From contig MCGO01000073.1 in assembly GCA_002104985.1 (NCBI GenBank), positions 145,729 to 209,728 of the forward strand: DNA of 64,000 bases. Direction: 5' to 3'. This document shows positions 1-64,000 of this stretch, in pieces. Under the pieces are notes generated by a model, which saw only the letters and a program-made list of their open reading frames with translations, made no database searches and had not been told where the DNA came from. This DNA comes from Rhizoclosmatium globosum (taxonomy: Eukaryota; Chytridiomycota; Chytridiomycetes; Chytridiales; Chytriomycetaceae). How positions within the stretch are numbered: the stretch's first letter is position 1; every line of letters begins with the position of its first letter. A program made the translations under genes and the position numbers.

Positions 1-1237
1 TCCGTTCCTTCAATTCTTCTTCATCGTCACTATCCTCCTCCGTATCCGACGCCAAATACGCCTTGAAATCCATATCTGCAACTGCTCCTTCGTAAACTTT
101 TTCCGCGTGACACGGACACGGTCCGGGTCATCCAAGTCCCACGTCAACTGTGCTTTAGAGTGTTGCAGGGCAGCAGTGCTAAAGTTCCCAGGGGTGTAAG
201 TTCCTTCGACGGAGGTGGCGTGATCAACGGGTTCGTCTGTGAATTCCATTTCGTCAGGGATGAATTGGAGGTTGAACACGTTGGCAGACTTTTCGAATTC
301 GGTTCCATCTACAGCGGTGAAGATTGCGTTTGCGGTTGCAGGGGAGTCGCAGACGGTGACGGCGTAGTAGTATTTGAGGCGGTCGAGTTGGTATTTACGG
401 AGCTTTTCGTCGTCAAAGTCTTTTCCTTCTTCTTCGCCAAACATGGATTGTTGTTCTTCACGGGCACTGAGGGTTGCACCAAAGATTTCTTTTGGAGGGC
501 CTTCGCGGGCTTCCTTTTCGAGGCGTTCTTTGCCGAATTCGGATTTGTAGATGGATACTGATTTGAGGACACCTTGTTTTGGACGGAAGGCGTCGAATAC
601 TAGATAATAAGTTAATAACAATGCACGAATCAGGATGTTTAAGGCACAGGTTACCTTTGTACAAGTCGCGTGCTTTCAAGTTGTCCCAATCCATATTAAC
701 ACAGGCAAATCGCTTTGAAATAGGGCCCAGCACTTCCTCTTCAACTTCCTCTTCGTCTTCACCAGCAATCATTTCCACCTCAACATCGTCATCAGCCTCG
801 TCCTCCTCATCCGACGATTCCACGAGACCTTCACCACGAATCAATCTTCGAGCTTGTTCGGCCTTGTCTTCGTCGTCCAACTCGTCCTGGTCATCTTGCC
901 AGTCATCGTCGCCTTGATCACTGTCGCCTTTCTCAATCTTCTCAACCTTATCACCACTGGCACCCTTCACTACCTCCTCCTGAACATCAACATCTTCCTG
1001 AACATCTTCCTGAACATCCTCATCCAGTTTGTAGAATCTCTTCAGGTCACTCGCGGTGCTCTGCTTCAGCTTTCGTCCGTACTTGTCTGTCTTTGCCGTC
1101 TTGACACCCGATCCTTCTTCCTTGTTTGATTCGTTGAAGATTGCTGAGAATCGCTTGTCAATCGATACTTTCGAGTCCTTTTTCTTTGGCTTTAAAAACC
1201 GCGGATTCTTGGACAGCGACGCAAATCGGGAATCCAT
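1..1237 (-). CDS. ESF1: ESF1 homologue, pre-rRNA processing factor (partial)
   Basis: Nucleolar protein of the small-subunit processome, needed for 18S rRNA maturation in yeast. The N-terminus (MDSRFASLSKNPRF, then SIDKRFSAIF and KTDKYGRKLK) is the family signature. An Asp/Glu-rich stretch follows, then the conserved core starting at LGPISKRFACVNMDWDNL. Two exons are visible, 1237-655 and 599-1, joined by a 55-nt GT-AG intron that restores the run DLYKVFDAFRPK. The gene leaves the window on the left. Around 74-84 the expected continuation (DMDFKAYLASD) lies in another frame with no room for an intron, so one base is probably missing in the assembly. The family assignment is firm; the frame break is most likely an error. 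Confidence 0.92.
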
Positions 1238-1525
1238 TTTGGTGGTTTTGGTTGGGTTTTGGTTGGGTTGAAAGAGGTGTCAAAGAGAAAGACCTGGGAG
1301 GCAAAAAACAAAAAAATGTGGAACAGAAAAGAACAATCTTCTGAAGTTCTTATTCTACATTAATTCTGCATTCATTGAAAGCGAAATACAGTAGTACGAT
1401 ATCGCAGGAGAACAGTCACACCTGATATGGTGACCTGAACAAGGTACTTGAAAGTCTCGAACTTACCAGAGCAGAGCGCAAGATTTGCTTGGTTGAGGCA
1501 TCAAGAATTGTGATTCATAAAAAGT

Positions 1526-2987
1526 ATGTATGCTGTATCGTGTCATTGTCTCGGTTTACCAAAAATGTGGCTTGTCGTGGCTGACCTCTCCGAATTTTTT
1601 TGTCTCGAATTCAAACCATTATTGCACATTTTCCCCATGGTACTCTCTGATCTGCACATTGGGTTGATTGCGATCGCTTGCGATGCTGTTGTGACTGGGA
1701 TTCTTGCATTGATTATGGTAAGTGCTGCTCACAGTAATCCTTTTGCAGCAAGCATCTTCACTCAATCAATTTAAACAATAAGCGTCCATTCGTGGACGCA
1801 AACCATGACGGAAAGATTACTCCAGACGAAGTGAAGAGAACCACAGAAGCGCCTCACGAGTAAGTCACCATCATCTCCATCCTCACCAACAACAACCTCA
1901 AAAAACTGACACCATCAATAAAAAATTAGCGTCGTACCCGTAGGCAAATCCCTTTTTGACTTTGGAGTCATCCCCCTTGGAATAATCGCGCTCGATGCAT
2001 GGACATTCGCCTTCGCCTACGGCCTCATGTCCGTCCTCACCTGCAACCTCCTCTTCCCTTCCACCACAACCACCTCCTCTACCTCATGGATCGCCGCCCT
2101 CTGGATAACATTCACATCCCTCGTATTCATGTGCGCGTTCTGCATGAACGGCGTACACGTTGCAACATCCCACCCCGTCCACGGGATCTACTACCTCTGC
2201 GGCCTCATCCCCATGGCGCTATTCAAGAACCTTCCAACCCCGTCTTGGATCCTTGTCGTTGTGATTGCGTTTCGGTTACTGTTTTTCGTGGCGATGAAAT
2301 TTTACGTGTGGCCACAGTATCCCGTGTTTTATCGGCTGGATCCGTTGTTTTTTAGGAATAAGGGATGGGAGTTTGGAGCTGTTTACGGATCCGAGAACTG
2401 TTGAGGAGGATTTGGTTGTGTTGGAGAGGTTGAGGGATGTGGTGAAGTTGAGAGGGAATGCGGTGAGGGATTATGGGTTGATTCATATTCCGTTTCCTGT
2501 CTATGAAATCTTGAATGGTCATGTGGCGAGTTATTTTACGCGCGGGGCTGTTTTGGCGTGGATTTTGTATTCGATTTTGGTTAAATGCGTGGGAGGCGTT
2601 CCTGGAGTTGGACTGTTGGTGGGTGTTGTTGTTGGGGTGTCGGCTGTGTTGTTGGGTGTGTTTGTTTGGTGGATTCCATTGGAAGCGGAACGAAGCAAGT
2701 GGTTGACATTGTCTCACTACTATCCACGAGTATCTGCTACAATTGCGTTTTTCATTGGAGCTGGGTTAGTTTCTTTCTCCATGCGACGTGGTGAGACTGA
2801 CAACGGTGCTGACCTGGGAATCATGTTGGCATTCCATATCATCTCCCTCGGTCTTTACTTCTTTGGATACGTGGCTGTTGTGCGTTACTTTGGATTCGGA
2901 AAGAGTTTCAAGCGGCTCTTTTCCCTTATTCCTGGTCATGGAGGTGTTGTGATTGAAAAGACTGCTGGTCGTCCATTACTCGCGTAG
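1526..2987 (+). CDS. EF-hand-containing multipass membrane protein
   Basis: Unrecognised membrane protein. After an N-terminal hydrophobic helix it carries one canonical EF-hand calcium loop (DANHDGKITPDE). About eight further hydrophobic segments follow, ending in a short basic tail. Exons are about 1526-1717, 1783-1859 and from 1930, with 65-70-nt introns. The start may be the ATG at 1526, 1565 or 1637; the last gives the most compact N-terminus. Near 2350-2373 the frame changes by one base beside a T-run, although both sides clearly encode one membrane protein. A calcium-regulated channel or sensor is possible but not shown by the sequence. Confidence 0.6.
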
Positions 2988-3169
2988 AAATAGAGAAATA
3001 AACCGTGTTAAGTAATTCACCATGAAAAGCAATAATATTTGCGCAGAAAACGCGTGAATTAATTGCAGCGAGTTTCCGAAAATGAGTGAGCAAGGTTAAG
3101 CATTCAACCACCACCCTCCGCCGCCAAACGGCTCCCTGCCGCGCCACCGCTAACTTGACACCGCCAAAA

Positions 3170-3242
3170 CGAGCGTACCAGGGGTCGAACCTGGAATCTC
3201 TTGATTCGTAGTCAAGCGCGGTAACCATTTTGCCATACGCCC
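3170..3242 (-). tRNA. tRNA-Arg(ACG), intact
   Basis: A complete cloverleaf reads on the minus strand. The acceptor stem is GGGCGTA paired with TACGCTC. The anticodon stem CTTGA/TCAAG encloses loop CTACGAA, giving anticodon ACG. The T arm is CCAGG/CCTGG around TTCGACC. No intron is present. This is the undamaged twin of the tRNA-Arg gene that is split at 9725-9747 and 17138-17190. Confidence 0.95.
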
Positions 3243-3414
3243 ATGTCAGTATTATTTGATTACTCATCTAAGATCTCGTTTATTGCTGAAATAACATCAA
3301 ATCGAAATCAATATATTTTCTGACAGCTAAAAAGCTTCATTCACATCTTGACCGTGGCCACTGAGTTAAAGTTATATCAGTTGCAAAGAAATCTTTTTAT
3401 TCAACTTGGAACCC

Positions 3415-4454
3415 TTATTGAGTGTTGAGTGCAATCATAACGAGAGGAAACACCACTCCGTTTGACAACATTGGAGTCGAGAAAACCAAAACGATGAGCC
3501 CAAGCTTTAAGCCGAGTTTCATTTCAGCCCCTTCCCCTTCTTGAAAGAGATAATTTGATATAGCATGAATACCATGGACGTGATTGTGGAAGAAATGTAA
3601 TCTGTTGTGATACTTGATTGGCATTCGTTTGAAAAGAAGGCGTTGAGAAGGGTAGCAGCGGTGGCTTGGAAATCAAATGCATGCAACTGAAATTGCTGAA
3701 GCGTCAAAGTAGTAAACGAGACAAATGAGCTTCCGGCCAGAAACGCGTACAAATGGTTGATTGATCCAGCATTTCTTGACACGATTGACTTGAGCAGCAA
3801 AGGAGCCAGCAAGAGAACATGAATCGCCTTCAAGTTGAAATCAAAGCCCTTTGATCCAGCAACCAAAAAGGGCTGAACAACATTGGAAAGCACAGACAGA
3901 ACCATACACACCCACAACAGCAACGAAGCATCCTTCTTCCCCCCTAACCCTAATTCCTTCCCACTAACAATATACTGAATCAAAAACAACGGCCAGCACA
4001 AGCTAATCGCACCCAACATCCCCAGCGCAAGAAACACGGCCGCCGGAAGCCCCAATTCAAACTCCGCCATAAACATAAACACAACCATCGAAGGCACAAA
4101 GTTGAGCAGCTTCACCGACCACCACCAGTTCTCCGCATCCTCCGTCACAAGCTTATACGCTCCCGTGAACAGATCGCAGTTCCGCATCCATCCTTTGATC
4201 CCTTCCTCGGCGTGCTCGGTCATGTACTCTGTTGCGTCTCTGATGAACCATTTGAAGATGTAGAACCAGGTTACGCTGAAGGAGAGCACTGCTGCGACGA
4301 GGAGGAAGAGGGGGAGGAGCTTTGACTTGGCGTGGGCGATGCGGGTGAGGGAGAAGGAGAAGCAGACGACGGCGCTTGGAATTAGGATTGAAAAGTAGAA
4401 GAGGAAAGGGAGGGAGAGTTGTTGGAACTCTGGGTCCGAGATCAGGTTGCTCAT
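3415..4454 (-). CDS. Multipass membrane protein of unknown family
   Basis: I do not recognise this family. The start MSNLISDPEF is followed by seven or eight hydrophobic helices (for example LPFLFYFSILIPSAVVCF near residue 15 and SKLLPLFLLVAAVLSF near 45). A soluble stretch with a conspicuous NWWWSV motif lies between the second and third. Exon 1 is 4454-3614 and exon 2 is 3539-3415. The 74-nt intron (3613-3540) joins in phase and adds a final helix (GLKLGLIVLVFSTPML) before the stop. The gene is divergent from the transporter at 4808, with about 350 bp between them. Confidence 0.6.
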
Positions 4455-4807
4455 CTCCGAATTTGATGGTTCAACAGGATGGTTTCGAAAGATCGGCTAA
4501 GTATACGGATAATTATAAATTTAAAATTAAGATGACAGGGTAAACCTGAATGCATATTAATGTTATTTATTTCCTCTATTTTATCCAGTCTTGATGACCC
4601 ACACGCGACCAGGATCAATTGTAGCACGTCGGTCGTCGCCACATCCAAGTATTGCAATATCTGTAAATAGTGAGCATGGGGGAGAGCAAGTCCATGAGGG
4701 ATATCTTGATGTAAGACTTTGATAACCATCGAACTTACAGTATTCTAATACCTCATTTACCATCATTGACTCCTCATTCATGATTCGATTATTACGCACT
4801 TATTAAG
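4455..4807. other. Divergent intergenic region, no gene seen
   Basis: AT-rich spacer between two divergent genes, presumably holding both promoters. Short open frames here have no protein-like features. I see no RNA gene or repeat. Confidence 0.5.
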
Positions 4808-7491
4808 ATGGTACGAACAAAGACTGTTGGGAAGGTACGCTCAGTTTTGTTGGTCAGTCATATGGTCCTTCAACTTCTATGCCCTAGTTAGAAGGAATCT
4901 CGCTGATATTCAACAACATGACGGGAATCGGTATGATTCAGACATCATTAGTCTTTCAGCAGGTCAGAAACCCGCCATAAAAAGAAGACTAAAGGATGTT
5001 TCCCTCAGTCTGGATGGCTCCCCGTCACCCTCTTCTTTGCACTATTCATGGTCATATCATCATTATGTGCTCTGTTTATGGTCGAAGCCATGCAGGCGAT
5101 TCCGGGAAACAGATACTTCCAGGGTCACGTTGAATTCGGAACACTCATCAACTTCTACTTTGGATCCACGGCTCATATGATAGGACAGTTTAGTTTATAC
5201 GGCGCGTTGGAAGTGATCGCGGTTGGATCTATTATTCAGTCCAGTCAGGTGATTTCTGCTTCAAAGGGAAACAACGTTTCTGATGATTTGGATGTAGACT
5301 ATGGATAACCTTTTGATTGATATCTTTGGAAGGACGTGTGGAGTTTCGATGGGGATTACGACAGGCTCAAACGCGACAGCCTTGAGTTGGTTCTGTGTTG
5401 ACTCGCATGGTGATTCCATATCTCCATTCGGGGACGAGTACGTACTCTCTTCTCGAATATCAGAATATACTTATGAAAAATTTCAAGGTATATGATCCTG
5501 ACTCAAGGCCTTCTAATCGTCGCGATTGTCATTATTCCTCAGTGTATTGTACCTTTAAGCGAAGTCCTCTGGATCCAAGTAATATGCTTTGGCGTCACTC
5601 TGTGCGTGTTCTTGGAATGGATCGTTGCTTCATGTGTCAACGGACTTCATATAGAATACGTTCCCGTAATGCACGGACAGGTATCAGGGTAAAAGTACAA
5701 GTTTGTTTGAAAAGAAAGCTTATTGTTATGCTTTTTAGATATGCCGGACTTGTCGGGACTGTAATGCTCAATTACGCGTTTGTTCAAACCGTGCCATCTT
5801 GGGTGAATGTTCGACGGCCTGACGTGAATATCCAGCAATCTATTTGGATCTCTTCGTTTGCAGGCTTCGGCTGTTACATCCTGACAGGTCTACTTCCTGC
5901 ACTCGCATACTTGATTCCGGAAGGCTCGAATCTGATTGCTGTCTTGACAACGAACGGAGGGATGGTAAACAAGGTCTTTGGATATCTGTTCTCGTTGATG
6001 GTGTTGATGATGTCTGTCCCTGTGTTATTGATTGTTGCGAAACTGAATTTGGATCAGAACTTTGAAATGCAATCAGGTTTGTGATTTTTCTATAAGTTGA
6101 GACATGTTCTGACTGGGCAAAAGGTGTATCGACTTTCCTTGCACAAGTAGTTCCTTGGATACTGTGTATACCGTTCTTGACAGGAACGTATCTGACAGAG
6201 ATTAATAACTGGGGATCATTGGTCTTCGTATCAGTGGCAAACTTTGTGGTTCCACTCTTAATTTACTTGCAAGCAGTCGAGTTTCGTAAATCATACAATC
6301 AGAAACGACGTGAGTACAATTCTTTACATTGTTCAATGCCACTTTAATATTCTCAAAGATTTAACAAGGCATCAACGGGATCTTCTCAAAGTCATCCACA
6401 AGAACAACCATGTGCCCGTAAACGTCAAACCAACTACAAACAATGCGTTGCAGCTAGTTACCGATAGGATTCTTACGGCATCTCCAAGTGACGGGCAACG
6501 TCCGATGTTGGCCTCACCTTTGGATATTTCAATACAAACGGGACTTGCCATGGTTTCTTCACCTACCTGCAGCCTTTCAAATCAGTCTCCGACTCTATTA
6601 AGATCACATTTACCCGTCTTGGTTATCAACTCTCCAGAAACATTGAGTCCATCGTCCCAACCACAACGAAGTCCCCAAGTCACTCCTCAAAACCCATCAT
6701 TTTTGATATCACCCGTTCGAGAAACACACCATTCTCGTGTACGGACACCAAGCTGGGAACGCGGGAGTTTTCCAGGCGCATCACATATCGTTTTGCCGTC
6801 CCAGCTTATGGATATGGACGCAAATGTTGAAGGATACTTGCTGGAAGATGTTCCTGATCCAGACGACTCGGATCCAGAGGAGCAGGTGGGGCAACCTGCG
6901 CCTCCACAGTTATCGGATTCATGGACGGACGAGGATTCGTCGAATCTGCTCATCAGGAATTTATCGACTCGGGGATCTCGGAGGGAGCTTTCTGCATCGC
7001 CTGATAGCCTTAGTGAAGCGACGGAGACTGTACCGCTACTGCGTGATGATTCCATGTATTCAGATGCGGTTATGCCGTCTGATGGCAGTGATTACAGTGA
7101 CGTGAATAGCTTACAAGGCGGAAGCACTAGTGCAGTAATAGCACCCGTGATCTCGATATCAGAGACGGAGGAGCAACCTACTACTGGAATGCTTCTAGTT
7201 CCACGACGATATATGACTGTTTGTTCAATGGTAAACGCCTGTCCAACCAAATTCATTTTTAATTCACCAATACAAAACCAGATTGCACAGGAAAGTTATC
7301 GACAAGCTGTACTGCATTTGGCGGATGGAGATGACATACAAGTGGAAACCAAAATGAGAGCCTTTCGCTCGATTCCGAAATGGTTTCCTGTATCGCCGCG
7401 AACGCTTGCGATTGGGTGTCTTGTATTTACTGTGGCAACGGCGTTGACAAACATTGGGATTGCACTTGCAGCTTTATTGGCAGCTAGATAG
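4808..7491 (+). CDS. AAAP-family amino-acid transporter (AVT-like)
   Basis: Predicted amino-acid/proton transporter of the amino acid/auxin permease family, as in fungal vacuolar AVT proteins. Joining the exons gives GISLIFNNMTGIGMIQ and FQQSGWLPVTLFF, the typical first helix pair. They are followed by MDNLLIDIFGRTCGVSMG, CVDSHGDSISPFGDEYM and later helices (YAGLVGTVMLNYAFVQTV). Exons are 4808-4834, 4888-4962, 5009-5248, 5298-5437, 5488-5688, 5739-6076, 6124-6309 and 6359-7491. A further 51-nt in-frame intron at 7231-7281 is possible. All introns are 46-66 nt and phase-consistent. A Ser/Pro-rich cytoplasmic region of about 280 residues lies before the last helix (PRTLAIGCLVFTVATAL) and is longer than usual. 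Substrate cannot be told. Confidence 0.82.
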
Positions 7492-7588
7492 TTTGAATAA
7501 ATACAGAAATATGAACGTGTGTATGAGAGACAAGGTTTGAAGTCAACACTTTTCAGTAACAACATCTCTTCACTCGCTTTTATTGGAC

Positions 7589-8971
7589 TCATCGCATACT
7601 ACAAGTTGCCTTATTATGGCCAGCCTCTCCACAAACACCACACCGCCTCCGCTCAGTAGATCCATCAAACCGCCTTTGTACAGATTCCACAAACTCCTGA
7701 TGCCACATTTTCGGAATCGCCAACACTTTCTTTCGTTGAATCCAATCCACCGTTTCCATTCCCAACACTGGTTCCAAATGAACTCGTGGGAATTTCCGTT
7801 TCGTTCGTAACTGGCTGACCATTTTCCCTGCGATTTCTTCATCTGCGCTTGGACAGTAGAGACGGACGAGGTCTACCCATGAAGCGTAACCATCTTCGTT
7901 TCTGCTTCCATCCGACAAGAGAGTGGGAATCATGCCGCTTGGAACTGCTGTTGTTGCAAAGGGACGGAAAGAAGCTGACTTGGACTCATCTATGGCTGAA
8001 GACGATGGCACCTGTCCGGCGCATTTATTCGTATGTGCTTGTAGTTGGGTTACAGACTGTGACGAGAAGGTTGTACAAGGACAGTGGAAAAGGTTGTCGG
8101 TTGAATCACGTTTCAAGAGCAATTCACTTCCACTTGAGAAAACGACCTTGCATTCAGGCGAGCTCAGGTTCCATCCGTTGGGAAGATCATGTGTGAGACG
8201 GTCTGCCGATATAATGACGTGACGTTTCATTGATCCTGGTCCATGGATTCCAATTCTTTCAGGTGTATTTTCGGCTGTTGGTGATGGGTCCACAGTATCT
8301 GATGTAGGAGGGATGGAATTTTTCATAGAACTCAAAGTTCTAGCTGTAGCTTCTACGTCTTCTTCAAGACCACGACCTTCACAACGTAGCCGTGCATGGC
8401 TACGCATGCTAGACAAGTTTTGTGTTGCGAAAACCTGACACGGGCAGTGAAAGCGATTGTCAGCCTGTCTAGTGATTGTAGCTTCGATCCCACTAATAAA
8501 AACGACTGTGCACTGTGGTGAATGACGGTCATAGATGTGTGTCCTCGCTTTATCCTGAGTTTGAAACCGTTTATCACAGCGAGTACATTTGAAGGGGAAT
8601 GATTGAGGATCTGATTTCACGGATTCGATCATATCAACGTCCAAGCCGTCGATGGACTTGTCAATTGCTTTTCGTTTTCGAGAAATGACAGGTTTCAGAG
8701 ACGGATCATCCAAGTCCCGGCCCACATCGTCTTCAGTTGCAGGATAGATTTCATCAACTTCGTCTGAGCCAATTGTGGAAATTGTTGGAACTGGGGCGTC
8801 CGAGGAACTGTTGTTGAAGCGGTCGACTAGTTTTTGGAATTCAGTTTCGAGGACCTGGAGCCCGGTCCCGAATCCAGTCTCGAGTTCTTTGATTCGATCT
8901 CGAAGGACTTCGTTTTCTCGTTCAAGGTTACGGCAAAAGGTGCAGGTACTGGTGCCTGGCGGTGAGGACAT
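7589..8971 (-). CDS. Zinc-finger protein: C2H2, two HCPC modules, CCHC knuckle
   Basis: Intronless gene; the start at MSSPPGTSTC (8971) is preferred over the upstream in-frame ATG at 9016. A short coiled coil (LERENEVLRDRIKELE) is followed by a basic patch (SRKRKAIDK) and one C2H2 finger (FKCTRCDKRFQ...ARTHIYDRH). Then come two copies of a ~45-residue module with the core FHCPC-x-x-F-x-x-Q...H...C. Each copy is preceded by a C-x-VVF-x-SG motif. The C-terminus ends in a CCHC knuckle, CGVCGEAGHNKATC. Nuclear nucleic-acid binding is likely. The knuckle and finger mix also occurs in transposon-derived proteins, but no integrase or transposase domain is visible. Confidence 0.7.
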   Translation of the reverse strand: MSSPPGTSTCTFCRNLERENEVLRDRIKELETGFGTGLQVLETEFQKLVDRFNNSSSDAPVPTISTIGSDEVDEIYPATEDDVGRDLDDPSLKPVISRKRKAIDKSIDGLDVDMIESVKSDPQSFPFKCTRCDKRFQTQDKARTHIYDRHSPQCTVVFISGIEATITRQADNRFHCPCQVFATQNLSSMRSHARLRCEGRGLEEDVEATARTLSSMKNSIPPTSDTVDPSPTAENTPERIGIHGPGSMKRHVIISADRLTHDLPNGWNLSSPECKVVFSSGSELLLKRDSTDNLFHCPCTTFSSQSVTQLQAHTNKCAGQVPSSSAIDESKSASFRPFATTAVPSGMIPTLLSDGSRNEDGYASWVDLVRLYCPSADEEIAGKMVSQLRTKRKFPRVHLEPVLGMETVDWIQRKKVLAIPKMWHQEFVESVQRRFDGSTERRRCGVCGEAGHNKATCSMR

Positions 8972-9724
8972 ACGTACGAGGAAATGAACAAAAGAAAGAA
9001 ATAAACGGGAAAACAAAGAGAGAAGTAACTAGTTGGAGCAAATGTAAATTTACCATTTGAACATTTCATAATAAGAACTTAATTTGGAGTATGTACGCTG
9101 ATCAGGAATTTGAACAAGAGGGGAAGAAAATCAATAATATCATAAGAGAATCGAGCCTTCTGTGTGGAATTCAATAACCTTATCAAATATACATTTAACA
9201 TATTGTCTATGAACGGCTTCATTTGCGTCGAGGGTTGGTCAGGGTGGGTGTGTAACCGTGTGTTGTTTTTATGGATGTACCCATTCTCATCGGTCTGCAT
9301 ACATAACGCGTCTTTTAACTGAAATGTATAAGGGGTGATAAGGATTTATATATTTGAAGGGAAAGAATGGGAGGCCGTGCCCTCGGAGAATTTTGTTTCA
9401 CTTTTTTTCTTTTCATCTGTATAGTTGCCACGAGTAAAGAAGTATCTGCAGTACTATTTGCCTTACTTCCGTTAACTACTAGTTATAACGATCCATCATC
9501 ATTGTGTGTCAATAGAAATCTGGGCCGGATCCGTCAACGATTGCATCCGTCAGGCGTCAGCAATCAAGCAGAATACCATTTTAACTCAGAGACAACGATC
9601 CAAAAACATCGTCGGAAAATAGAACGGGCTTGTGCGAATAAGAGTAGCTCTGGGCGTTTTGCCGGCCTTCCCAACATGGCCGGCCGACGTAATCACCGCC
9701 GCCGCCGCCTTTAATTCGGCAAAA
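8972..9724. other. Intergenic region without a supported gene
   Basis: A plus-strand frame at 9367-9714 has a hydrophobic start but then runs through unstructured, non-protein-like sequence into the tRNA fragment, so I do not call it. No other RNA gene or repeat is seen. This is the left flank of the inserted element. Confidence 0.5.
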
Positions 9725-9747
9725 CGAGCGTACCAGGGGTCGAACCT
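9725..9747 (-). pseudogene. tRNA-Arg(ACG) fragment, 3' part (acceptor and T arm)
   Basis: Identical to the 3' end of the intact tRNA-Arg at 3170-3192: acceptor strand, T loop and the start of the T stem. Identity stops exactly after CCT on the plus strand, where element sequence begins. The missing 5' part lies at 17138-17190 in the same orientation. The tRNA was therefore cut in its T stem by the insertion, and the element does not rebuild it. Confidence 0.9.
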
Positions 9748-10047
9748 CGACATCCATTCAGTTGTTGTAGTTATCCAGCAAACGAAATTTTTGTCCAGCT
9801 CGGCCCTTCCCGACGTCCAGCCAGCAACCGTTGCAACACCTTGCCACGTATCAGGCGCCACCGGGACCACTATATCTGGGGTGTATGTATTTCATTTAGC
9901 CTATATCCGCTTAGAATGGGCCTGATCCGTTGCTCCTCTCAAGGTCGCTAACCTGCTTATAATCAGAACTCAAAAGCACCAACTGGCTGGCCGAAACGCA
10001 CGATCCAGAGCTAATTTGGTCAATTTGCTCTTTTTCACACTCCCCCG

Positions 10048-13000
10048 ATGTCTACTATTCAGTGCGCTGTTTGCACTAAACCAATGGCAAAAGCCATCAC
10101 TGTTTGCGCTGCACATCGGCTTCCAATCCATTGGGCGTGCAGTAAGATAGATTCTACTGGTGCTCTTTATTGCTCTACGCCGTCGGCTCCAACATGTGCT
10201 AAATGTAACATTTATTTCGTCATTTAATAATCCAGTAGCTCATATCCGGACATCCACTTTTTCAGCTGGCAAACCCATTGCCCCTCCCCGCCGCTTTCGA
10301 GAGTCCACGTCGCCTCCCCGGAGACCCACTCCACAACTGCCACTATGCCAGGAGCCCCGTCCTTGTCTTCGACGCCGTCTTCATTGTCGCCTACAGCTCC
10401 TCGTAGCAGTGACGCACCAACAATGCTAACGTCCCATGGTGAATTTTCCTGGTTTCTTTGGTAACGTTGCTAATTGTTTCCTTCTATTATTTAGCGCGAA
10501 ACGCGGAAGAAGCGCGCTGCAGAACGTGCAAGTTCCCGGTTTTGTCAACAACCACAGCCTCGGACTGCGACGGCTGCCACAGACAAATACACTCAAAATG
10601 CCTGTTCCCAGATAACGAAAAGCGCTACTGTGGTCCCTGCCAGTTTGCAGAACCGTCGGAACCGACACTTGGTCCCTCTTCGGATGATACGCCCTCCACT
10701 CCATCAACGAAACCCCAAAACTCAGCTGGCTTGACGCTAAAACGCCCACGAGTTTCTGACGACGCCGGGCCAGCCCCAAAGAAAGTACTCCCGCCAAAAA
10801 CCCTCGCAGCAGCGGCAAAAGCCTCAAAGACGGCATCGAAAACGTCGAAGCCTACAACAAAGAACTCTACAACTGCCGGTATGTTTTATAGCTATCACCA
10901 CAATCATCGACTTATTTGTTTTTCGTGTTTAGTTTCCAACGAAAAGTCCAAGGCGGCCATTACACCAGAAAAAAAAGGAGAACAACCAACGCAGCTTCAA
11001 CTTCCAGTCGTTGAAGCCTCGTTCGCTACGCCATCTTCCTCTGCTGCCAGTGCTAACTCGTCTGACGAGGATCTTCTGCCCTCTACATCTCATTCTCTCC
11101 AAGCCGTTGGCGACGATGTTGATACTGAACTCTCCGAACGCAATGACGATGCTGGCAATGGCGATCTTGTTGAGGACGAGGAACAGGATGACGAAAGTTT
11201 TGATGCAGCTGTACGGGCAGCAGAAGAGATACCTGAGTTGGACCTTCCTGACCGAGAAGTCACTGAAGATGATCTTGCGGAATTCTATGCGGACTTGAGT
11301 GATCGCGGTCTGCATGTTCCGGAGGGAGTGAAGGACGGGTTTGATAAACTTGGGTGGATTCTTATCAGCTTGTGCATTTCATTCGTTCGAATCATGCAAC
11401 TTTTCCACGTCTACCATGAGGCTATGTTTGGAGAAGACGGTGTGATGCTCTGGTCCGAGGAGCGTGTTGCGTTGTGGATGATTTGCGTCAACAACTTGTA
11501 CACGCAACTTCAGCCAAAACGTGGTGCCCAAGGGAACAAAGCTGACCACAATTCGCTGCGTACGAAGCGAAGTGTGATTGTTGCCCATTTGAATGTAAGT
11601 TAATCTGTCCAACTGCTTAGTTCTAACTCATGCTGTATTAGCCATATTGGGATAGAGTTGGTGACGAGCGTTGGTACATTCCACAGTTCTCGCAATTTGT
11701 GGACATTTTGAACTATATGGCGAATAGGAAGGTATCCAGTGAGTCAGACAAAGTGCAGTCTGTGGTGAGTTGTTTTCGCTTCATCTTTTGGTTGCTAACT
11801 CACTCCAAGGCACAAAGCTCGAAAGTCCGTACCGTTTTGAGCAACTTGTTTGAGCTTAACAAGGTTTTGCTCCCGAAGGAGGATCAACGCAATCCAAGTC
11901 ATACAACTGAGCTTTCGACGTTTGTGACGAACAAAAAGAAAGAAATCCGCCGACAACGCCACTTGTACGTATTTGTACTTGATCGACAGTTGCTAATATG
12001 CTCTTGCTTAGGTCCAAGACAGACCACCACGCAACCTCTGTGCTTGGAAACTTTGACCGCCTTAACGCCACTAAACGAGAGGCTCGATACATTGATATGA
12101 TCCGAAAACCATCTCGAAGGACGAAGGTTAGTTAACTTTCATCAATAGTGCCTCACTGACCGATTCTCTTCAGGGAATCCAAGAATGGGATCTTGATATT
12201 CACGCAGCCACGTCACTTTCGCGAGGAGATAGTATTCGTCAATATGAACGTGGTTTTCAGAGCTTCCTTACATATGACACTCCAACGGGACCTGCGGTTG
12301 CCTTCATTCAAGAAATATACCATAAAACTGGTCACGATGGAGAAGAGGCTGAAGATGTAGGATATTCCTGTTCAGGTTGTTTTATCTGTTAACGCTCTTC
12401 TAGGGAAACATCCGAGTCACAGGGTACATCCAGCATGAAAATCCGGCTCTTTGTGCTGTTACTTCGAGTTTTATGCGTGAAGAAGATATTGTCATGCGAT
12501 ACAAGCATGCGGTAAAGGTTGCACGAAGCCAACAACTATCATTCCGTCTCCGATTCCAAATTTGAAAGAAGGTGTGTCATCCCACAGCTATTTTACATTT
12601 TAACGACAATCAGGCTGCAAATCTTTTGAGCACAAACTTGTATTCTCTGTCAATGGATTGGGCGATAAAGTGATGGCGGCGTCAACACACCACCACAAGT
12701 CGCAACGAGCCAAAGGAGATCATGGCGGTTCGAAAGAAACGCATTTTTACAGAGTAACGAAACCAGCTGCAATGATTAGTCGTGGTATGACACGTGAGAT
12801 GGTGAAGGTTGCGGGTGGCTGGCAACAAAAATCAAATTCATTTGACGGCGCCTATGTGCTTTATCCATCCTTGGCTCAGCTCTTATTCCTTACTGACAAG
12901 AAACCCGACGAAATCCGTATCATTGCAAGAAATTATGTTATAATCCCTGACGCTCTGCTGAAGGCCTTCTACATACACATTTGGGAACATCATACCTATA

Positions 13001-14374
13001 TCATAACCGAGAAAGATGGAAATTACGAAGACAGATCGACCGAAGTGTTTGTTGAAACGAAGCTACAGGAGGTGAAGCTTGGTATCCCGGTTTGTGTTTG
13101 GCTTGACCTATAACGTGTCCTTACACCTTTGTTAGGGCTTTGCGCAATTATATCACGAGAATAAAAATCTCATTCCAGCGGAACACTATTGGCGAATGGT
13201 TCATCCGATTTTTGTTGATTCAAAAATCAGCGCTCTTTGGGAAAAATACTGCGCCGACGTTGGGAAGAAAGTCAAGGAGTACAAGACAGACAAAGCGAAG
13301 TTCTTTATGAAGCTCGGAATTCAGGAGCCGGTGGTTGGAGATGCTTTGAAGGTATGTTAAGAAAATAATTGCAGATGCTCAACTTATCGAAACTTTAGGG
13401 CGACTTGATTCTCGCATCTCTTTCTGCCATGAATCAGAGTAATGTGGACAGAGAAACGTTGGCGCAGTTGCAAGTAAGCCATGACCGACTTTCTCGTGAA
13501 AACAAAATGCTTCGTGACCGAACCAAAATGGCTCGGCGAATAAAGTCAAATTGAAACGCAGGCCAAGATGATTGCGGATCTCCGAAAAATGTTGCATCGC
13601 CAAAATGCCACCTCTCCAACAAAACAATTCCGGCCATTTTGCCCCTCAAGTTTCGTCCCTCTTTCCCAGCTGGAGATCGGTGGACCCTCAAGTGCCGTGA
13701 CTGGAGGACCATCAAGTGCCGCGATTGACAGGAATACTGCTCTGATGACTCCAACAAAGTCCTCTACAATTGCCATTGCAGAATTGCCATTTCCCTGGAT
13801 GGTTTTTAGCAAGACTGGATTTGAAACACCTGTCCGAGGTCAACAGTTGGGGCGCTTGTATATTGCCTATGATGACAAGTTGTTCGATTTTGCCACGGCC
13901 AAAAAAGACTCTATTCCAAATGTCTACGTTCGACCCCTGTCTATGTATACGTACAAGGATGTGTTCGAAATGATGGTGCTTTTTGACAAGCTCAACGATC
14001 TTTATGGCCCTAAATGGAGGAGGAAGAACTGCCCAACGTTTAAAGGAGCAGCGCCTGATTCTTGGTGGGCGAGCCTGAAGGTCTCCTATAAAGTCACGAA
14101 GAAGTTATGTGAGAAAGACTCGTTGGAGAGTGTTAACCAACGTTTGATGGAAATTGACAACCCGTCAAAAATGAAGGATGTTGTTACTAACCTGAGGAAG
14201 GTGTCGAGAGCCGCTGCGGAAGGTCTTAACACACCTGAGACTCAAAAAGTTATGCAAGGTGACAAGGCTGACCGACGCACCGCCTCTCTTTTTCGAATGG
14301 ATGTTATCAAGAAGCTGCGTCAACTCAACAATTCCGATATTGCTGCTGTGTTATTGGCACTCGATGAAGATTAG
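10048..14374 (+). CDS. Crypton-like tyrosine recombinase with PHD-like zinc fingers
   Basis: Intron-rich gene predicted to cut and join DNA for the element. The N-terminus has two PHD-like Cys/His clusters: CAVC...CAAH...HWAC and CRTC...CDGCHRQIHSKC...CGPC. An acidic linker follows. The catalytic part shows Crypton features in order: LSRGDSIRQYE (first Arg box), HENPALCAV (the usual Crypton HKDP-x-LCP region), then KETHFYRV (HxxR), AGGWQQ (Trp in place of the second His) and GAYVLYPS (candidate nucleophile Tyr). The C-terminal LYGPKWRR region resembles the GCR1_C DNA-binding domain. Clear introns include 10439-10494, 10879-10932, 11595-11641, 11765-11809, 11965-12011, 12127-12173, 12357-12403, 12572-12613 and 13090-13135. 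The joins near 10204-10260, 12510-12550 and 13470-13560 need a one-base correction or another splice, so intactness is unproven. Confidence 0.8.
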
Positions 14375-14426
14375 CATTATAGTTTATGTTCTATTGTGTG
14401 TTTTCAATCATTAAATTAGTACTGTT

Positions 14427-14925
14427 TTTTGCGCGACCTTTAACCTAAAGAAACTCTGGCTCTCGCCAATGAGCGAACGCGAAGGAGGCGAGAGCCGTTA
14501 GGAGATTTTTTGAATATTCTACTGAGTTTGTAGCTGAAAACAGTGTTTTTTGGGGCTCTTTTTTCGCGCGGCCCTTAACCTAAGAAACCATCGGCTCTTG
14601 CCAATGAGCGAACGCGAAGGAGGCAAGAGCCGTAAGGAGATTTTTTGAAAAAAAGGTCCTGATTTGTAGTCTAGAACGACGTTTTGGGGTCTGTTTTTTG
14701 GGCGCGGCTTCAACCTAAATAGCCTTGGCTCTCGCCAATGAGCGAACGCGAAGGAGGCGAGAGCCGTTAGGAAATAATTTTTGGATTATTTGACTAAGTT
14801 TGTAGCTGGAAACAGTGTTTTTTGGGGCTCTGTTTTTCGCGCGGCCCTTAACCTAAGAAACCATCGGCTCTTGCCAATGAGCGAACGCGAAGGAGGCAAG
14901 AGCCGTTAGGAGATTTTTCGTATTT
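14427..14925. repeat. Four tandem ~135-bp repeats, each with a 39-bp hairpin
   Basis: Hairpins lie at 14458-14496, 14593-14631, 14727-14765 and 14866-14904. Copies 1 and 3 have arms GGCTCTCGCC/GGCGAGAGCC. Copies 2 and 4 have GGCTCTTGCC/GGCAAGAGCC, so the change is matched in both arms and the palindrome is kept. The 19-base loop AATGAGCGAACGCGAAGGA is identical in all four. Each unit is preceded by a (T)AACCTAA motif and followed by a T-rich tract. Units alternate A-B-A-B with a period of about 270 bp, which suggests duplication of a dimer. They lie in the noncoding gap between recombinase and resolvase. Confidence 0.95.
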
Positions 14926-15611
14926 TTATGCCTTGTTGTGCCTCAAAACGACGTTCTGGTGGTCGAATATTGCCTGTAGATGTTGCCTCGAAACGCCTGC
15001 TGTTTATAACTTCGGAACGACGCCATCGAAACACCCGAAACCACTCGCGATATCAATAAAAGACGTACAAATAGTTATGGTCGAAGTTTGAAAGTTGAAA
15101 CTTTTGTAGAACATTGGAAGTATATGTTTACTGCAACAGGAGCGGGAAACTGTATAGCATTGTGTTCGTGAACAAATCTCGATCAAAAACTCTCCCAATC
15201 GTAACATACATACTTAATAGTATGTACACGAGCGTGCAGGGCTGGGAATAGTCCCTCTGATGTTTTAGGGCAGCGCAGCTTGGAATACTTGACAATAACA
15301 GCCCAATTAGTCAAGGCACATAGATAAAACTGCAACATATGAGATAAACGAAGCGAAGTAAAGTGGTCACAGACCGTTTCGCCTTGGTTCGGCTGTGTTT
15401 GGAGTTTAGGGTTGTTTCTAGGGTTAGGGTTATTTCACGCAAATCACTTTACATTCATATCCAACACCAATTCCGCATGATCCGGCAAGAGTACTTCATA
15501 TTCATGTTTATTATAACGCCTCACAACAATGAAACGACCCAGCCCCGAACGACGCAACAGAAAGAGAGAGAGTAAGAGAGAAAAAAATTGAACCGCAAAA
15601 TCAAAAACCGC
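14926..15611. other. Noncoding stretch inside the element
   Basis: No convincing reading frame. It lies between the hairpin array and the convergent resolvase gene. The only structure I see is the telomere-like tract at 15405-15432. Confidence 0.5.
15405..15432 (+). repeat. Short interstitial telomere-like tract
   Basis: One TTAGGG unit, a short interruption, then TAGGGTTAGGGTTA. This matches the common fungal telomere repeat. Three units or fewer could arise by chance or through repair, but the position inside a mobile element is notable. Confidence 0.6.
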
Positions 15612-16871
15612 TCAGTACTCGATAGCTTGACCGGCTTGGACCCAGTCCATACAAGCGATTGCGATAAGGGATGCGTCGCAGATATGGTGGTTCTTGGAGT
15701 TCTTGCCATCAAAACGCTGAATTGTTCCAGAAGCCCCAAGGATTTCCATTAAGGTCACCGCATTCTCCTTCTTGGCATTGTATTGCCGACGCTTCGCCTT
15801 TTGATCTTCACGGCTTGCCTTGACATTTAACAAATACTGGCCGTATCTGGTTTTCCAGTACTTTGACACATGAAGCGGGTTGGCAGTCTCCACCGAGCCT
15901 TTCAAGCGAGTATCAAGAACCGTAACGACAACGTTCTGCACTTCCATGACTTGGCGCAACTTCTTCGACGGAGGGGCAAACTTCTTGGCCACAAAGTTGT
16001 ACGCCGGTTTGGGGAACTGCTTCTCAACAAGAAAACGGATCGGCAACGACTTAAGTTGCACGGGAATACGTTCGACAACCATGGCAATGAAATGGTTGAT
16101 TTGGGTACTCATTACGACGGAATCGTTGTCGGCTGTTGTTCCAGAGATGACTTTGTTGCAGCCAGCGTCGCAGAATACACGCTCTCCGTTTGGCAGAATG
16201 GCAAAGATTGCCCAGCCAAAGTTGATGAGACCTGGGTCCATTCCAACAAACACACATCCTTTGTTCTCCACGAGACGGCAGAAGGCCAAGAACGACGTCA
16301 AGGCCTCCACTTTTTCACGAATAGTTGCACGGGGAGACGCAGCGCCGTACTGGCCAACTGCAGCGAGGGCATCGGCGAGAACAGCCTTGAGTTCTTTGTG
16401 AGCGGAGCCTTCAGCTGGCGCGGCATCGGCCAAACAGTCAGATCTCTGCGTAACGTTTAGAAGCATTAAACGGAAGATGTCTTTCCAATTTTAGAACATG
16501 GCTCACCTGTCATTGTCATTGTCCCAAACACCTTCGCCGTCAACCTCGTCCTCTTCCTCCTCGTCTTCTCCGTCGCTGTCTGCCTCCAATCAACCGACTC
16601 CATTTCAGCGTCGTCCCTGACCGTAACTGACGGTCCACCAGCAACTACTTCATCATCGTCATCATCCAGAGTTAAATCAATGACCACCGGCCCCTCCGCC
16701 ACCAACGAGTGATCAGTGCGGCTTCGTTTTGTTACTGAGACAATGTAGCAGTCCGGGTCGTAGTGGTGAGCTGCAGCGGGACCAGCAAGGACTTCGTCGT
16801 CGTTGAACTGCTCCCGAAAGGTTCCCGTTTTCGTCGTCGTCACCCGTGAGATCGATAATGGTTCGTTTCAT
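15612..16871 (-). CDS. RuvC/CCE1-like Holliday-junction resolvase with SUMO-binding-like motifs
   Basis: The domain encoded from 16466 down to 15612 has an RNase H-like resolvase layout. FVGMDPGLINFGWAIF supplies the first Asp, in the DPGxxNxG motif of RuvC, CCE1 and poxvirus-type resolvases. IRFLVEKQFPKP supplies the Glu. HHICDASLIAIACMDW near the C-terminus supplies the last acidic residues. A Lys/Arg-rich stretch (KASREDQKAKRRQYNAKK) precedes the last motif, as in the family. An ATG at 16466 gives a 284-residue protein. Upstream sequence to the ATG at 16871 encodes an acidic N-terminus with two SUMO-interaction-like motifs (RTIIDLTGDDDE and VVIDLTLDDDDDE), joined by an intron near 16470-16500. 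The frames there do not join cleanly, so the N-terminus is uncertain. Predicted role: resolving four-way junctions, probably those made by the element's recombinase (inference). Confidence 0.78.
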
Positions 16872-17137
16872 AGCTGTGTTTGATGGTAGCAGTTGTGGCA
16901 GTTGCAGCAGTTAGTGGTGTGTTTGCGGTTTTTCAGAGAGAGTCTGTTCCCAATTTGCACCGTTCGAATCCTGCCGATGGTGGTGGGCTCCCTCGCTACA
17001 CCCAGACGTCGTTCATGTCTGTCTGAGATGCTTCTGGGTGCGTTGTTTTCTTCTGGGTGTGTTTCCTTCTGCACTGTCTTCTGTCTGTTTTTCTGGCTCG
17101 AAAATTTTCTTCCAGACTCAACAACACCACTTGAGAC

Positions 17138-17190
17138 CCTGGAATCTCTTGATTCGTAGTCAAGCGCGGTAACCATTTTGCCATACGCCC
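17138..17190 (-). pseudogene. tRNA-Arg(ACG) fragment, 5' part (acceptor to variable region)
   Basis: Identical to 3190-3242 of the intact gene: 5' acceptor strand, D arm, anticodon arm with ACG, and the first strand of the T stem. Beyond CCAGG the sequence is that of the element, so the T loop and 3' acceptor are absent. It complements the fragment at 9725-9747 with only three bases in common. Confidence 0.9.
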
Positions 17191-17329
17191 ATGTTCATCA
17201 CTGTAATATTCCCTTTCTGAATCACAGTACTAAGACAGAAAACGAGCCTTACACATTCTTCAAACGTAAGCATATTCATTATAAGAAGTAAAATAACTTG
17301 TATTGATTCCCCAGTAACAGTTAAATTCA

Positions 17330-18639
17330 TCAAATCTCATCATCCTCAACTACAACCTCACTATCCTCAGCCCTACCCAATCCAAGAACCTCTGGCAATG
17401 CAATAACGTCATTAAAAACAAAGGTTCCGTAAATCAACACCACGAATCCAATGACTTGTAACAGCTTAAAGGATTCCCACCCAAGCCCCATCGAAATCAT
17501 CCAAATAAACACGGTTCGGCATGTATCAATCGTAGAACGCGACGTTGCAGATACAGTTTGCGTAACAGAAAGGCCGGACCAGTTGAAGAGGGAAATAGAA
17601 AAGCAGATTCCAATTCCCGTGTAAAACACAGAAGGAACATCAAAAGTGTCATGGAACCCTTGCACGACATTGAAAAAGTTATCAGGGGATTGGTATTGCC
17701 CGTAAAAGTAGTAGACTGGTGGAAGCACAATGAGGCCCGTGAGAAGTCCAAAGAAACCTTCGAGGCCGACAGCTTTGAGAGCTTGGATACGGTAATTTGA
17801 GAGCACTTTTTCTTCAATTACAAATTGGGAGGCTGTGAGAGACTGAGCAGCAACGACGAGGAAACACCAAGGAGGGCTGTGGAAGCTTCCGCTGTTGAAG
17901 TTGGAGTAATGTGTTGAAGGAGGGACATGTTGGATGGTTTTGAAGCGTAAATCGAGGATGCTCCGACCAGTGCGACACCCACAAAACTGTGCAAAGAGCG
18001 AACCAGCGGTAAGGTGGATGCTGTCGTCCCAAAAAGAGAGTAGAGAATGTTCCTGTGAAGAGAACCACTGATCCCTCAGCTACTGAACATTAGCCATCAA
18101 TAAAGTGCAATAAATATAAAATACCATTTGGTAAATTGAAGCTGAAACAAAGAGAAGCCCAACATTCATTAGCGTTGTTGCAAGCAAATCACACAACGTC
18201 GGAAGCCAAAGCAGAAGCAGTTTCCAGCCGGACAGCTCAGAAACCTCCGAATCGCCATCGTTTTCTTCGTTTGCATCTTCGAGAAGCGGTGCCGATTCGT
18301 CGCTTGGCTTTGATTGGAAATGGGCGGAAACAAGGAAAACAACCAAGCATCCGACTTCGCCAACAAACATTGTCACGTCTGTTTCGGGCAATTCTGAGTA
18401 CTTGTGATGCGGGTATGCTTGGCGAGGGTTACCTGCCACACGGGCTGCTCGTAATGCTTGTGCGTGGAAGGGTCGGCGTCAGTGCAGTTCCGCACGCATT
18501 GCATGTCCTGCCACTTGTTCAGAATCGTATTCATGCTGTCAATTACCCTTAATAACTCCACATTTCAATCGCGTGTCACGTACCTTCCTGTGGCAAGCAT
18601 AACGGCCACATAGAGCCAGAGTGGGATTGCTCCAGCCAT
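17330..18639 (-). CDS. SLC35F6-like drug/metabolite transporter
   Basis: Ten-helix transporter of the DMT superfamily, closest to SLC35F6. The N-terminus MAGAIPLWLYVAVMLATG joins via an intron (18583-18536) to SMNTILNKWQDMQC, then MFVGEVGCLVVFL. The core has YQMVFRGSVVLFTGTFSTLF and the C-terminus KLLQVIGFVVLIYGTFVFN. A poly-acidic tail ends the protein. Three one-base frame breaks (near 18387, 17990 and 17865) interrupt otherwise continuous homology. At least one sits in a T-run, which suggests sequencing error. Only 41 bases separate its start codon from the CACTA element, so its promoter has probably been displaced. Substrate unknown. Confidence 0.8.
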
Positions 18640-18680
18640 TTTTTTTTTCGATTTCCAAATAAACTAAAAAAAGGAGACAA

Positions 18681-18702
18681 CACAGCAAATTGACCCTCGA
18701 GA
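18681..18702 (+). repeat. CACTA-like element, left terminal inverted repeat
   Basis: Starts CACAGCAAATTGACCCTCGA and matches the right end (24494-24515, inverted) at 21 of 22 positions. Just inside are several AAGAATTATTG-type copies, possible transposase-binding sites. Confidence 0.9.
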
Positions 18703-18957
18703 ATTCTTAAGAATTATTGAAGAATTATTGAAGAATTGTGAGAGCATTATCTAAGATTTCGTCCAAATTGTTAGAAAAAGCCTACGAATTCCCGGAGAAT
18801 TATGAAGAACATCTTGCTAAATAGCGAATTTTTGAGAATTTTTAAATATTCTTGACAAAATTGGCAAAAGCTCTGAAAATACTGATTTATTTTGCTGAAG
18901 CAATACGCACATTCCATGCACTCAATCTCACAACAATAACATACTCTTTCCTTCTTA

Positions 18958-21298
18958 TCACTTCTTAATACGCTTTTTTCCCTTGCCAATCTCGGGAGGA
19001 ACAACAAGAGGAGGCAGTCCGAGTCCATCGTCGTCAAAAGGCCTTGTTGGCTTGAATGGCCACATTGACCAGAATCCGGCAACATCTCCTCTATAAGAAC
19101 ACAGATTCAATCAGTTGGCAAATGTTGGACAGCGAAAACAAACCTTGAATACAACAACTTTAGAAATCCATCACCGATTAATCGTAAGGCCTTCAGCTCC
19201 ATCAACTTCACGGCAGCAGCTGCCTCCTCCTCGTCCGTCCGTTCTTCCTCCTCCTCCTCCACCTCGTCCGAATCCAAGATAACAATAAAAGGATGAATAA
19301 GGTTGTCAAAACGTGAATCAAGCTGAATTGCAGCTAAGACGTGGTATAATGACTCCTGCAGCGTCTTCTTTTCCTTTTCATTGTCACTTTCGTGAGAAAA
19401 CAGACTCAAATCATCCAGCAAATTCTCAATCCAAGACGAAACAGATAACACAGAGAGACTCGGAACCAAGGACTTGACGAGACACTGAACCATTGGAGCC
19501 AATAAGTCAGTTGAAGACTCCTTTGTTTTCACAAGCTTCAGGATGTCAATTGTCGAGGATCCAGTCTTGGCCTTGTGCTTGAAGGACTTGCTTTCAAATA
19601 AACTGGTAATGTTGTGTGCATCCAAATCCGAGTAGTGAACTGATGCCAAGAGTGCAACAATTGAGGGGAAGATACCAGCCAGGAACAATTCCAATGATGC
19701 ATTGTGGCCTAGGCGATTCAGCCGCATAACAAACTGCATCATACACGGTTTGTATGCATGAATATGGATGGCATCAGAATACGAGAGCTGGATTGAGTTT
19801 GTATCAATGAATGATATAAGGACGCAAGAAAGCAAGAAAGCAAACACACACCTTGTCTTGAAGCATTGATTGCTCAACAGTTGCTAAAGCAGCCATAAGC
19901 TCTTGGCGATCCTTCAATTTTCCTTGCTCAAGAGACGTAACATAGTTGCTCAAGATGGATTCAGTAACAAGAGCTTGGGAAGGTGGGTTGTAAGAAAGAG
20001 GAGTTTTCTTCCACAAGAAACTCTTTGACTTGGGCTCGGATGAGAGGAGAGCTTTAGCTTTGGCGGCTGGCTTGACTTTGGCAGCAGGTTTGACTTTGGT
20101 GGGCTTGGTGGGCGTGGTCACAGACTGAGTGACACGTTTTGATACCAACACAACGTCCTCCTCGTCTTCCTCTTCCTCATCTGATCCCATATGCTTGCTA
20201 GTGCTTCCTACTCCTGCTCCAGCCGCCTCCTCCTCCTCCTCCTCTTCTTCCTCCTCTTCCTCCTCCTCATCTGACCCCATAGTACCACCATACTTTCGCT
20301 TGCTGCTGCTTCCTACTCTGGACACGCCTGCTCCTGCCTCCAAGTCTCCCAAATAGTTATCCATGCTTGACTTTGCAAAAGTCACTTCCTTGTGTATTGC
20401 TGGATTTCTCTTGAGTGGTTCTGACACCTTCTTGGGTTCTACAAAACAAATCAGAACGAAATTCTGAACAAGTATTAAAGAACCAACTCACCTTTACGAA
20501 GCACACCTGTAGCCCTCAGCGCAAGTCCCATATTTGTCACAGAAGCAGCCCACATCAACGAGTCCAGAGGGGTATAATGTGCATTGATTTTATCAAGCTT
20601 GCAGGTAGACACCAGAAGACTGTACATATACTCGATCATTTCATCAGTGGCTTTGGTGGTTCGCGAGAGGATAGCGTCTGCTGCGAGCTGGTGGTTTGTA
20701 GGAATGGATGCACTCTTCCGATAGAGTTTTTGAAACTCCTCGAACGGAACAGATCCAAACACAATCTTGAATTCCGCCACAATTGCCCCGTCACTGAAAA
20801 TCGGGCAGCTTGAGGCAACTTTCACGCTTCCCTTATGACAGCGATTGGATTCTTGAAGAAATGAGGTTATGAGGGCAGTAACAGACTGTGTGAGTTTAGC
20901 CAAGCATTCTGTATGAAGGAACACCAACCCACCTTCATTACTGCCTTCCGCTTGTCAGAAACATCCAGTGCTATTGGAACAGAGGGCCTGGCGGGTATTG
21001 GGTCTTTCTTGAGGGCAGACGAACTTCTGAGGGATGAGCTTCTGAGAACAAACAAGTTAGTAAGAGTACTGGAGACCCTTGATACTCACCCCATGGCTTC
21101 TCTAATTGTTTCGTAACGTGTTTTGTGACCCTCGTGGTCAGTCTGAATGTAGTTGCGCAAGTTTTGGTTTTCAGTCTCCAGCTGTTTGATTGTGCGTTGC
21201 TGCTCGTGAATCTTCCTCTGCTGCTCGTTATCTATCTCTGCGTCTGAATCAATGGCTGTTGCGGTGGTTGGATTTGGGGGAGAGGATGAGAGAGTCAT
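18958..21298 (-). CDS. Unrecognised partner gene of the CACTA-like element
   Basis: Six exons with phase-consistent 46-65-nt introns: 21298-21090, 21041-20933, 20885-20492, 20438-19852, 19787-19144 and 19089-18958. The protein starts MTLSSSPPNP with a coiled coil (EQQRKIHEQQRTIKQLETEN). A helical domain follows (KLTQSVTALITSFLQESN...), then a basic/acidic low-complexity stretch with an Asp-Glu run and Lys-Pro-Ala repeats. A second helical domain comes next. The C-terminus is distinctive (RGDVAGFWSMWPFKPTRPFD) and ends KGKKRIKK. I recognise no domain. It lies wholly between the terminal repeats, so it is probably an element gene; a TnpA-like DNA-binding or accessory role is possible but unproven. 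Confidence 0.75.
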
Positions 21299-21328
21299 GC
21301 GTGTGAGTGTGGTTTCCAGACAACAAAA

Positions 21329-24184
21329 ATGCTCACACTCTGCCCTACTGATCACTGCACAGCCTCCTTCAGCAAGCTTTCAAACCTTGTTGTCCATTTG
21401 AGAACAGTACAACATGACAATTCCGTTATATCTGATTGGGTTTGCCCCCGTTGTCTCTTGTCATTTCCGAACAATGAAGCAAGCATGACAATCGCGTCAC
21501 ATCTCGAAACCCATTCCCACAGTAGAAAGCGTAAAGAAGCAGAGAGTCTATGTAACAGTGATCAAGATGGGGAGGATGATCCAGCAGTGTCTCCCGGTCC
21601 TTCAAACTCCTCACCAATTGGATCAGAGTACCGAGACGTGCAGAATCAAGTAGAATATGACCATGACGATGCGTGGCCAGAGTTTTCTCAAGCTACTGAT
21701 GTCACTGATGATGAGAGCCTGCGAGGCCCTGCAAGCGAATCAGAGGAGGAAGAAGAGCAAGAGCCTCGCTACTTCGACAATGAGTCCGATATCCCACTTG
21801 TCAGTGCGACTGAGTCAAGTATTGGTAATTGTGACATCTGTTTGGCATCACTAATCACGCAATTACAGCATATTCTCGACTAGTTTCGCTTCTAGTGCGG
21901 TTGAAGACTGACAGTCTCTTGTGCAACAAATTTACACTGTTCCTTCAATGTATGCAGCAAAAATGGACGCATCAAGGCTACTCCAACCTTGTCAATACGC
22001 GTTGGTCAATTATCCAACTTGGTAACAGATGCTATTCATTGAGTGAGCTTGCAGGTTTCCCCCAAACACTTCAAACTCTAACCAACCAGATTTTCAAACT
22101 GATTGGTTCATTCTTGCCAATGGAGTCATTTGAAACTGAAGTCCACCACAAACCTGAAACAGTTCCATACATGTCGCTGAAAACTGCTGTCTTGATTTGG
22201 CTCTCGTCACCTGGAATCGCAGCGTCCATTCAAAAATCAAATCTCCTGAATGTTCTCCCAAACATCTCATGTGTGAATACTGCGCAAATACTGAAAGATC
22301 GAATGAAAGAGTATGAGACTCGACCTGAGGATTACGGAATCGAATCTGCTGAAACTAGTGTTGAGTTTCTTGGAGTTTTGTTACGAACAATGGACCAGTG
22401 GCTTCCTGCTTATGCAGCAAACAATATCAAGCCTCCACATCTCAAGCGCAAAGTACGTTTCTTGCACCTGTCAATGTATCAGGATGACTTTGGATGGATG
22501 GGAACTGTCAACACCAAACGCGGCCAAACTGTCTTTTGCCTCACTGCAATGGAAATCGAGAGGGGAATTCGTGCAAAGACGAATGGGCTTGGAGTCCTCG
22601 CAATTATGCTGACAAAGTCTGCCATAGTCAAAGGAAAGGGAGGAATGAACCTTCTTCTGGGTTGTTATGCAGATGAGTTAGAAGAATTTATCAAAGGGAT
22701 TGAGTTCACCATTGGAAACGAGACGTTTCTCGTATTTGCAGTCATTTACCTTTACACTGGTGACATTCCAGCCAGAAATCGCATCTTGGGCAGAACGATT
22801 GCTGTCAACCAAAGATTTGCGTGCCACACCTGCGAGACACCAACCAAAGAATTCTGCAAATGTGCGTTAGATGCAACAAAATTGAAATCAAATCGTTCTC
22901 CCGCTCAATACAAGGCCCTTCTTGACGCAAATGGAAGGATTGGAGAAATTAATGGACCAAACAAGACTGTTGCAGAGGCATCTGGAGTCGTGGAGATTCC
23001 TATTACTGCAACCTTTCCTGGCCAAAACGTACCAGTTTCTACAGTCGTTGATTTGATGCATTCTGAACCACTTGGTACTCTGCACAAGGAGTTTGCATTG
23101 CTCTCTGCAAGCCTAACACCCAACCACCTTCCTAAAATGAGCAATGAGTTTGATGTGTACGGAAGGAGGAATCATTTGGAGTCACGCTACGACTTCCACG
23201 ACTTGAATTCGTTGAAGGGGCTCCATGGCCACGGCTTGCTTCTCTTCTTCCTTGTATCCCCTTACCTTCTTGTCAAACTGAAGCTTATCAATCAATCCAA
23301 TTCAATCTTGTGTTCACTCTTCCGGAATTGGTGTTGCAGGATCCGTTTATTGAGTTTGATGTGCAGTCATTCCTTGACTCCTGCCCAATTCGCTGAAATG
23401 GAGTCACTTATCACTGGAATCATGAAGTTCTATGGTGAAAATCATCCCCGACTTGTTACTATCAATATGCATTTCCTTCAGCATGTGTGCGACTACATCA
23501 AAAACTATGGATTGCTGCGTGATCACTGGAGCTTCGTTTATGAGCATCACAATGGCATCATCAAGAGCTGCTACTCGAATACAAACAACAGGAAAGTGTC
23601 ATTTGGCGTGTACAGAAGGCTACTGTCTGTCTACACTCTCGAACTTTTGGACCAGATTGCTGGAAAGCCCAACCAGTGCCCAAAACAGTGAGTATCCGCG
23701 TTTACAAGAGTATTTATTGATACATTGATCCAATAGAAACGATATTCCTCCTGCCGACTCATACCTACATCTCCCTCCATCTGATACATTGATCCAGGCT
23801 GAAAGCAACATCCCTTTTCAAGATTGCCAACTCTACACCAATGCAAACGGTGATCCAAAGCTGAATTGGCAAACATTGCGGGACGGGGATTGGATACTCC
23901 TTCGTGTTGGAGAGGATGATCCAATTATTGGAATGTTTGTTGCGGCGGCAACAACTCAAAGTGGAAGAGAGCCTGATTTACTGTTGTTTCGGAAGCCGAG
24001 AATTCAACGGAGAAGGGAGAAGAGGGTGGATGGATCGTTGCAGTGGCTGGTCTACTCAGAATCAGCTGAAGTTGGCGTGGTATATGTGTCCGACGCCGCA
24101 GAGTCGTTTATTCGAAGGCTGAAGACGTTGAAGATTGATGAGACATCCGTTTTGATTGTGGATGGAGTGGATGAACTGTTTTGA
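21329..24184 (+). CDS. CACTA/EnSpm-like transposase with N-terminal C2H2 finger
   Basis: Predicted DDE-type transposase of the tnp2 kind. The N-terminus has two C2H2-like motifs (LCPTDHCTASF...HLRTVQH and VCPRCLLSF...HLETH) and then an acidic linker. The catalytic core shows SMYQDDFGWMGTVN, LYTGDIPARNRILG (the Asp-x-Pro-Ala motif of the family) and FACHTCETPT. It continues with STVVDLMHSEPLGTLHKEF and ends with NMHFLQHVCDYIKNYGLLRDH leading to WSFVYEHHNGIIK, a plausible final Glu. Introns at about 21826-21869 and 23689-23737 join in phase. The long middle exon is uninterrupted, so the gene may be functional. Confidence 0.85.
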
Positions 24185-24493
24185 TGGAGTCAACAGGGAG
24201 CCATCAATAAACGACACTGTCGGCACAACACTCATCTTTTGGCTTTATAGGTCGTATCCAGTCAGGCAGAGAAGCAAGAGGGTGGGAGAGTCACCCATCG
24301 GTCGTTCTTCGGTTTTCTGGACAGCTGTATAACCCAAATATGCCGAGAAGGAACCAAAAACACACGTTTCAACGGCCCTGTACCTTTTAGAGTCATTTAC
24401 TACTCCTTGAAACCGACCTCACGGCTTTGCGAAGCGGTGCCGCGGAGTGGGCCCTGGGGGATTCTTGAGAATTCTCCAAGAAATTCCGAAAAC

Positions 24494-24515
24494 TCTCAAG
24501 GGTCAATTTGCTGTG
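24494..24515 (-). repeat. CACTA-like element, right terminal inverted repeat
   Basis: On the minus strand it starts CACAGCAAATTGACCCTTGA, the inverted partner of 18681-18702. Between the transposase stop and this repeat (24185-24493) there is no gene, only subterminal sequence with GAGAATTCTC-like motifs. Confidence 0.9.
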
Positions 24516-25252
24516 AAGGATAATTAACTAAATATTGCGCGCGCAGCGCCAAATCAAACTTTGAGCAGAAAATCTGCGCGCAGAAAAAGGAGATGGAAAC
24601 CTGCGTCAACCAATCAGATGCCAGGATCCTAGCTCCTCCACTAACTTGATTCCGAATATCCCGAAAGACAATGAATAAATCAAGCGTGTTACCAACATTC
24701 TACAATTCGAAACTATTCTTTTTTAAATGCGAATCTTGACCAATTAATGGAACTGGAACTTTAGCTGATTGATATATTTCGACTTCTCAAAAAGGTGGAC
24801 TAGATGGCCTCGTTTGACTTCCATGAAGTAAGACATAAATAAACATATATAAACAAAATGCCTTTACTTTGATCCTGCTTTTAGCTGCAGCCCTGAGGTG
24901 TATGGCAAGTATGCGTGAATACAAAAACCTCGGAAGACTCGGATCAAAAAAGGACGCAAAAATCCGATTTTGAACAAAACAGACAATAATGGGAGAAAAG
25001 TAATCTGCTGCAAATCGCTCAAGACGCATGAGGATTTGTAAATGGTTAAAGATTGGTGGCTTTAATCATCAATCTAGCCAATCATCAATCTAGCCGCTGT
25101 GATACTCTACTCAGAAGTTAACACAGATAAAAAAGAAGAAGAAGCGGTGAGTATTATTCTTGTGGATAGTGTGAAAACTGTTGCTGATAAAACCCCCACA
25201 CCTGAAACACACCCCCAAACGCGGCCAATTTAAAAACGGCAACATAAAAGCG
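24516..25252. other. Intergenic region, no gene seen
   Basis: AT-rich sequence between the transposon end and tRNA-Glu. Open frames are short and unlike proteins. A stretch rich in GCGC around 24536-24585 is the only compositional feature. Confidence 0.5.
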
Positions 25253-25324
25253 CTCCCAGACGGGGAATTGAACCCCGGTCGCCGCCGTGAGAGGGCGGAA
25301 TCTTGGCCACTAGACGATCTAGGA
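25253..25324 (-). tRNA. tRNA-Glu(CTC)
   Basis: Complete cloverleaf on the minus strand. The acceptor is TCCTAGA with TCTGGGA. The anticodon stem CCGCC/GGCGG holds loop CTCTCAC, giving anticodon CTC. The T arm is CCGGGG/CCCCG around TTCAATT. No intron. Confidence 0.95.
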
Positions 25325-25645
25325 ACTTGCTTGACTTCACAGTGTTTACTTTATATTTGCGTCAACTTTGAGTGAATATGACCTCTCCGCATCTAAACCT
25401 TTGTTATTAGGTGTCATAAGACTGCGTAGAAGGGAGTATAAGACTATGGACTCAACAGGAATAGGGTGTGTGGCTCAAGATGTATCACCAAACTGAGACC
25501 AGTTTAGACATTTTAGACAAACGGCTAGACAACCCTTAGACAAACCTTAGAATTTAAATGACACAGTACCGCTAAAACCCAAAAGTGCACTGCTCTCATA
25601 AATCTCTTGTTTCACACTTTTCAGATCTTGCGACACAAAGTTTAT
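25325..25645. other. Intergenic region, no gene seen
   Basis: Spacer between tRNA-Glu and the 3' end of the first ankyrin gene. A short repeated TTAGACAAAC-type motif occurs near 25505-25545. Nothing else stands out. Confidence 0.45.
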
Positions 25646-26874
25646 TTAGATTTGCTTTTGCAATAATTGTTGGAATTCAGGGCGATCTGACCATTGTGGG
25701 CAGCTCAACAGAAATTCCTTATCTTCAATAGAAAGGATAATGCGTGGATCTTCCAACAAACATGACAGATTTTCCACAGTTTTTGTGTATTGTAAAGCCA
25801 TTACTCCACACTCAGTCGGATCAACAGTTTTCAATAACAGTTTAACAATGCTTGAATCTGCGTGTCTTGCCGCTTTGATTAGAACGGCACCAGTCAACTC
25901 GACTCTTGGGTCTTGTACTAGTGTTTCAGCCAGCTCAAACTGTCCATTGATGTAGGCGTGTCCCAGGTAATCTCCAAATGTTGGATCTATGCGACCGTCT
26001 TTGAGCATAAGTCTGACAATATTTATGTGCGAATACCGGCAAGCTGCTGCAAACGCGTATTCATCGTTGGCACAAGGATCCACACCAGGAATGTTCAGTA
26101 GTATGTCGACAACGTCAAAATGGCCTCTTCTCGCAGCAAGTTGAAGTGCAAGGCTGCTTTGAGCAGCAGCATCAACATCAGGAATCGTCAACAATATCTT
26201 GACGACATTGACGCGGCCGTACCTCGCTGCATAGATAAATGCAGCATTATTCTCATGCGCAGCATTTGTTCGGGGATCCAACAAGAGCCGCTCAATTATA
26301 GCCAAGTGACCAAATCGAGCAGCATTACGAAAGGCCACATTCAAAGGCATTGCGGACTCCGAATCGCAAATACTCAGCAACAAATCAACAACATTTGTCC
26401 ATCCAGCGCGAGAAGCCCAAACGAGTAATCGATGGTTCTGAACAGCTGGATCGAAGTCATCAGCGAGAAGGATCTGTATCACCTTGATCGCTCTCTGTGG
26501 AGAAAGATACCATCGCAAAGACCACATTAAATTACGGTGACTGTTGTCCCAAAGTTGGTTTACACCGTCCCACTCATCGGCAGCAAGCATCGCTCCATAT
26601 ATGGCTGCCTGGTGGGACAAAGGGAGTAGCGGCCAATGACGGCTCCCATACAGTTGTGCATCTTTGAGGAACTGCCAAATTGGATACCTCTTCAAATACT
26701 TTTTCTTTGAAGAGGTATCCATATCTGATACGAAAGATGCAGTTTAGCAAAAGATAGGCTGTCGAGGACTTGTTTCAGCCGTTTGGATGCCAGTTGAATC
26801 TGAACTAGTTTCCAATTGATGGGGAGGTGGAGTAAGATGGCTTGAATGAGTTCGATTGGGAGTGATTCGATCAT
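25646..26874 (-). CDS. F-box-like/ankyrin-repeat protein 1
   Basis: The N-terminal F-box-like motif (SLPIELIQAILLHLPINWKL) resembles that of the four paralogues in this window. About eight ankyrin repeats follow in a local variant with repeated LLLDPRTNAAHEN- and IPDVDAAAQS-type turns. By analogy with F-box proteins, the N-terminus may bind SKP1 and the repeats a substrate; this is inferred. The two parts are in different frames, changing near 26700 in an A-run. The paralogues read straight through, so one miscounted base is likely. It is followed in tandem by a second copy. Confidence 0.72.
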
Positions 26875-26894
26875 TTTTAGGATTTATTAAATTT

Positions 26895-28331
26895 CTACCC
26901 TCTTTTATTGAACCATTTAGAAAACAGTCCACCATTTTTCTGGACAGGAAGAAAAGATGATGCTGAGACTGGCGGAGGCTCTGGAATATTCCCATATGTC
27001 AACCTAATTTGAATCTGATGGTACCGCTCGCGAACCACCTTATCAGCTTCACTCCAAACTGCAGCATCATAAACAATATCAATCAACCGTCTTTTCTCTT
27101 CTTTGCTCATTACAGTACGCGGATCGTCCGCCAACAGGCTGAAAATATCAAATTGAGATGTTTCTGCAGCCAATCGAAGCGCGAAATTGTCTGTCCCGTA
27201 ATACTTGTAATCCCATACGTCCGAATCGATTTGTCGCGGATTATTTACGTCTGCGAACCACTTGACACGGCCATCCTCGATCAACACTTTCACAACGTCG
27301 ATATGTTTGTGTTCACAGGCCAAAACAACTAAATTCTCATCGCTCTTGCATGGATTGACACGAGGATCTTGTAGCAGTCGTTCCACGATATGAGCGTGAC
27401 CTTTAACGATTGCCGTGCATAATGCTGCATTAGGACGCCAATCAAATACGTCAGTCGGATTCACACGGCGATCAGCAAGTAGTTGATTCACAATATCCAA
27501 GTTCCCCGCACCACAAGCGGTTACAAAAGCTTCGTTATTATTTGCTGCCGGATTCACACGCGTATCCTTCAACAAAAACCTGACAAGTTCTGGATTCCCA
27601 CTTTTGACCGCCGTACGAATGGCGATATTATTAGATACATGAGGATCCATATCTAGTGTGAAAAGAAACTGGACAACCTCCAATTGACCACGAAACGCCG
27701 CCATTTGAAGCGCCATCAGCTGTTTACTGTATGTGTTCATACGGGGATGTTCGAGTAGTCTACGCATAACGTTGACATGGCCTTGCATTGCGGCGTTGAG
27801 AAAATACGCTTCATCAATATAAGAATTCGGGTTTGGCATGAGTAAATCGACAACGTCCAACCAGCCTGCACGTGCAGCCCAAAGCATAAGTCGATTATCC
27901 TGCATCGCCGGGTCAAAGCCGGAATCAAGGAGCCAGTGAACCATTTTCAAAGCTTTGGTTGGGGAAAGTTGCCAACGGAGAGACCACATCAGATCATCCG
28001 CTTCTGTTTCAGCTTTTAAAGCATTGAAGCAACTATCAGTAGATAGAATGTCTCTGTAAATGGCCGTTTGGTAGACAAAAGGGAGGCTCAGCCACACTTC
28101 ATTCTTGATGCCAACCTTCTCCAAATAGTCCCAGACCGACGGCGATCTGGATAGTTTTCTTTGGTAAGTGAAGTGCCTCGTTGCGAAGGAAGGGTCTTGA
28201 AAGATGATAGATGCCAGCTGCCTTGATGCAAGTCCGACAATGACTAGGCCGAAATCGATTGGCAAGTTAATCAGAATATCTTCAATGATTTCGGGTGGTT
28301 GTGACTCAAGTGAGGCACTGGATGGCCTCAT
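26895..28331 (-). CDS. F-box-like/ankyrin-repeat protein 2
   Basis: Single exon of 478 codons. The F-box-like start (SQPPEIIEDILINLPIDFGL) is followed by a linker shared with its paralogues (WLSLPFVYQTAIYRDIL). Nine or so ankyrin repeats span roughly residues 130-400, with the recurring turn LLLDPRVNP. The C-terminus is short and basic, ending SKWFNKRG. It is only 21 bp from paralogue 1 on the same strand, which suggests tandem duplication. No frame break is present. Confidence 0.78.
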   Translation of the reverse strand: MRPSSASLESQPPEIIEDILINLPIDFGLVIVGLASRQLASIIFQDPSFATRHFTYQRKLSRSPSVWDYLEKVGIKNEVWLSLPFVYQTAIYRDILSTDSCFNALKAETEADDLMWSLRWQLSPTKALKMVHWLLDSGFDPAMQDNRLMLWAARAGWLDVVDLLMPNPNSYIDEAYFLNAAMQGHVNVMRRLLEHPRMNTYSKQLMALQMAAFRGQLEVVQFLFTLDMDPHVSNNIAIRTAVKSGNPELVRFLLKDTRVNPAANNNEAFVTACGAGNLDIVNQLLADRRVNPTDVFDWRPNAALCTAIVKGHAHIVERLLQDPRVNPCKSDENLVVLACEHKHIDVVKVLIEDGRVKWFADVNNPRQIDSDVWDYKYYGTDNFALRLAAETSQFDIFSLLADDPRTVMSKEEKRRLIDIVYDAAVWSEADKVVRERYHQIQIRLTYGNIPEPPPVSASSFLPVQKNGGLFSKWFNKRG

Positions 28332-28406
28332 CGATCACTTTGAGTGGAATTCAAGGATAGGCATTATATTTCATATCGATAAACTAAAATAAACAAACGA
28401 ATAAAA

Positions 28407-28711
28407 TCAGAATCCAATTCCATAAAAGTCAACATGATTAACAGCCTTCACATGCTGATATCCTGGACTACTTGGACTTGTTGGACTGTGCACTGCCCAA
28501 ACACCACTGACAACATCGTCATACTCATCGCCATCTCGCCCCTTCATGAAAAGACATAATGTTAGATAATAAAGGAGGTGTTAACGTTCAGGGTACTCAC
28601 CCAGTTATGAGCACCAGCGCCGCCCTTCTTGATTCCCTGATCTCCTCCTCGTCCTTGCTTACCACCCGCACTTGGGATACGGATTGACTGCTTCTTGTTG
28701 GAACGGGTCAT
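28407..28711 (-). CDS. Small Gly-rich protein with a KGGAGAHNWG motif
   Basis: Two exons, 28711-28601 and 28541-28407, with a 59-nt intron whose phase-0 join restores KGGAGAHNWGRDGDEYDD. The ~81-residue protein has a basic N-terminus (MTRSNKKQSIRIPSAGGK) and a polar C-terminus. The Gly-Lys-rich block ending in NWG followed by acidic residues resembles short motifs in HABP4/SERBP1-type ribosome-associated proteins. That similarity is too short to rely on. Confidence 0.6.
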
Positions 28712-28882
28712 TTTTTGATTCTTTTTTTAGGACGTAACTGATTTCTTGGGGGCGCCACAAAGATCAAGAAATTGAGGCACTAATGCCTTCTTTTTATAAA
28801 AATGGTATGGCACCCAACAAACAAGTATTTATTGACAAGTAATCAGATATGGATAAGAGAGAGTATGAAGAAAAGGAGGATA

Positions 28883-29766
28883 TCAAGCATTAGCTGCATT
28901 CCACGCGTTGAGGACTGCTTGCATTTGTTGTTGAAGGGCGACTTGAGTGGCAACGTCTTGAGTCTGGCTCAATTGGATTTGAAGCGCGTTCAACAAGGCT
29001 TGATAATTCGCGAACAAAGATGGCGTAGAGACTCCGTTAATGGCATTGATTTGAGTAATCAGAGCGTCGCGAGTGGCTGGATCGGTAGTATTCACAAGGA
29101 TATTTTGAAGCTGTTGGACTTGAGATGTAGATGGAGACGTGATTCCATTGATTGCGTTGATTTGAGAAATCAAAGCTTCGCGTGTAGATGGGTCTGACGT
29201 TGATACAAGGATATTCTGGAGTTGTTGAACTTGATAAGTGACGGGAGACATGGCGCCGTTAATAGCGTTGATTTGAGCAATCAGAGCTTGTCGAGTTGCT
29301 TGATCCGCGGTTGAGGCAAGAATATTTTGAAGTTGTTGAACTTGAGAATTTGAAGTGGAAGCAGAAGTGAAGGCGTCGATTTGAGCAATCAAGGCGTCGC
29401 GAGTGGCAGGGTCCGTGGTGGTGACGAGGATATTCTGAAGCTGTTGGACCTGAGAGGTGTAGGAGACATGATGCCGTTGATGGCATTGATTTGGGAAATC
29501 AAAGCTTCACGTGTCGATGGGTCCGTGGTTGATACGAGAATATTTTGAAGCTGTTGCACCTGGGACGAGTATGGAGACTTCATTCCGTTGATAGCATCGA
29601 TTTGGGCAATCAGGGCATTGCGGGTGGCTGGATCATATGTGCTCACAAGAATTCCTTCAAGTTGCTGAATTTGAGCATTGGTTGATGTGTCTCTCGTGAA
29701 GAGGCTGATGGGAGACTGGAGAGAGAGTTGGGCGAACAAGAAGAGAGAGAAGAGGACTGATTGCAT
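28883..29766 (-). CDS. Secreted protein made of 37-residue repeats
   Basis: A signal peptide (MQSVLFSLFLFAQLSLQSP) is followed by six repeats with consensus QVQQLQNILVSTTDPATR, then ALIAQINAINGxxSP. A related helical C-terminus ends NAANA. The repeats are amphipathic, probably two helices each, and may form an extended surface or wall protein. Repeats 2 and 5 are almost identical, which suggests recent internal duplication. The frame shifts by one base near 29458, but the repeat consensus continues on both sides, so this is either error or a recent break. I recognise no family. Confidence 0.68.
29015..29690 (-). repeat. Six tandem 111-bp coding repeats
   Basis: DNA-level tandem repeat underlying the secreted repeat protein, 111 bp per unit with near-identical QVQQLQNIL-coding blocks. 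Such arrays tend to change copy number. Confidence 0.85.
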
Positions 29767-29957
29767 TTTCTGTTTTTGAATGATATAGAATACTTTGACA
29801 TAAAGTTGCTCTTATGCATTTCTGTGAGGTGTGTGAAGTGCGTAAAAGATAGTGAAAGAGTGTGGGAAGCTGCCAACAACAAAAAAACTGACAAACCCTT
29901 TTCAAGTCAGACCCCTTCCCTCACCCAACACACCACACCACCACCACCACCAACCAA

Positions 29958-32900
29958 ATGGACTCGTGCGCCACTCTTCACGGTGCCCCCGATCCTTCGC
30001 CTCTCTTTATGACGCCGCGCCGCCCTTTTCAACAAATTTGAGTTCGGGCGACTTCCGTTTTTCGTCGCTTCCAACCAAAAGAAACGCAGCCGCACCAGAA
30101 ACCTCGATTCTCTTTCAGCTCGGTGAAACTTTGAAACGCGCAGCTTCTCCTCTTTCGCGAAACTCGGAAAATGGAAAGAATCAGAGATCGCGTTCGCTTT
30201 CGCCGGTGCGGCAGCAGATTGATGATTCATACTTGGACTTTGAACGCGTATTAAAACCACTGATGGATAATACTCGCAGAAATGTGGGTGTGGCAGGATC
30301 AGCTCCAGTACTTGATCAGTCGCACTATAGACAGTCTCAGGGACACAGATGCCTTTCAACCAGTGATATTCCTGTTGTTCCTGTATCTCTTCAATCTTCA
30401 GACCCGCAAATGAGGTCGGACCCATATTTGAGACCACCTCCACAAAGAAGAAATCCATTTATGGTTGAAGAGCACAGGAACTCCATTATTAATTTACCTT
30501 CTTCGAATCAGTGGAGTTTGCTTAACTCATTAAGAATCCACGCTGGGACGCCTGAAAGATCCGAAGACGGCGTTGAGAAGCTGCTGCAGTTAAGTGCCCC
30601 CTAATATCAGATTTCCATAGCTAAATATTGCTTTCAGATATTACGCTCAGCTTTTGAACTTGAGCCAAAAGTTTGATTTTGAATCTGGAAGGGTGAGTCT
30701 CCTCACCTATTTCAATCATCTAATCAGCCCGATATAGCACTCAATCAATTTCAATTGGTATGAAGCCTACTCTCCTGACCGCCAAGTTACACATTCATGC
30801 ATCCACTTCGAGATGGCGTGTGTTCTTTTCAACGTGGCGGCTGTGTACAGTCAGATGCATGTGCCCAACGTCTCTCCACCACAGACGGTAAAAAGTTGGC
30901 TGCAGCCTACTTCAAAAAATCCGCTGGCGTGCTCATGCATGTTCGAGATACACATTGTCAACGCGCACAAATCCGCCTTGAGAAGACGTCGGACTTGACA
31001 GATCAGTTTCTGACGGCAAGTGCTCAAGTTATGCTCGCTCAAGCTATGGAATGCTATTTTGAAAAAGCCAATGATGGTAGAAAGGTGGCTTGATAACTAT
31101 TGTGCTAAAATCCCACCCGATTCAAAGATAAGGTCAGCAGTCCTACCATGTCCATGCTTGCGACTCAAACAGCGGATTACTATGAGCTTGCTCTTCGTCA
31201 CTCTAAAGAAGGGATTCACATTTTGAGTCGACAGCGCTTCCCTCGGGTATGTCGTACCAGTCTGTATTAATGAACTTGAGCTTAAACTTTTAAATACAGA
31301 CATGGATTCAACAGCTTACTGCGAAATCTTTATTTATGCTGCTATCGCACATTTCCACGCCCCATTGTCCCTTCCTGCTGAACAAGCCCTTGGAGAACGT
31401 ATAGCTCGATTGACAATCGCCAAGAACCTTGCTACGCGAGCGTTCAAGAGTAGTTCTAGTATCGGTGGAACAGTTCACGATATTGTGAAGGTAAAATCGG
31501 CTCCTTCTAAATACTGGGTTTAACCAATTTCGATGACAGGGATACTTGGATGTAATCACTTCTTCTCATTACTTGCAGACGCGGCAAACTTTGAAAACAT
31601 AATCATGCAGCAGTAGATGCATCATTAGTCCAGCTCTTAAGAGACCAAATGAGGCACTGGTTGTTCCATTCCTGCTGCAGAATCAATCGGCGATTTGCAG
31701 CGTTTCTCGGATGTGTTTGCCGGATTCAAACCGGTTGAAGAAGATTTAATCTTGAGGTACTAAGTACTTTGCTGTGGAGGTAGTTGAGCGCGCTTCAAGA
31801 AACTTGGAGGCACATCGCAAAGATATTGAAGCGTACGTTTCCTGAAAATTCTCAGCATTGTGCTAACTTTATATATATGCATCTTCAGAGAAATTAAACG
31901 TCATAATGTCATGGAAACTTCCACGCTAAAAGAGATCCTCTCAGTCAACAAGGAACGGCCAACGCCATTTGGGAACACATTCAAGTGATTCAGATGGACG
32001 AACGAAAGGAACCATACTCTGACTTGATGAAAAGACTTGACCTGATGCATATTGCCATTAATACGTATATTCACGAGGTCTACTCTTTTTAATCTCACAA
32101 TCGCTTCACTAAATTGCCGACAGACAACTAAAACCTTGACGCCACTCCACCACATCTCTGCCGACCCACAAACCAGAACCCTCACGCCACACTTTGTAAA
32201 GCTATCCATCAAACTGCACAACTCCTTCCATCTCGATCAAAGTCTCTTCGAGACCTTCGTACAATGTACTTAAGCAAGCCAGTAACGGATTTCCATCCCT
32301 TACAGTGGACACACGAAAACTTGTTGGACTTGATACCCGCCTTAGATCCTCAAGAGACCTCGCAATAGAAGACGTTGTCTCCGAAAAACGCCGGAACATG
32401 CTGTGAATGACCTGAAGCGATCTCTCGAAACCTTCACACTCTTCAAAAAGAATGCACAGGAAAGCTGGAAGAAGTCCGCACTTTGTTGAAAGTATGGATA
32501 CACTTCGTGATGCAAAGGGAGTGCATGCACATAAATTGAGACTCAAGTTAATTGAAGAAGCTGTGGCGGGTATAAAATCGTCTAAAGAATCAGCAATGCG
32601 TCGCATATTTGAAGTTAGTGGCGTTGTTAAAGCCATCTCTCCAATGCGTAAGGTCGAGGAGAGTTCGAGAGACGCGATTGTTGGTTTTGAAGAAAGTGTC
32701 AAGGTTTACAAAAAGTTAAGAAGTGGATTGGTGCTGGAGATTAGCGTAAGTTCAACGTTTTATTCGAATGGAACCTGACACTATGACTTGGAAAATATAG
32801 GAAAGCGGTAAACTGAAGGACGAGGCAGAACAAATTTATCTGAAAGCTAAGGATATCAAGAAGAGCTCTGGAGACGCATCTGCAAAAGCTGAGCAGTCAA

Positions 32901-34686
32901 TTGTTAGCATTCTGGAGGCTCAAGCTGAAAGACTTAAAAGTCTTGCTGAACAAGAAATTCAAACTTTCTTGCATCCAATAGTGCCGGAGGAAAGCCGTCT
33001 GGATCTGGACCCTCCGAACAAGAGCTACTGAAGAAAATCACGAGCTACCTCTCTGGTCCGAAACCAAGTTCGTCCACAAACACGAGGCAAACCGAAGAAC
33101 AAGACCTTCTTCTCCACCTTCTTCAGTTTCAATTAGATAGAGAGCGGGCAACAACTGGAGTCCAACGTCATCGTCTTCGGATGCAAACACAACTGCGATC
33201 CACGAACTCATTCAACGTATTCTCGATCCTAAGAGCGACCGCAGTAAAAGCAAATCCAGCTTCAGCCCAGCCCCAGAAAAACCAGCGAGCCTTCAGCAGA
33301 AGTGAAAGCCAATACTGAGTTTCTCAAATTCGAGGATACTCTCCATAGCCTCGCAATTACTGCCCAACAGGAGATAATTCGTCTGCAACGATCCATAACG
33401 AACGCCAGCAGGCTGTAAGAGACGCTGCGAGGCGGAGGCAAAGAGACGTGTTGAAGTGGATAAACTGAGCAGAAAAGCGCGAAAGTCCTTGGTGATGTGA
33501 GCACTGTCGGTATGGCTGCTGGAAACGTTGGAATAAGTGGAACTGGTAGCACAGTATCAGGATCCCCTCGTAAACCGTACGATTTCAACAAGGGCTCATT
33601 TGTTGGAGGACCTGGAAGTGGCTCGAATCAAATCGGCCGAAGTCCTTCCAATGCTCCTCAACAACCACAAAGAATTTTCACTTGGAGTGATGGAAGCGTT
33701 CGCCGTGAAAGCTTTTATGATGCGGAAGAAGGATATTTGGATGCGAGGCGATACATGTCACCCCTTGCACGAAGTGAAGAGAACTTGGATCAGTTGGCGG
33801 ACAACATTGACGTCAATTTGACGATGCAGCATAGCCAGGCGACAAAAGCTGCTCATGTCTTAAAGAAGCAAGCTGAAGCTGCAAAGGCAGAATATGAAGC
33901 TAAATTGAGTCTTGCGGACAAGCGAGGGCGAAAGAGGAGGAGCTGTTGAGAATGCGCGAGGGATTGTATCATACCGGCAACAACAACAACAGTCAACCAA
34001 AACACACAATGCTTGATAACATTGTTCATACTGCAGAAAGTGTATTTGGTATCGGACACGCGTTTGGAAGTGGTCCTTCAACACTACCACCATCAGGACC
34101 TAGACAACCCACTTCGAAAACAAAACCAAAGTCAAAAATGTTTCCGGATGGCAGAGGGACTAACTCCAACACAAAGGCGTTCCCTGTTCATATACCAGCT
34201 ACCACAGTTGACGAAAGCTTTTATCAAGCTCCCGAACCCGTGATGACAAAGCAAGACTTCGCCAGTAGTAATCTTTTCGATAAAATCATACAGCCTGTGA
34301 AATGGATGAACGGTGGCTCATTGTTTCTGAAATCTGATGAATCTGGAAGCGAAGGATCATCTCAGAATCGAACTTCACCCATGCGGAAACCCGTAAGCAT
34401 GACGAAACCAGGGATGGAAGACAAATCAGTCCAGGACATCATGGATGGTAATATGGAGTCTGGTGAAAACCACAAGTTGACAAAGAAGCTGCCCAAGAAA
34501 CATGACAGCGGAATTGGGAGTGAAATTTCGTTGTCCAAGAGCGGTCGAAAACATGGTATATATATTTTCCTATATTTTAAGGCTGAAACTAAACGCAGTC
34601 TCAGGGGATCTGTCCCGCGTTGTAAAGATGGAAAGTGAAGCAGTCGTCTCGCACTTTTTGGCCGGATCATCTCCCGCAAGTGAATA
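29958..34686 (+). CDS. BRO1-domain protein (ALIX/Rim20-like) with coiled-coil tail
   Basis: The BRO1 domain is recognisable across several short exons: LLQ/YYAQLLNLSQKFDF, WYEAYSPDR-type sequence, FEMACVLFNVAAVYSQM, and YFKKSAGVLMHVRD. Further on are FYAAIAHFHAPLSLPAEQ and LGERIARLTIAKNLATRAF. A coiled-coil V-domain-like region and a low-complexity Ser/Pro-rich tail follow, ending GSSPASE. BRO1 proteins bind ESCRT-III Snf7-type subunits in endosomal sorting or pH signalling. The N-terminus (MDSCATLHGAPDPS) is Ser/Arg-rich and longer than usual. The frame changes several times between 31500 and 33960 without clear introns, so the middle cannot be assembled with confidence. The last intron is 34557-34600. 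Confidence 0.7.
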
Positions 34687-34793
34687 GCCAGATACTTTTA
34701 TACCCTCTTTTATTTTTAAAAAAATTCACTTCTTCCGTAAATTATTTGAAAATCAATTGAACCTTTTAAAATGAAAAGATTCCTTAGTTCACT

Positions 34794-37700
34794 CTAATAA
34801 AACTTGCATGAAGACAGTTCAACCCACGCCCCTCCACTGACAACATAATTAAACCCATTCGAACTTCCCTGCGTCCCTTCATTATTCGAAACACCGTCAG
34901 ATGGTAAAGGATCGTAACATTGTGCAACGAGTGACGAATCACACGGCCACATTTGCACCCAATCCGTCCCTGAGAACACAAAATTGTATCCCTGGAAAGA
35001 GCTGTATGATCCTGTCGTGTATGTTCCGAACGTGAGATAGTGTGGGAAACATCCTTGAGTTCGAACAACGTCGACTGTGCTTGGTGGAGCTGTCCAAGAA
35101 GGTGGAATCGCTTCAGATGTTGAAGTGCGGACGTCTGGTTGGCTGTCAAAAGTATAGGTGGTCGTGGTTGGGAATAAGTCAAATGTGGGACTGTAAATTG
35201 GGATATCTGGTGTTGCTGAAGGTGACGGTGGAAACTGGTTTGGAGAGGGGATATCGGTTGGAGAGTAGATTGGAATATCTGGAGTCACGGAAGGGGATGG
35301 TGGCACTTGGTATGAAGTTGGGTAATCAATAGGGGAATAGACTGGGAAAGTGAAATCTGTTGGTGAAACATGAGGTACGTCTGCAGTTGGACTTTGTGCA
35401 TTCGTTTGAGTAAGAGTAGCTCCCAAGAAAATAGTATCCAAAGTAGTATCGTTTGGGTAATTGGTTGTGCCAAAAGCGTCGGTCGTTGCGATTGGTGAAA
35501 CAAGAGGCACGTCTCCAGTTGGACTTTGCGCATTCGTTTGAGTGATAGTAGCTCCCGAGAAAAAAGTATCCAAAATAGTATTGCTTAAATAATTGGTTGT
35601 GCCAAAGGCGTCGGTCGTTGCAGTTGACGTTGTAGTCGATGTTGAGGTGGTTGTTGTGGTTGTAGTTGTGTCAGTGCTTGTGGTAGTTGTACTCGTAGTA
35701 GTTGTTGTCGTCGTCGTAGTTGTTGTGGTCGTGGTGGCGGCAGCAGGCGGAGCCGGAACATTAATCGCCGAGGAGCCAGAGACACACTGATATAATGAAT
35801 CAAAAACTGGTACATCAAGAAAGCATCAGAATCTTACAGCTTGCTGCTTATTGCTCCACAACTTCTGCACACTGAACTGTCCAAAGCCTGGAAGCGGAGC
35901 CATCTGAAGTCTGCAAAGCTGGTCTGCGGTCTTTCCGTCACTTGTCTGCCAAGTCCAAGTCGCTTGGTTAACAATCGTTCCGCTTGCATAGGCCTCAAGA
36001 TTTCTCAAGGAATCGACCGAATTTCCACTATAAGTATGTGTTCAGAAACGAAAGTAGAATGGTAAAGCTAACCAGTTGGACGTACAGTTTCCACTGCTGT
36101 AGTCAGGGAATATCGCGTAGTTTATGTACGGCGCATTGTAGTCGTCAGAAGCAGTAACAGCTCCCCCGACAAAGCAGTATGCATCGCATCCTGCCAATAC
36201 ACTTCCTTGATACACCATATCAGAGTTTGCGGCCAAGTGGATGAGATAGAATGAGCTTGATTTGACTTGAATGGTTCCAGCTTTCACGAGATTTCTTGAG
36301 GCCGAAAAAGTTAAAGTCTTCAAGCTAAACACTTTTGATACATACCTCAAGTAATCTTGGAACGTTGAGGAAGCATCGAGTCCAGCTTTTGGGCTGCTTT
36401 CGATGTATGCTGGTTGAGCAGTTCCGCTCGTGACGCCGTACTCCGAAAGAACGTTGAAATACGCGGACTTCGTGAGTGCGTTGTAGAATTTTATGAGATC
36501 TGATTGGAAGCCATTTGATCCCAGGAAGATTGGATTGCTTCAAATTGTGAGTGATCTTTTCACCCGTTTCTGTGGGGCTTACATTTCAATCGTAGGACTA
36601 ACTGTAGTTTTTGTATTGGTTAAGGTTATTGGTGCTGGTGCAGGTATTGCCGGCTGAGCTTGAGCTTTTGTTGGTGCAGTCAATTGACACTAAAAAATTA
36701 AGTAAGCTTTAGCAATCATAAACGGGAAAGATATAATACTCACAGCTTGTTTTGCATTACTCCATACTTTTTCAAGCTGCCATTGTTTTCCTGATGCTGG
36801 ATCATCAACTGTTCCAAGTTGCCAAGAACCTTCGTTTTTGCAAAACCGAGGTTTAGACCCTCTTCCTCGACAGAACTACAAAAAAAATACCCCTTACAAA
36901 TATCTCCAATCTCGTCACCGCTGTGCAGTTTTCCAGTAACTGTTGGAACCCTCCAACCATTCCAAGAATCTGTAATGGCCTCCGCAAGCTCATGAGATGT
37001 GGTTCCGGCGAGACTGTCCATATTACTTCCGCACAGTGGAATTACACCGTAATAAGTTTGGTTGGTATTCTCGTAAATATCACCAATATAAGCCGTTCCT
37101 ACAGACAACTATTAGTTGACATTAAGCATTAAATATCGGTTTTGTACCATGATATCCTGCGAAATCATTGCAAGAAGCTCCATTGACTCCTGCAGTCACG
37201 TTGATTCCATCCTTCATATAAATTGTGTAGTATGAGTTTTGATTGGGAGTAATAGCTCCCTTTTGAACCAGAGAACGAATGTATTTTTTCACATCCGTGT
37301 CTGTAAGAGAAGTCTGGATATTGGTCTCAGTGTAACTGCCCACAACCTTGCCACGACCAATCACTTGTGTTGGGGTAGCATATTCAATGACTAAAGAAAA
37401 CGCACGATTAAAAGTAATATCCTTGAAAAAATTAGCTTACAGTTGTTCATGAAATCGCTTTGTACAAGATATGTGTTCAAGGCAGTCAAGTCAGTTTGGT
37501 AAGGTACCGTTGAGTCATACCAAATGAGAGTCCTACAGTCATGAATATAGGCTAAGAATACGCGTAAACTAAAAAAGAGAAGCAAACGATATTTACACTT
37601 CAACATTTGGAATCATCGGACCTCCTCCATAACTCAAAAGGACAGTTTCGCCACGTTTTCCGATTTGTTGCAGTGTTGACACATTAAATGGTAGTTTGTG

Positions 37701-37805
37701 AATGTTGGAGAAAACTGGAGGCTCAATAGCAACCTGGTGGTTCTCAGACGGCAAGTATAGAAGTGGAGGCATCATGGATTTCGGCCAAGAATCTTGACAG
37801 AACAA
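34794..37805 (-). CDS. Tandem-domain secreted protein with HELAE motif and Thr-rich linkers
   Basis: Domain 1 (about 37805-36745) carries TTSHELAEAITDSWNGW and EIGDICKG, a pattern of secreted HExxE-type putative metallopeptidases. Domain 2 (about 36640-35840) has the same layout and the same ending (KVWSN versus KLWSN, then KQA). The HELAE motif is replaced by a divergent SVDSLRNLEAYASG-like stretch, so domain 2 is probably catalytically dead. A poly-Thr linker (35600-35780) follows, then a Pro/Ser/Thr-rich region with near-identical ITQTNAQSPTGDVP-type repeats. The gene ends with two small Cys-containing modules. At least seven short introns are implied. The start and any signal peptide are uncertain. 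Enzymatic function is inferred. Confidence 0.62.
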
Positions 37806-37919
37806 GAGATTCCCTGAGATTTACGACATTACAAAGGAATCTTTCCATGGCACTTTGTTTCAAGCTGCTCTTTCATATACGAATAACGTTTTTGGTTGGT
37901 TGTATTTTTAAGATGGAAG

Positions 37920-38739
37920 ATGCCTCCAAAAGCCATACATCCATTCTTCAAAAGCACGCGAACCCCCTCAGTACCTTCCTCCCCTTCCTCTATCCCTAAA
38001 ACCGAACCAGTGAATCCACTCAAGCGAATGATGGCCCAAGCCGCCTCCTCCGAAGCCCCTTCAATCGAGCCGCACCAAAAGAAGCCCAAACCATCCACAA
38101 AAACCCAAGCACAAACACAGTGGCAGAATGTGCTTTCGCAGTACCTGACCAGCCCCGAATCATTCACCTCGGCCGTTGTGGTCAAGGCAACAGAAAAAGT
38201 AGTCGTGATCAACGATGCATTTCCGAAGGCGAAGCTGCACTTTCTTCTCCTTCCGCGAATTGAAGGTCATTCAACGGCCGCGGGAATTGCTGCACTCGAA
38301 TCAAAGGACTTGGAAATGCTCGAAATGCTGAAAAGAACTGTGGAGGAGCTGAGGAACAACCATCCAGATGCCACGCTCAGGGCTGGATTCCACGCTATTC
38401 CATCAATGGCCCACCTTCATTTACATCTGATTTCAGATGATTTCATATCCCCAGCACTCAAAAACAAGAAACATTGGAATTCATTCACAACTCCATTCTT
38501 CGTTCCACTTGACAAGGTGATTGATGAAGTTACTCGACATGGCTGCATTAAGGTCTGTTCATTTTGAAAGATGGCATGCATAGCGGTCTGATGTCGTTTG
38601 AGGATAGGTTGATAAAGAAGCAAACGAATGGCTGCTTAAAGGCCCCCTTGTATGCCACAAATGCCAACAAACTCTCAAGAATATTCCGGATTTGAAGCGG
38701 CATTTAGAAATTCATGTTGAGGGTGTAAAAAACGGATAA
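37920..38739 (+). CDS. APTX: Aprataxin-like HIT-domain DNA repair hydrolase
   Basis: Removes AMP from 5' ends left by failed ligation, as aprataxin/Hnt3 does. The protein starts MPPKAIHPFF with a disordered, possibly PIP-box-like beginning. The HIT domain shows HFLLLPRIEGHS and the catalytic histidine triad in SMAHLHLHLISDDF. Exon 2 (from 38608) encodes the C-terminal zinc finger, VCHKCQQTLKN...RHLEIH, typical of the family. The intron 38553-38607 is in phase 0. No frame break is seen. Length, about 250 residues, fits fungal orthologues. Confidence 0.9.
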
Positions 38740-38766
38740 ATAAAGAAGTAGAAATACTTGATTGTA

Positions 38767-39978
38767 ATGCCTCCACAGTCATCATTCCGAGCCGGACTTC
38801 ATTCGCTTCCACCTGAGCTATTGACTGAAATCCTTGTCCTTCTTCCAATCGATGAAAAACTGGTTGATGTTGGGTTATCGTGCAAAGGCCTTGCCCAGTT
38901 CGTATTCGCCACTTACTCCTTTGCCCAAAAGCACTTTAAACACCAGTACACCATCTATCGGCTCTCAGGAATCACTGAATCAGGCCAGATCCTTGCATTG
39001 TGGCCTATCTGCATGATAAACAGCTGCATACCTTGCTATGGAGGCGCCTTCCATTCAACTACCAAACTGTTGTTTTTGGAGAGGCTCTGCAAGGCGAAAA
39101 TAGCCGAAAGCTTTCGTCAATATTACGACGCATTTGCAATTCGCGAATTTGGAATTTTCCTTCTACAATAGCTGTCAAAGCAGTTCAACAACTCGTGAAT
39201 TTCGGCTTTGATCCAAGTGTTCAATCGGGTCGAATTATTCAATGGGCAGCTGCAAAAAACTGGGTTGAGGTTATTTCTCTTATGTTGGAGCACGTGCCGC
39301 CTTTATCAAGCAATATTCTTAATGAGGGGTTACTTGTCGCTTCCAAGTTTGGACATAGTGGCGTTTTCAAAGTTCTCTTATCAGACAGCAGAGTCGATCC
39401 CTCAGTCAGACAGAAATGGCGAAGTACTGAAGTCAATTACCCACTTGGGCCACGTTGAAGCGTTAAAAGTCCTTCTCATGGATGGGAGGTTGGATCCAAC
39501 AATCGACAATAACGGATATCTAGAAAGAGCCGTTTTGTGTGAAGAAAATGGCACTCTGGATGTGTATTTACAGGATCCTCGAGTGACTGTACCCATAATG
39601 AATCATCTCATTGGGTATTCGGCAAAAACAAAGAAACCGCGTGCTCTGAAGAGATTACTTGAAGATCCACGCGTGGACCCGAGCTATAACTGCAAATATG
39701 CTGTCTGGGCTGCAGTTAGTGCTGGTTATTGGGACATTTTGTCGTGTCTTCTGTGTGATTCGCGTACAGTGCTTGATTTTGCGACTGAATTGAGATTAGA
39801 GACAAGCGCGAGGGAAACAGGGAGTCGGATATTCATTGGAACAACAGTGGCTGCAATAGTCGAAGTAGCAGCGCTCTTGGAAATAGTCGTGGTCGAAGTC
39901 GCATTCAAAACGCTGCTAGTGGTCGCAACAGTACTTGAAGTCGAAGTTGTTGAGGTAGTTGAGGTAGTCGTTGTTTGA
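38767..39978 (+). CDS. F-box-like/ankyrin-repeat protein 3 (frame broken)
   Basis: The F-box-like motif LHSLPPELLTEILVLLPIDE opens the protein, followed by the family linker (LPFNYQTVVFGEAL) and ankyrin repeats with LLSDSRVDPS and LLEDPRVDPS turns. Continuity requires two one-base corrections, near 39000 and 39415. The last ~50 codons turn into a Val/Glu-rich tract (GTAGTTGAG-type repeats). The paralogues instead end with a normal last repeat, so the true C-terminus is uncertain. Either sequencing error or a decaying paralogue. Confidence 0.6.
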
Positions 39979-40608
39979 GTGATATCAGACATGATGGCTG
40001 CAAAGAGCAGGTATCATAAATGATTAACATGATGACAACATAGAAAGAATACAGCTTTCAAAAAACTATTTAACGTCTTGTTGGTTGTATGTGCAATCTT
40101 ACTTCATACATTATACGCGCTTAATGCGACATTAAGAAATTGGAGTTAAGTCACGGTAGAACAAGTTTTATTACATTTGATTGGAATTGTCATTCTACCC
40201 TAAAACTTCCGGAAGACCAAAAAATTTTATCCAGGGGAGCTCACTATTATTAGGGGGGAGGGGGGGGACGAGCCCCCCCCTTCCTTCCCCCCTAAAAACC
40301 CCCCTCGAACCCCCCCCTTTTGGACAATGGTTGTGATGTTGGCCTTATTATTATGTGTACTCTCAATGCATTATTGGGATATTGGAATTGCTATGCTGTT
40401 AACCAGTTCCGTAGCTTCTCCAGCAGAGAGTGGACCCAATGATCTCAAGTGCACAGGTTCGAGTCATAGTGATGTCAACAAGAACTTTTAATCAAGTCAT
40501 GTGAGGAAGGAGATGGAAGAAGTTCCGGAAGATTCAAAGGGGGAAGACCTCAATCTGAGCCGAACAGCTTATGAATAAAAAAGTACTGGAACATTTCCAA
40601 ATTATCAG
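39979..40608. other. Intergenic region with G-run/C-run palindrome
   Basis: No gene. The striking feature is 40251-40318: a run of G6, A, G8 is followed after five bases by C8, then C6, C6 and C8 runs. The first half folds back on the second almost perfectly. It could form a quadruplex or a very stable hairpin, or be a misassembled low-complexity tract. Confidence 0.7.
40251..40318. repeat. G-run/C-run inverted repeat
   Basis: TAGGGGGGAGGGGGGGG faces CCCCCCCC...CCCCCCTA across a five-base spacer (ACGAG), with a TTCCTT interruption in the right arm. Two more C-runs follow. Nothing else in the window is similar. Confidence 0.85.
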
Positions 40609-41796
40609 ATGGCAGTGGACTTAGACAAAACCCACATACAGCTCTCTCAGTCAACTACCGGGCTCTCCTCACTTCCATCTGAGTTACTTGGCAACATTCT
40701 TATCTACTTGCCAATCACATCAAACCTTGTTGACGTTGGGATAGCATCAAGAGCCATGGCATCATACATCTTCAACGACTTCCAATTTGCTCGCAGACAC
40801 TTTCACCACCAATGCAACCTCAAGACGCCATATCCCGATCTCTATATATTTCACGCAAAACTCTTTGGCGGCATTTGGAAGTCGCTTCCGTTCAACTATC
40901 AGACTGTTGTGTTTGGGTATGCATTGGCAGCCGAACATCTTAAGCGAGATATAGAGTCTCCCCTCTATGGCTTCTTTAATGCTAAAAACTGGGTGTATCC
41001 TCGACCAAAGGCGCTCACAGCCATCCATCTCCTACTGGATCACGGGTTTAACTCGACCACTCAAAACACACAAATTCTAATTTGGGCAACTACCAATAAT
41101 TGGATTGAAGTCGTTCGTTTTTTGCTTGAAAATTCTTTCTCGCTGCAAACAATGGCTTTGGAGAATGCGTTTGGCGTTGCGGTAACTGAAGGATATGTAG
41201 AGTTGGTTCAGCTTCTGTTATCTGCTGGCAACACCAATTTATATATCATAGGCAATGATATTACGTTTGCGGCACACAAGGGGTACTCGGAAATCGTAAA
41301 GCTTCTCTTGAATGCCCCGTTGTTTGATCCAAGCACAAATTTAGACAAGCCACTCCAGAGAGCTTGTATAGGAAATCATGTGGAAACTGTCAAAATACTT
41401 TTGGAAGATGGTAGGGCTAATCCAACTGCATCGAACAAAAGGTGTCTGTTTGGTTCTTGCACTGAAGGGTATCTTGAAATTCTGGACCTGTTGTTGAAAG
41501 ATGGTCGCGTTGATCCAACGGTCGATAAAACCAAAGCGCTTGGAATCGCAGCTTCTACAAACAATTTAAGCATTGTGAATCGACTTCTCCAAGACGTTCG
41601 CGTTGATCCTAGCGATAATGACAACTTTGCCGTGAAGGAGAGTGTTCGCGCTGGTCATTTTGATGTCGTTTCATGCCTATGGAATGACTCGTGTTGTATT
41701 ATTGACGCTGCAACAAAGATGGAACTAATTGAAATCGCAAGGGCAAAGGGTTACGAGAAATTGACGGATTTGCTTGAGTCTCCGCAGGAATCTTGA
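40609..41796 (+). CDS. F-box-like/ankyrin-repeat protein 4
   Basis: Intact single exon of 395 codons. The F-box-like segment is SLPSELLGNILIYLPITSNL, the linker is IWKSLPFNYQTVVFGYAL, and there are about eight ankyrin repeats. Typical turns are LLEDGRANPTASN, LLKDGRVDPTVDK and LLQDVRVDPSDND. It is closest to paralogue 3, sharing the FNYQTVVFG motif, and lies next to it, so the pair probably arose by tandem duplication. Confidence 0.78.
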   Translation: MAVDLDKTHIQLSQSTTGLSSLPSELLGNILIYLPITSNLVDVGIASRAMASYIFNDFQFARRHFHHQCNLKTPYPDLYIFHAKLFGGIWKSLPFNYQTVVFGYALAAEHLKRDIESPLYGFFNAKNWVYPRPKALTAIHLLLDHGFNSTTQNTQILIWATTNNWIEVVRFLLENSFSLQTMALENAFGVAVTEGYVELVQLLLSAGNTNLYIIGNDITFAAHKGYSEIVKLLLNAPLFDPSTNLDKPLQRACIGNHVETVKILLEDGRANPTASNKRCLFGSCTEGYLEILDLLLKDGRVDPTVDKTKALGIAASTNNLSIVNRLLQDVRVDPSDNDNFAVKESVRAGHFDVVSCLWNDSCCIIDAATKMELIEIARAKGYEKLTDLLESPQES

Positions 41797-41874
41797 TCAT
41801 GCTTTCGGCTTCTTTTAAGAATCGAGTTGTTAAGAATTAATTTATCCATTTTGTCGCCCATCTGTTTAATTTAA

Positions 41875-43206
41875 ATGCCAAAAAACAACAACTCTCTTTC
41901 CCTAGCCCATCTAGCCAACGAACTCCTCCAAGAAGTTATCAGATACCTTCCTATTGACGAAAACCTGAGAAATCTTGGTCTTTGCAGTAAACGATTCTTC
42001 CCATTATTGTACGAATCAATTCCACTTGCCCACAGACATGTCCGCAAAAGCCTAATCTTTGGGTTCCTATATTTCTATAAGTGGGAAAAGAAGATAGATA
42101 GTCGCGATCGCGCTGATATTGCTGCGGCTCAAATATTCAAGGTCCTTCCACTTCCTTACAAGATTGCCGTCTTCTACAACAAAATCAGCCACCCGCGTGA
42201 AGACATACCCTATTGTGAAAACACATTCTTCTATTTCCTACAGCAGATTATAATACCTCATCAAAACTATTACATCTTGGCCCGCGAAGTCCTTACAAAC
42301 CCGGACTTGTTTGACATAGTGTGTCAAGATTGCAGGATTTTTCGGTTCGCTGTGCGATTGGGGAATTATGATACTGTACAGTTACTGATTTCAGCGGGGA
42401 AAGTCGATCTTACGCGGTATGGGGATTACGCGCTTGCTTCTGCGTGTAATGAAGGACATTTTGAGATTGTGAAGCTTTTGTTGGAGGATCCATGTATTAC
42501 TCCAAATACGCTTAAAGCGCCTAATGCAAAGTCACTCGAGATGGGGGATGCGGAGGAGGAGAACGAGGAGGAAGACGAGGAGGAGGAAAACGAGGAGGAA
42601 GACGAGGATGAGGACGAGGACGAGGATAATGATGATGATGGGGATGGAGATTACAGCAGTCAGATCCACCGATATGCAACAGCTCTTGCTCTCGCAGCAT
42701 CTAGAGGACACCTAAATATTGTCAAATTCTTGTGCAATGATCCACGCCTGGATCCAAGTGAACATAGAAATATGGCGTTCGTAATGGCATGTCAAGCAAA
42801 TCAAGTTGAATGTGCGCGATTTCTGTACCAAATTCCGAGCGTTCGAGAAGTATATGACCCTGAAGGAATGGCATTATATGAAGCATGCAAGGAAAATCAG
42901 ATGGAAGCTGTTAAATTCTTGCTTGAAGATTCTCGTGCGAATCCGCTTGGTTGTTTTGAGGTTGCTTGTGGAGATGGTCACGTTGAAATTGTTAAAGTTC
43001 TTTTGGACGACCCAAGAACGAATCAAGCAGCGACTGAATATGCGGGGTTTTTGGGAGCTTGTGAGTTTGGGCATTTTGAAGTTGTTGAAATGTTGCTTTC
43101 GCATGGGACAATTCCGCCTGAAGTAAGGCAAGCAGCTATTCAACAAAATTCTGTTGGGTTTTATGGGGTTGGTCAAATTTTAGCACTTCTCCAACGACAG
43201 TGGTGA
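41875..43206 (+). CDS. F-box-like/ankyrin-repeat protein 5 with acidic insert
   Basis: Intact single exon of 443 codons. The F-box-like start is HLANELLQEVIRYLPIDENL. Ankyrin repeats flank a ~40-residue insert made almost only of Glu, Asp and Asn (around residues 222-260). That insert falls between two repeats, so it may loop out. Repeats resume with ALALAASRGHLNIVKFL and continue to the end. It differs more in sequence than the other four paralogues. Confidence 0.76.
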   Translation: MPKNNNSLSLAHLANELLQEVIRYLPIDENLRNLGLCSKRFFPLLYESIPLAHRHVRKSLIFGFLYFYKWEKKIDSRDRADIAAAQIFKVLPLPYKIAVFYNKISHPREDIPYCENTFFYFLQQIIIPHQNYYILAREVLTNPDLFDIVCQDCRIFRFAVRLGNYDTVQLLISAGKVDLTRYGDYALASACNEGHFEIVKLLLEDPCITPNTLKAPNAKSLEMGDAEEENEEEDEEEENEEEDEDEDEDEDNDDDGDGDYSSQIHRYATALALAASRGHLNIVKFLCNDPRLDPSEHRNMAFVMACQANQVECARFLYQIPSVREVYDPEGMALYEACKENQMEAVKFLLEDSRANPLGCFEVACGDGHVEIVKVLLDDPRTNQAATEYAGFLGACEFGHFEVVEMLLSHGTIPPEVRQAAIQQNSVGFYGVGQILALLQRQW

Positions 43207-43357
43207 TTTTGAGGAAACTTGAGTTTTATTCATTTGCTTACTTTTTGTGGGATAGACACTATCGACAGAGAAATGGGAATGTAAAAGGATTGAGAAGAAA
43301 ATACAGATATGGTTTTGGGTTGGGTTGGATTGTTCCATGTTTCAACGAACCCTAGTT

Positions 43358-44547
43358 TTACCAAGGTGGGACGTTGAATGCAATCTCTCCAACACCGTTG
43401 AGAACAATGTATGGACGGTAAGCGTCTCTTGTCAGGTTCTTCAAGTTGGTAACACCAGACATAACCAGGACTGGGTCAATCTGGGCAGAGGTACCCGCAA
43501 GAATGTCCTGTTCCAATAAATTAGAATCCCCCGATAACAAATCAAAAACGAGAGAAAAGAAACTCACAGTATCCATACGATCACCAACAATACAAACATC
43601 CTCTTTAGGCAACCCCAAGAATGCCTGAGCATACGCCATCATCAAACTACTAGGCTTTCCACAACAAAACGCCTTCTTCCCCGACGCAACCTCCAGCATT
43701 TTCAAAAACGCGCCGGGACCGATAAGCTTCTCACCGCTTTCCTTGACTCCATCCACATCCGGGTTCGTTCCAATGAGCTTTGCGTTATCCTTTGTGATGA
43801 AGGCGAGAGCCTTTTGGAGGGCTTCGAAGGTCATGGAGGGGCCTTCGGAGCCGACAATGACGTAGTCTGGGCTGCTTTCTGTCATCGTGAAGCCGTGTTC
43901 GTAGAGGGTGTAGGTTAAGGCTGGGGTTCCAAGGACAAAGCATTTTCCGCCGTTTGGTTTTTGGGATTGGAGGAATTTTGCGGTTGCAAGAGCTGATTGC
44001 TTGGTTGTAAGAGGGGAGGATTGTTGAAGTGGTGATAATATTTGGTCTTACCGGATGTGTAGAAACGGGAAGGTGGAATATCTGGGATTCCCAAACGAGC
44101 AAGTCTGTCAGAAAGCTCTTGTGGAGTTGGTGAGGCAGAGTTGGTCTGGTTTGAGGAGAAATTTAGAGATCAGGTGGAGGTGAGGGCAAAGGGGATATCT
44201 ATTGAGCTACTCACCAAGAAAAGGTAGACTTTGTTCTCTCTGTTGAGCCAGTCGATAAAGTCTTTTACGCCAGGAAGGAGAACATCACCTGCCAAAGTGG
44301 TCAGTAAGTGTTCAATACATTGAATACAACACATTCAAACATACTCTGGTGGTGCTTGTACACTACTCCATCCATGTCAATAATGAATCCTTTCTGTGAT
44401 AAAGGTGATCAGTATGTATTGGGATAGAGGGTACATGGAAAGGGAATGCACCTTTGCTCTGATCAGATCGAGTCTGTGACGGAACTCCTCCTCCTCAAGT
44501 TCAGACAAAAGTGCCATTTCGGCAGTGGTAAAGCGTTCGAGGACCAT
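43358..44547 (-). CDS. HAD phosphatase, PHO13/phosphoglycolate phosphatase-like, copy A
   Basis: Multi-exon HAD-IIA hydrolase. Motif I is KGFIIDMDGVVYH, motif II lies in the TNSAS segment, motif III is CCGKPSSLMM and motif IV is CIVGDRMDTD. Family members remove phosphate from small metabolites such as 2-phosphoglycolate. The start MVLERFTTAEMALLSE is close to that of copy B. Introns lie near 44450-44395, 44345-44285, 44215-44150, 44060-43980 and 43570-43510. The C-terminus ends GEIAFNVPPW. It is arranged head-to-tail with copy B (290 bp apart), so the two are tandem duplicates. Confidence 0.86.
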
Positions 44548-44837
44548 GTGAGTGATGCAGTTGTGTCAAATGAATGGCTTTCCCGAAAAGAACTTTTTTT
44601 CGTTGCAATGCTTTTCGTCCCTTATTTTTGGCGGCGCTGCTGCTGAGACACGTGTTTCAGGGGCCGATAAGAAGTTTATCCGTTGAATAAAAAGGAATTT
44701 TATAAAGGAAACGCGTCCGTTTATTTACTTTCGATACCTACAGTCTTATTGCGGTTGTTTTGTTTGTTGGAGAATGGAACAAAGATACAAGATAGAAACA
44801 GAGAAATGGTGGGAAATGAGTTGGTTTTTTGCAGTCT

Positions 44838-46043
44838 TTAGATGTCTCTGGTGAGCTCGCCGACACCGTTCAAGATCAAGTATGGGCGGTATGCATCTTG
44901 GTACAAGTTCTGGAGGTTGGTGACTCCAGACATGACAAGGACTGGGTCGATTTGAGCGGCAGTTCCGGCAAGGATATCCTGCATGATAAGAAAGATAACG
45001 AGATTTAAGCGACTTATTCGTGCAAATTGAATACGGTGACTTACAGTGTCCATACGGTCACCAATGATACAGGTCTCCTCCTTGGCCAAACCCAAGTAGT
45101 TCTGAGCATAAGCCATCATCAAACTGGATGGCTTACCACAGCAGAAAGCCTTCTTTCCAGAAGCAACCTCCAAAGCAGCCAAGAAAGCACCAGTACCCAA
45201 AACGTATTCACCGTTCTCCTTGACACCGTTCGTGTCTGGGTTAGTACCAATCAACTTGGCGTTGTCCTTGGTGATCAAAGAAAGAGCCTTTGAAGACCCT
45301 CAAAGTTGTGGGTGGATCCCTCGGTTCCAACAACGACATAGTCTGGGTGACTCTCAGACATTGTGAATCCGTGTTCGTAGAGAGCGTACGTGAGACCGGC
45401 TCCACCGAGAACAAAGCACTTTCCTCCGTTTGGTTTTTGGGAGTGCAGGAACTTGGCAGTGGCGATAGCTATTCATCATGGTGGGGAAAACAATTTAGAG
45501 TTCAGTGGGGTAAAGGATGCGTGGCAAAGGGGTAGAAAAAGAGGGGGGGATAAATACCGGAAGTGTAAAAGTTTGAAGGAGGAATGTCGAGTCCGAGACG
45601 GTGGAGCTTCTCAGAGAGTTCCTTTGGAGTTGGGGTTGAGTTGTTGGTCTAAAGCACTTAGATCAGCCATCACACATCCCTTCTTTTCATCAAATCAATA
45701 CGAACGAGGAAAAGGAACTGCTTGTTCTCAGCAATCAACCAGTCGACAAACTCCTTGGCTCCTGGAAGAAGCTGGCTGCCTGGTCAGATAAAGATAAGGG
45801 GACATTTGACAAGTGCTATCAATGCAATCTGTAGCTTACCGTGGTAGATGACTCCATCCATATCAATAATGAATCCTTTCTATTTGATTGAATGCAGTGT
45901 TAGACTGTTGCTGTTGATGGCAGGGAATAAATACACTCGTATCCCACCTTGTTCTTGATCAACTCCAAACGGGAACGGAACTCCTCATCAGAGAATTCAC
46001 CCAACTTGGCAAGTTCTTCGGTGGTGTAGCTTTGCAAGACCAT
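44838..46043 (-). CDS. HAD phosphatase, PHO13/phosphoglycolate phosphatase-like, copy B
   Basis: Same exon plan and motifs as copy A: KGFIIDMDGVIYH, CCGKPSSLMM and CIIGDRMDTD, ending GVGELTRDI. The start MVLQSYTTEELAKLGE is at 46043. Sequence from CFVLG to the C-terminus is strongly conserved with copy A, and the N-terminal 30 residues are more divergent. Catalytic residues are present in both, so both are probably active, perhaps with different substrates. Confidence 0.86.
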
Positions 46044-46426
46044 GGTTTTTAGGATTGGATGAGGTTGGGATCTGGCTTTTCGAAGCAAGTTTCTGAGCTG
46101 CGAAAAAGGGGCGGGGCTGAATCACCAAATAAAACACGTGTTCGTGGCTGCTTGGCCTTTACATTTATTGGGGAGGCACTTTGTCTTATCTTGCATCATC
46201 CACCCAACTTCATAAATACGTAAAGATTGGGGTTGACAGAGTGCGCATTATTCGAATGAGTACAAATATATAGTGATCAGCAACAGGGAATAGTTTCCAC
46301 ATGCATTTTATTGAATATGTAAGAGAGAAAAAAGAAATGCTATAAAGTGTCCAAACAATGCGTAAGAAAACAACTAGAAAACTTCCCCGCGGAATAGAAT
46401 GACTTGACCCCTCCCATCATCTGTTA
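46044..46426. other. Intergenic region, no gene seen
   Basis: Spacer between phosphatase copy B and the 3' end of CDC14. It probably holds the copy B promoter and the CDC14 terminator. Nothing recognisable. Confidence 0.45.
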
Positions 46427-48850
46427 TCAACCCCTTCGTGAATGACTCGTTATTTTTTGACCCTGTTTCTGCTGCTCCATCAATGTCTCTTCATAACTCA
46501 TTCCTGGTGTGGGTACAACCCTCGCACGTTCCACATTTTTGCCTGAAATCATTAATGACTCGGTTGCAGGCGTCTCCGCACGTGAAACAGCACGAGGTTG
46601 CATTTGGCTCCGGGTCTGCTTTGTGCCACTGATGAAGTATTGCTGGCGCGTAAATTGTAGCGTGGTTGTGAGTACTGTGACGATGCGGTCGATGGTTTTG
46701 AGGTGTACATGTAGTTGTTGGTTTTGGAACTTGTGGCTGAAGATTGGGAGACTGTGTGTGGATGGCCCATTGATGGTTCTGGGGTTCGCGATGTCTGTGG
46801 GAGTGGAGTTGCGTTTCTCCATTGGTCTGTTGATGTGGCTGGGTGGTAATTCTATGCAATCGTTTGGTGTCAATTACAATATTATGATGAGTTCATGACA
46901 GACCTTTGAGAAACCTGCATTTGGGACGCTTCCACCGACGACTTCTCGTTTTGTGGCTGCGATTTGCTTTCGCGGTTGAACTGGGACAGCATACCCGGCA
47001 TAGATACCACCACCACCTTCCGCATACTCTAACGGCGCTTCAGCATCCATCGTAGTCATGTTCAAGGCTGCAGTTGCAAGTGTCACGGGAGTCTCTTGAA
47101 CTGTGTAGTACGGCTGGGTCACCAAATCGTATCCATCCGCGTCTTCCATCGTAATACTTCCGAGGTCAGCTTCAAGGTCATCTTCGTTGTCGACAACCAT
47201 CAAATCGGATGACCTTGACTTCTGTTGTGTGAGGCGTGAGACGGCTGCGTTCAAGGTTTCTGATGATGTCATTAATTGTGATGCGGCGATTGCTTCGGAA
47301 GCGGGGAAGCGTTGGGATGTGGGGAATGTTGGTGGTTTTAGCATTGAGATTTCTGGGGGTAAGACGGTGGCTGGGTGCATTTTCCATAGTTTCGCTTGCA
47401 TGCTGTTTAATATGATTAGCATAGCTCTGAATATGGAACGAAGGGGGTTGTACCTTTGCAAATAGTTTTGTTGAGGCCCCACCACACTTCCTGGCCGAAG
47501 CACACGTAGTAACCCGATTACTTCAGATGCCGTAAATTTATAATGTTTCATAAGGTAACAAGCTATTAATGTTCCTGTTCTTCCAAGTCCAGCTTTACAA
47601 TGAACAGCAATAACACCTGAACGATCATTAAGTTCTCACTCAAACCCTGCAAAAATACATACCAGGAGTACTCTCACACAAATCCAAAAACCTCTTCAAA
47701 ATCCCTTCAGGCGGGGTAGTTCCATCCGGGAAATACAACTCAACATGCTCAAGCCCGGCCTCGCAAAACTTTCTCTTTTCGTACGTCTTATTATTAAGCC
47801 GAACAACCGTAGTCGTGCCCCGCTCCTTCAACAGTCTGATCAAGTCGTCCATCCGATACGCAGGCTGATACGGCTTCTTCACTGAACCAGGCGCCTTGAC
47901 CCCAGGAACGTATCCCCCGTAACTGAAAAGAGCGTTAGAGATTGAGGAAGCTCCATAACTCAGCAAAGAAGTCAACGAAAAGGGTTGTTCATCAACGGCG
48001 TTGTTGTTTTGTGTTGAGGGAGACGACGCGGATGATACATACACGTAAGGGTTTCCCGCGTTTGGAACGTCGTCTTTGGGGCACGCCATGGCAATGAATT
48101 TGTCTGTGATCCAGTTTAGGTCTCCGTGTTCCACCTTTTCGTAAAACTCGTATTCTGCTGAATCGAGATTCTCAATGTGGAGAAGTCCCATGTTCAGGGC
48201 TTTGTATAAGCCTTTGAGGCAGTCGAGGATTGTAATGTGGTATGTCGCGGCACCGTAACCGGCGTCGCGGTATGGAAGGAATGGCGGGTTGATTCCAACA
48301 AGCGGTTGAAATGCTTCTTCGGGCTTTTTCTTCTGGACCAACAACTGTTTGAGCGATGTTAGACGATTAATAAAACGAAAGATATAGAAGCTGTTACCAT
48401 ATATGCACACATCAGAAACGCAGCGTTGGCTCGTTTATCGCTCTCTGACGAAGAATATAGACAGATTTTCTTGGTTTTCAAGGAAGGATTCTACAATTCG
48501 ATTCGCAAATTATTACCCCCGACAAGATCACAGTAGGAAGAGTATACATTAAACTTTTCCCGCATCATTTCACAGAATCGAATGACATGAGCCAAACTAT
48601 TTGGCCCGAAATCCGAATAAAAGTTGATGTATATCAACGTATTGTCGATTGTAAAATAATGCACATTCTGTGTCTGCTGTGGAGCCTGTGAGACCCATGT
48701 GTAGTAAAGTCGATCTGAATGGTTGGGGAGTTGTTGAGAATAAAGTACCGAAAGACGCGATCGACCACCTTTGATAAACTCGCGTCCATGATTAATCGGC
48801 TCAAAGGCGTTTGATTGATTGTGGTTCATTTTCAGAGTGGCGTAGGGCAT
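46427..48850 (-). CDS. CDC14: CDC14 dual-specificity protein phosphatase
   Basis: Cell-cycle phosphatase that reverses CDK phosphorylation during mitotic exit. The N-terminal domain is typical ([31 protein letters not shown]). The central segment [19 protein letters not shown] leads to the signature [15 protein letters not shown], which contains the catalytic Cys and Arg. It is followed by [17 protein letters not shown] sequence (here [14 protein letters not shown]). Introns split the gene near 48490, 48375, 47635-47590, 47450-47400 and 46900-46830. The start is the ATG at 48850 or 48829. The Ser/Pro-rich C-terminal tail can be read in more than one frame and its end is uncertain. Confidence 0.9.
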
Positions 48851-49203
48851 TCAATGGATTCAGGTTGGGCGATCTTTCAAAATTGAAGGGAGAAACATCA
48901 ATCTTCAAGTTCAAAGGATCCCAAACACCAAATATACCTAAATCTTTCAAGTGGAAAGAATATCGTGATCAAGAGGGACTTGGAGATAGGGTAGGAGTTC
49001 AGCTTGACCCGAAAACGCCCCTTGACAATTTTCACGAGTTTGAAAATCCCTCGCATTATCCCCCCAGAATTCAAGTGATTCGATCAAATAATAAATGAAA
49101 ATAAAAGCGGTATTTATCCCTAAAAAACATTACTTCCCCCCGAAATTCTAAAACTGAACTATCTGTTACATCCATCCAAAAACACAACTTAACCCCCAAC
49201 CTC
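48851..49203. other. Intergenic region, no supported gene
   Basis: Between the CDC14 start and the stop of the TTC7/YPP1-like gene. A 95-codon plus-strand frame (48811-49098) overlaps the CDC14 start and has no recognisable features, so I leave it out. Confidence 0.45.
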
Positions 49204-52200
49204 TTACTCACACAACCTCCCCAAACACTGAAGCCCTCGTACCGCTGCAGTTCGATCCTTCTCAACCGCAAAGTACAAACACTCTCTCGCAGCTTCTAAC
49301 CTCGCAACATCCACAACACCCCCGTCACCACTCTCCACAGTCTCTCGCATAACAGAACCCAACCCCGCCCAACATTCAACACCTTTTTCCCCCGTCAACC
49401 CCCCGAAATGCGTCGCCAATCCACGCGACCCACCTCCACTCCCACGAAGCTTTCCGTGCTTACACGTTCTCTCAAACCAGAACTCAGCTTCCGCAAGCGT
49501 CTCGGCGCTCTTGATTTGATACATTTTCGCGAGGGTTACTCGGGAGGGGACGTGGTGGTCGTCGAGCGCGAGACAGATGTGGAGGTCGTCGATGATCATG
49601 TCGATGGTGACGGGTGGGTCGTCTGGGATGGACGGGAGTTTTGGGGGAGACATGATGGACGAGGCGCGAGAGGGGTTTGCGTTTTCGACGCTGAGGTTTG
49701 TCGCTGCTGCTGCTGCTGCTGCGAGTGATTGTGCGCTGCTTTTGACGGATTTTGGGATGGAGGATCCGGAGTAGGAGTGGTTGATTGTGAATGTGGAGTG
49801 GAAACTGGATCTTCGTGCGACTGAGAATGTTCTGGTGGTTTTATCGGCTTCGGATACGGGGAGGTACTTTTGGAATGATGATTCAATTCCCTTTTCGGTT
49901 TCAAGGGCTTCAAAGTACTTGGCTTCCTTGAGTAAGGCGTTTCCATAGCATACATCTGCAAGCACTCTTCTCAAACTTGCATCAGCAACTCCCCACCGTT
50001 TGCTCACGTCTACACCTCCAACAGGCCCAGACGTGACAGCCGGTTCTGTAACAGTCTTTCTTGAAATACTCTTTTTTAAGAGAGATACTTTCTTAGTTGG
50101 AAGTGGGATAAGTCCCTGAGAATCACGTTCTTCAAGTACAGCAGAATCGCCTTGGAACAAAAGCCTTCACGACCACGCACTTTTCCATCCACGAGGATCC
50201 ATCCCTTTGTCAACGTTTCGGCTTCAGCGAGAGCCAAACCGGCGTCAACAAAGAGGTTCACGGCAGTATACAACCTCGCTGCAGTTGTCCACAAACATAC
50301 TTGGAGGTCATACATTCTGAAACTGTAGCCAAAGTATGGTGGACATTGAGAGCTTCCTCCAGCTGTGGTTACGTTTGTGTTTGCTCTTGAGTGAGTGATG
50401 GCCGGGGTCGGGGAGAGGGAGGTTCCGTTACTAACTGATGGCGCATAAGATGCCTCAGAGCTAGCACGAGAGTACGCGACGGGCGTAGTTGGGGCAGTTG
50501 GTTGTGATGGGTCCAAGGATTTAAGGATTGGGTTAAACATGCGCGAAAAGAGGGAGAAGAGAAGAGTCAGCGCTTCGAGAGCGACCCTAGGGCCGTGCAA
50601 TTTGGCCGTGATAGCCAACTGGGTGAGCTTGAGGCTATACAAAATATTGGTTAAATATCAAAAAAAAATAATCCATAAACTACAAGAACTTACTTGAACA
50701 ACTCCTCCTTCACTCGAACAGGAACAGAATCCCACACAATAACAGCCTCTCCACTTTCCACAACAACTTCAGGCGCCAAACCCTCTTTCTTGACTACACT
50801 AGCAGCATCAACCCCTTCCTTCCATCCAGCTTCACAAACCTCCAAAGCCTGCGAATACTGTCTCACACTCGTCAACAAAGCGCCAACAAATTCCACGACG
50901 CAACATTCGCAGGATTCGCACCCAAACTCTCCTGCACAGCTGAAACCGCTTCCGCAACATCACCCGCTTCACCATATTGCAACGCGAGCTGATAATACAA
51001 CTGCCAGTCACCTCTCCCATCGTCTCCAGGAACTCTATACTCCAAAGAGAGTTTGAAAGACTCGATCGCAGTTTGTTGGAACTGGGATCTGTCTGTCGAG
51101 TCCGTCACTTCATTTGCGAGTTCGCCATACACGATTCCTTTGTATCTGTACACGTGGTGTAAGAGGTGTTTGTTTGTTGCGTCCGATTCGAGTGTGAGGG
51201 TTAATGCAAAGTCAATGTAGGATTTTGCGGTTTCCAGCTGAAGAGACGTTGTCGGGTCAGTAATGAGATGTGGCAAGAGAATGGTACTTAACTAATGCAT
51301 CGTCGCCTCTCCACCATGCGAGGCAGACTCGGATGCTGTTGATCAAGACTCCAACGACGTCGGAGACTTTCTCGTTTTCGATGACGGAGCCGTTGAAGGA
51401 TGTGTGGTGTTTCTTTGCGTCTGTGATGGCTTCGTTCGACGACGAGTGTATAGCTTCACGTATGCTGAAAAGGCTAGGAGGGCTTCTTGAACCTCTGCGT
51501 CACACGCGGAGTCACAGAGATGTGCGAGGAGAGACGCGAAGGCGTGTGAGAGGTGGCGTAATACTTTCAAGTTTTCGAATGTATGTTTCGTGGCTCTATA
51601 AAGAGTCTATTGAGGGAGAGGATTCAAAAATGGTTAATTTTGAATGAAGGAATCCTTTTCCAGCAAACAACAAACCTCAATCACGCGGTATCCCTTTTCA
51701 ACAGACTCCCAAACACCGCCACCAGATTCTAACGAGTTGCTAGAGACTTCTACTTGTGCCGTCCATTCAAACATTTCAACCACACGAGCATGCCGCAATG
51801 CCTCAAGTTTCAGGGTCTCTTCGTCGCCGTCTCCTGCAAGCCTTGGAAATTTGCATGTCTCTGTAACGAGGGATTCGTAGAGTGGAAGCATACTTTGGAA
51901 CTCGGTGAGAACTTGTGGAGGGATTTGTGGAGGGTAGATTGTTTGTGTAAGAGGAAGGCCGGAGAAGGGAGATACAGAAAATGGTGGAAGTGTGGTTCCA
52001 GAGATGATTGTATCTCTTTGTGTTGATGGAGATGCAGCAGTGTTGGCAAGGGATGTGAGGTAGAGCCTGAGAACTGTGGCTCTTTTTTCAGGACGGAATG
52101 AAGGAGTCGCAGCCTGAGCAAAGTAAAGAGTGTATTGGCGTGTTAATTTTGCGATCGTTTCGGGGGTTGCGATTGCGATTTGTGAATACAAGGATTCCTC

Positions 52201-52676
52201 GGTCCATGCAAGGTATTGATCAGAGAATTCGGGAGATTGGGCCAATTTACGAAGGTCTGGGTGTGTAATTGTATTGAGTGACGGTGGCTGGTACAGTTTA
52301 TGGTTGATTTGGTCTGCTGCAAGAGTAAAGCATTCTTGGGCACTCAAAGTGTTGTTGGCAGCAAGGTACGATTGGCCTTTGCAGATATAATTCAGTTGAA
52401 TATTACTACCAATTAATACGCACCCAGAGTACAGATTGCCATAAGATGCACGACATGCCCATATGCCCCCAGTCCTCCATCCAACAGAACATCAATTTTC
52501 CGCCTTCTCGAAGCATCCAACGTCAGCACAAGATCGGCCAAAAGAGCAATTGCCTGGCTCGAGTCCCCGGTCAACAAGGCAATTCGAGCAAGAAGAACTG
52601 TGGCGTAAAGATGGAACTGGGTTTGTGCTGTCAAGTTAGATCGACGAGGCGGTGGATCAGGGCCGTACCAGTCCAT
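49204..52676 (-). CDS. TTC7/YPP1-like TPR protein (PI4-kinase complex scaffold)
   Basis: Helical-repeat protein. Recognisable stretches include LYATVLLARIALLTGDSSQA at the start and GQSYLAANNTLSAQECF across the first intron. Further on are NKHLLHHVYRYKGIVYGELA, LALQYGEAGDVAEAVSAV and SWNLLALC, with VRQYSQALEVCEAGWKEG in the next exon. The C-terminal part ends RGLQCLGRLCE. The layout and motifs fit TTC7/YPP1, which with EFR3 holds the PI4-kinase Stt4 at the plasma membrane. At least seven short introns are implied. A Ser-rich low-complexity linker near 50400-50520 and an Ala-rich one near 49700 interrupt the repeats. Upstream coding sequence (see the gene at 52657) might belong to it. Confidence 0.66.
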
Positions 52677-53099
52677 TTGGCTCCGATTTAACTGAATTAT
52701 TCAGGTCGTCTTTGAGGGAAACGAGGCGGTGCGTTGGTTGGTTCGATGCGATCGTGGTGAAGGTAAAGTGGGCTGGCGGCCCTTCCTCACACTCAAACGA
52801 AACCAGGCCCAGTCGATGGTGTCCAATAAAGTATGCTTCAACAGCCGCCGCAGAGGCATCTACAACGCACAAAACGTGTTAGTAACTCAACAAGTGCTAA
52901 TTGCCCCACCTTTCGCACTAAAAGGTGTCCCTGTCAAATCCTGAATCGCCGCATTTCTTTCTTTGGTTCCACTTTCGCTGACTTCTGGTGCCAAGAGTCG
53001 GTGGGCTCCAAGGCATCGAAGTGTGTCAACCACCATTTCTTTCTTTCTTCGATTTTCTTGGATTTCAATAAACTCAGGAGCAGAACACTGATTGAACAT
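52657..53099 (-). CDS. Unrecognised short protein or N-terminal exons of the TPR gene
   Basis: Two exons, 53099 to about 52912 and 52861-52657, with a ~50-nt intron. The start is MFNQCSAPEFIEIQENRR. The second exon encodes FIGHHRLGLVSFECEEGPPA and HRLVSLKDDLNNSVKSEPNG, and stops 20 bp inside the first exon of the TTC7/YPP1-like gene in another frame. One missing base would fuse the two into a longer protein with a more normal TTC7-type N-terminus. I recognise no domain. Confidence 0.45.
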
Positions 53100-53219
53100 A
53101 ATGAGGCTAAGATTCCATTTCACCGCTGTTTATTTGGTTACGATCATTCAGTCCCTTGTTTAATCCAAAAAACAAATCGTCAAGGAATTCTACCTGGAAA
53201 ATATCAAAACGAAAACCCC

Positions 53220-54148
53220 TCAATCCTTCTCAATATATATTGGCATAAATTTCCCCAAATCCAACTGCGTCCCCAAGAAATCTTCATAATCCTCCAACGC
53301 AAACAGCGTGGTCACAACACTTTTAAACGGATATTCTTCATTCGGCCAGAACCGCCCAAACTCATCATAATCCTTAGCCCGCAAACAAGGCGTATACACC
53401 TCCTTCTCAAAAACGGAGCCCCACCTCGTTCCAACACACTCTCAGGAAAAAATGCAGCATCAAAATACTTTCGAAACGCAAACGCACTGTTCATTTGAAC
53501 GAATACCATGCATTTTCCGTACTTGAGTCCTGCGACAATCAGTTTCCGGATTTCTTCTTTTGCGTCTTCGCGGGTGATGGTTTTTTGAATGTCGCATTGG
53601 ACGAGGAGTTTCTTTGTGTCTACAATCAGACCGTTTCCGCCGTATGTGAAGTACACGTCGACTCGGCCGGTGGGATCGATCAAAAGTGGAGTGTATTTTC
53701 CGTCTTTGTGGATTGTGTCAATTAGGAGTTGTAAATGCTTGATGGGGATTGTAAATAGTTTGCGTTGACTGACATCAAAGAATATGCTTGGTTTTGGGGG
53801 TTCTTTTTTGCATGGGATATTGGCTTTATCGCCGAGATTAAGAGAAATTATGGTTGTGATGATGAGTTTGGTGTCGTCTTCACGTTGAGAGGGGTTAATT
53901 GCAGTTCCTGAACCTAATTCAATGATTTCCTCGTCTTTCTTTTCAACATTGTTTGTAATTTGCTTTGGAGTTGCTCCGCGAATTGGTTCTAGTTTTTCTT
54001 TGGCAATTGATGTCTTTCGCTTAGTTGTTGATGGTTTTGACTTTGTTGATTTGGATTCTGTAGGAGTTGGAGCATTTGGCAGTGGAGGAAGCTTCTCTCC
54101 TACCACCTTTGGTTTTTCATCGGTACTCTTGGTCTTTCCGCCAGTCAT
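53220..54148 (-). CDS. Hypothetical protein with Lys/Ser/Thr-rich N-terminus
   Basis: I do not recognise it. The first ~100 residues are basic, disordered sequence. The folded C-terminal part includes KLFTIPIKHLQLLIDTIHKD, DVYFTYGGNGLIVDTKKLL and LRAKDYDEFGRFWPNEE. The last part is in a shifted frame after a T-run near 53415. With a one-base correction the protein ends LDLGKFMPIYIEKD at 53220. Without it the frame turns into implausible sequence, so the correction is likely right. Confidence 0.6.
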
Positions 54149-54339
54149 TTAATGGTTACTTGTTTTGGTGTTTACATTGTTCACTCGAGTTCCAATCAGA
54201 TCCGACTATCAAAGACGCGAACGAGCTTAAATTTCCGCATATAACAATATTAATAAAATAAGAAGTAAAGTAATGCTTAAGCGATAAGGAATCGACAAAT
54301 ACATTTCCCTTTCTTTCTTTTTTTTCAAAGTCCAAATCG

Positions 54340-57300
54340 ATGCGGGAACGTCACAACGCCAAAGCCCGTCAGAGCAGTCTGCACAAGGTTTGCCCTTTTA
54401 ACCATCAATTTCTTGCACTTTATCAATCATTATCGAAATAGAAAAAGAAGCAGCGATTCGTAAAGACAACTCCAAATGCAACAGCCCCTTCAATCGAACC
54501 TTCAAATGACGATGAATACAACCCAACTACAACTGCAATTCCAGTTTTACTAGATACAAAAGCTGATCGTGTTGCAAATGAGACTGTGGGAACTACAAAC
54601 ATCCTTGACTTGCTTCCAGAGGTGAATCATACACCTCTCCATCATCTTGTACCCTTACGCAACGATCTAGAAACCAGAAGGAAAGCTATCCTCCAAAAAG
54701 AGGAAACGACTCGAAAAGTTTATCCAGTCGCAACTCAAAAAGGAAGAGCGTGTTAAACTCGTAAAGAAGTTGGGTGAACAACACTTGGAAGACACAGTGG
54801 GCGATCTACTCAAGAGTAGTAAAGATATCGGACACGGTGTGAGTACTTTGGATTGATTCAACAAAACTCGAGCTTATTCTTGTCGCAGAAACTGACTGCA
54901 AAAGAACGTTTACGTCAAAGTTTGAAGGAGCACAAGAGTGGAATCGCAATTTCAGATCCAAATTCTAGGTTATTCGTTGCCAAAGAAGTCGATGATGCTG
55001 CGTATGATGATTACATGGATGATGTCGATGAAGATGATGATGATGATGAAGAGGAGAATGATGGTGCGAAAGGGAAATCTGTTCCTACTGTCACATTTGG
55101 CGCCGATTTGAAAACGACTGTTGGCGTTAGCACGAGTGGATTTGGATCAAGTTTGAAAGCTCCAGTTCCTGCTCCTGCTGTATTTGGTGCTTCCTTGAAA
55201 CGTGCCGCCGATGGAAGTACTGTGGGACCTACTATTGTGAAGCGAAAGAAAAAGAAGCAAGTCAAGAAGAAGAAGGAAGAGCGAAAGTTCAGCGGTGTTT
55301 CTTCAGATGAAGACGACGAGGACGAGGATGATGATGAAGAGGACGGTGAGGAGGAGGAGGAAGAAGGAAGACTTCAAGGTCCTGAAGATGAAGTGCCAAA
55401 CAAGCCATCACTTTCAAAATCCAAGACCCCGACTTGGAATTCAAACGTTGTTGATGGAGTCGAGTTTTCAAACCATGAGCCATACAAAGTTCCTGCTCAA
55501 ACGCCTCTCACTTCGACATTTACGACCCCAAGACCACCACTAGCTTCCCGCGCAAACCAATATTACGTTCCCATCAACCGCACAGAAGAAACAGAACTCG
55601 CACGCGCCTCCCTTCCAATCCTCCGTGAAGAGCAGCAAATCATGGAATCCATTCTTGGAAACACAACGACAATCCTGTGTGGAGAAACAGGATCCGGAAA
55701 GACAACACAACTGCCACAGTTCCTCTACGAACACGGATTCGGAAACCCAGCTCATCCACTATACTCTGGACAAATCGCCATCACACAGCCACGTCGTGTG
55801 GCTGCTGTGAGTATGGCGAAACGTGTCGCGGAAGAAATGAATGTTGATTTGAAGACAGGGCCTGTCGGGTACCAGATCCGATATGATACTAGTACAGTCA
55901 CCATGGCCACCCGTATCAAGTTTATGACGGAAGGAATTCTGTTGCGTGAACTCAGTGCGGGTGCGGAGAGTGGGGACTCGTTGATTAGTGCTTCGAAGGG
56001 AGGAGATTTGCTATTGACCAAGTATTCTGTGATTATTATTGATGAGGCTCACGAACGGACGGTTGGAACTGATGTCTTGATTGGCTGGTTGACGCGTATT
56101 GCGGCCTTGAGAAATGGAGGAAAGGTGGCTGGTGTGAAGCCTTTGAAGCTTGTAATTATGAGTGCTACGTTGCGTGTCGAAGATTTTACTGGAAACAAGG
56201 TGCTGTTTCCACCTGACCAGGGGATTCCGCCTGTCGTGAAAGTAGACGGAAGACAGTTCAAGGTAACTTCGTCGAACGTTTTGTTTCGAATATCTAATAC
56301 TGAAGATCAGGTTACGATTCATTACAACAAAGTCACACCCGAAACCGATTATGTGTCTGAAGCGTACAAGAAAGTTGCCAAAATTCATACAAAGTTACCG
56401 CACGGTGCTATTCTCGTCTTTTGACTGGTCAATCTGAAATTACTGCCTTGGTAAAGAAGTTGCGGAAAGCATATCCACCAAAGACTGGTGCGATTGAGGA
56501 GAAAAAGAATCAACTCGAAAAGCCTTCTACTGCAGATGCAGATGGAGAAACATCCATGTTTGGGGAAACCGAAGATGGAGCCACGTTCGACGAAGAAATT
56601 CCAAATGGACGTGAGGATGGAGTTGATGATTTCGATGACGGAGAATTTTTGGATGAAGATGACGAAGAAGAGGATGTTGAAGTTCTTGCCGGTGCGGATG
56701 GTGAAGATGGCCCTGAATTAAGCCAAGAGGATCGTGAAAGTAAGTTTCAATTGAATTGATTTGCTGAATTTAATTTTAACCCCATGACTTAGGTATGCCA
56801 CTTCATGTTCTTCCTCTGTATTCGCTCCTTCCAACGGCAGCACAGATGCGAGTCTTTGAAGCCCCTCCTCCAGGAACCCGACTCTGTGTCGTGGCAACAA
56901 ACGTAGCCGAAACCAGTTTGACAATCCCTGGAATCAAGTACGTAATTGACTGTGGAAAAGTCAAAGAGCGCAGATACGACACCCATTCGGGAGTTCAAAC
57001 ATTCCAAATCGGATGGACTTCGCGAGCTTCTGCCGACCAACGTGCCGGTCGTGCTGGTCGTGTTGGGCCTGGACACTGTTATCGGTTGTTCAGTTCTGCG
57101 GTGTTTGCGAACCACTTTGAGCAATTTTCGAGACCAGAAATGTTGCGGGTTCCTATTGAAGGCGTTGTTTTGCAGATGAAGAGTATGGGAATTTCAAATG
57201 TTCTGAACTTCCCATTCCCGACTCCTCCTGGACGGGATAACTTGCGTGCCGGTGAGGCATTGCTGATTCATTTGGGAGCAGTTGAGCGCGGTGCTTCTGT

Positions 57301-59043
57301 GGATGCCACTGAAGGTGGTGGAAAGATCACCGAACTTGGTAAAATGTTGGCTAAGTTCCCTGTTTCGCCAAGATATGCAAAAATGTGAGGAAAATATACT
57401 ATACTAAAGTAGAATTAACTTGATATAGGCTCATCATTGCTGCTGACCAAGCTGGTTACACACTTCCGTACACGATTGCTCTCGTCTCAGGTCTTTCCGT
57501 AGGAGATCCCTTCATTCGTGACGATAATGTGACTGGTCGTAAGAATGACGATGATGATGATGGGGATGATGATAAGGAAGAAAAATCAAAGAAAGTTGGA
57601 GAATGGCACAGAGTTATGCAAATGTTTGCTGGAGAACAAGTGAACTCTGATGCTTTGAAAATCTTACGGGCGGTTGGGGCATATTCTGCAGCTGCAGCAA
57701 AGTCTTCAGATGGAGGTGCGCAGTTTATGGAAAGCCACTTCCTTCGTCCCAAAGCAATCGAAGAAATCAATCGTCTTCGGGTACAACTCTCTACCCTTGT
57801 CAAGGCAACTCTGACAAAGGATACTGTTGGACTTCAGCACCTTCCAACGAATTCGAATGGACCGATTGTGATTCCACCTCCTACTTTGAAAGACACTGCT
57901 GTACTTCGTCAAATTCTGTTGGCAGGATTCCCTGATCATATTGCTCGTTACGATGTCGTTGCCACCAAAACTGCATTAGGCACGGGTGCCAAAAACATCA
58001 AACCAATCTATACAACGATGTGGGGCGGCAAAACAGATGTATTCACTATTCACGCTTCGTCTGCGCTCGCATCTGTGAGACCAGCGCCTCAATGGATTAT
58101 TTATGAAGAAGTCGTCGGTGTTGAAGAACGACTGACTGCGGATAATTCCGGAATTATGTTCCTGCGATCTGATTCCACTGTCGTCGCTGCAACTTCTGGA
58201 CAAGGAAAGAGATTAATGCTTAAGAATGTTACCGTGATAACCGAAGATTGGATTGCGAAAGTTGGGCCCAAGTCATTGTTGAAACCTGGAAAACTGATGG
58301 AGCAACCCTCACCTCGTTATGACGCATACAAGGATAAGGTTGTTGGTTTCTCAGCCCCGAATTACGGTCCAAAGATGTGGGAGCTTCCGACAATGGAGGT
58401 TGATGTCGATTTGAAGAACGGAGCTCAGTGGTTCGCCATGGCTTTGTTGGAAGGACATGTAAGACCTGGACAGGTTGTGCGAAAACAAAAGGCGAAATCG
58501 AAAGTTGTTGCCGCCCCTGATATGTTTGGAATTCTTCTGGTTTGTTAAATACTCAATTGAAATGACCATTAACGTGCACTCTATCAGCCATATTTAACCG
58601 CGAAGCCAACTATCATAACAAAGTCTTGGTCCAAAATGCAAAGTCGTGTGAATGGATTCCTTTCAGCTTTAATTAACAAAAATATTGCCTCTCGATCCGC
58701 ATTGGAGAAGATCTGGTGCGTTCTGATTGAAATGATATATTGTCCTAACAAAAGTAATAGGTATGAGCAGCCAGGATTTTTACTACCTGAATATCTATCT
58801 TGGCTTCCTAATGAAGTCCACATGGCAGTCCAATTAATATGGCCTCCAATCGAATTTGTGCAAGAATATGAGGTGATTCCTTCGGCACCATCTGCCCGGC
58901 AAAAGGCGCCGCCGGCTACTGAAAAACTTGGCATTGCAAAGAAGCTACAACCTTTCTTGGCTAATCTTCCGAAAGGAGATGACCTACGAAGGCGCGAAGT
59001 CTCCGCCGCCGCAGCTCAAGATTCCGGAGAAGATTCCGACTAA
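54340..59043 (+). CDS. DHR1: DEAH-box RNA helicase DHR1/DHX37
   Basis: Removes U3 snoRNA during 18S rRNA maturation in the nucleolus. The exons join through [16 protein letters not shown], then DLLPE to [16 protein letters not shown] (51-nt intron ending 54668). Acidic stretches and Lys-rich runs follow. Helicase motifs are all present: [47 protein letters not shown] and [16 protein letters not shown]-terminal helicase-associated domains follow ([13 protein letters not shown]). After SALEKIW an intron leads to ~95 more residues ([16 protein letters not shown]...), a Pro/Ala- and Ser-rich tail. One base is missing near 56421, in a T-run, between GAILVF and TGQSEI. Confidence 0.9.
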
Positions 59044-59118
59044 ATAAAATTGGATACAGTACATTTTTCTATCCTTGAGAATCTCAGAAGGTTTACTGCA
59101 AATCTCACGAACGAAACA

Positions 59119-62100
59119 ATGGTTGAAACTGGTTCTGCTGAAGTTCTTTCACCAAACAGGCCAGCTTCAAACGAGGATAATTCCTCAGATGAAAGGCAGT
59201 ATATGGCGTCGATGCGAGGCAACTTGCCCGCCATTATTCCATGGAAGTTTATGAGGTCGATTGTATTCTCCGCAGCTGGGATACAGCCAGGAACGAAGAA
59301 AGACCTTGACAGTATGGATATTGCAACTATAAGGAAACAGCAGGCATCATCGAATACTTCTCCTTTAAGTATTCCTTACGGATTTCAGGTTTAAAACATC
59401 AGCGGCCCTTACTTCATCTAAACCCCCCAACAGAGCTGCCGATCCGTTAAACATCACAAACCAAACCTCAAATCAGTCTTGCACGCGTCTGTCACGAAAA
59501 TGGATTGTTTTGTGTTGCTTGATGCCCACTCAGTTAGTATTCTTCGAGGAATTACCAGACCAGTCGTAATGTCCACAAACTCTCCCGATAAGCTCAAAAA
59601 GGGAATGGAAGTCAGCGTATTCATGGGATTAAATCGATGGATATTTATTCCGAAATGGCGAATGACTGTGATCTCAACACTCCAACTTGAGTTAAAAGTA
59701 TGCTTTTCCCGACTCTCACGCGGAGCTCATCAATTAAAAATAGATACTTGGAGTAAGTTTTGAGCAGATTTCAAGTGTCTCGAGCGTCCAACCTGTTTTG
59801 AGGTTAGTTTCTAGTTTATATCCAATACGTCTAACTCCACCGATAAGCCTTGAATTCAACGATATTGATGAAGAACTTATCGCTGGTGGAGTTGGAAACA
59901 TAAGGGTAGGACGAAACTTGGTTACCCATCATACTTATAATCAACTCTAAAGATTTGGGGGTTTGAAAAGAGATCTCCATCGTAAAGAATTGTGATTTCA
60001 AATGCTTTATACTTACCGGAAATGTAGATCAATACCTCATGGATTCAAAAACCCGCGTCTTGTCATTAGTGACTTGAGTTCAAACGAATGGGTTCAACAC
60101 ACCTGTCTTGATAAAGCTTTTAATCGACTTTTCGCTGCCATTGACAGCAATTTATATGTATGACGCAATAGTTTTTATGTAATAGGACTGAAATTTTGCA
60201 GGTTTATGATTATACGTCGGGGAAAAGACTCGAATCTTTTGTGAATGCACACAAAAACACCATATCCGCCATAATCTTCTATCAGCCTCTTCAGTATACA
60301 ATAACAGCATCTACTGATGGAATAAGTAAGGATATGTAATTGACAATGTCTTACTCATCGACGAATTAAGTTAAAGTCTGGACTCAGCAATTTCGGATTC
60401 TCTTTGAGCTCCGTGCTGAAACGACCTCAGCTATTACAGGTACTATAATTTTTCGCGCGAAGGATTAAATATCGGGTAGGACTTATTGTTCCAAATGCAA
60501 ACGAGGGAACTCCGCCCTCGCCATTATTGCTGTCGTCGGCAATCGATGGGATGATACGCCTTTGGAGCTTAGATTCAGGGAACTGTATATATACATTGGA
60601 AACTGATTTCGACTGTCTTGGCATACGTTGGATGCGTTATGATACCTTTCTTTCATTTTCAGCCGAAGGAATGGAGGTCTGGAACTTGAACAGATTCTTC
60701 ACGACGTTTTCAAATACGGGAAGTCAAGTCACTCATTTGAAAAGAATTGAAGGAAGTCAATGTGATCCTTCACGAATAATGGTTGCAACAGAAGATCGGT
60801 CAATGCGTCTTTTATCGCCTGTTCGAGGAGCTACCCTTTTCACCGCGTTTCCAAATATGGTGGAGACACAGATACGAGAGATTGAGCATGATATTCCGTC
60901 TGCTACAATGTGGATGCTGGGTGGAAATGGAGAAATTTCAGTGTACACCACAACTACAAATCCTGCGAAGATTGTTGACATCTGGGAAAGAGAAGGTTTA
61001 ACAGGTTTAAAAAAATTCGAAATTCTTATTCGTCGTATTTAGCTGGAACCGAGCAAGTTGTATGTATGTGTGCACTTCGAAAGAATTGTCACTCCGAATT
61101 CATCACAGACCGTGTTTATGCGTTATTAGGGTAAAAGTGTATTGAAAAAAAGTAATTCATGATGTTTTTATTATCTAGAGGGACAGTTGCAGGACAAATG
61201 TTGTCTACTGCGTCAATGTCGAAAAAAGTAAGCCACATCTTATCATTCAAGCACATAGTGCCGAAGTTATAGCTCTACAATGCCATGCCGATTTAATGCT
61301 TGTTATTTCACTGGGAATAGGTAGGAGATAAATTTTTCTAATTTATCTCACAAGATCTTAGATGGTATGATGAAGTTTTGGAAAATGGAAATAGGACAGA
61401 ATTCAACAGAAGCAGCTGATGCAAAACCCAGCTCTGTTGGGGGCCAAAAGCCTCCAAACATGCTGTCATTGTCTTTCATGTACAGTTTAGTGATGCCAAC
61501 ATCGACTGGTCACATAATCGGATTTCGCGTACATGTTCCAAGTAAATCATTGGCGGTGTCGACGTCACACAATATAGTGACAATGTTTACCATCACCGAA
61601 AGCGGCGTGAAAGAAAAACCTAGGCATCCGAATGATGAAGACCATTCAAAGCCAATAACTTCCATGGATTGCTTGGAAACCTTGTGCATCTTTGCCTCGT
61701 CCAGTACAGAAGGCGCTGTAAAGATTTGGGATGGATACGGAAATACGCTGCTGAAGTAAGCTCATAATTGACTATCGGTTATTGATTCTTTATGGTGACA
61801 GAGAAGTCCAGTTTGGATCGAACGTTCTAGCCATATGCTTTTGTAACAAGCGGGGAGACTTGCTGATTGGAACTTCCGACCAAGTCATACTTTTAAAACT
61901 TCAAGATTATCTCCCCAGTTTTATTCTTCTGGAGCTGCTATTCCGATCTAGTATCAAAATCATCGATGATTTGGATGAAGTTCCGATAACATTTGATGAC
62001 CAGCTCGACTTTTGGCAATTATATCGAGACAATTTGATAAGAATAGGTCGGGACTTATCAAAATGGCATTTGGCCGAGGAGCCTGCTCAGGCAATACCAA

Positions 62101-64000
62101 AAGAGGACGAGCTGGACATATCAAAGAAACTTCAGGAGCTTGAAGATAGACGAGCTGAAGCTAAGGTATATCAAAAAAGAGATGCTAATGTTGGACTCAT
62201 TCTCATTTTCAGTTGAAAGAGGCGGAATCGGTGAAAAGGCCAAGTGTCATCAAAGCAAAAGAATCTTGGAAACAGATTCTGAAACAGAAGAAGAATATCG
62301 AGAAGAATGTTTCTACTCCAAAAGATACTCCATCAAAATCGCCAAAGTTGGGTGCGTTTCCCAAATCTCCATTGGCCTCTTCAGAGAGAGAATCTGTGGT
62401 CGACGACAGACCAGATTTAAGAGATCTACTCTCTGATGAAGAAATAGAAGAATTAATTCGCTCTGGATTTGACGACGAAGATGACGAATTGGGAACATTG
62501 GAAGACCAAATTGCAACCCAAAGGCGGCGAGTTTCGTCGTACGGAACGTACCGCCACCGGCAATCATTACAAGTGGAAAATGAGCTAAACAAAGATTATC
62601 TTATTACACGTCTTCAATCAAGAGGTATGGATGACGGAACTCGAGAAATGGGAATGTTGCCAGAAGTTGAGGTGATTACCACGCAATCACAAAAATGACT
62701 CCTAAGATTGTTGCATAGAAAACCATAGCAGCCAAGAAACGGAAGTCATTAATCAAGGGTACTGTTTCATATCAAAAAAATCGTACGGCAGGTGGATTTG
62801 GTGATGACAACGACCCAACTAGGTTAGGAGCAGAGGATGCTTTGTTTAATCCATCTATAGCCGGTAAAAAGGGACAAAAAGGGCGTCGAAAGTCAAAATT
62901 AGCAAAGGCAGTGGTCGATTCAGGGCCAACAGCAGACTTAAGGAAAGGAATAATGGAGCCTGCACAGTTCACACTGGTTGTGACGGAAGATGAAACAGAG
63001 ATGCAAAACGATAAAAAGGACGAGGACGACGATCTAGCCCCTGTAGATGGAATCCTTCGGAATCCTATGGCTGCGTTACCTAAAGTTTCAAAGAAGCCGA
63101 AGAAAAAGCAGCGAATTAATTTGAAGGGTATTGCTTTGCCTAATTCAGTAGCTGCCGTGAAGATTCAATCGGAGCAACAGAAATTTCAACATAGAAGAAC
63201 AACAGAAGATGGCGAAGAAGATGGCTATGAGGATGCAGGCAATGGTGATGGTTTGCAAGTGAAGTCCCCAGTTCCAATAACACGGCAAAAGAGTTTTGCG
63301 TTACCGGAATATCTCCGGTCTCGTCGAAAAAGGGATACAAGTGTTGTCCCCATTGAAGTTGGAGTCAAGTCGGAAGACGTACCAGAATTGTCCGATTTTC
63401 CTGACGACCAAGACGAACATCCACCGCCAGCCCCAATCGAAACAAAAGCAATTACACCGCCAGGACAAATACTGCCGCCTATCGATATCAGACCTTTGTT
63501 AAAGGAGCAACGTACTTCTGCAGTCAAACCAAAGCCTAAAACACCTCCTCCACGAAGGGAGTCTTCCACAAAAAGTTTGAATGAATCAATTGAGTCTGTT
63601 TCAGAAGCTGACACGCCATCTTCTGCTTCGGAGGAGGAATCAAGTGCACCTTCCACAAAGGAACCCACTCGTCCACCATCAATTCATGAGCCCTCTCGTC
63701 GACCCAGCATTCACGAGCCAAAAGCGCCATCAGCACGTCAATCAATTGACTTATCTGGACTTCTACTTCTCCAAAAATCACGATCCCCCTCCGTCCTTCC
63801 GTCAACACAAAACCTCACAAAACCTGTCGAAAAGAAGCCACCTGTCGAATTAGTACCTCCAAAGCCCGTTCCAAAACCATCCAGAGTTTCCATTCAACGC
63901 GCACCAAGCGAGGTAGCGCTACCCCCAATCGCAGCTCCAAGCACCCTTCTATCGCCGAATCAGTACCGAAAATCAAATTCGAAATGGATGCCCAAACGAA
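59119..64000 (+). CDS. WD40-repeat protein, WDR87/WDR97-like (partial)
   Basis: Long, many-exon gene that continues past the right edge. The N-terminal region is MVETGSAEVLSPN...IPWKFMRSIVFS. WD-type blades follow: GKRLESFVNAHKNTISAII, VKVWTQQFRILFELRAET, GMIRLWSLDSGNCIYTLE and GAVKIWDGYGNTLLK. The segment ICFCNKRGDLLIGTSDQV followed by LQDYLP is reminiscent of WDR87/WDR97. A coiled/charged region (KKLQELEDRRAEAK) and a Ser/Pro-rich tail with repeated RRPSIHEP motifs follow. The animal relatives are linked to cilia and sperm, so a flagellar role in zoospores is a reasonable guess. The exon join near 62700-62770 is unresolved. Confidence 0.68.

Follow-up and report, generated by a model that had tools for sequence, protein, structure and literature searches.

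In bacteria and archaea tRNA genes are standard targets of tyrosine recombinases, and the integrative elements and phages described in excerpts of PMC8371274 use such a gene as attB, with the crossover placed at the tRNA loops. In eukaryotes, according to excerpts of the respective papers, retrotransposons sit near tRNA genes (PMC5006619), and Dada, whose transposase is of the DDE type, sits inside them (PMC3706591). For the Cryptons, the accessible main text of the paper that deals with CryptonF of fungi and oomycetes (Kojima and Jurka 2011, PMC3212892) holds no occurrence of the word "tRNA", and CryptonV is mentioned in microsatellites in the accessible part of a further source (PMC8869645). 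In the open-licence literature we found no report that places a eukaryotic tyrosine-recombinase transposon within a tRNA gene, and none of such a transposon carrying a RuvC resolvase.

The window analysed here is a stretch of 64,000 bp (contig C392:145729-209728) from a genome of 57 Mb in 420 contigs, in which a tRNA-Arg(ACG) gene is split by an inserted element. We consider it likely, with a probability of roughly 0.8, that this element is a DNA transposon moved by a tyrosine recombinase, with tRNA genes as its attachment site. Its resemblance to the prokaryotic integrative elements and phages would lie in the recombinase, in the tRNA gene taken as attB, and in a crossover at tRNA loops; as in elements of the prokaryotic type, insertion takes place at a fixed point of the tRNA gene. 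It differs from them in leaving the tRNA unrestored, in a core of only 3-5 bp, in its eukaryotic host and in the introns of the recombinase gene.

A tRNA-Arg gene interrupted in its T arm

The insertion occupies positions 9748-17140 of the window (7,393 bp when one copy of CCT is counted), and its length and ends are the same in a second copy of the element. It is bordered by the two parts of one tRNA-Arg(ACG), both on the minus strand: the 3' part, which covers the T loop and the acceptor side as far as the core CCT, at 9725-9747, and the 5' part, which runs from the core CCT and comprises the acceptor 5' side, the D arm, the anticodon arm and the first strand of the T stem, at 17138-17190. 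The parts overlap by CCT only, and rejoining them restores a 73-mer: the flanks joined at the core are called by ARAGORN as tRNA-Arg(acg) and contain, letter for letter, the intact tRNA-Arg(ACG) at 3170-3242 on the minus strand. This bears out the earlier note, which had seen complementary tRNA parts with a CCT overlap at the two ends and had taken the identical intact gene as an exact reference. Calling in the window gives tRNAs only at 3169-3243 and 25252-25324 and none at the insertion, in agreement with the further claim that the element leaves the 3' end of the tRNA unrestored. Read in tRNA orientation, the crossover falls at the boundary between the T stem and the T loop (T54), a position within the pol III B box. 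All junctions between tRNA and element, at this and the other loci, were read from assembled contigs only.

The second copy lies on the same contig (C392:120253-127729), about 28 kb from the window copy, has the same 7,393 bp and is 98% identical to it. The gene that it interrupts is a different tRNA-Arg(ACG), split at the identical base, so the split in the T arm and the CCT junction recur, while the flanks of the two copies differ. On the left its flank resembles C371:146414-147710 (92%), on the right C371:147708-147904 (89%); on C371 these two matches are contiguous across an intact tRNA and overlap by 3 bp. C371:146414-147904 is a clean empty site for the second copy. Both a further copy with the same junction and an uninterrupted tRNA-Arg(ACG) with the same flanks had been proposed beforehand as things to look for, and both are provided by this copy. 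Among the best candidates scored, full-length matches amount to at least 28 intact and at least two split tRNA-Arg(ACG) genes. Five candidates for further split tRNAs (on C366, C367, C334, C201 and C24) were rejected: they belong to a repeat family whose end resembles a full-length tRNA-Arg.

The window locus itself is no plain insertion relative to C371. Its left flank, 9.2 kb long, is 96% identical to C371:165943-175134, and its right flank resumes at C371:177700. At this place C371 has two tRNA-Arg genes 2.3 kb apart, with an open reading frame between them that looks by eye like a tubulin-tyrosine-ligase-like (TTLL) one; the window locus combines the left flank of one of these genes with the right flank of the other, and the 2.3-kb piece is absent. 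Such an absence would be expected if recombination had joined two tRNA genes, or element copies residing in them.

Decayed relatives of the element were found on C46, C380 and C8, where about 70 bp are missing at each end and the middle is missing too. Their flanks are 95-97% alike, by which we judge them to be one locus tripled by segmental duplication. They stand outside any tRNA, with intact tRNA-Arg genes approximately 0.4-0.8 kb away. Copies at unrelated sites without tRNA sequence had been named in advance as evidence against the proposed targeting, and this single locus comes nearest to it; but since it lacks some 70 bp at both ends it cannot reveal its own target, and it neither supports nor excludes tRNA targeting.

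Genes and repeats carried by the element

The longer gene (10048-14374, plus strand) is tyrosine-recombinase-like, with 12 exons and 11 short introns placed by hand. Its exon at 12614-13089 (plus strand) contains the catalytic HxxR (codons 12742-12753), a GGW and the tyrosine (12853-12855), which were aligned with P1 Cre. In the second copy the gene covers C392:120584-124906, and its spliced frame is open over 1,259 aa with introns of 42-61 nt that were chosen by hand, intron 1 from a large number of candidates. The frame of the window copy is broken at several points. By eye, the protein layout consists of a zinc-finger-like N terminus, the recombinase core, a coiled coil and a C-terminal domain. 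In the profile comparison (hhalign) with Cre the protein scored above 40 shuffles, yet the probability was just 5.8%. With lambda Int alone there was no match (score 3.0); as a yardstick, the true pair of Cre and lambda Int scored 1.2. Sequence relatives of the recombinase were found neither in Pfam nor in the PDB, neither among 5.8 billion proteins nor in viral contigs, the large protein search having been run with the recombinase part of 910 aa and the RuvC ORF as queries at E <= 0.001. Six ORFs of the window and the spliced protein of the second copy gave no Pfam match above the cut-off, and among them neither a reverse transcriptase nor a DDE transposase. The assignment of the long protein as a putative tyrosine recombinase is supported by its motif together with a weak profile match.

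The second gene (15612-16871, minus strand; two exons, the intron placed by eye) is similar to the RuvC/Ydc2 Holliday-junction resolvases. Its product is predicted by modelling to have an RNase-H-like resolvase fold in which the catalytic acidic residues are kept. The N-terminal exon, frameshifted in the window copy, encodes SUMO-interaction-like motifs, namely IDLT with an acidic run; the C-terminal exon (about 15612-16440) is open in the window and shifted in the second copy. As read, neither copy has both genes open, the recombinase of the window copy and the resolvase of the second one being frameshifted. The predicted fold and the conserved acidic residues liken the product to Ydc2/Cce1 and RuvC resolvases, from which it differs in being borne by a transposon and in its acidic N-terminal region with the SUMO-interaction-like motifs. 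The RuvC ORF had no match among the 5.8 billion proteins at E <= 0.001, the RuvC ORF and a RuvC profile found no relatives in viral contigs, and a search of the PDB by sequence with the element proteins returned no meaningful match. A tandem array with a period of 135 bp occupies 14422-14918 on the plus strand, each unit with a perfect 10-bp hairpin and with a compensatory change between units.

Related elements in other tRNA genes

Relatives were sought in the same genome with the DNA and the proteins of the element, and the numbers given here are lower bounds. The element turned out not to be a solitary case, as its relatives interrupt other tRNA genes, at the same loop or at a different one, which is in favour of the earlier note's reading. 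We distinguish the kinds as F1 (the two copies described above) to F5; the relatives are distant, with recombinases only 20-30% identical. The F2 element on C268 (6,963 bp), with recombinase and RuvC on the same strand, splits a tRNA-Pro(UGG), and its relative on C390 (4,308 bp, 97-98% identical, with the recombinase core deleted) splits a tRNA-Arg(UCU). The F3 element on C46 (285.6-294.2 kb; 8,601 bp) carries a recombinase, a RecQ helicase (Helicase_C, E 1.7e-18) and a RuvC with SIM-like motifs, and splits a tRNA-Ile(AAU); the one on C93 (8,447 bp, 99.6% identical to it over 7.8 kb) splits a tRNA-Asn(GUU). In F1, F2 and F3 the split lies at the identical place of the T arm, and the shared core is CCT, GGG and GGTTC, respectively. 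Calling at the two F1 insertions and at C268 gave no tRNA, so that the tRNA end is not restored at these loci.

In the F4 element on C113 (about 7,302 bp) the interrupted gene is a tRNA-Leu(AAG), split near its anticodon loop; on C415 a truncated F4 copy starts in another tRNA-Leu(AAG). In the 5' tRNA part on C113, 7 nt replace the expected strand of the anticodon stem, and the join is called tRNA-??? by ARAGORN. On C42, a recombinase match is preceded, about 3.3 kb upstream, by the remnant of a tRNA-Glu(UUC) (anticodon read by eye); it consists of the 3' part, severed in the D loop, and zinc-finger-like coding sequence lies between the two. With one end read, the tRNA part and the match probably belong together as a fifth kind. 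Other recombinase loci are present at C1:29495 and on C365, C408 and C395. Of the 40 matches to tRNA-Leu(AAG) that were scored, several comprise only the 3' side, from the anticodon or D loop onwards, and have unrelated DNA upstream (C359, C168, C1, C28, C101 and C396); these may be further insertions or relics.

HxxR, GW and the tyrosine are present in the recombinases of F1-F4. One arginine is conserved in F1-F3, unaligned with the first catalytic arginine of Cre. An AF2 model of the F3 recombinase reached a pLDDT of 36. A resolvase is carried by F1, F2 and F3, with its catalytic residues invariant across the three, and RecQ by F3; in F4 on C113 no resolvase was detected.

With regard to the Cryptons, the elements are similar in that a putative tyrosine recombinase is the sole recognisable transposase, no reverse transcriptase was found and the host is probably fungal. 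The host's EF1A has the opisthokont-type insertion, and its best PDB matches were two EF1A chains, one of them from yeast, ahead of mammalian-type chains; an expansion of F-box and ankyrin genes and the TTLL-like gene may hint at a chytrid. The elements differ from Cryptons by insertion into tRNA genes at fixed loops, by a size of 7-8.6 kb when full, by the RuvC-type resolvase and, in one kind, by RecQ. Cryptons are expected to have a direct end repeat of 4-6 bp and no terminal inverted repeat; here the short direct repeat at the ends is 3 bp in F1 and F2 and 5 bp in F3. The domain GCR1_C (PF12550) appeared in F4 on C113 only, at E = 0.031, which falls short of the cut-off, and was not recognised in F1; a genome scan with this profile was empty, as were its controls. 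The description as Crypton-like, made in the earlier note, fits as far as the catalytic motif is concerned and is weak in respect of GCR1_C, seen in a single relative. The elements are candidates for membership in Crypton proper.

Alternative explanations and a possible mechanism

With a second copy 98% identical and some 28 kb away on the same contig, a collapse or a mis-join of tRNA fragments to unrelated sequence is conceivable. We nevertheless give an artefact or a chance arrangement practically no weight, as the flanks of the two copies differ, the halves are exactly complementary, the second copy has a homologous empty site with a 3-bp overlap, and four more elements of two other kinds have both tRNA halves on other contigs. 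Hardly more credit is due to a Dada-like DDE transposon. Excerpts of the Dada paper (PMC3706591) do describe eukaryotic DNA transposons inside multicopy tRNA genes, with families that target tRNA and snRNA genes in fish and Perkinsus; but those have a DDE transposase, leave target duplications of 6-7 bp and in part use other positions, such as the A box in Perkinsus. Here the core is 3 bp or 5 bp, the overlap at the empty site is 3 bp, and the long protein has the recombinase motif and no Pfam transposase match. The remnant of an integrated virus, such as a polinton-like virus or a virophage carrying a tyrosine recombinase, seems to us improbable: F1 has two recognised genes, no capsid or packaging gene came up in the Pfam run of six ORFs and the spliced protein (very divergent capsids could escape Pfam), and in the accessible part of a cryptophyte study polinton-like virus insertions were without tRNA genes within 1 kb.

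A question of another order is whether the RuvC-like gene takes part in movement at all, or is cargo or a captured host gene. Its absence among the detected genes of F4 and its varying orientation to the recombinase gene (the two lie on opposite strands in F1 and on one strand in F2) would suit cargo. We regard this as rather unlikely, though worth serious consideration, given that the gene is kept in three kinds whose recombinases are so divergent, that its catalytic residues are invariant and that it lies between the tRNA halves every time.

The best reading, in our opinion, is that of Crypton-like DNA transposons with a tyrosine recombinase which have tRNA genes as their special targets, much as prokaryotic integrases do, but leave the tRNA unrestored. 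We propose that the recombinase, acting at the short shared core (CCT in F1), would release the element in circular form, recognise the T arm and B box of a tRNA gene and insert there, leaving the tRNA split and dead. The loss may be tolerated because the target is multicopy. More speculatively, as attP and attB would share 3-5 bp only, the exchange of the second strand may come to a halt. The RuvC-like resolvase of the element might then complete the processing of the Holliday junction, or else resolve circles after their replication. This idea is suggested by the very short core and by the persistence of recombinase and RuvC together in three kinds. It would be tempting, but only as a tentative proposal that we hold to be less probable than its failure, to extend it to a whole class of integrative elements in eukaryotes. 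Their Cre-like recombinase would have the T, the anticodon or the D loop of tRNA genes as its target, the short core would leave a stalled Holliday junction, the element's own resolvase, recruited through SUMO and helped by RecQ in one kind, would complete the integration, and the tandem hairpins would serve as cis signals.

For tool building, practical interest would attach to a recombinase whose natural site is present in many copies on eukaryotic chromosomes. A Holliday-junction resolvase borne by a transposon beside a tyrosine recombinase would bear on how strand exchange can be finished with almost no homology between the sites. With at least four and probably five kinds in one genome, at the T, the anticodon and probably the D loop, it becomes testable whether the geometry of tRNA draws tyrosine recombinases in all domains of life.

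Decayed relics of the F1 element

The recombinase of the F1 element, the Crypton-like insertion in tRNA-Arg(ACG), has lost its catalytic core by deletion in the decayed relics on contigs C46 (L011) and C380 (L012), and both keep a frame of 328-332 aa without stops for its C-terminal domain. Ka/Ks for these frames, taken against the second F1 copy and against each other, is 0.19-0.31, and it is possible that they encode a DNA-binding protein that was kept after the loss of the core. The C46 relic is flanked on both sides by a direct repeat of 135 bp (87% identical), of which the C8 relic has just 41 bp; a search for it at the C380 relic found none.

Other insertions, repeats and genes

To the right of the F1 element, about 6.3 kb (window 18681-24984) have no counterpart on the homologous contig C371. 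This stretch, which includes a 598-aa ORF (21895-23691) and ends in a repeat of about 456 bp with 89-100% identical matches on several other contigs, is a further putative mobile insertion. Several F-box/ankyrin-repeat-like genes, read by eye at 25646-43206, represent a local gene expansion. A short telomere-like GGGTTAGGGTT stretch lies within the F1 element at 15411-15432.

Elsewhere in the genome, a family of repeats roughly 3.5 kb long (C366, C367, C334, C201 and C24) has a full-length tRNA-Arg-like sequence as its terminus. An ORF within it encodes VSVDPGLISVFG; it gave no match in Pfam and, judged by eye, is reminiscent of RuvC-type nucleases such as Fanzor.

Repeats common to different element kinds

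The distantly related F2, F3 and F4 elements have in common a stretch of 32-35 bp with the inverted repeat GACGAATG/CATTCGTC (L049 8193-8226, L043 2697-2730, L021 4534-4567, L050 7436-7467 and L022 4525-4558), 94-100% identical among the pairs compared; no occurrence was found within the window. A hairpin repeat is common to F1 and F4 elements (window 14422-14918, L010 6490-6895, L021 4870-5004 and L022 4864), despite the scant similarity of their recombinases, and may be read either as a common cis signal or as a module exchanged between elements.
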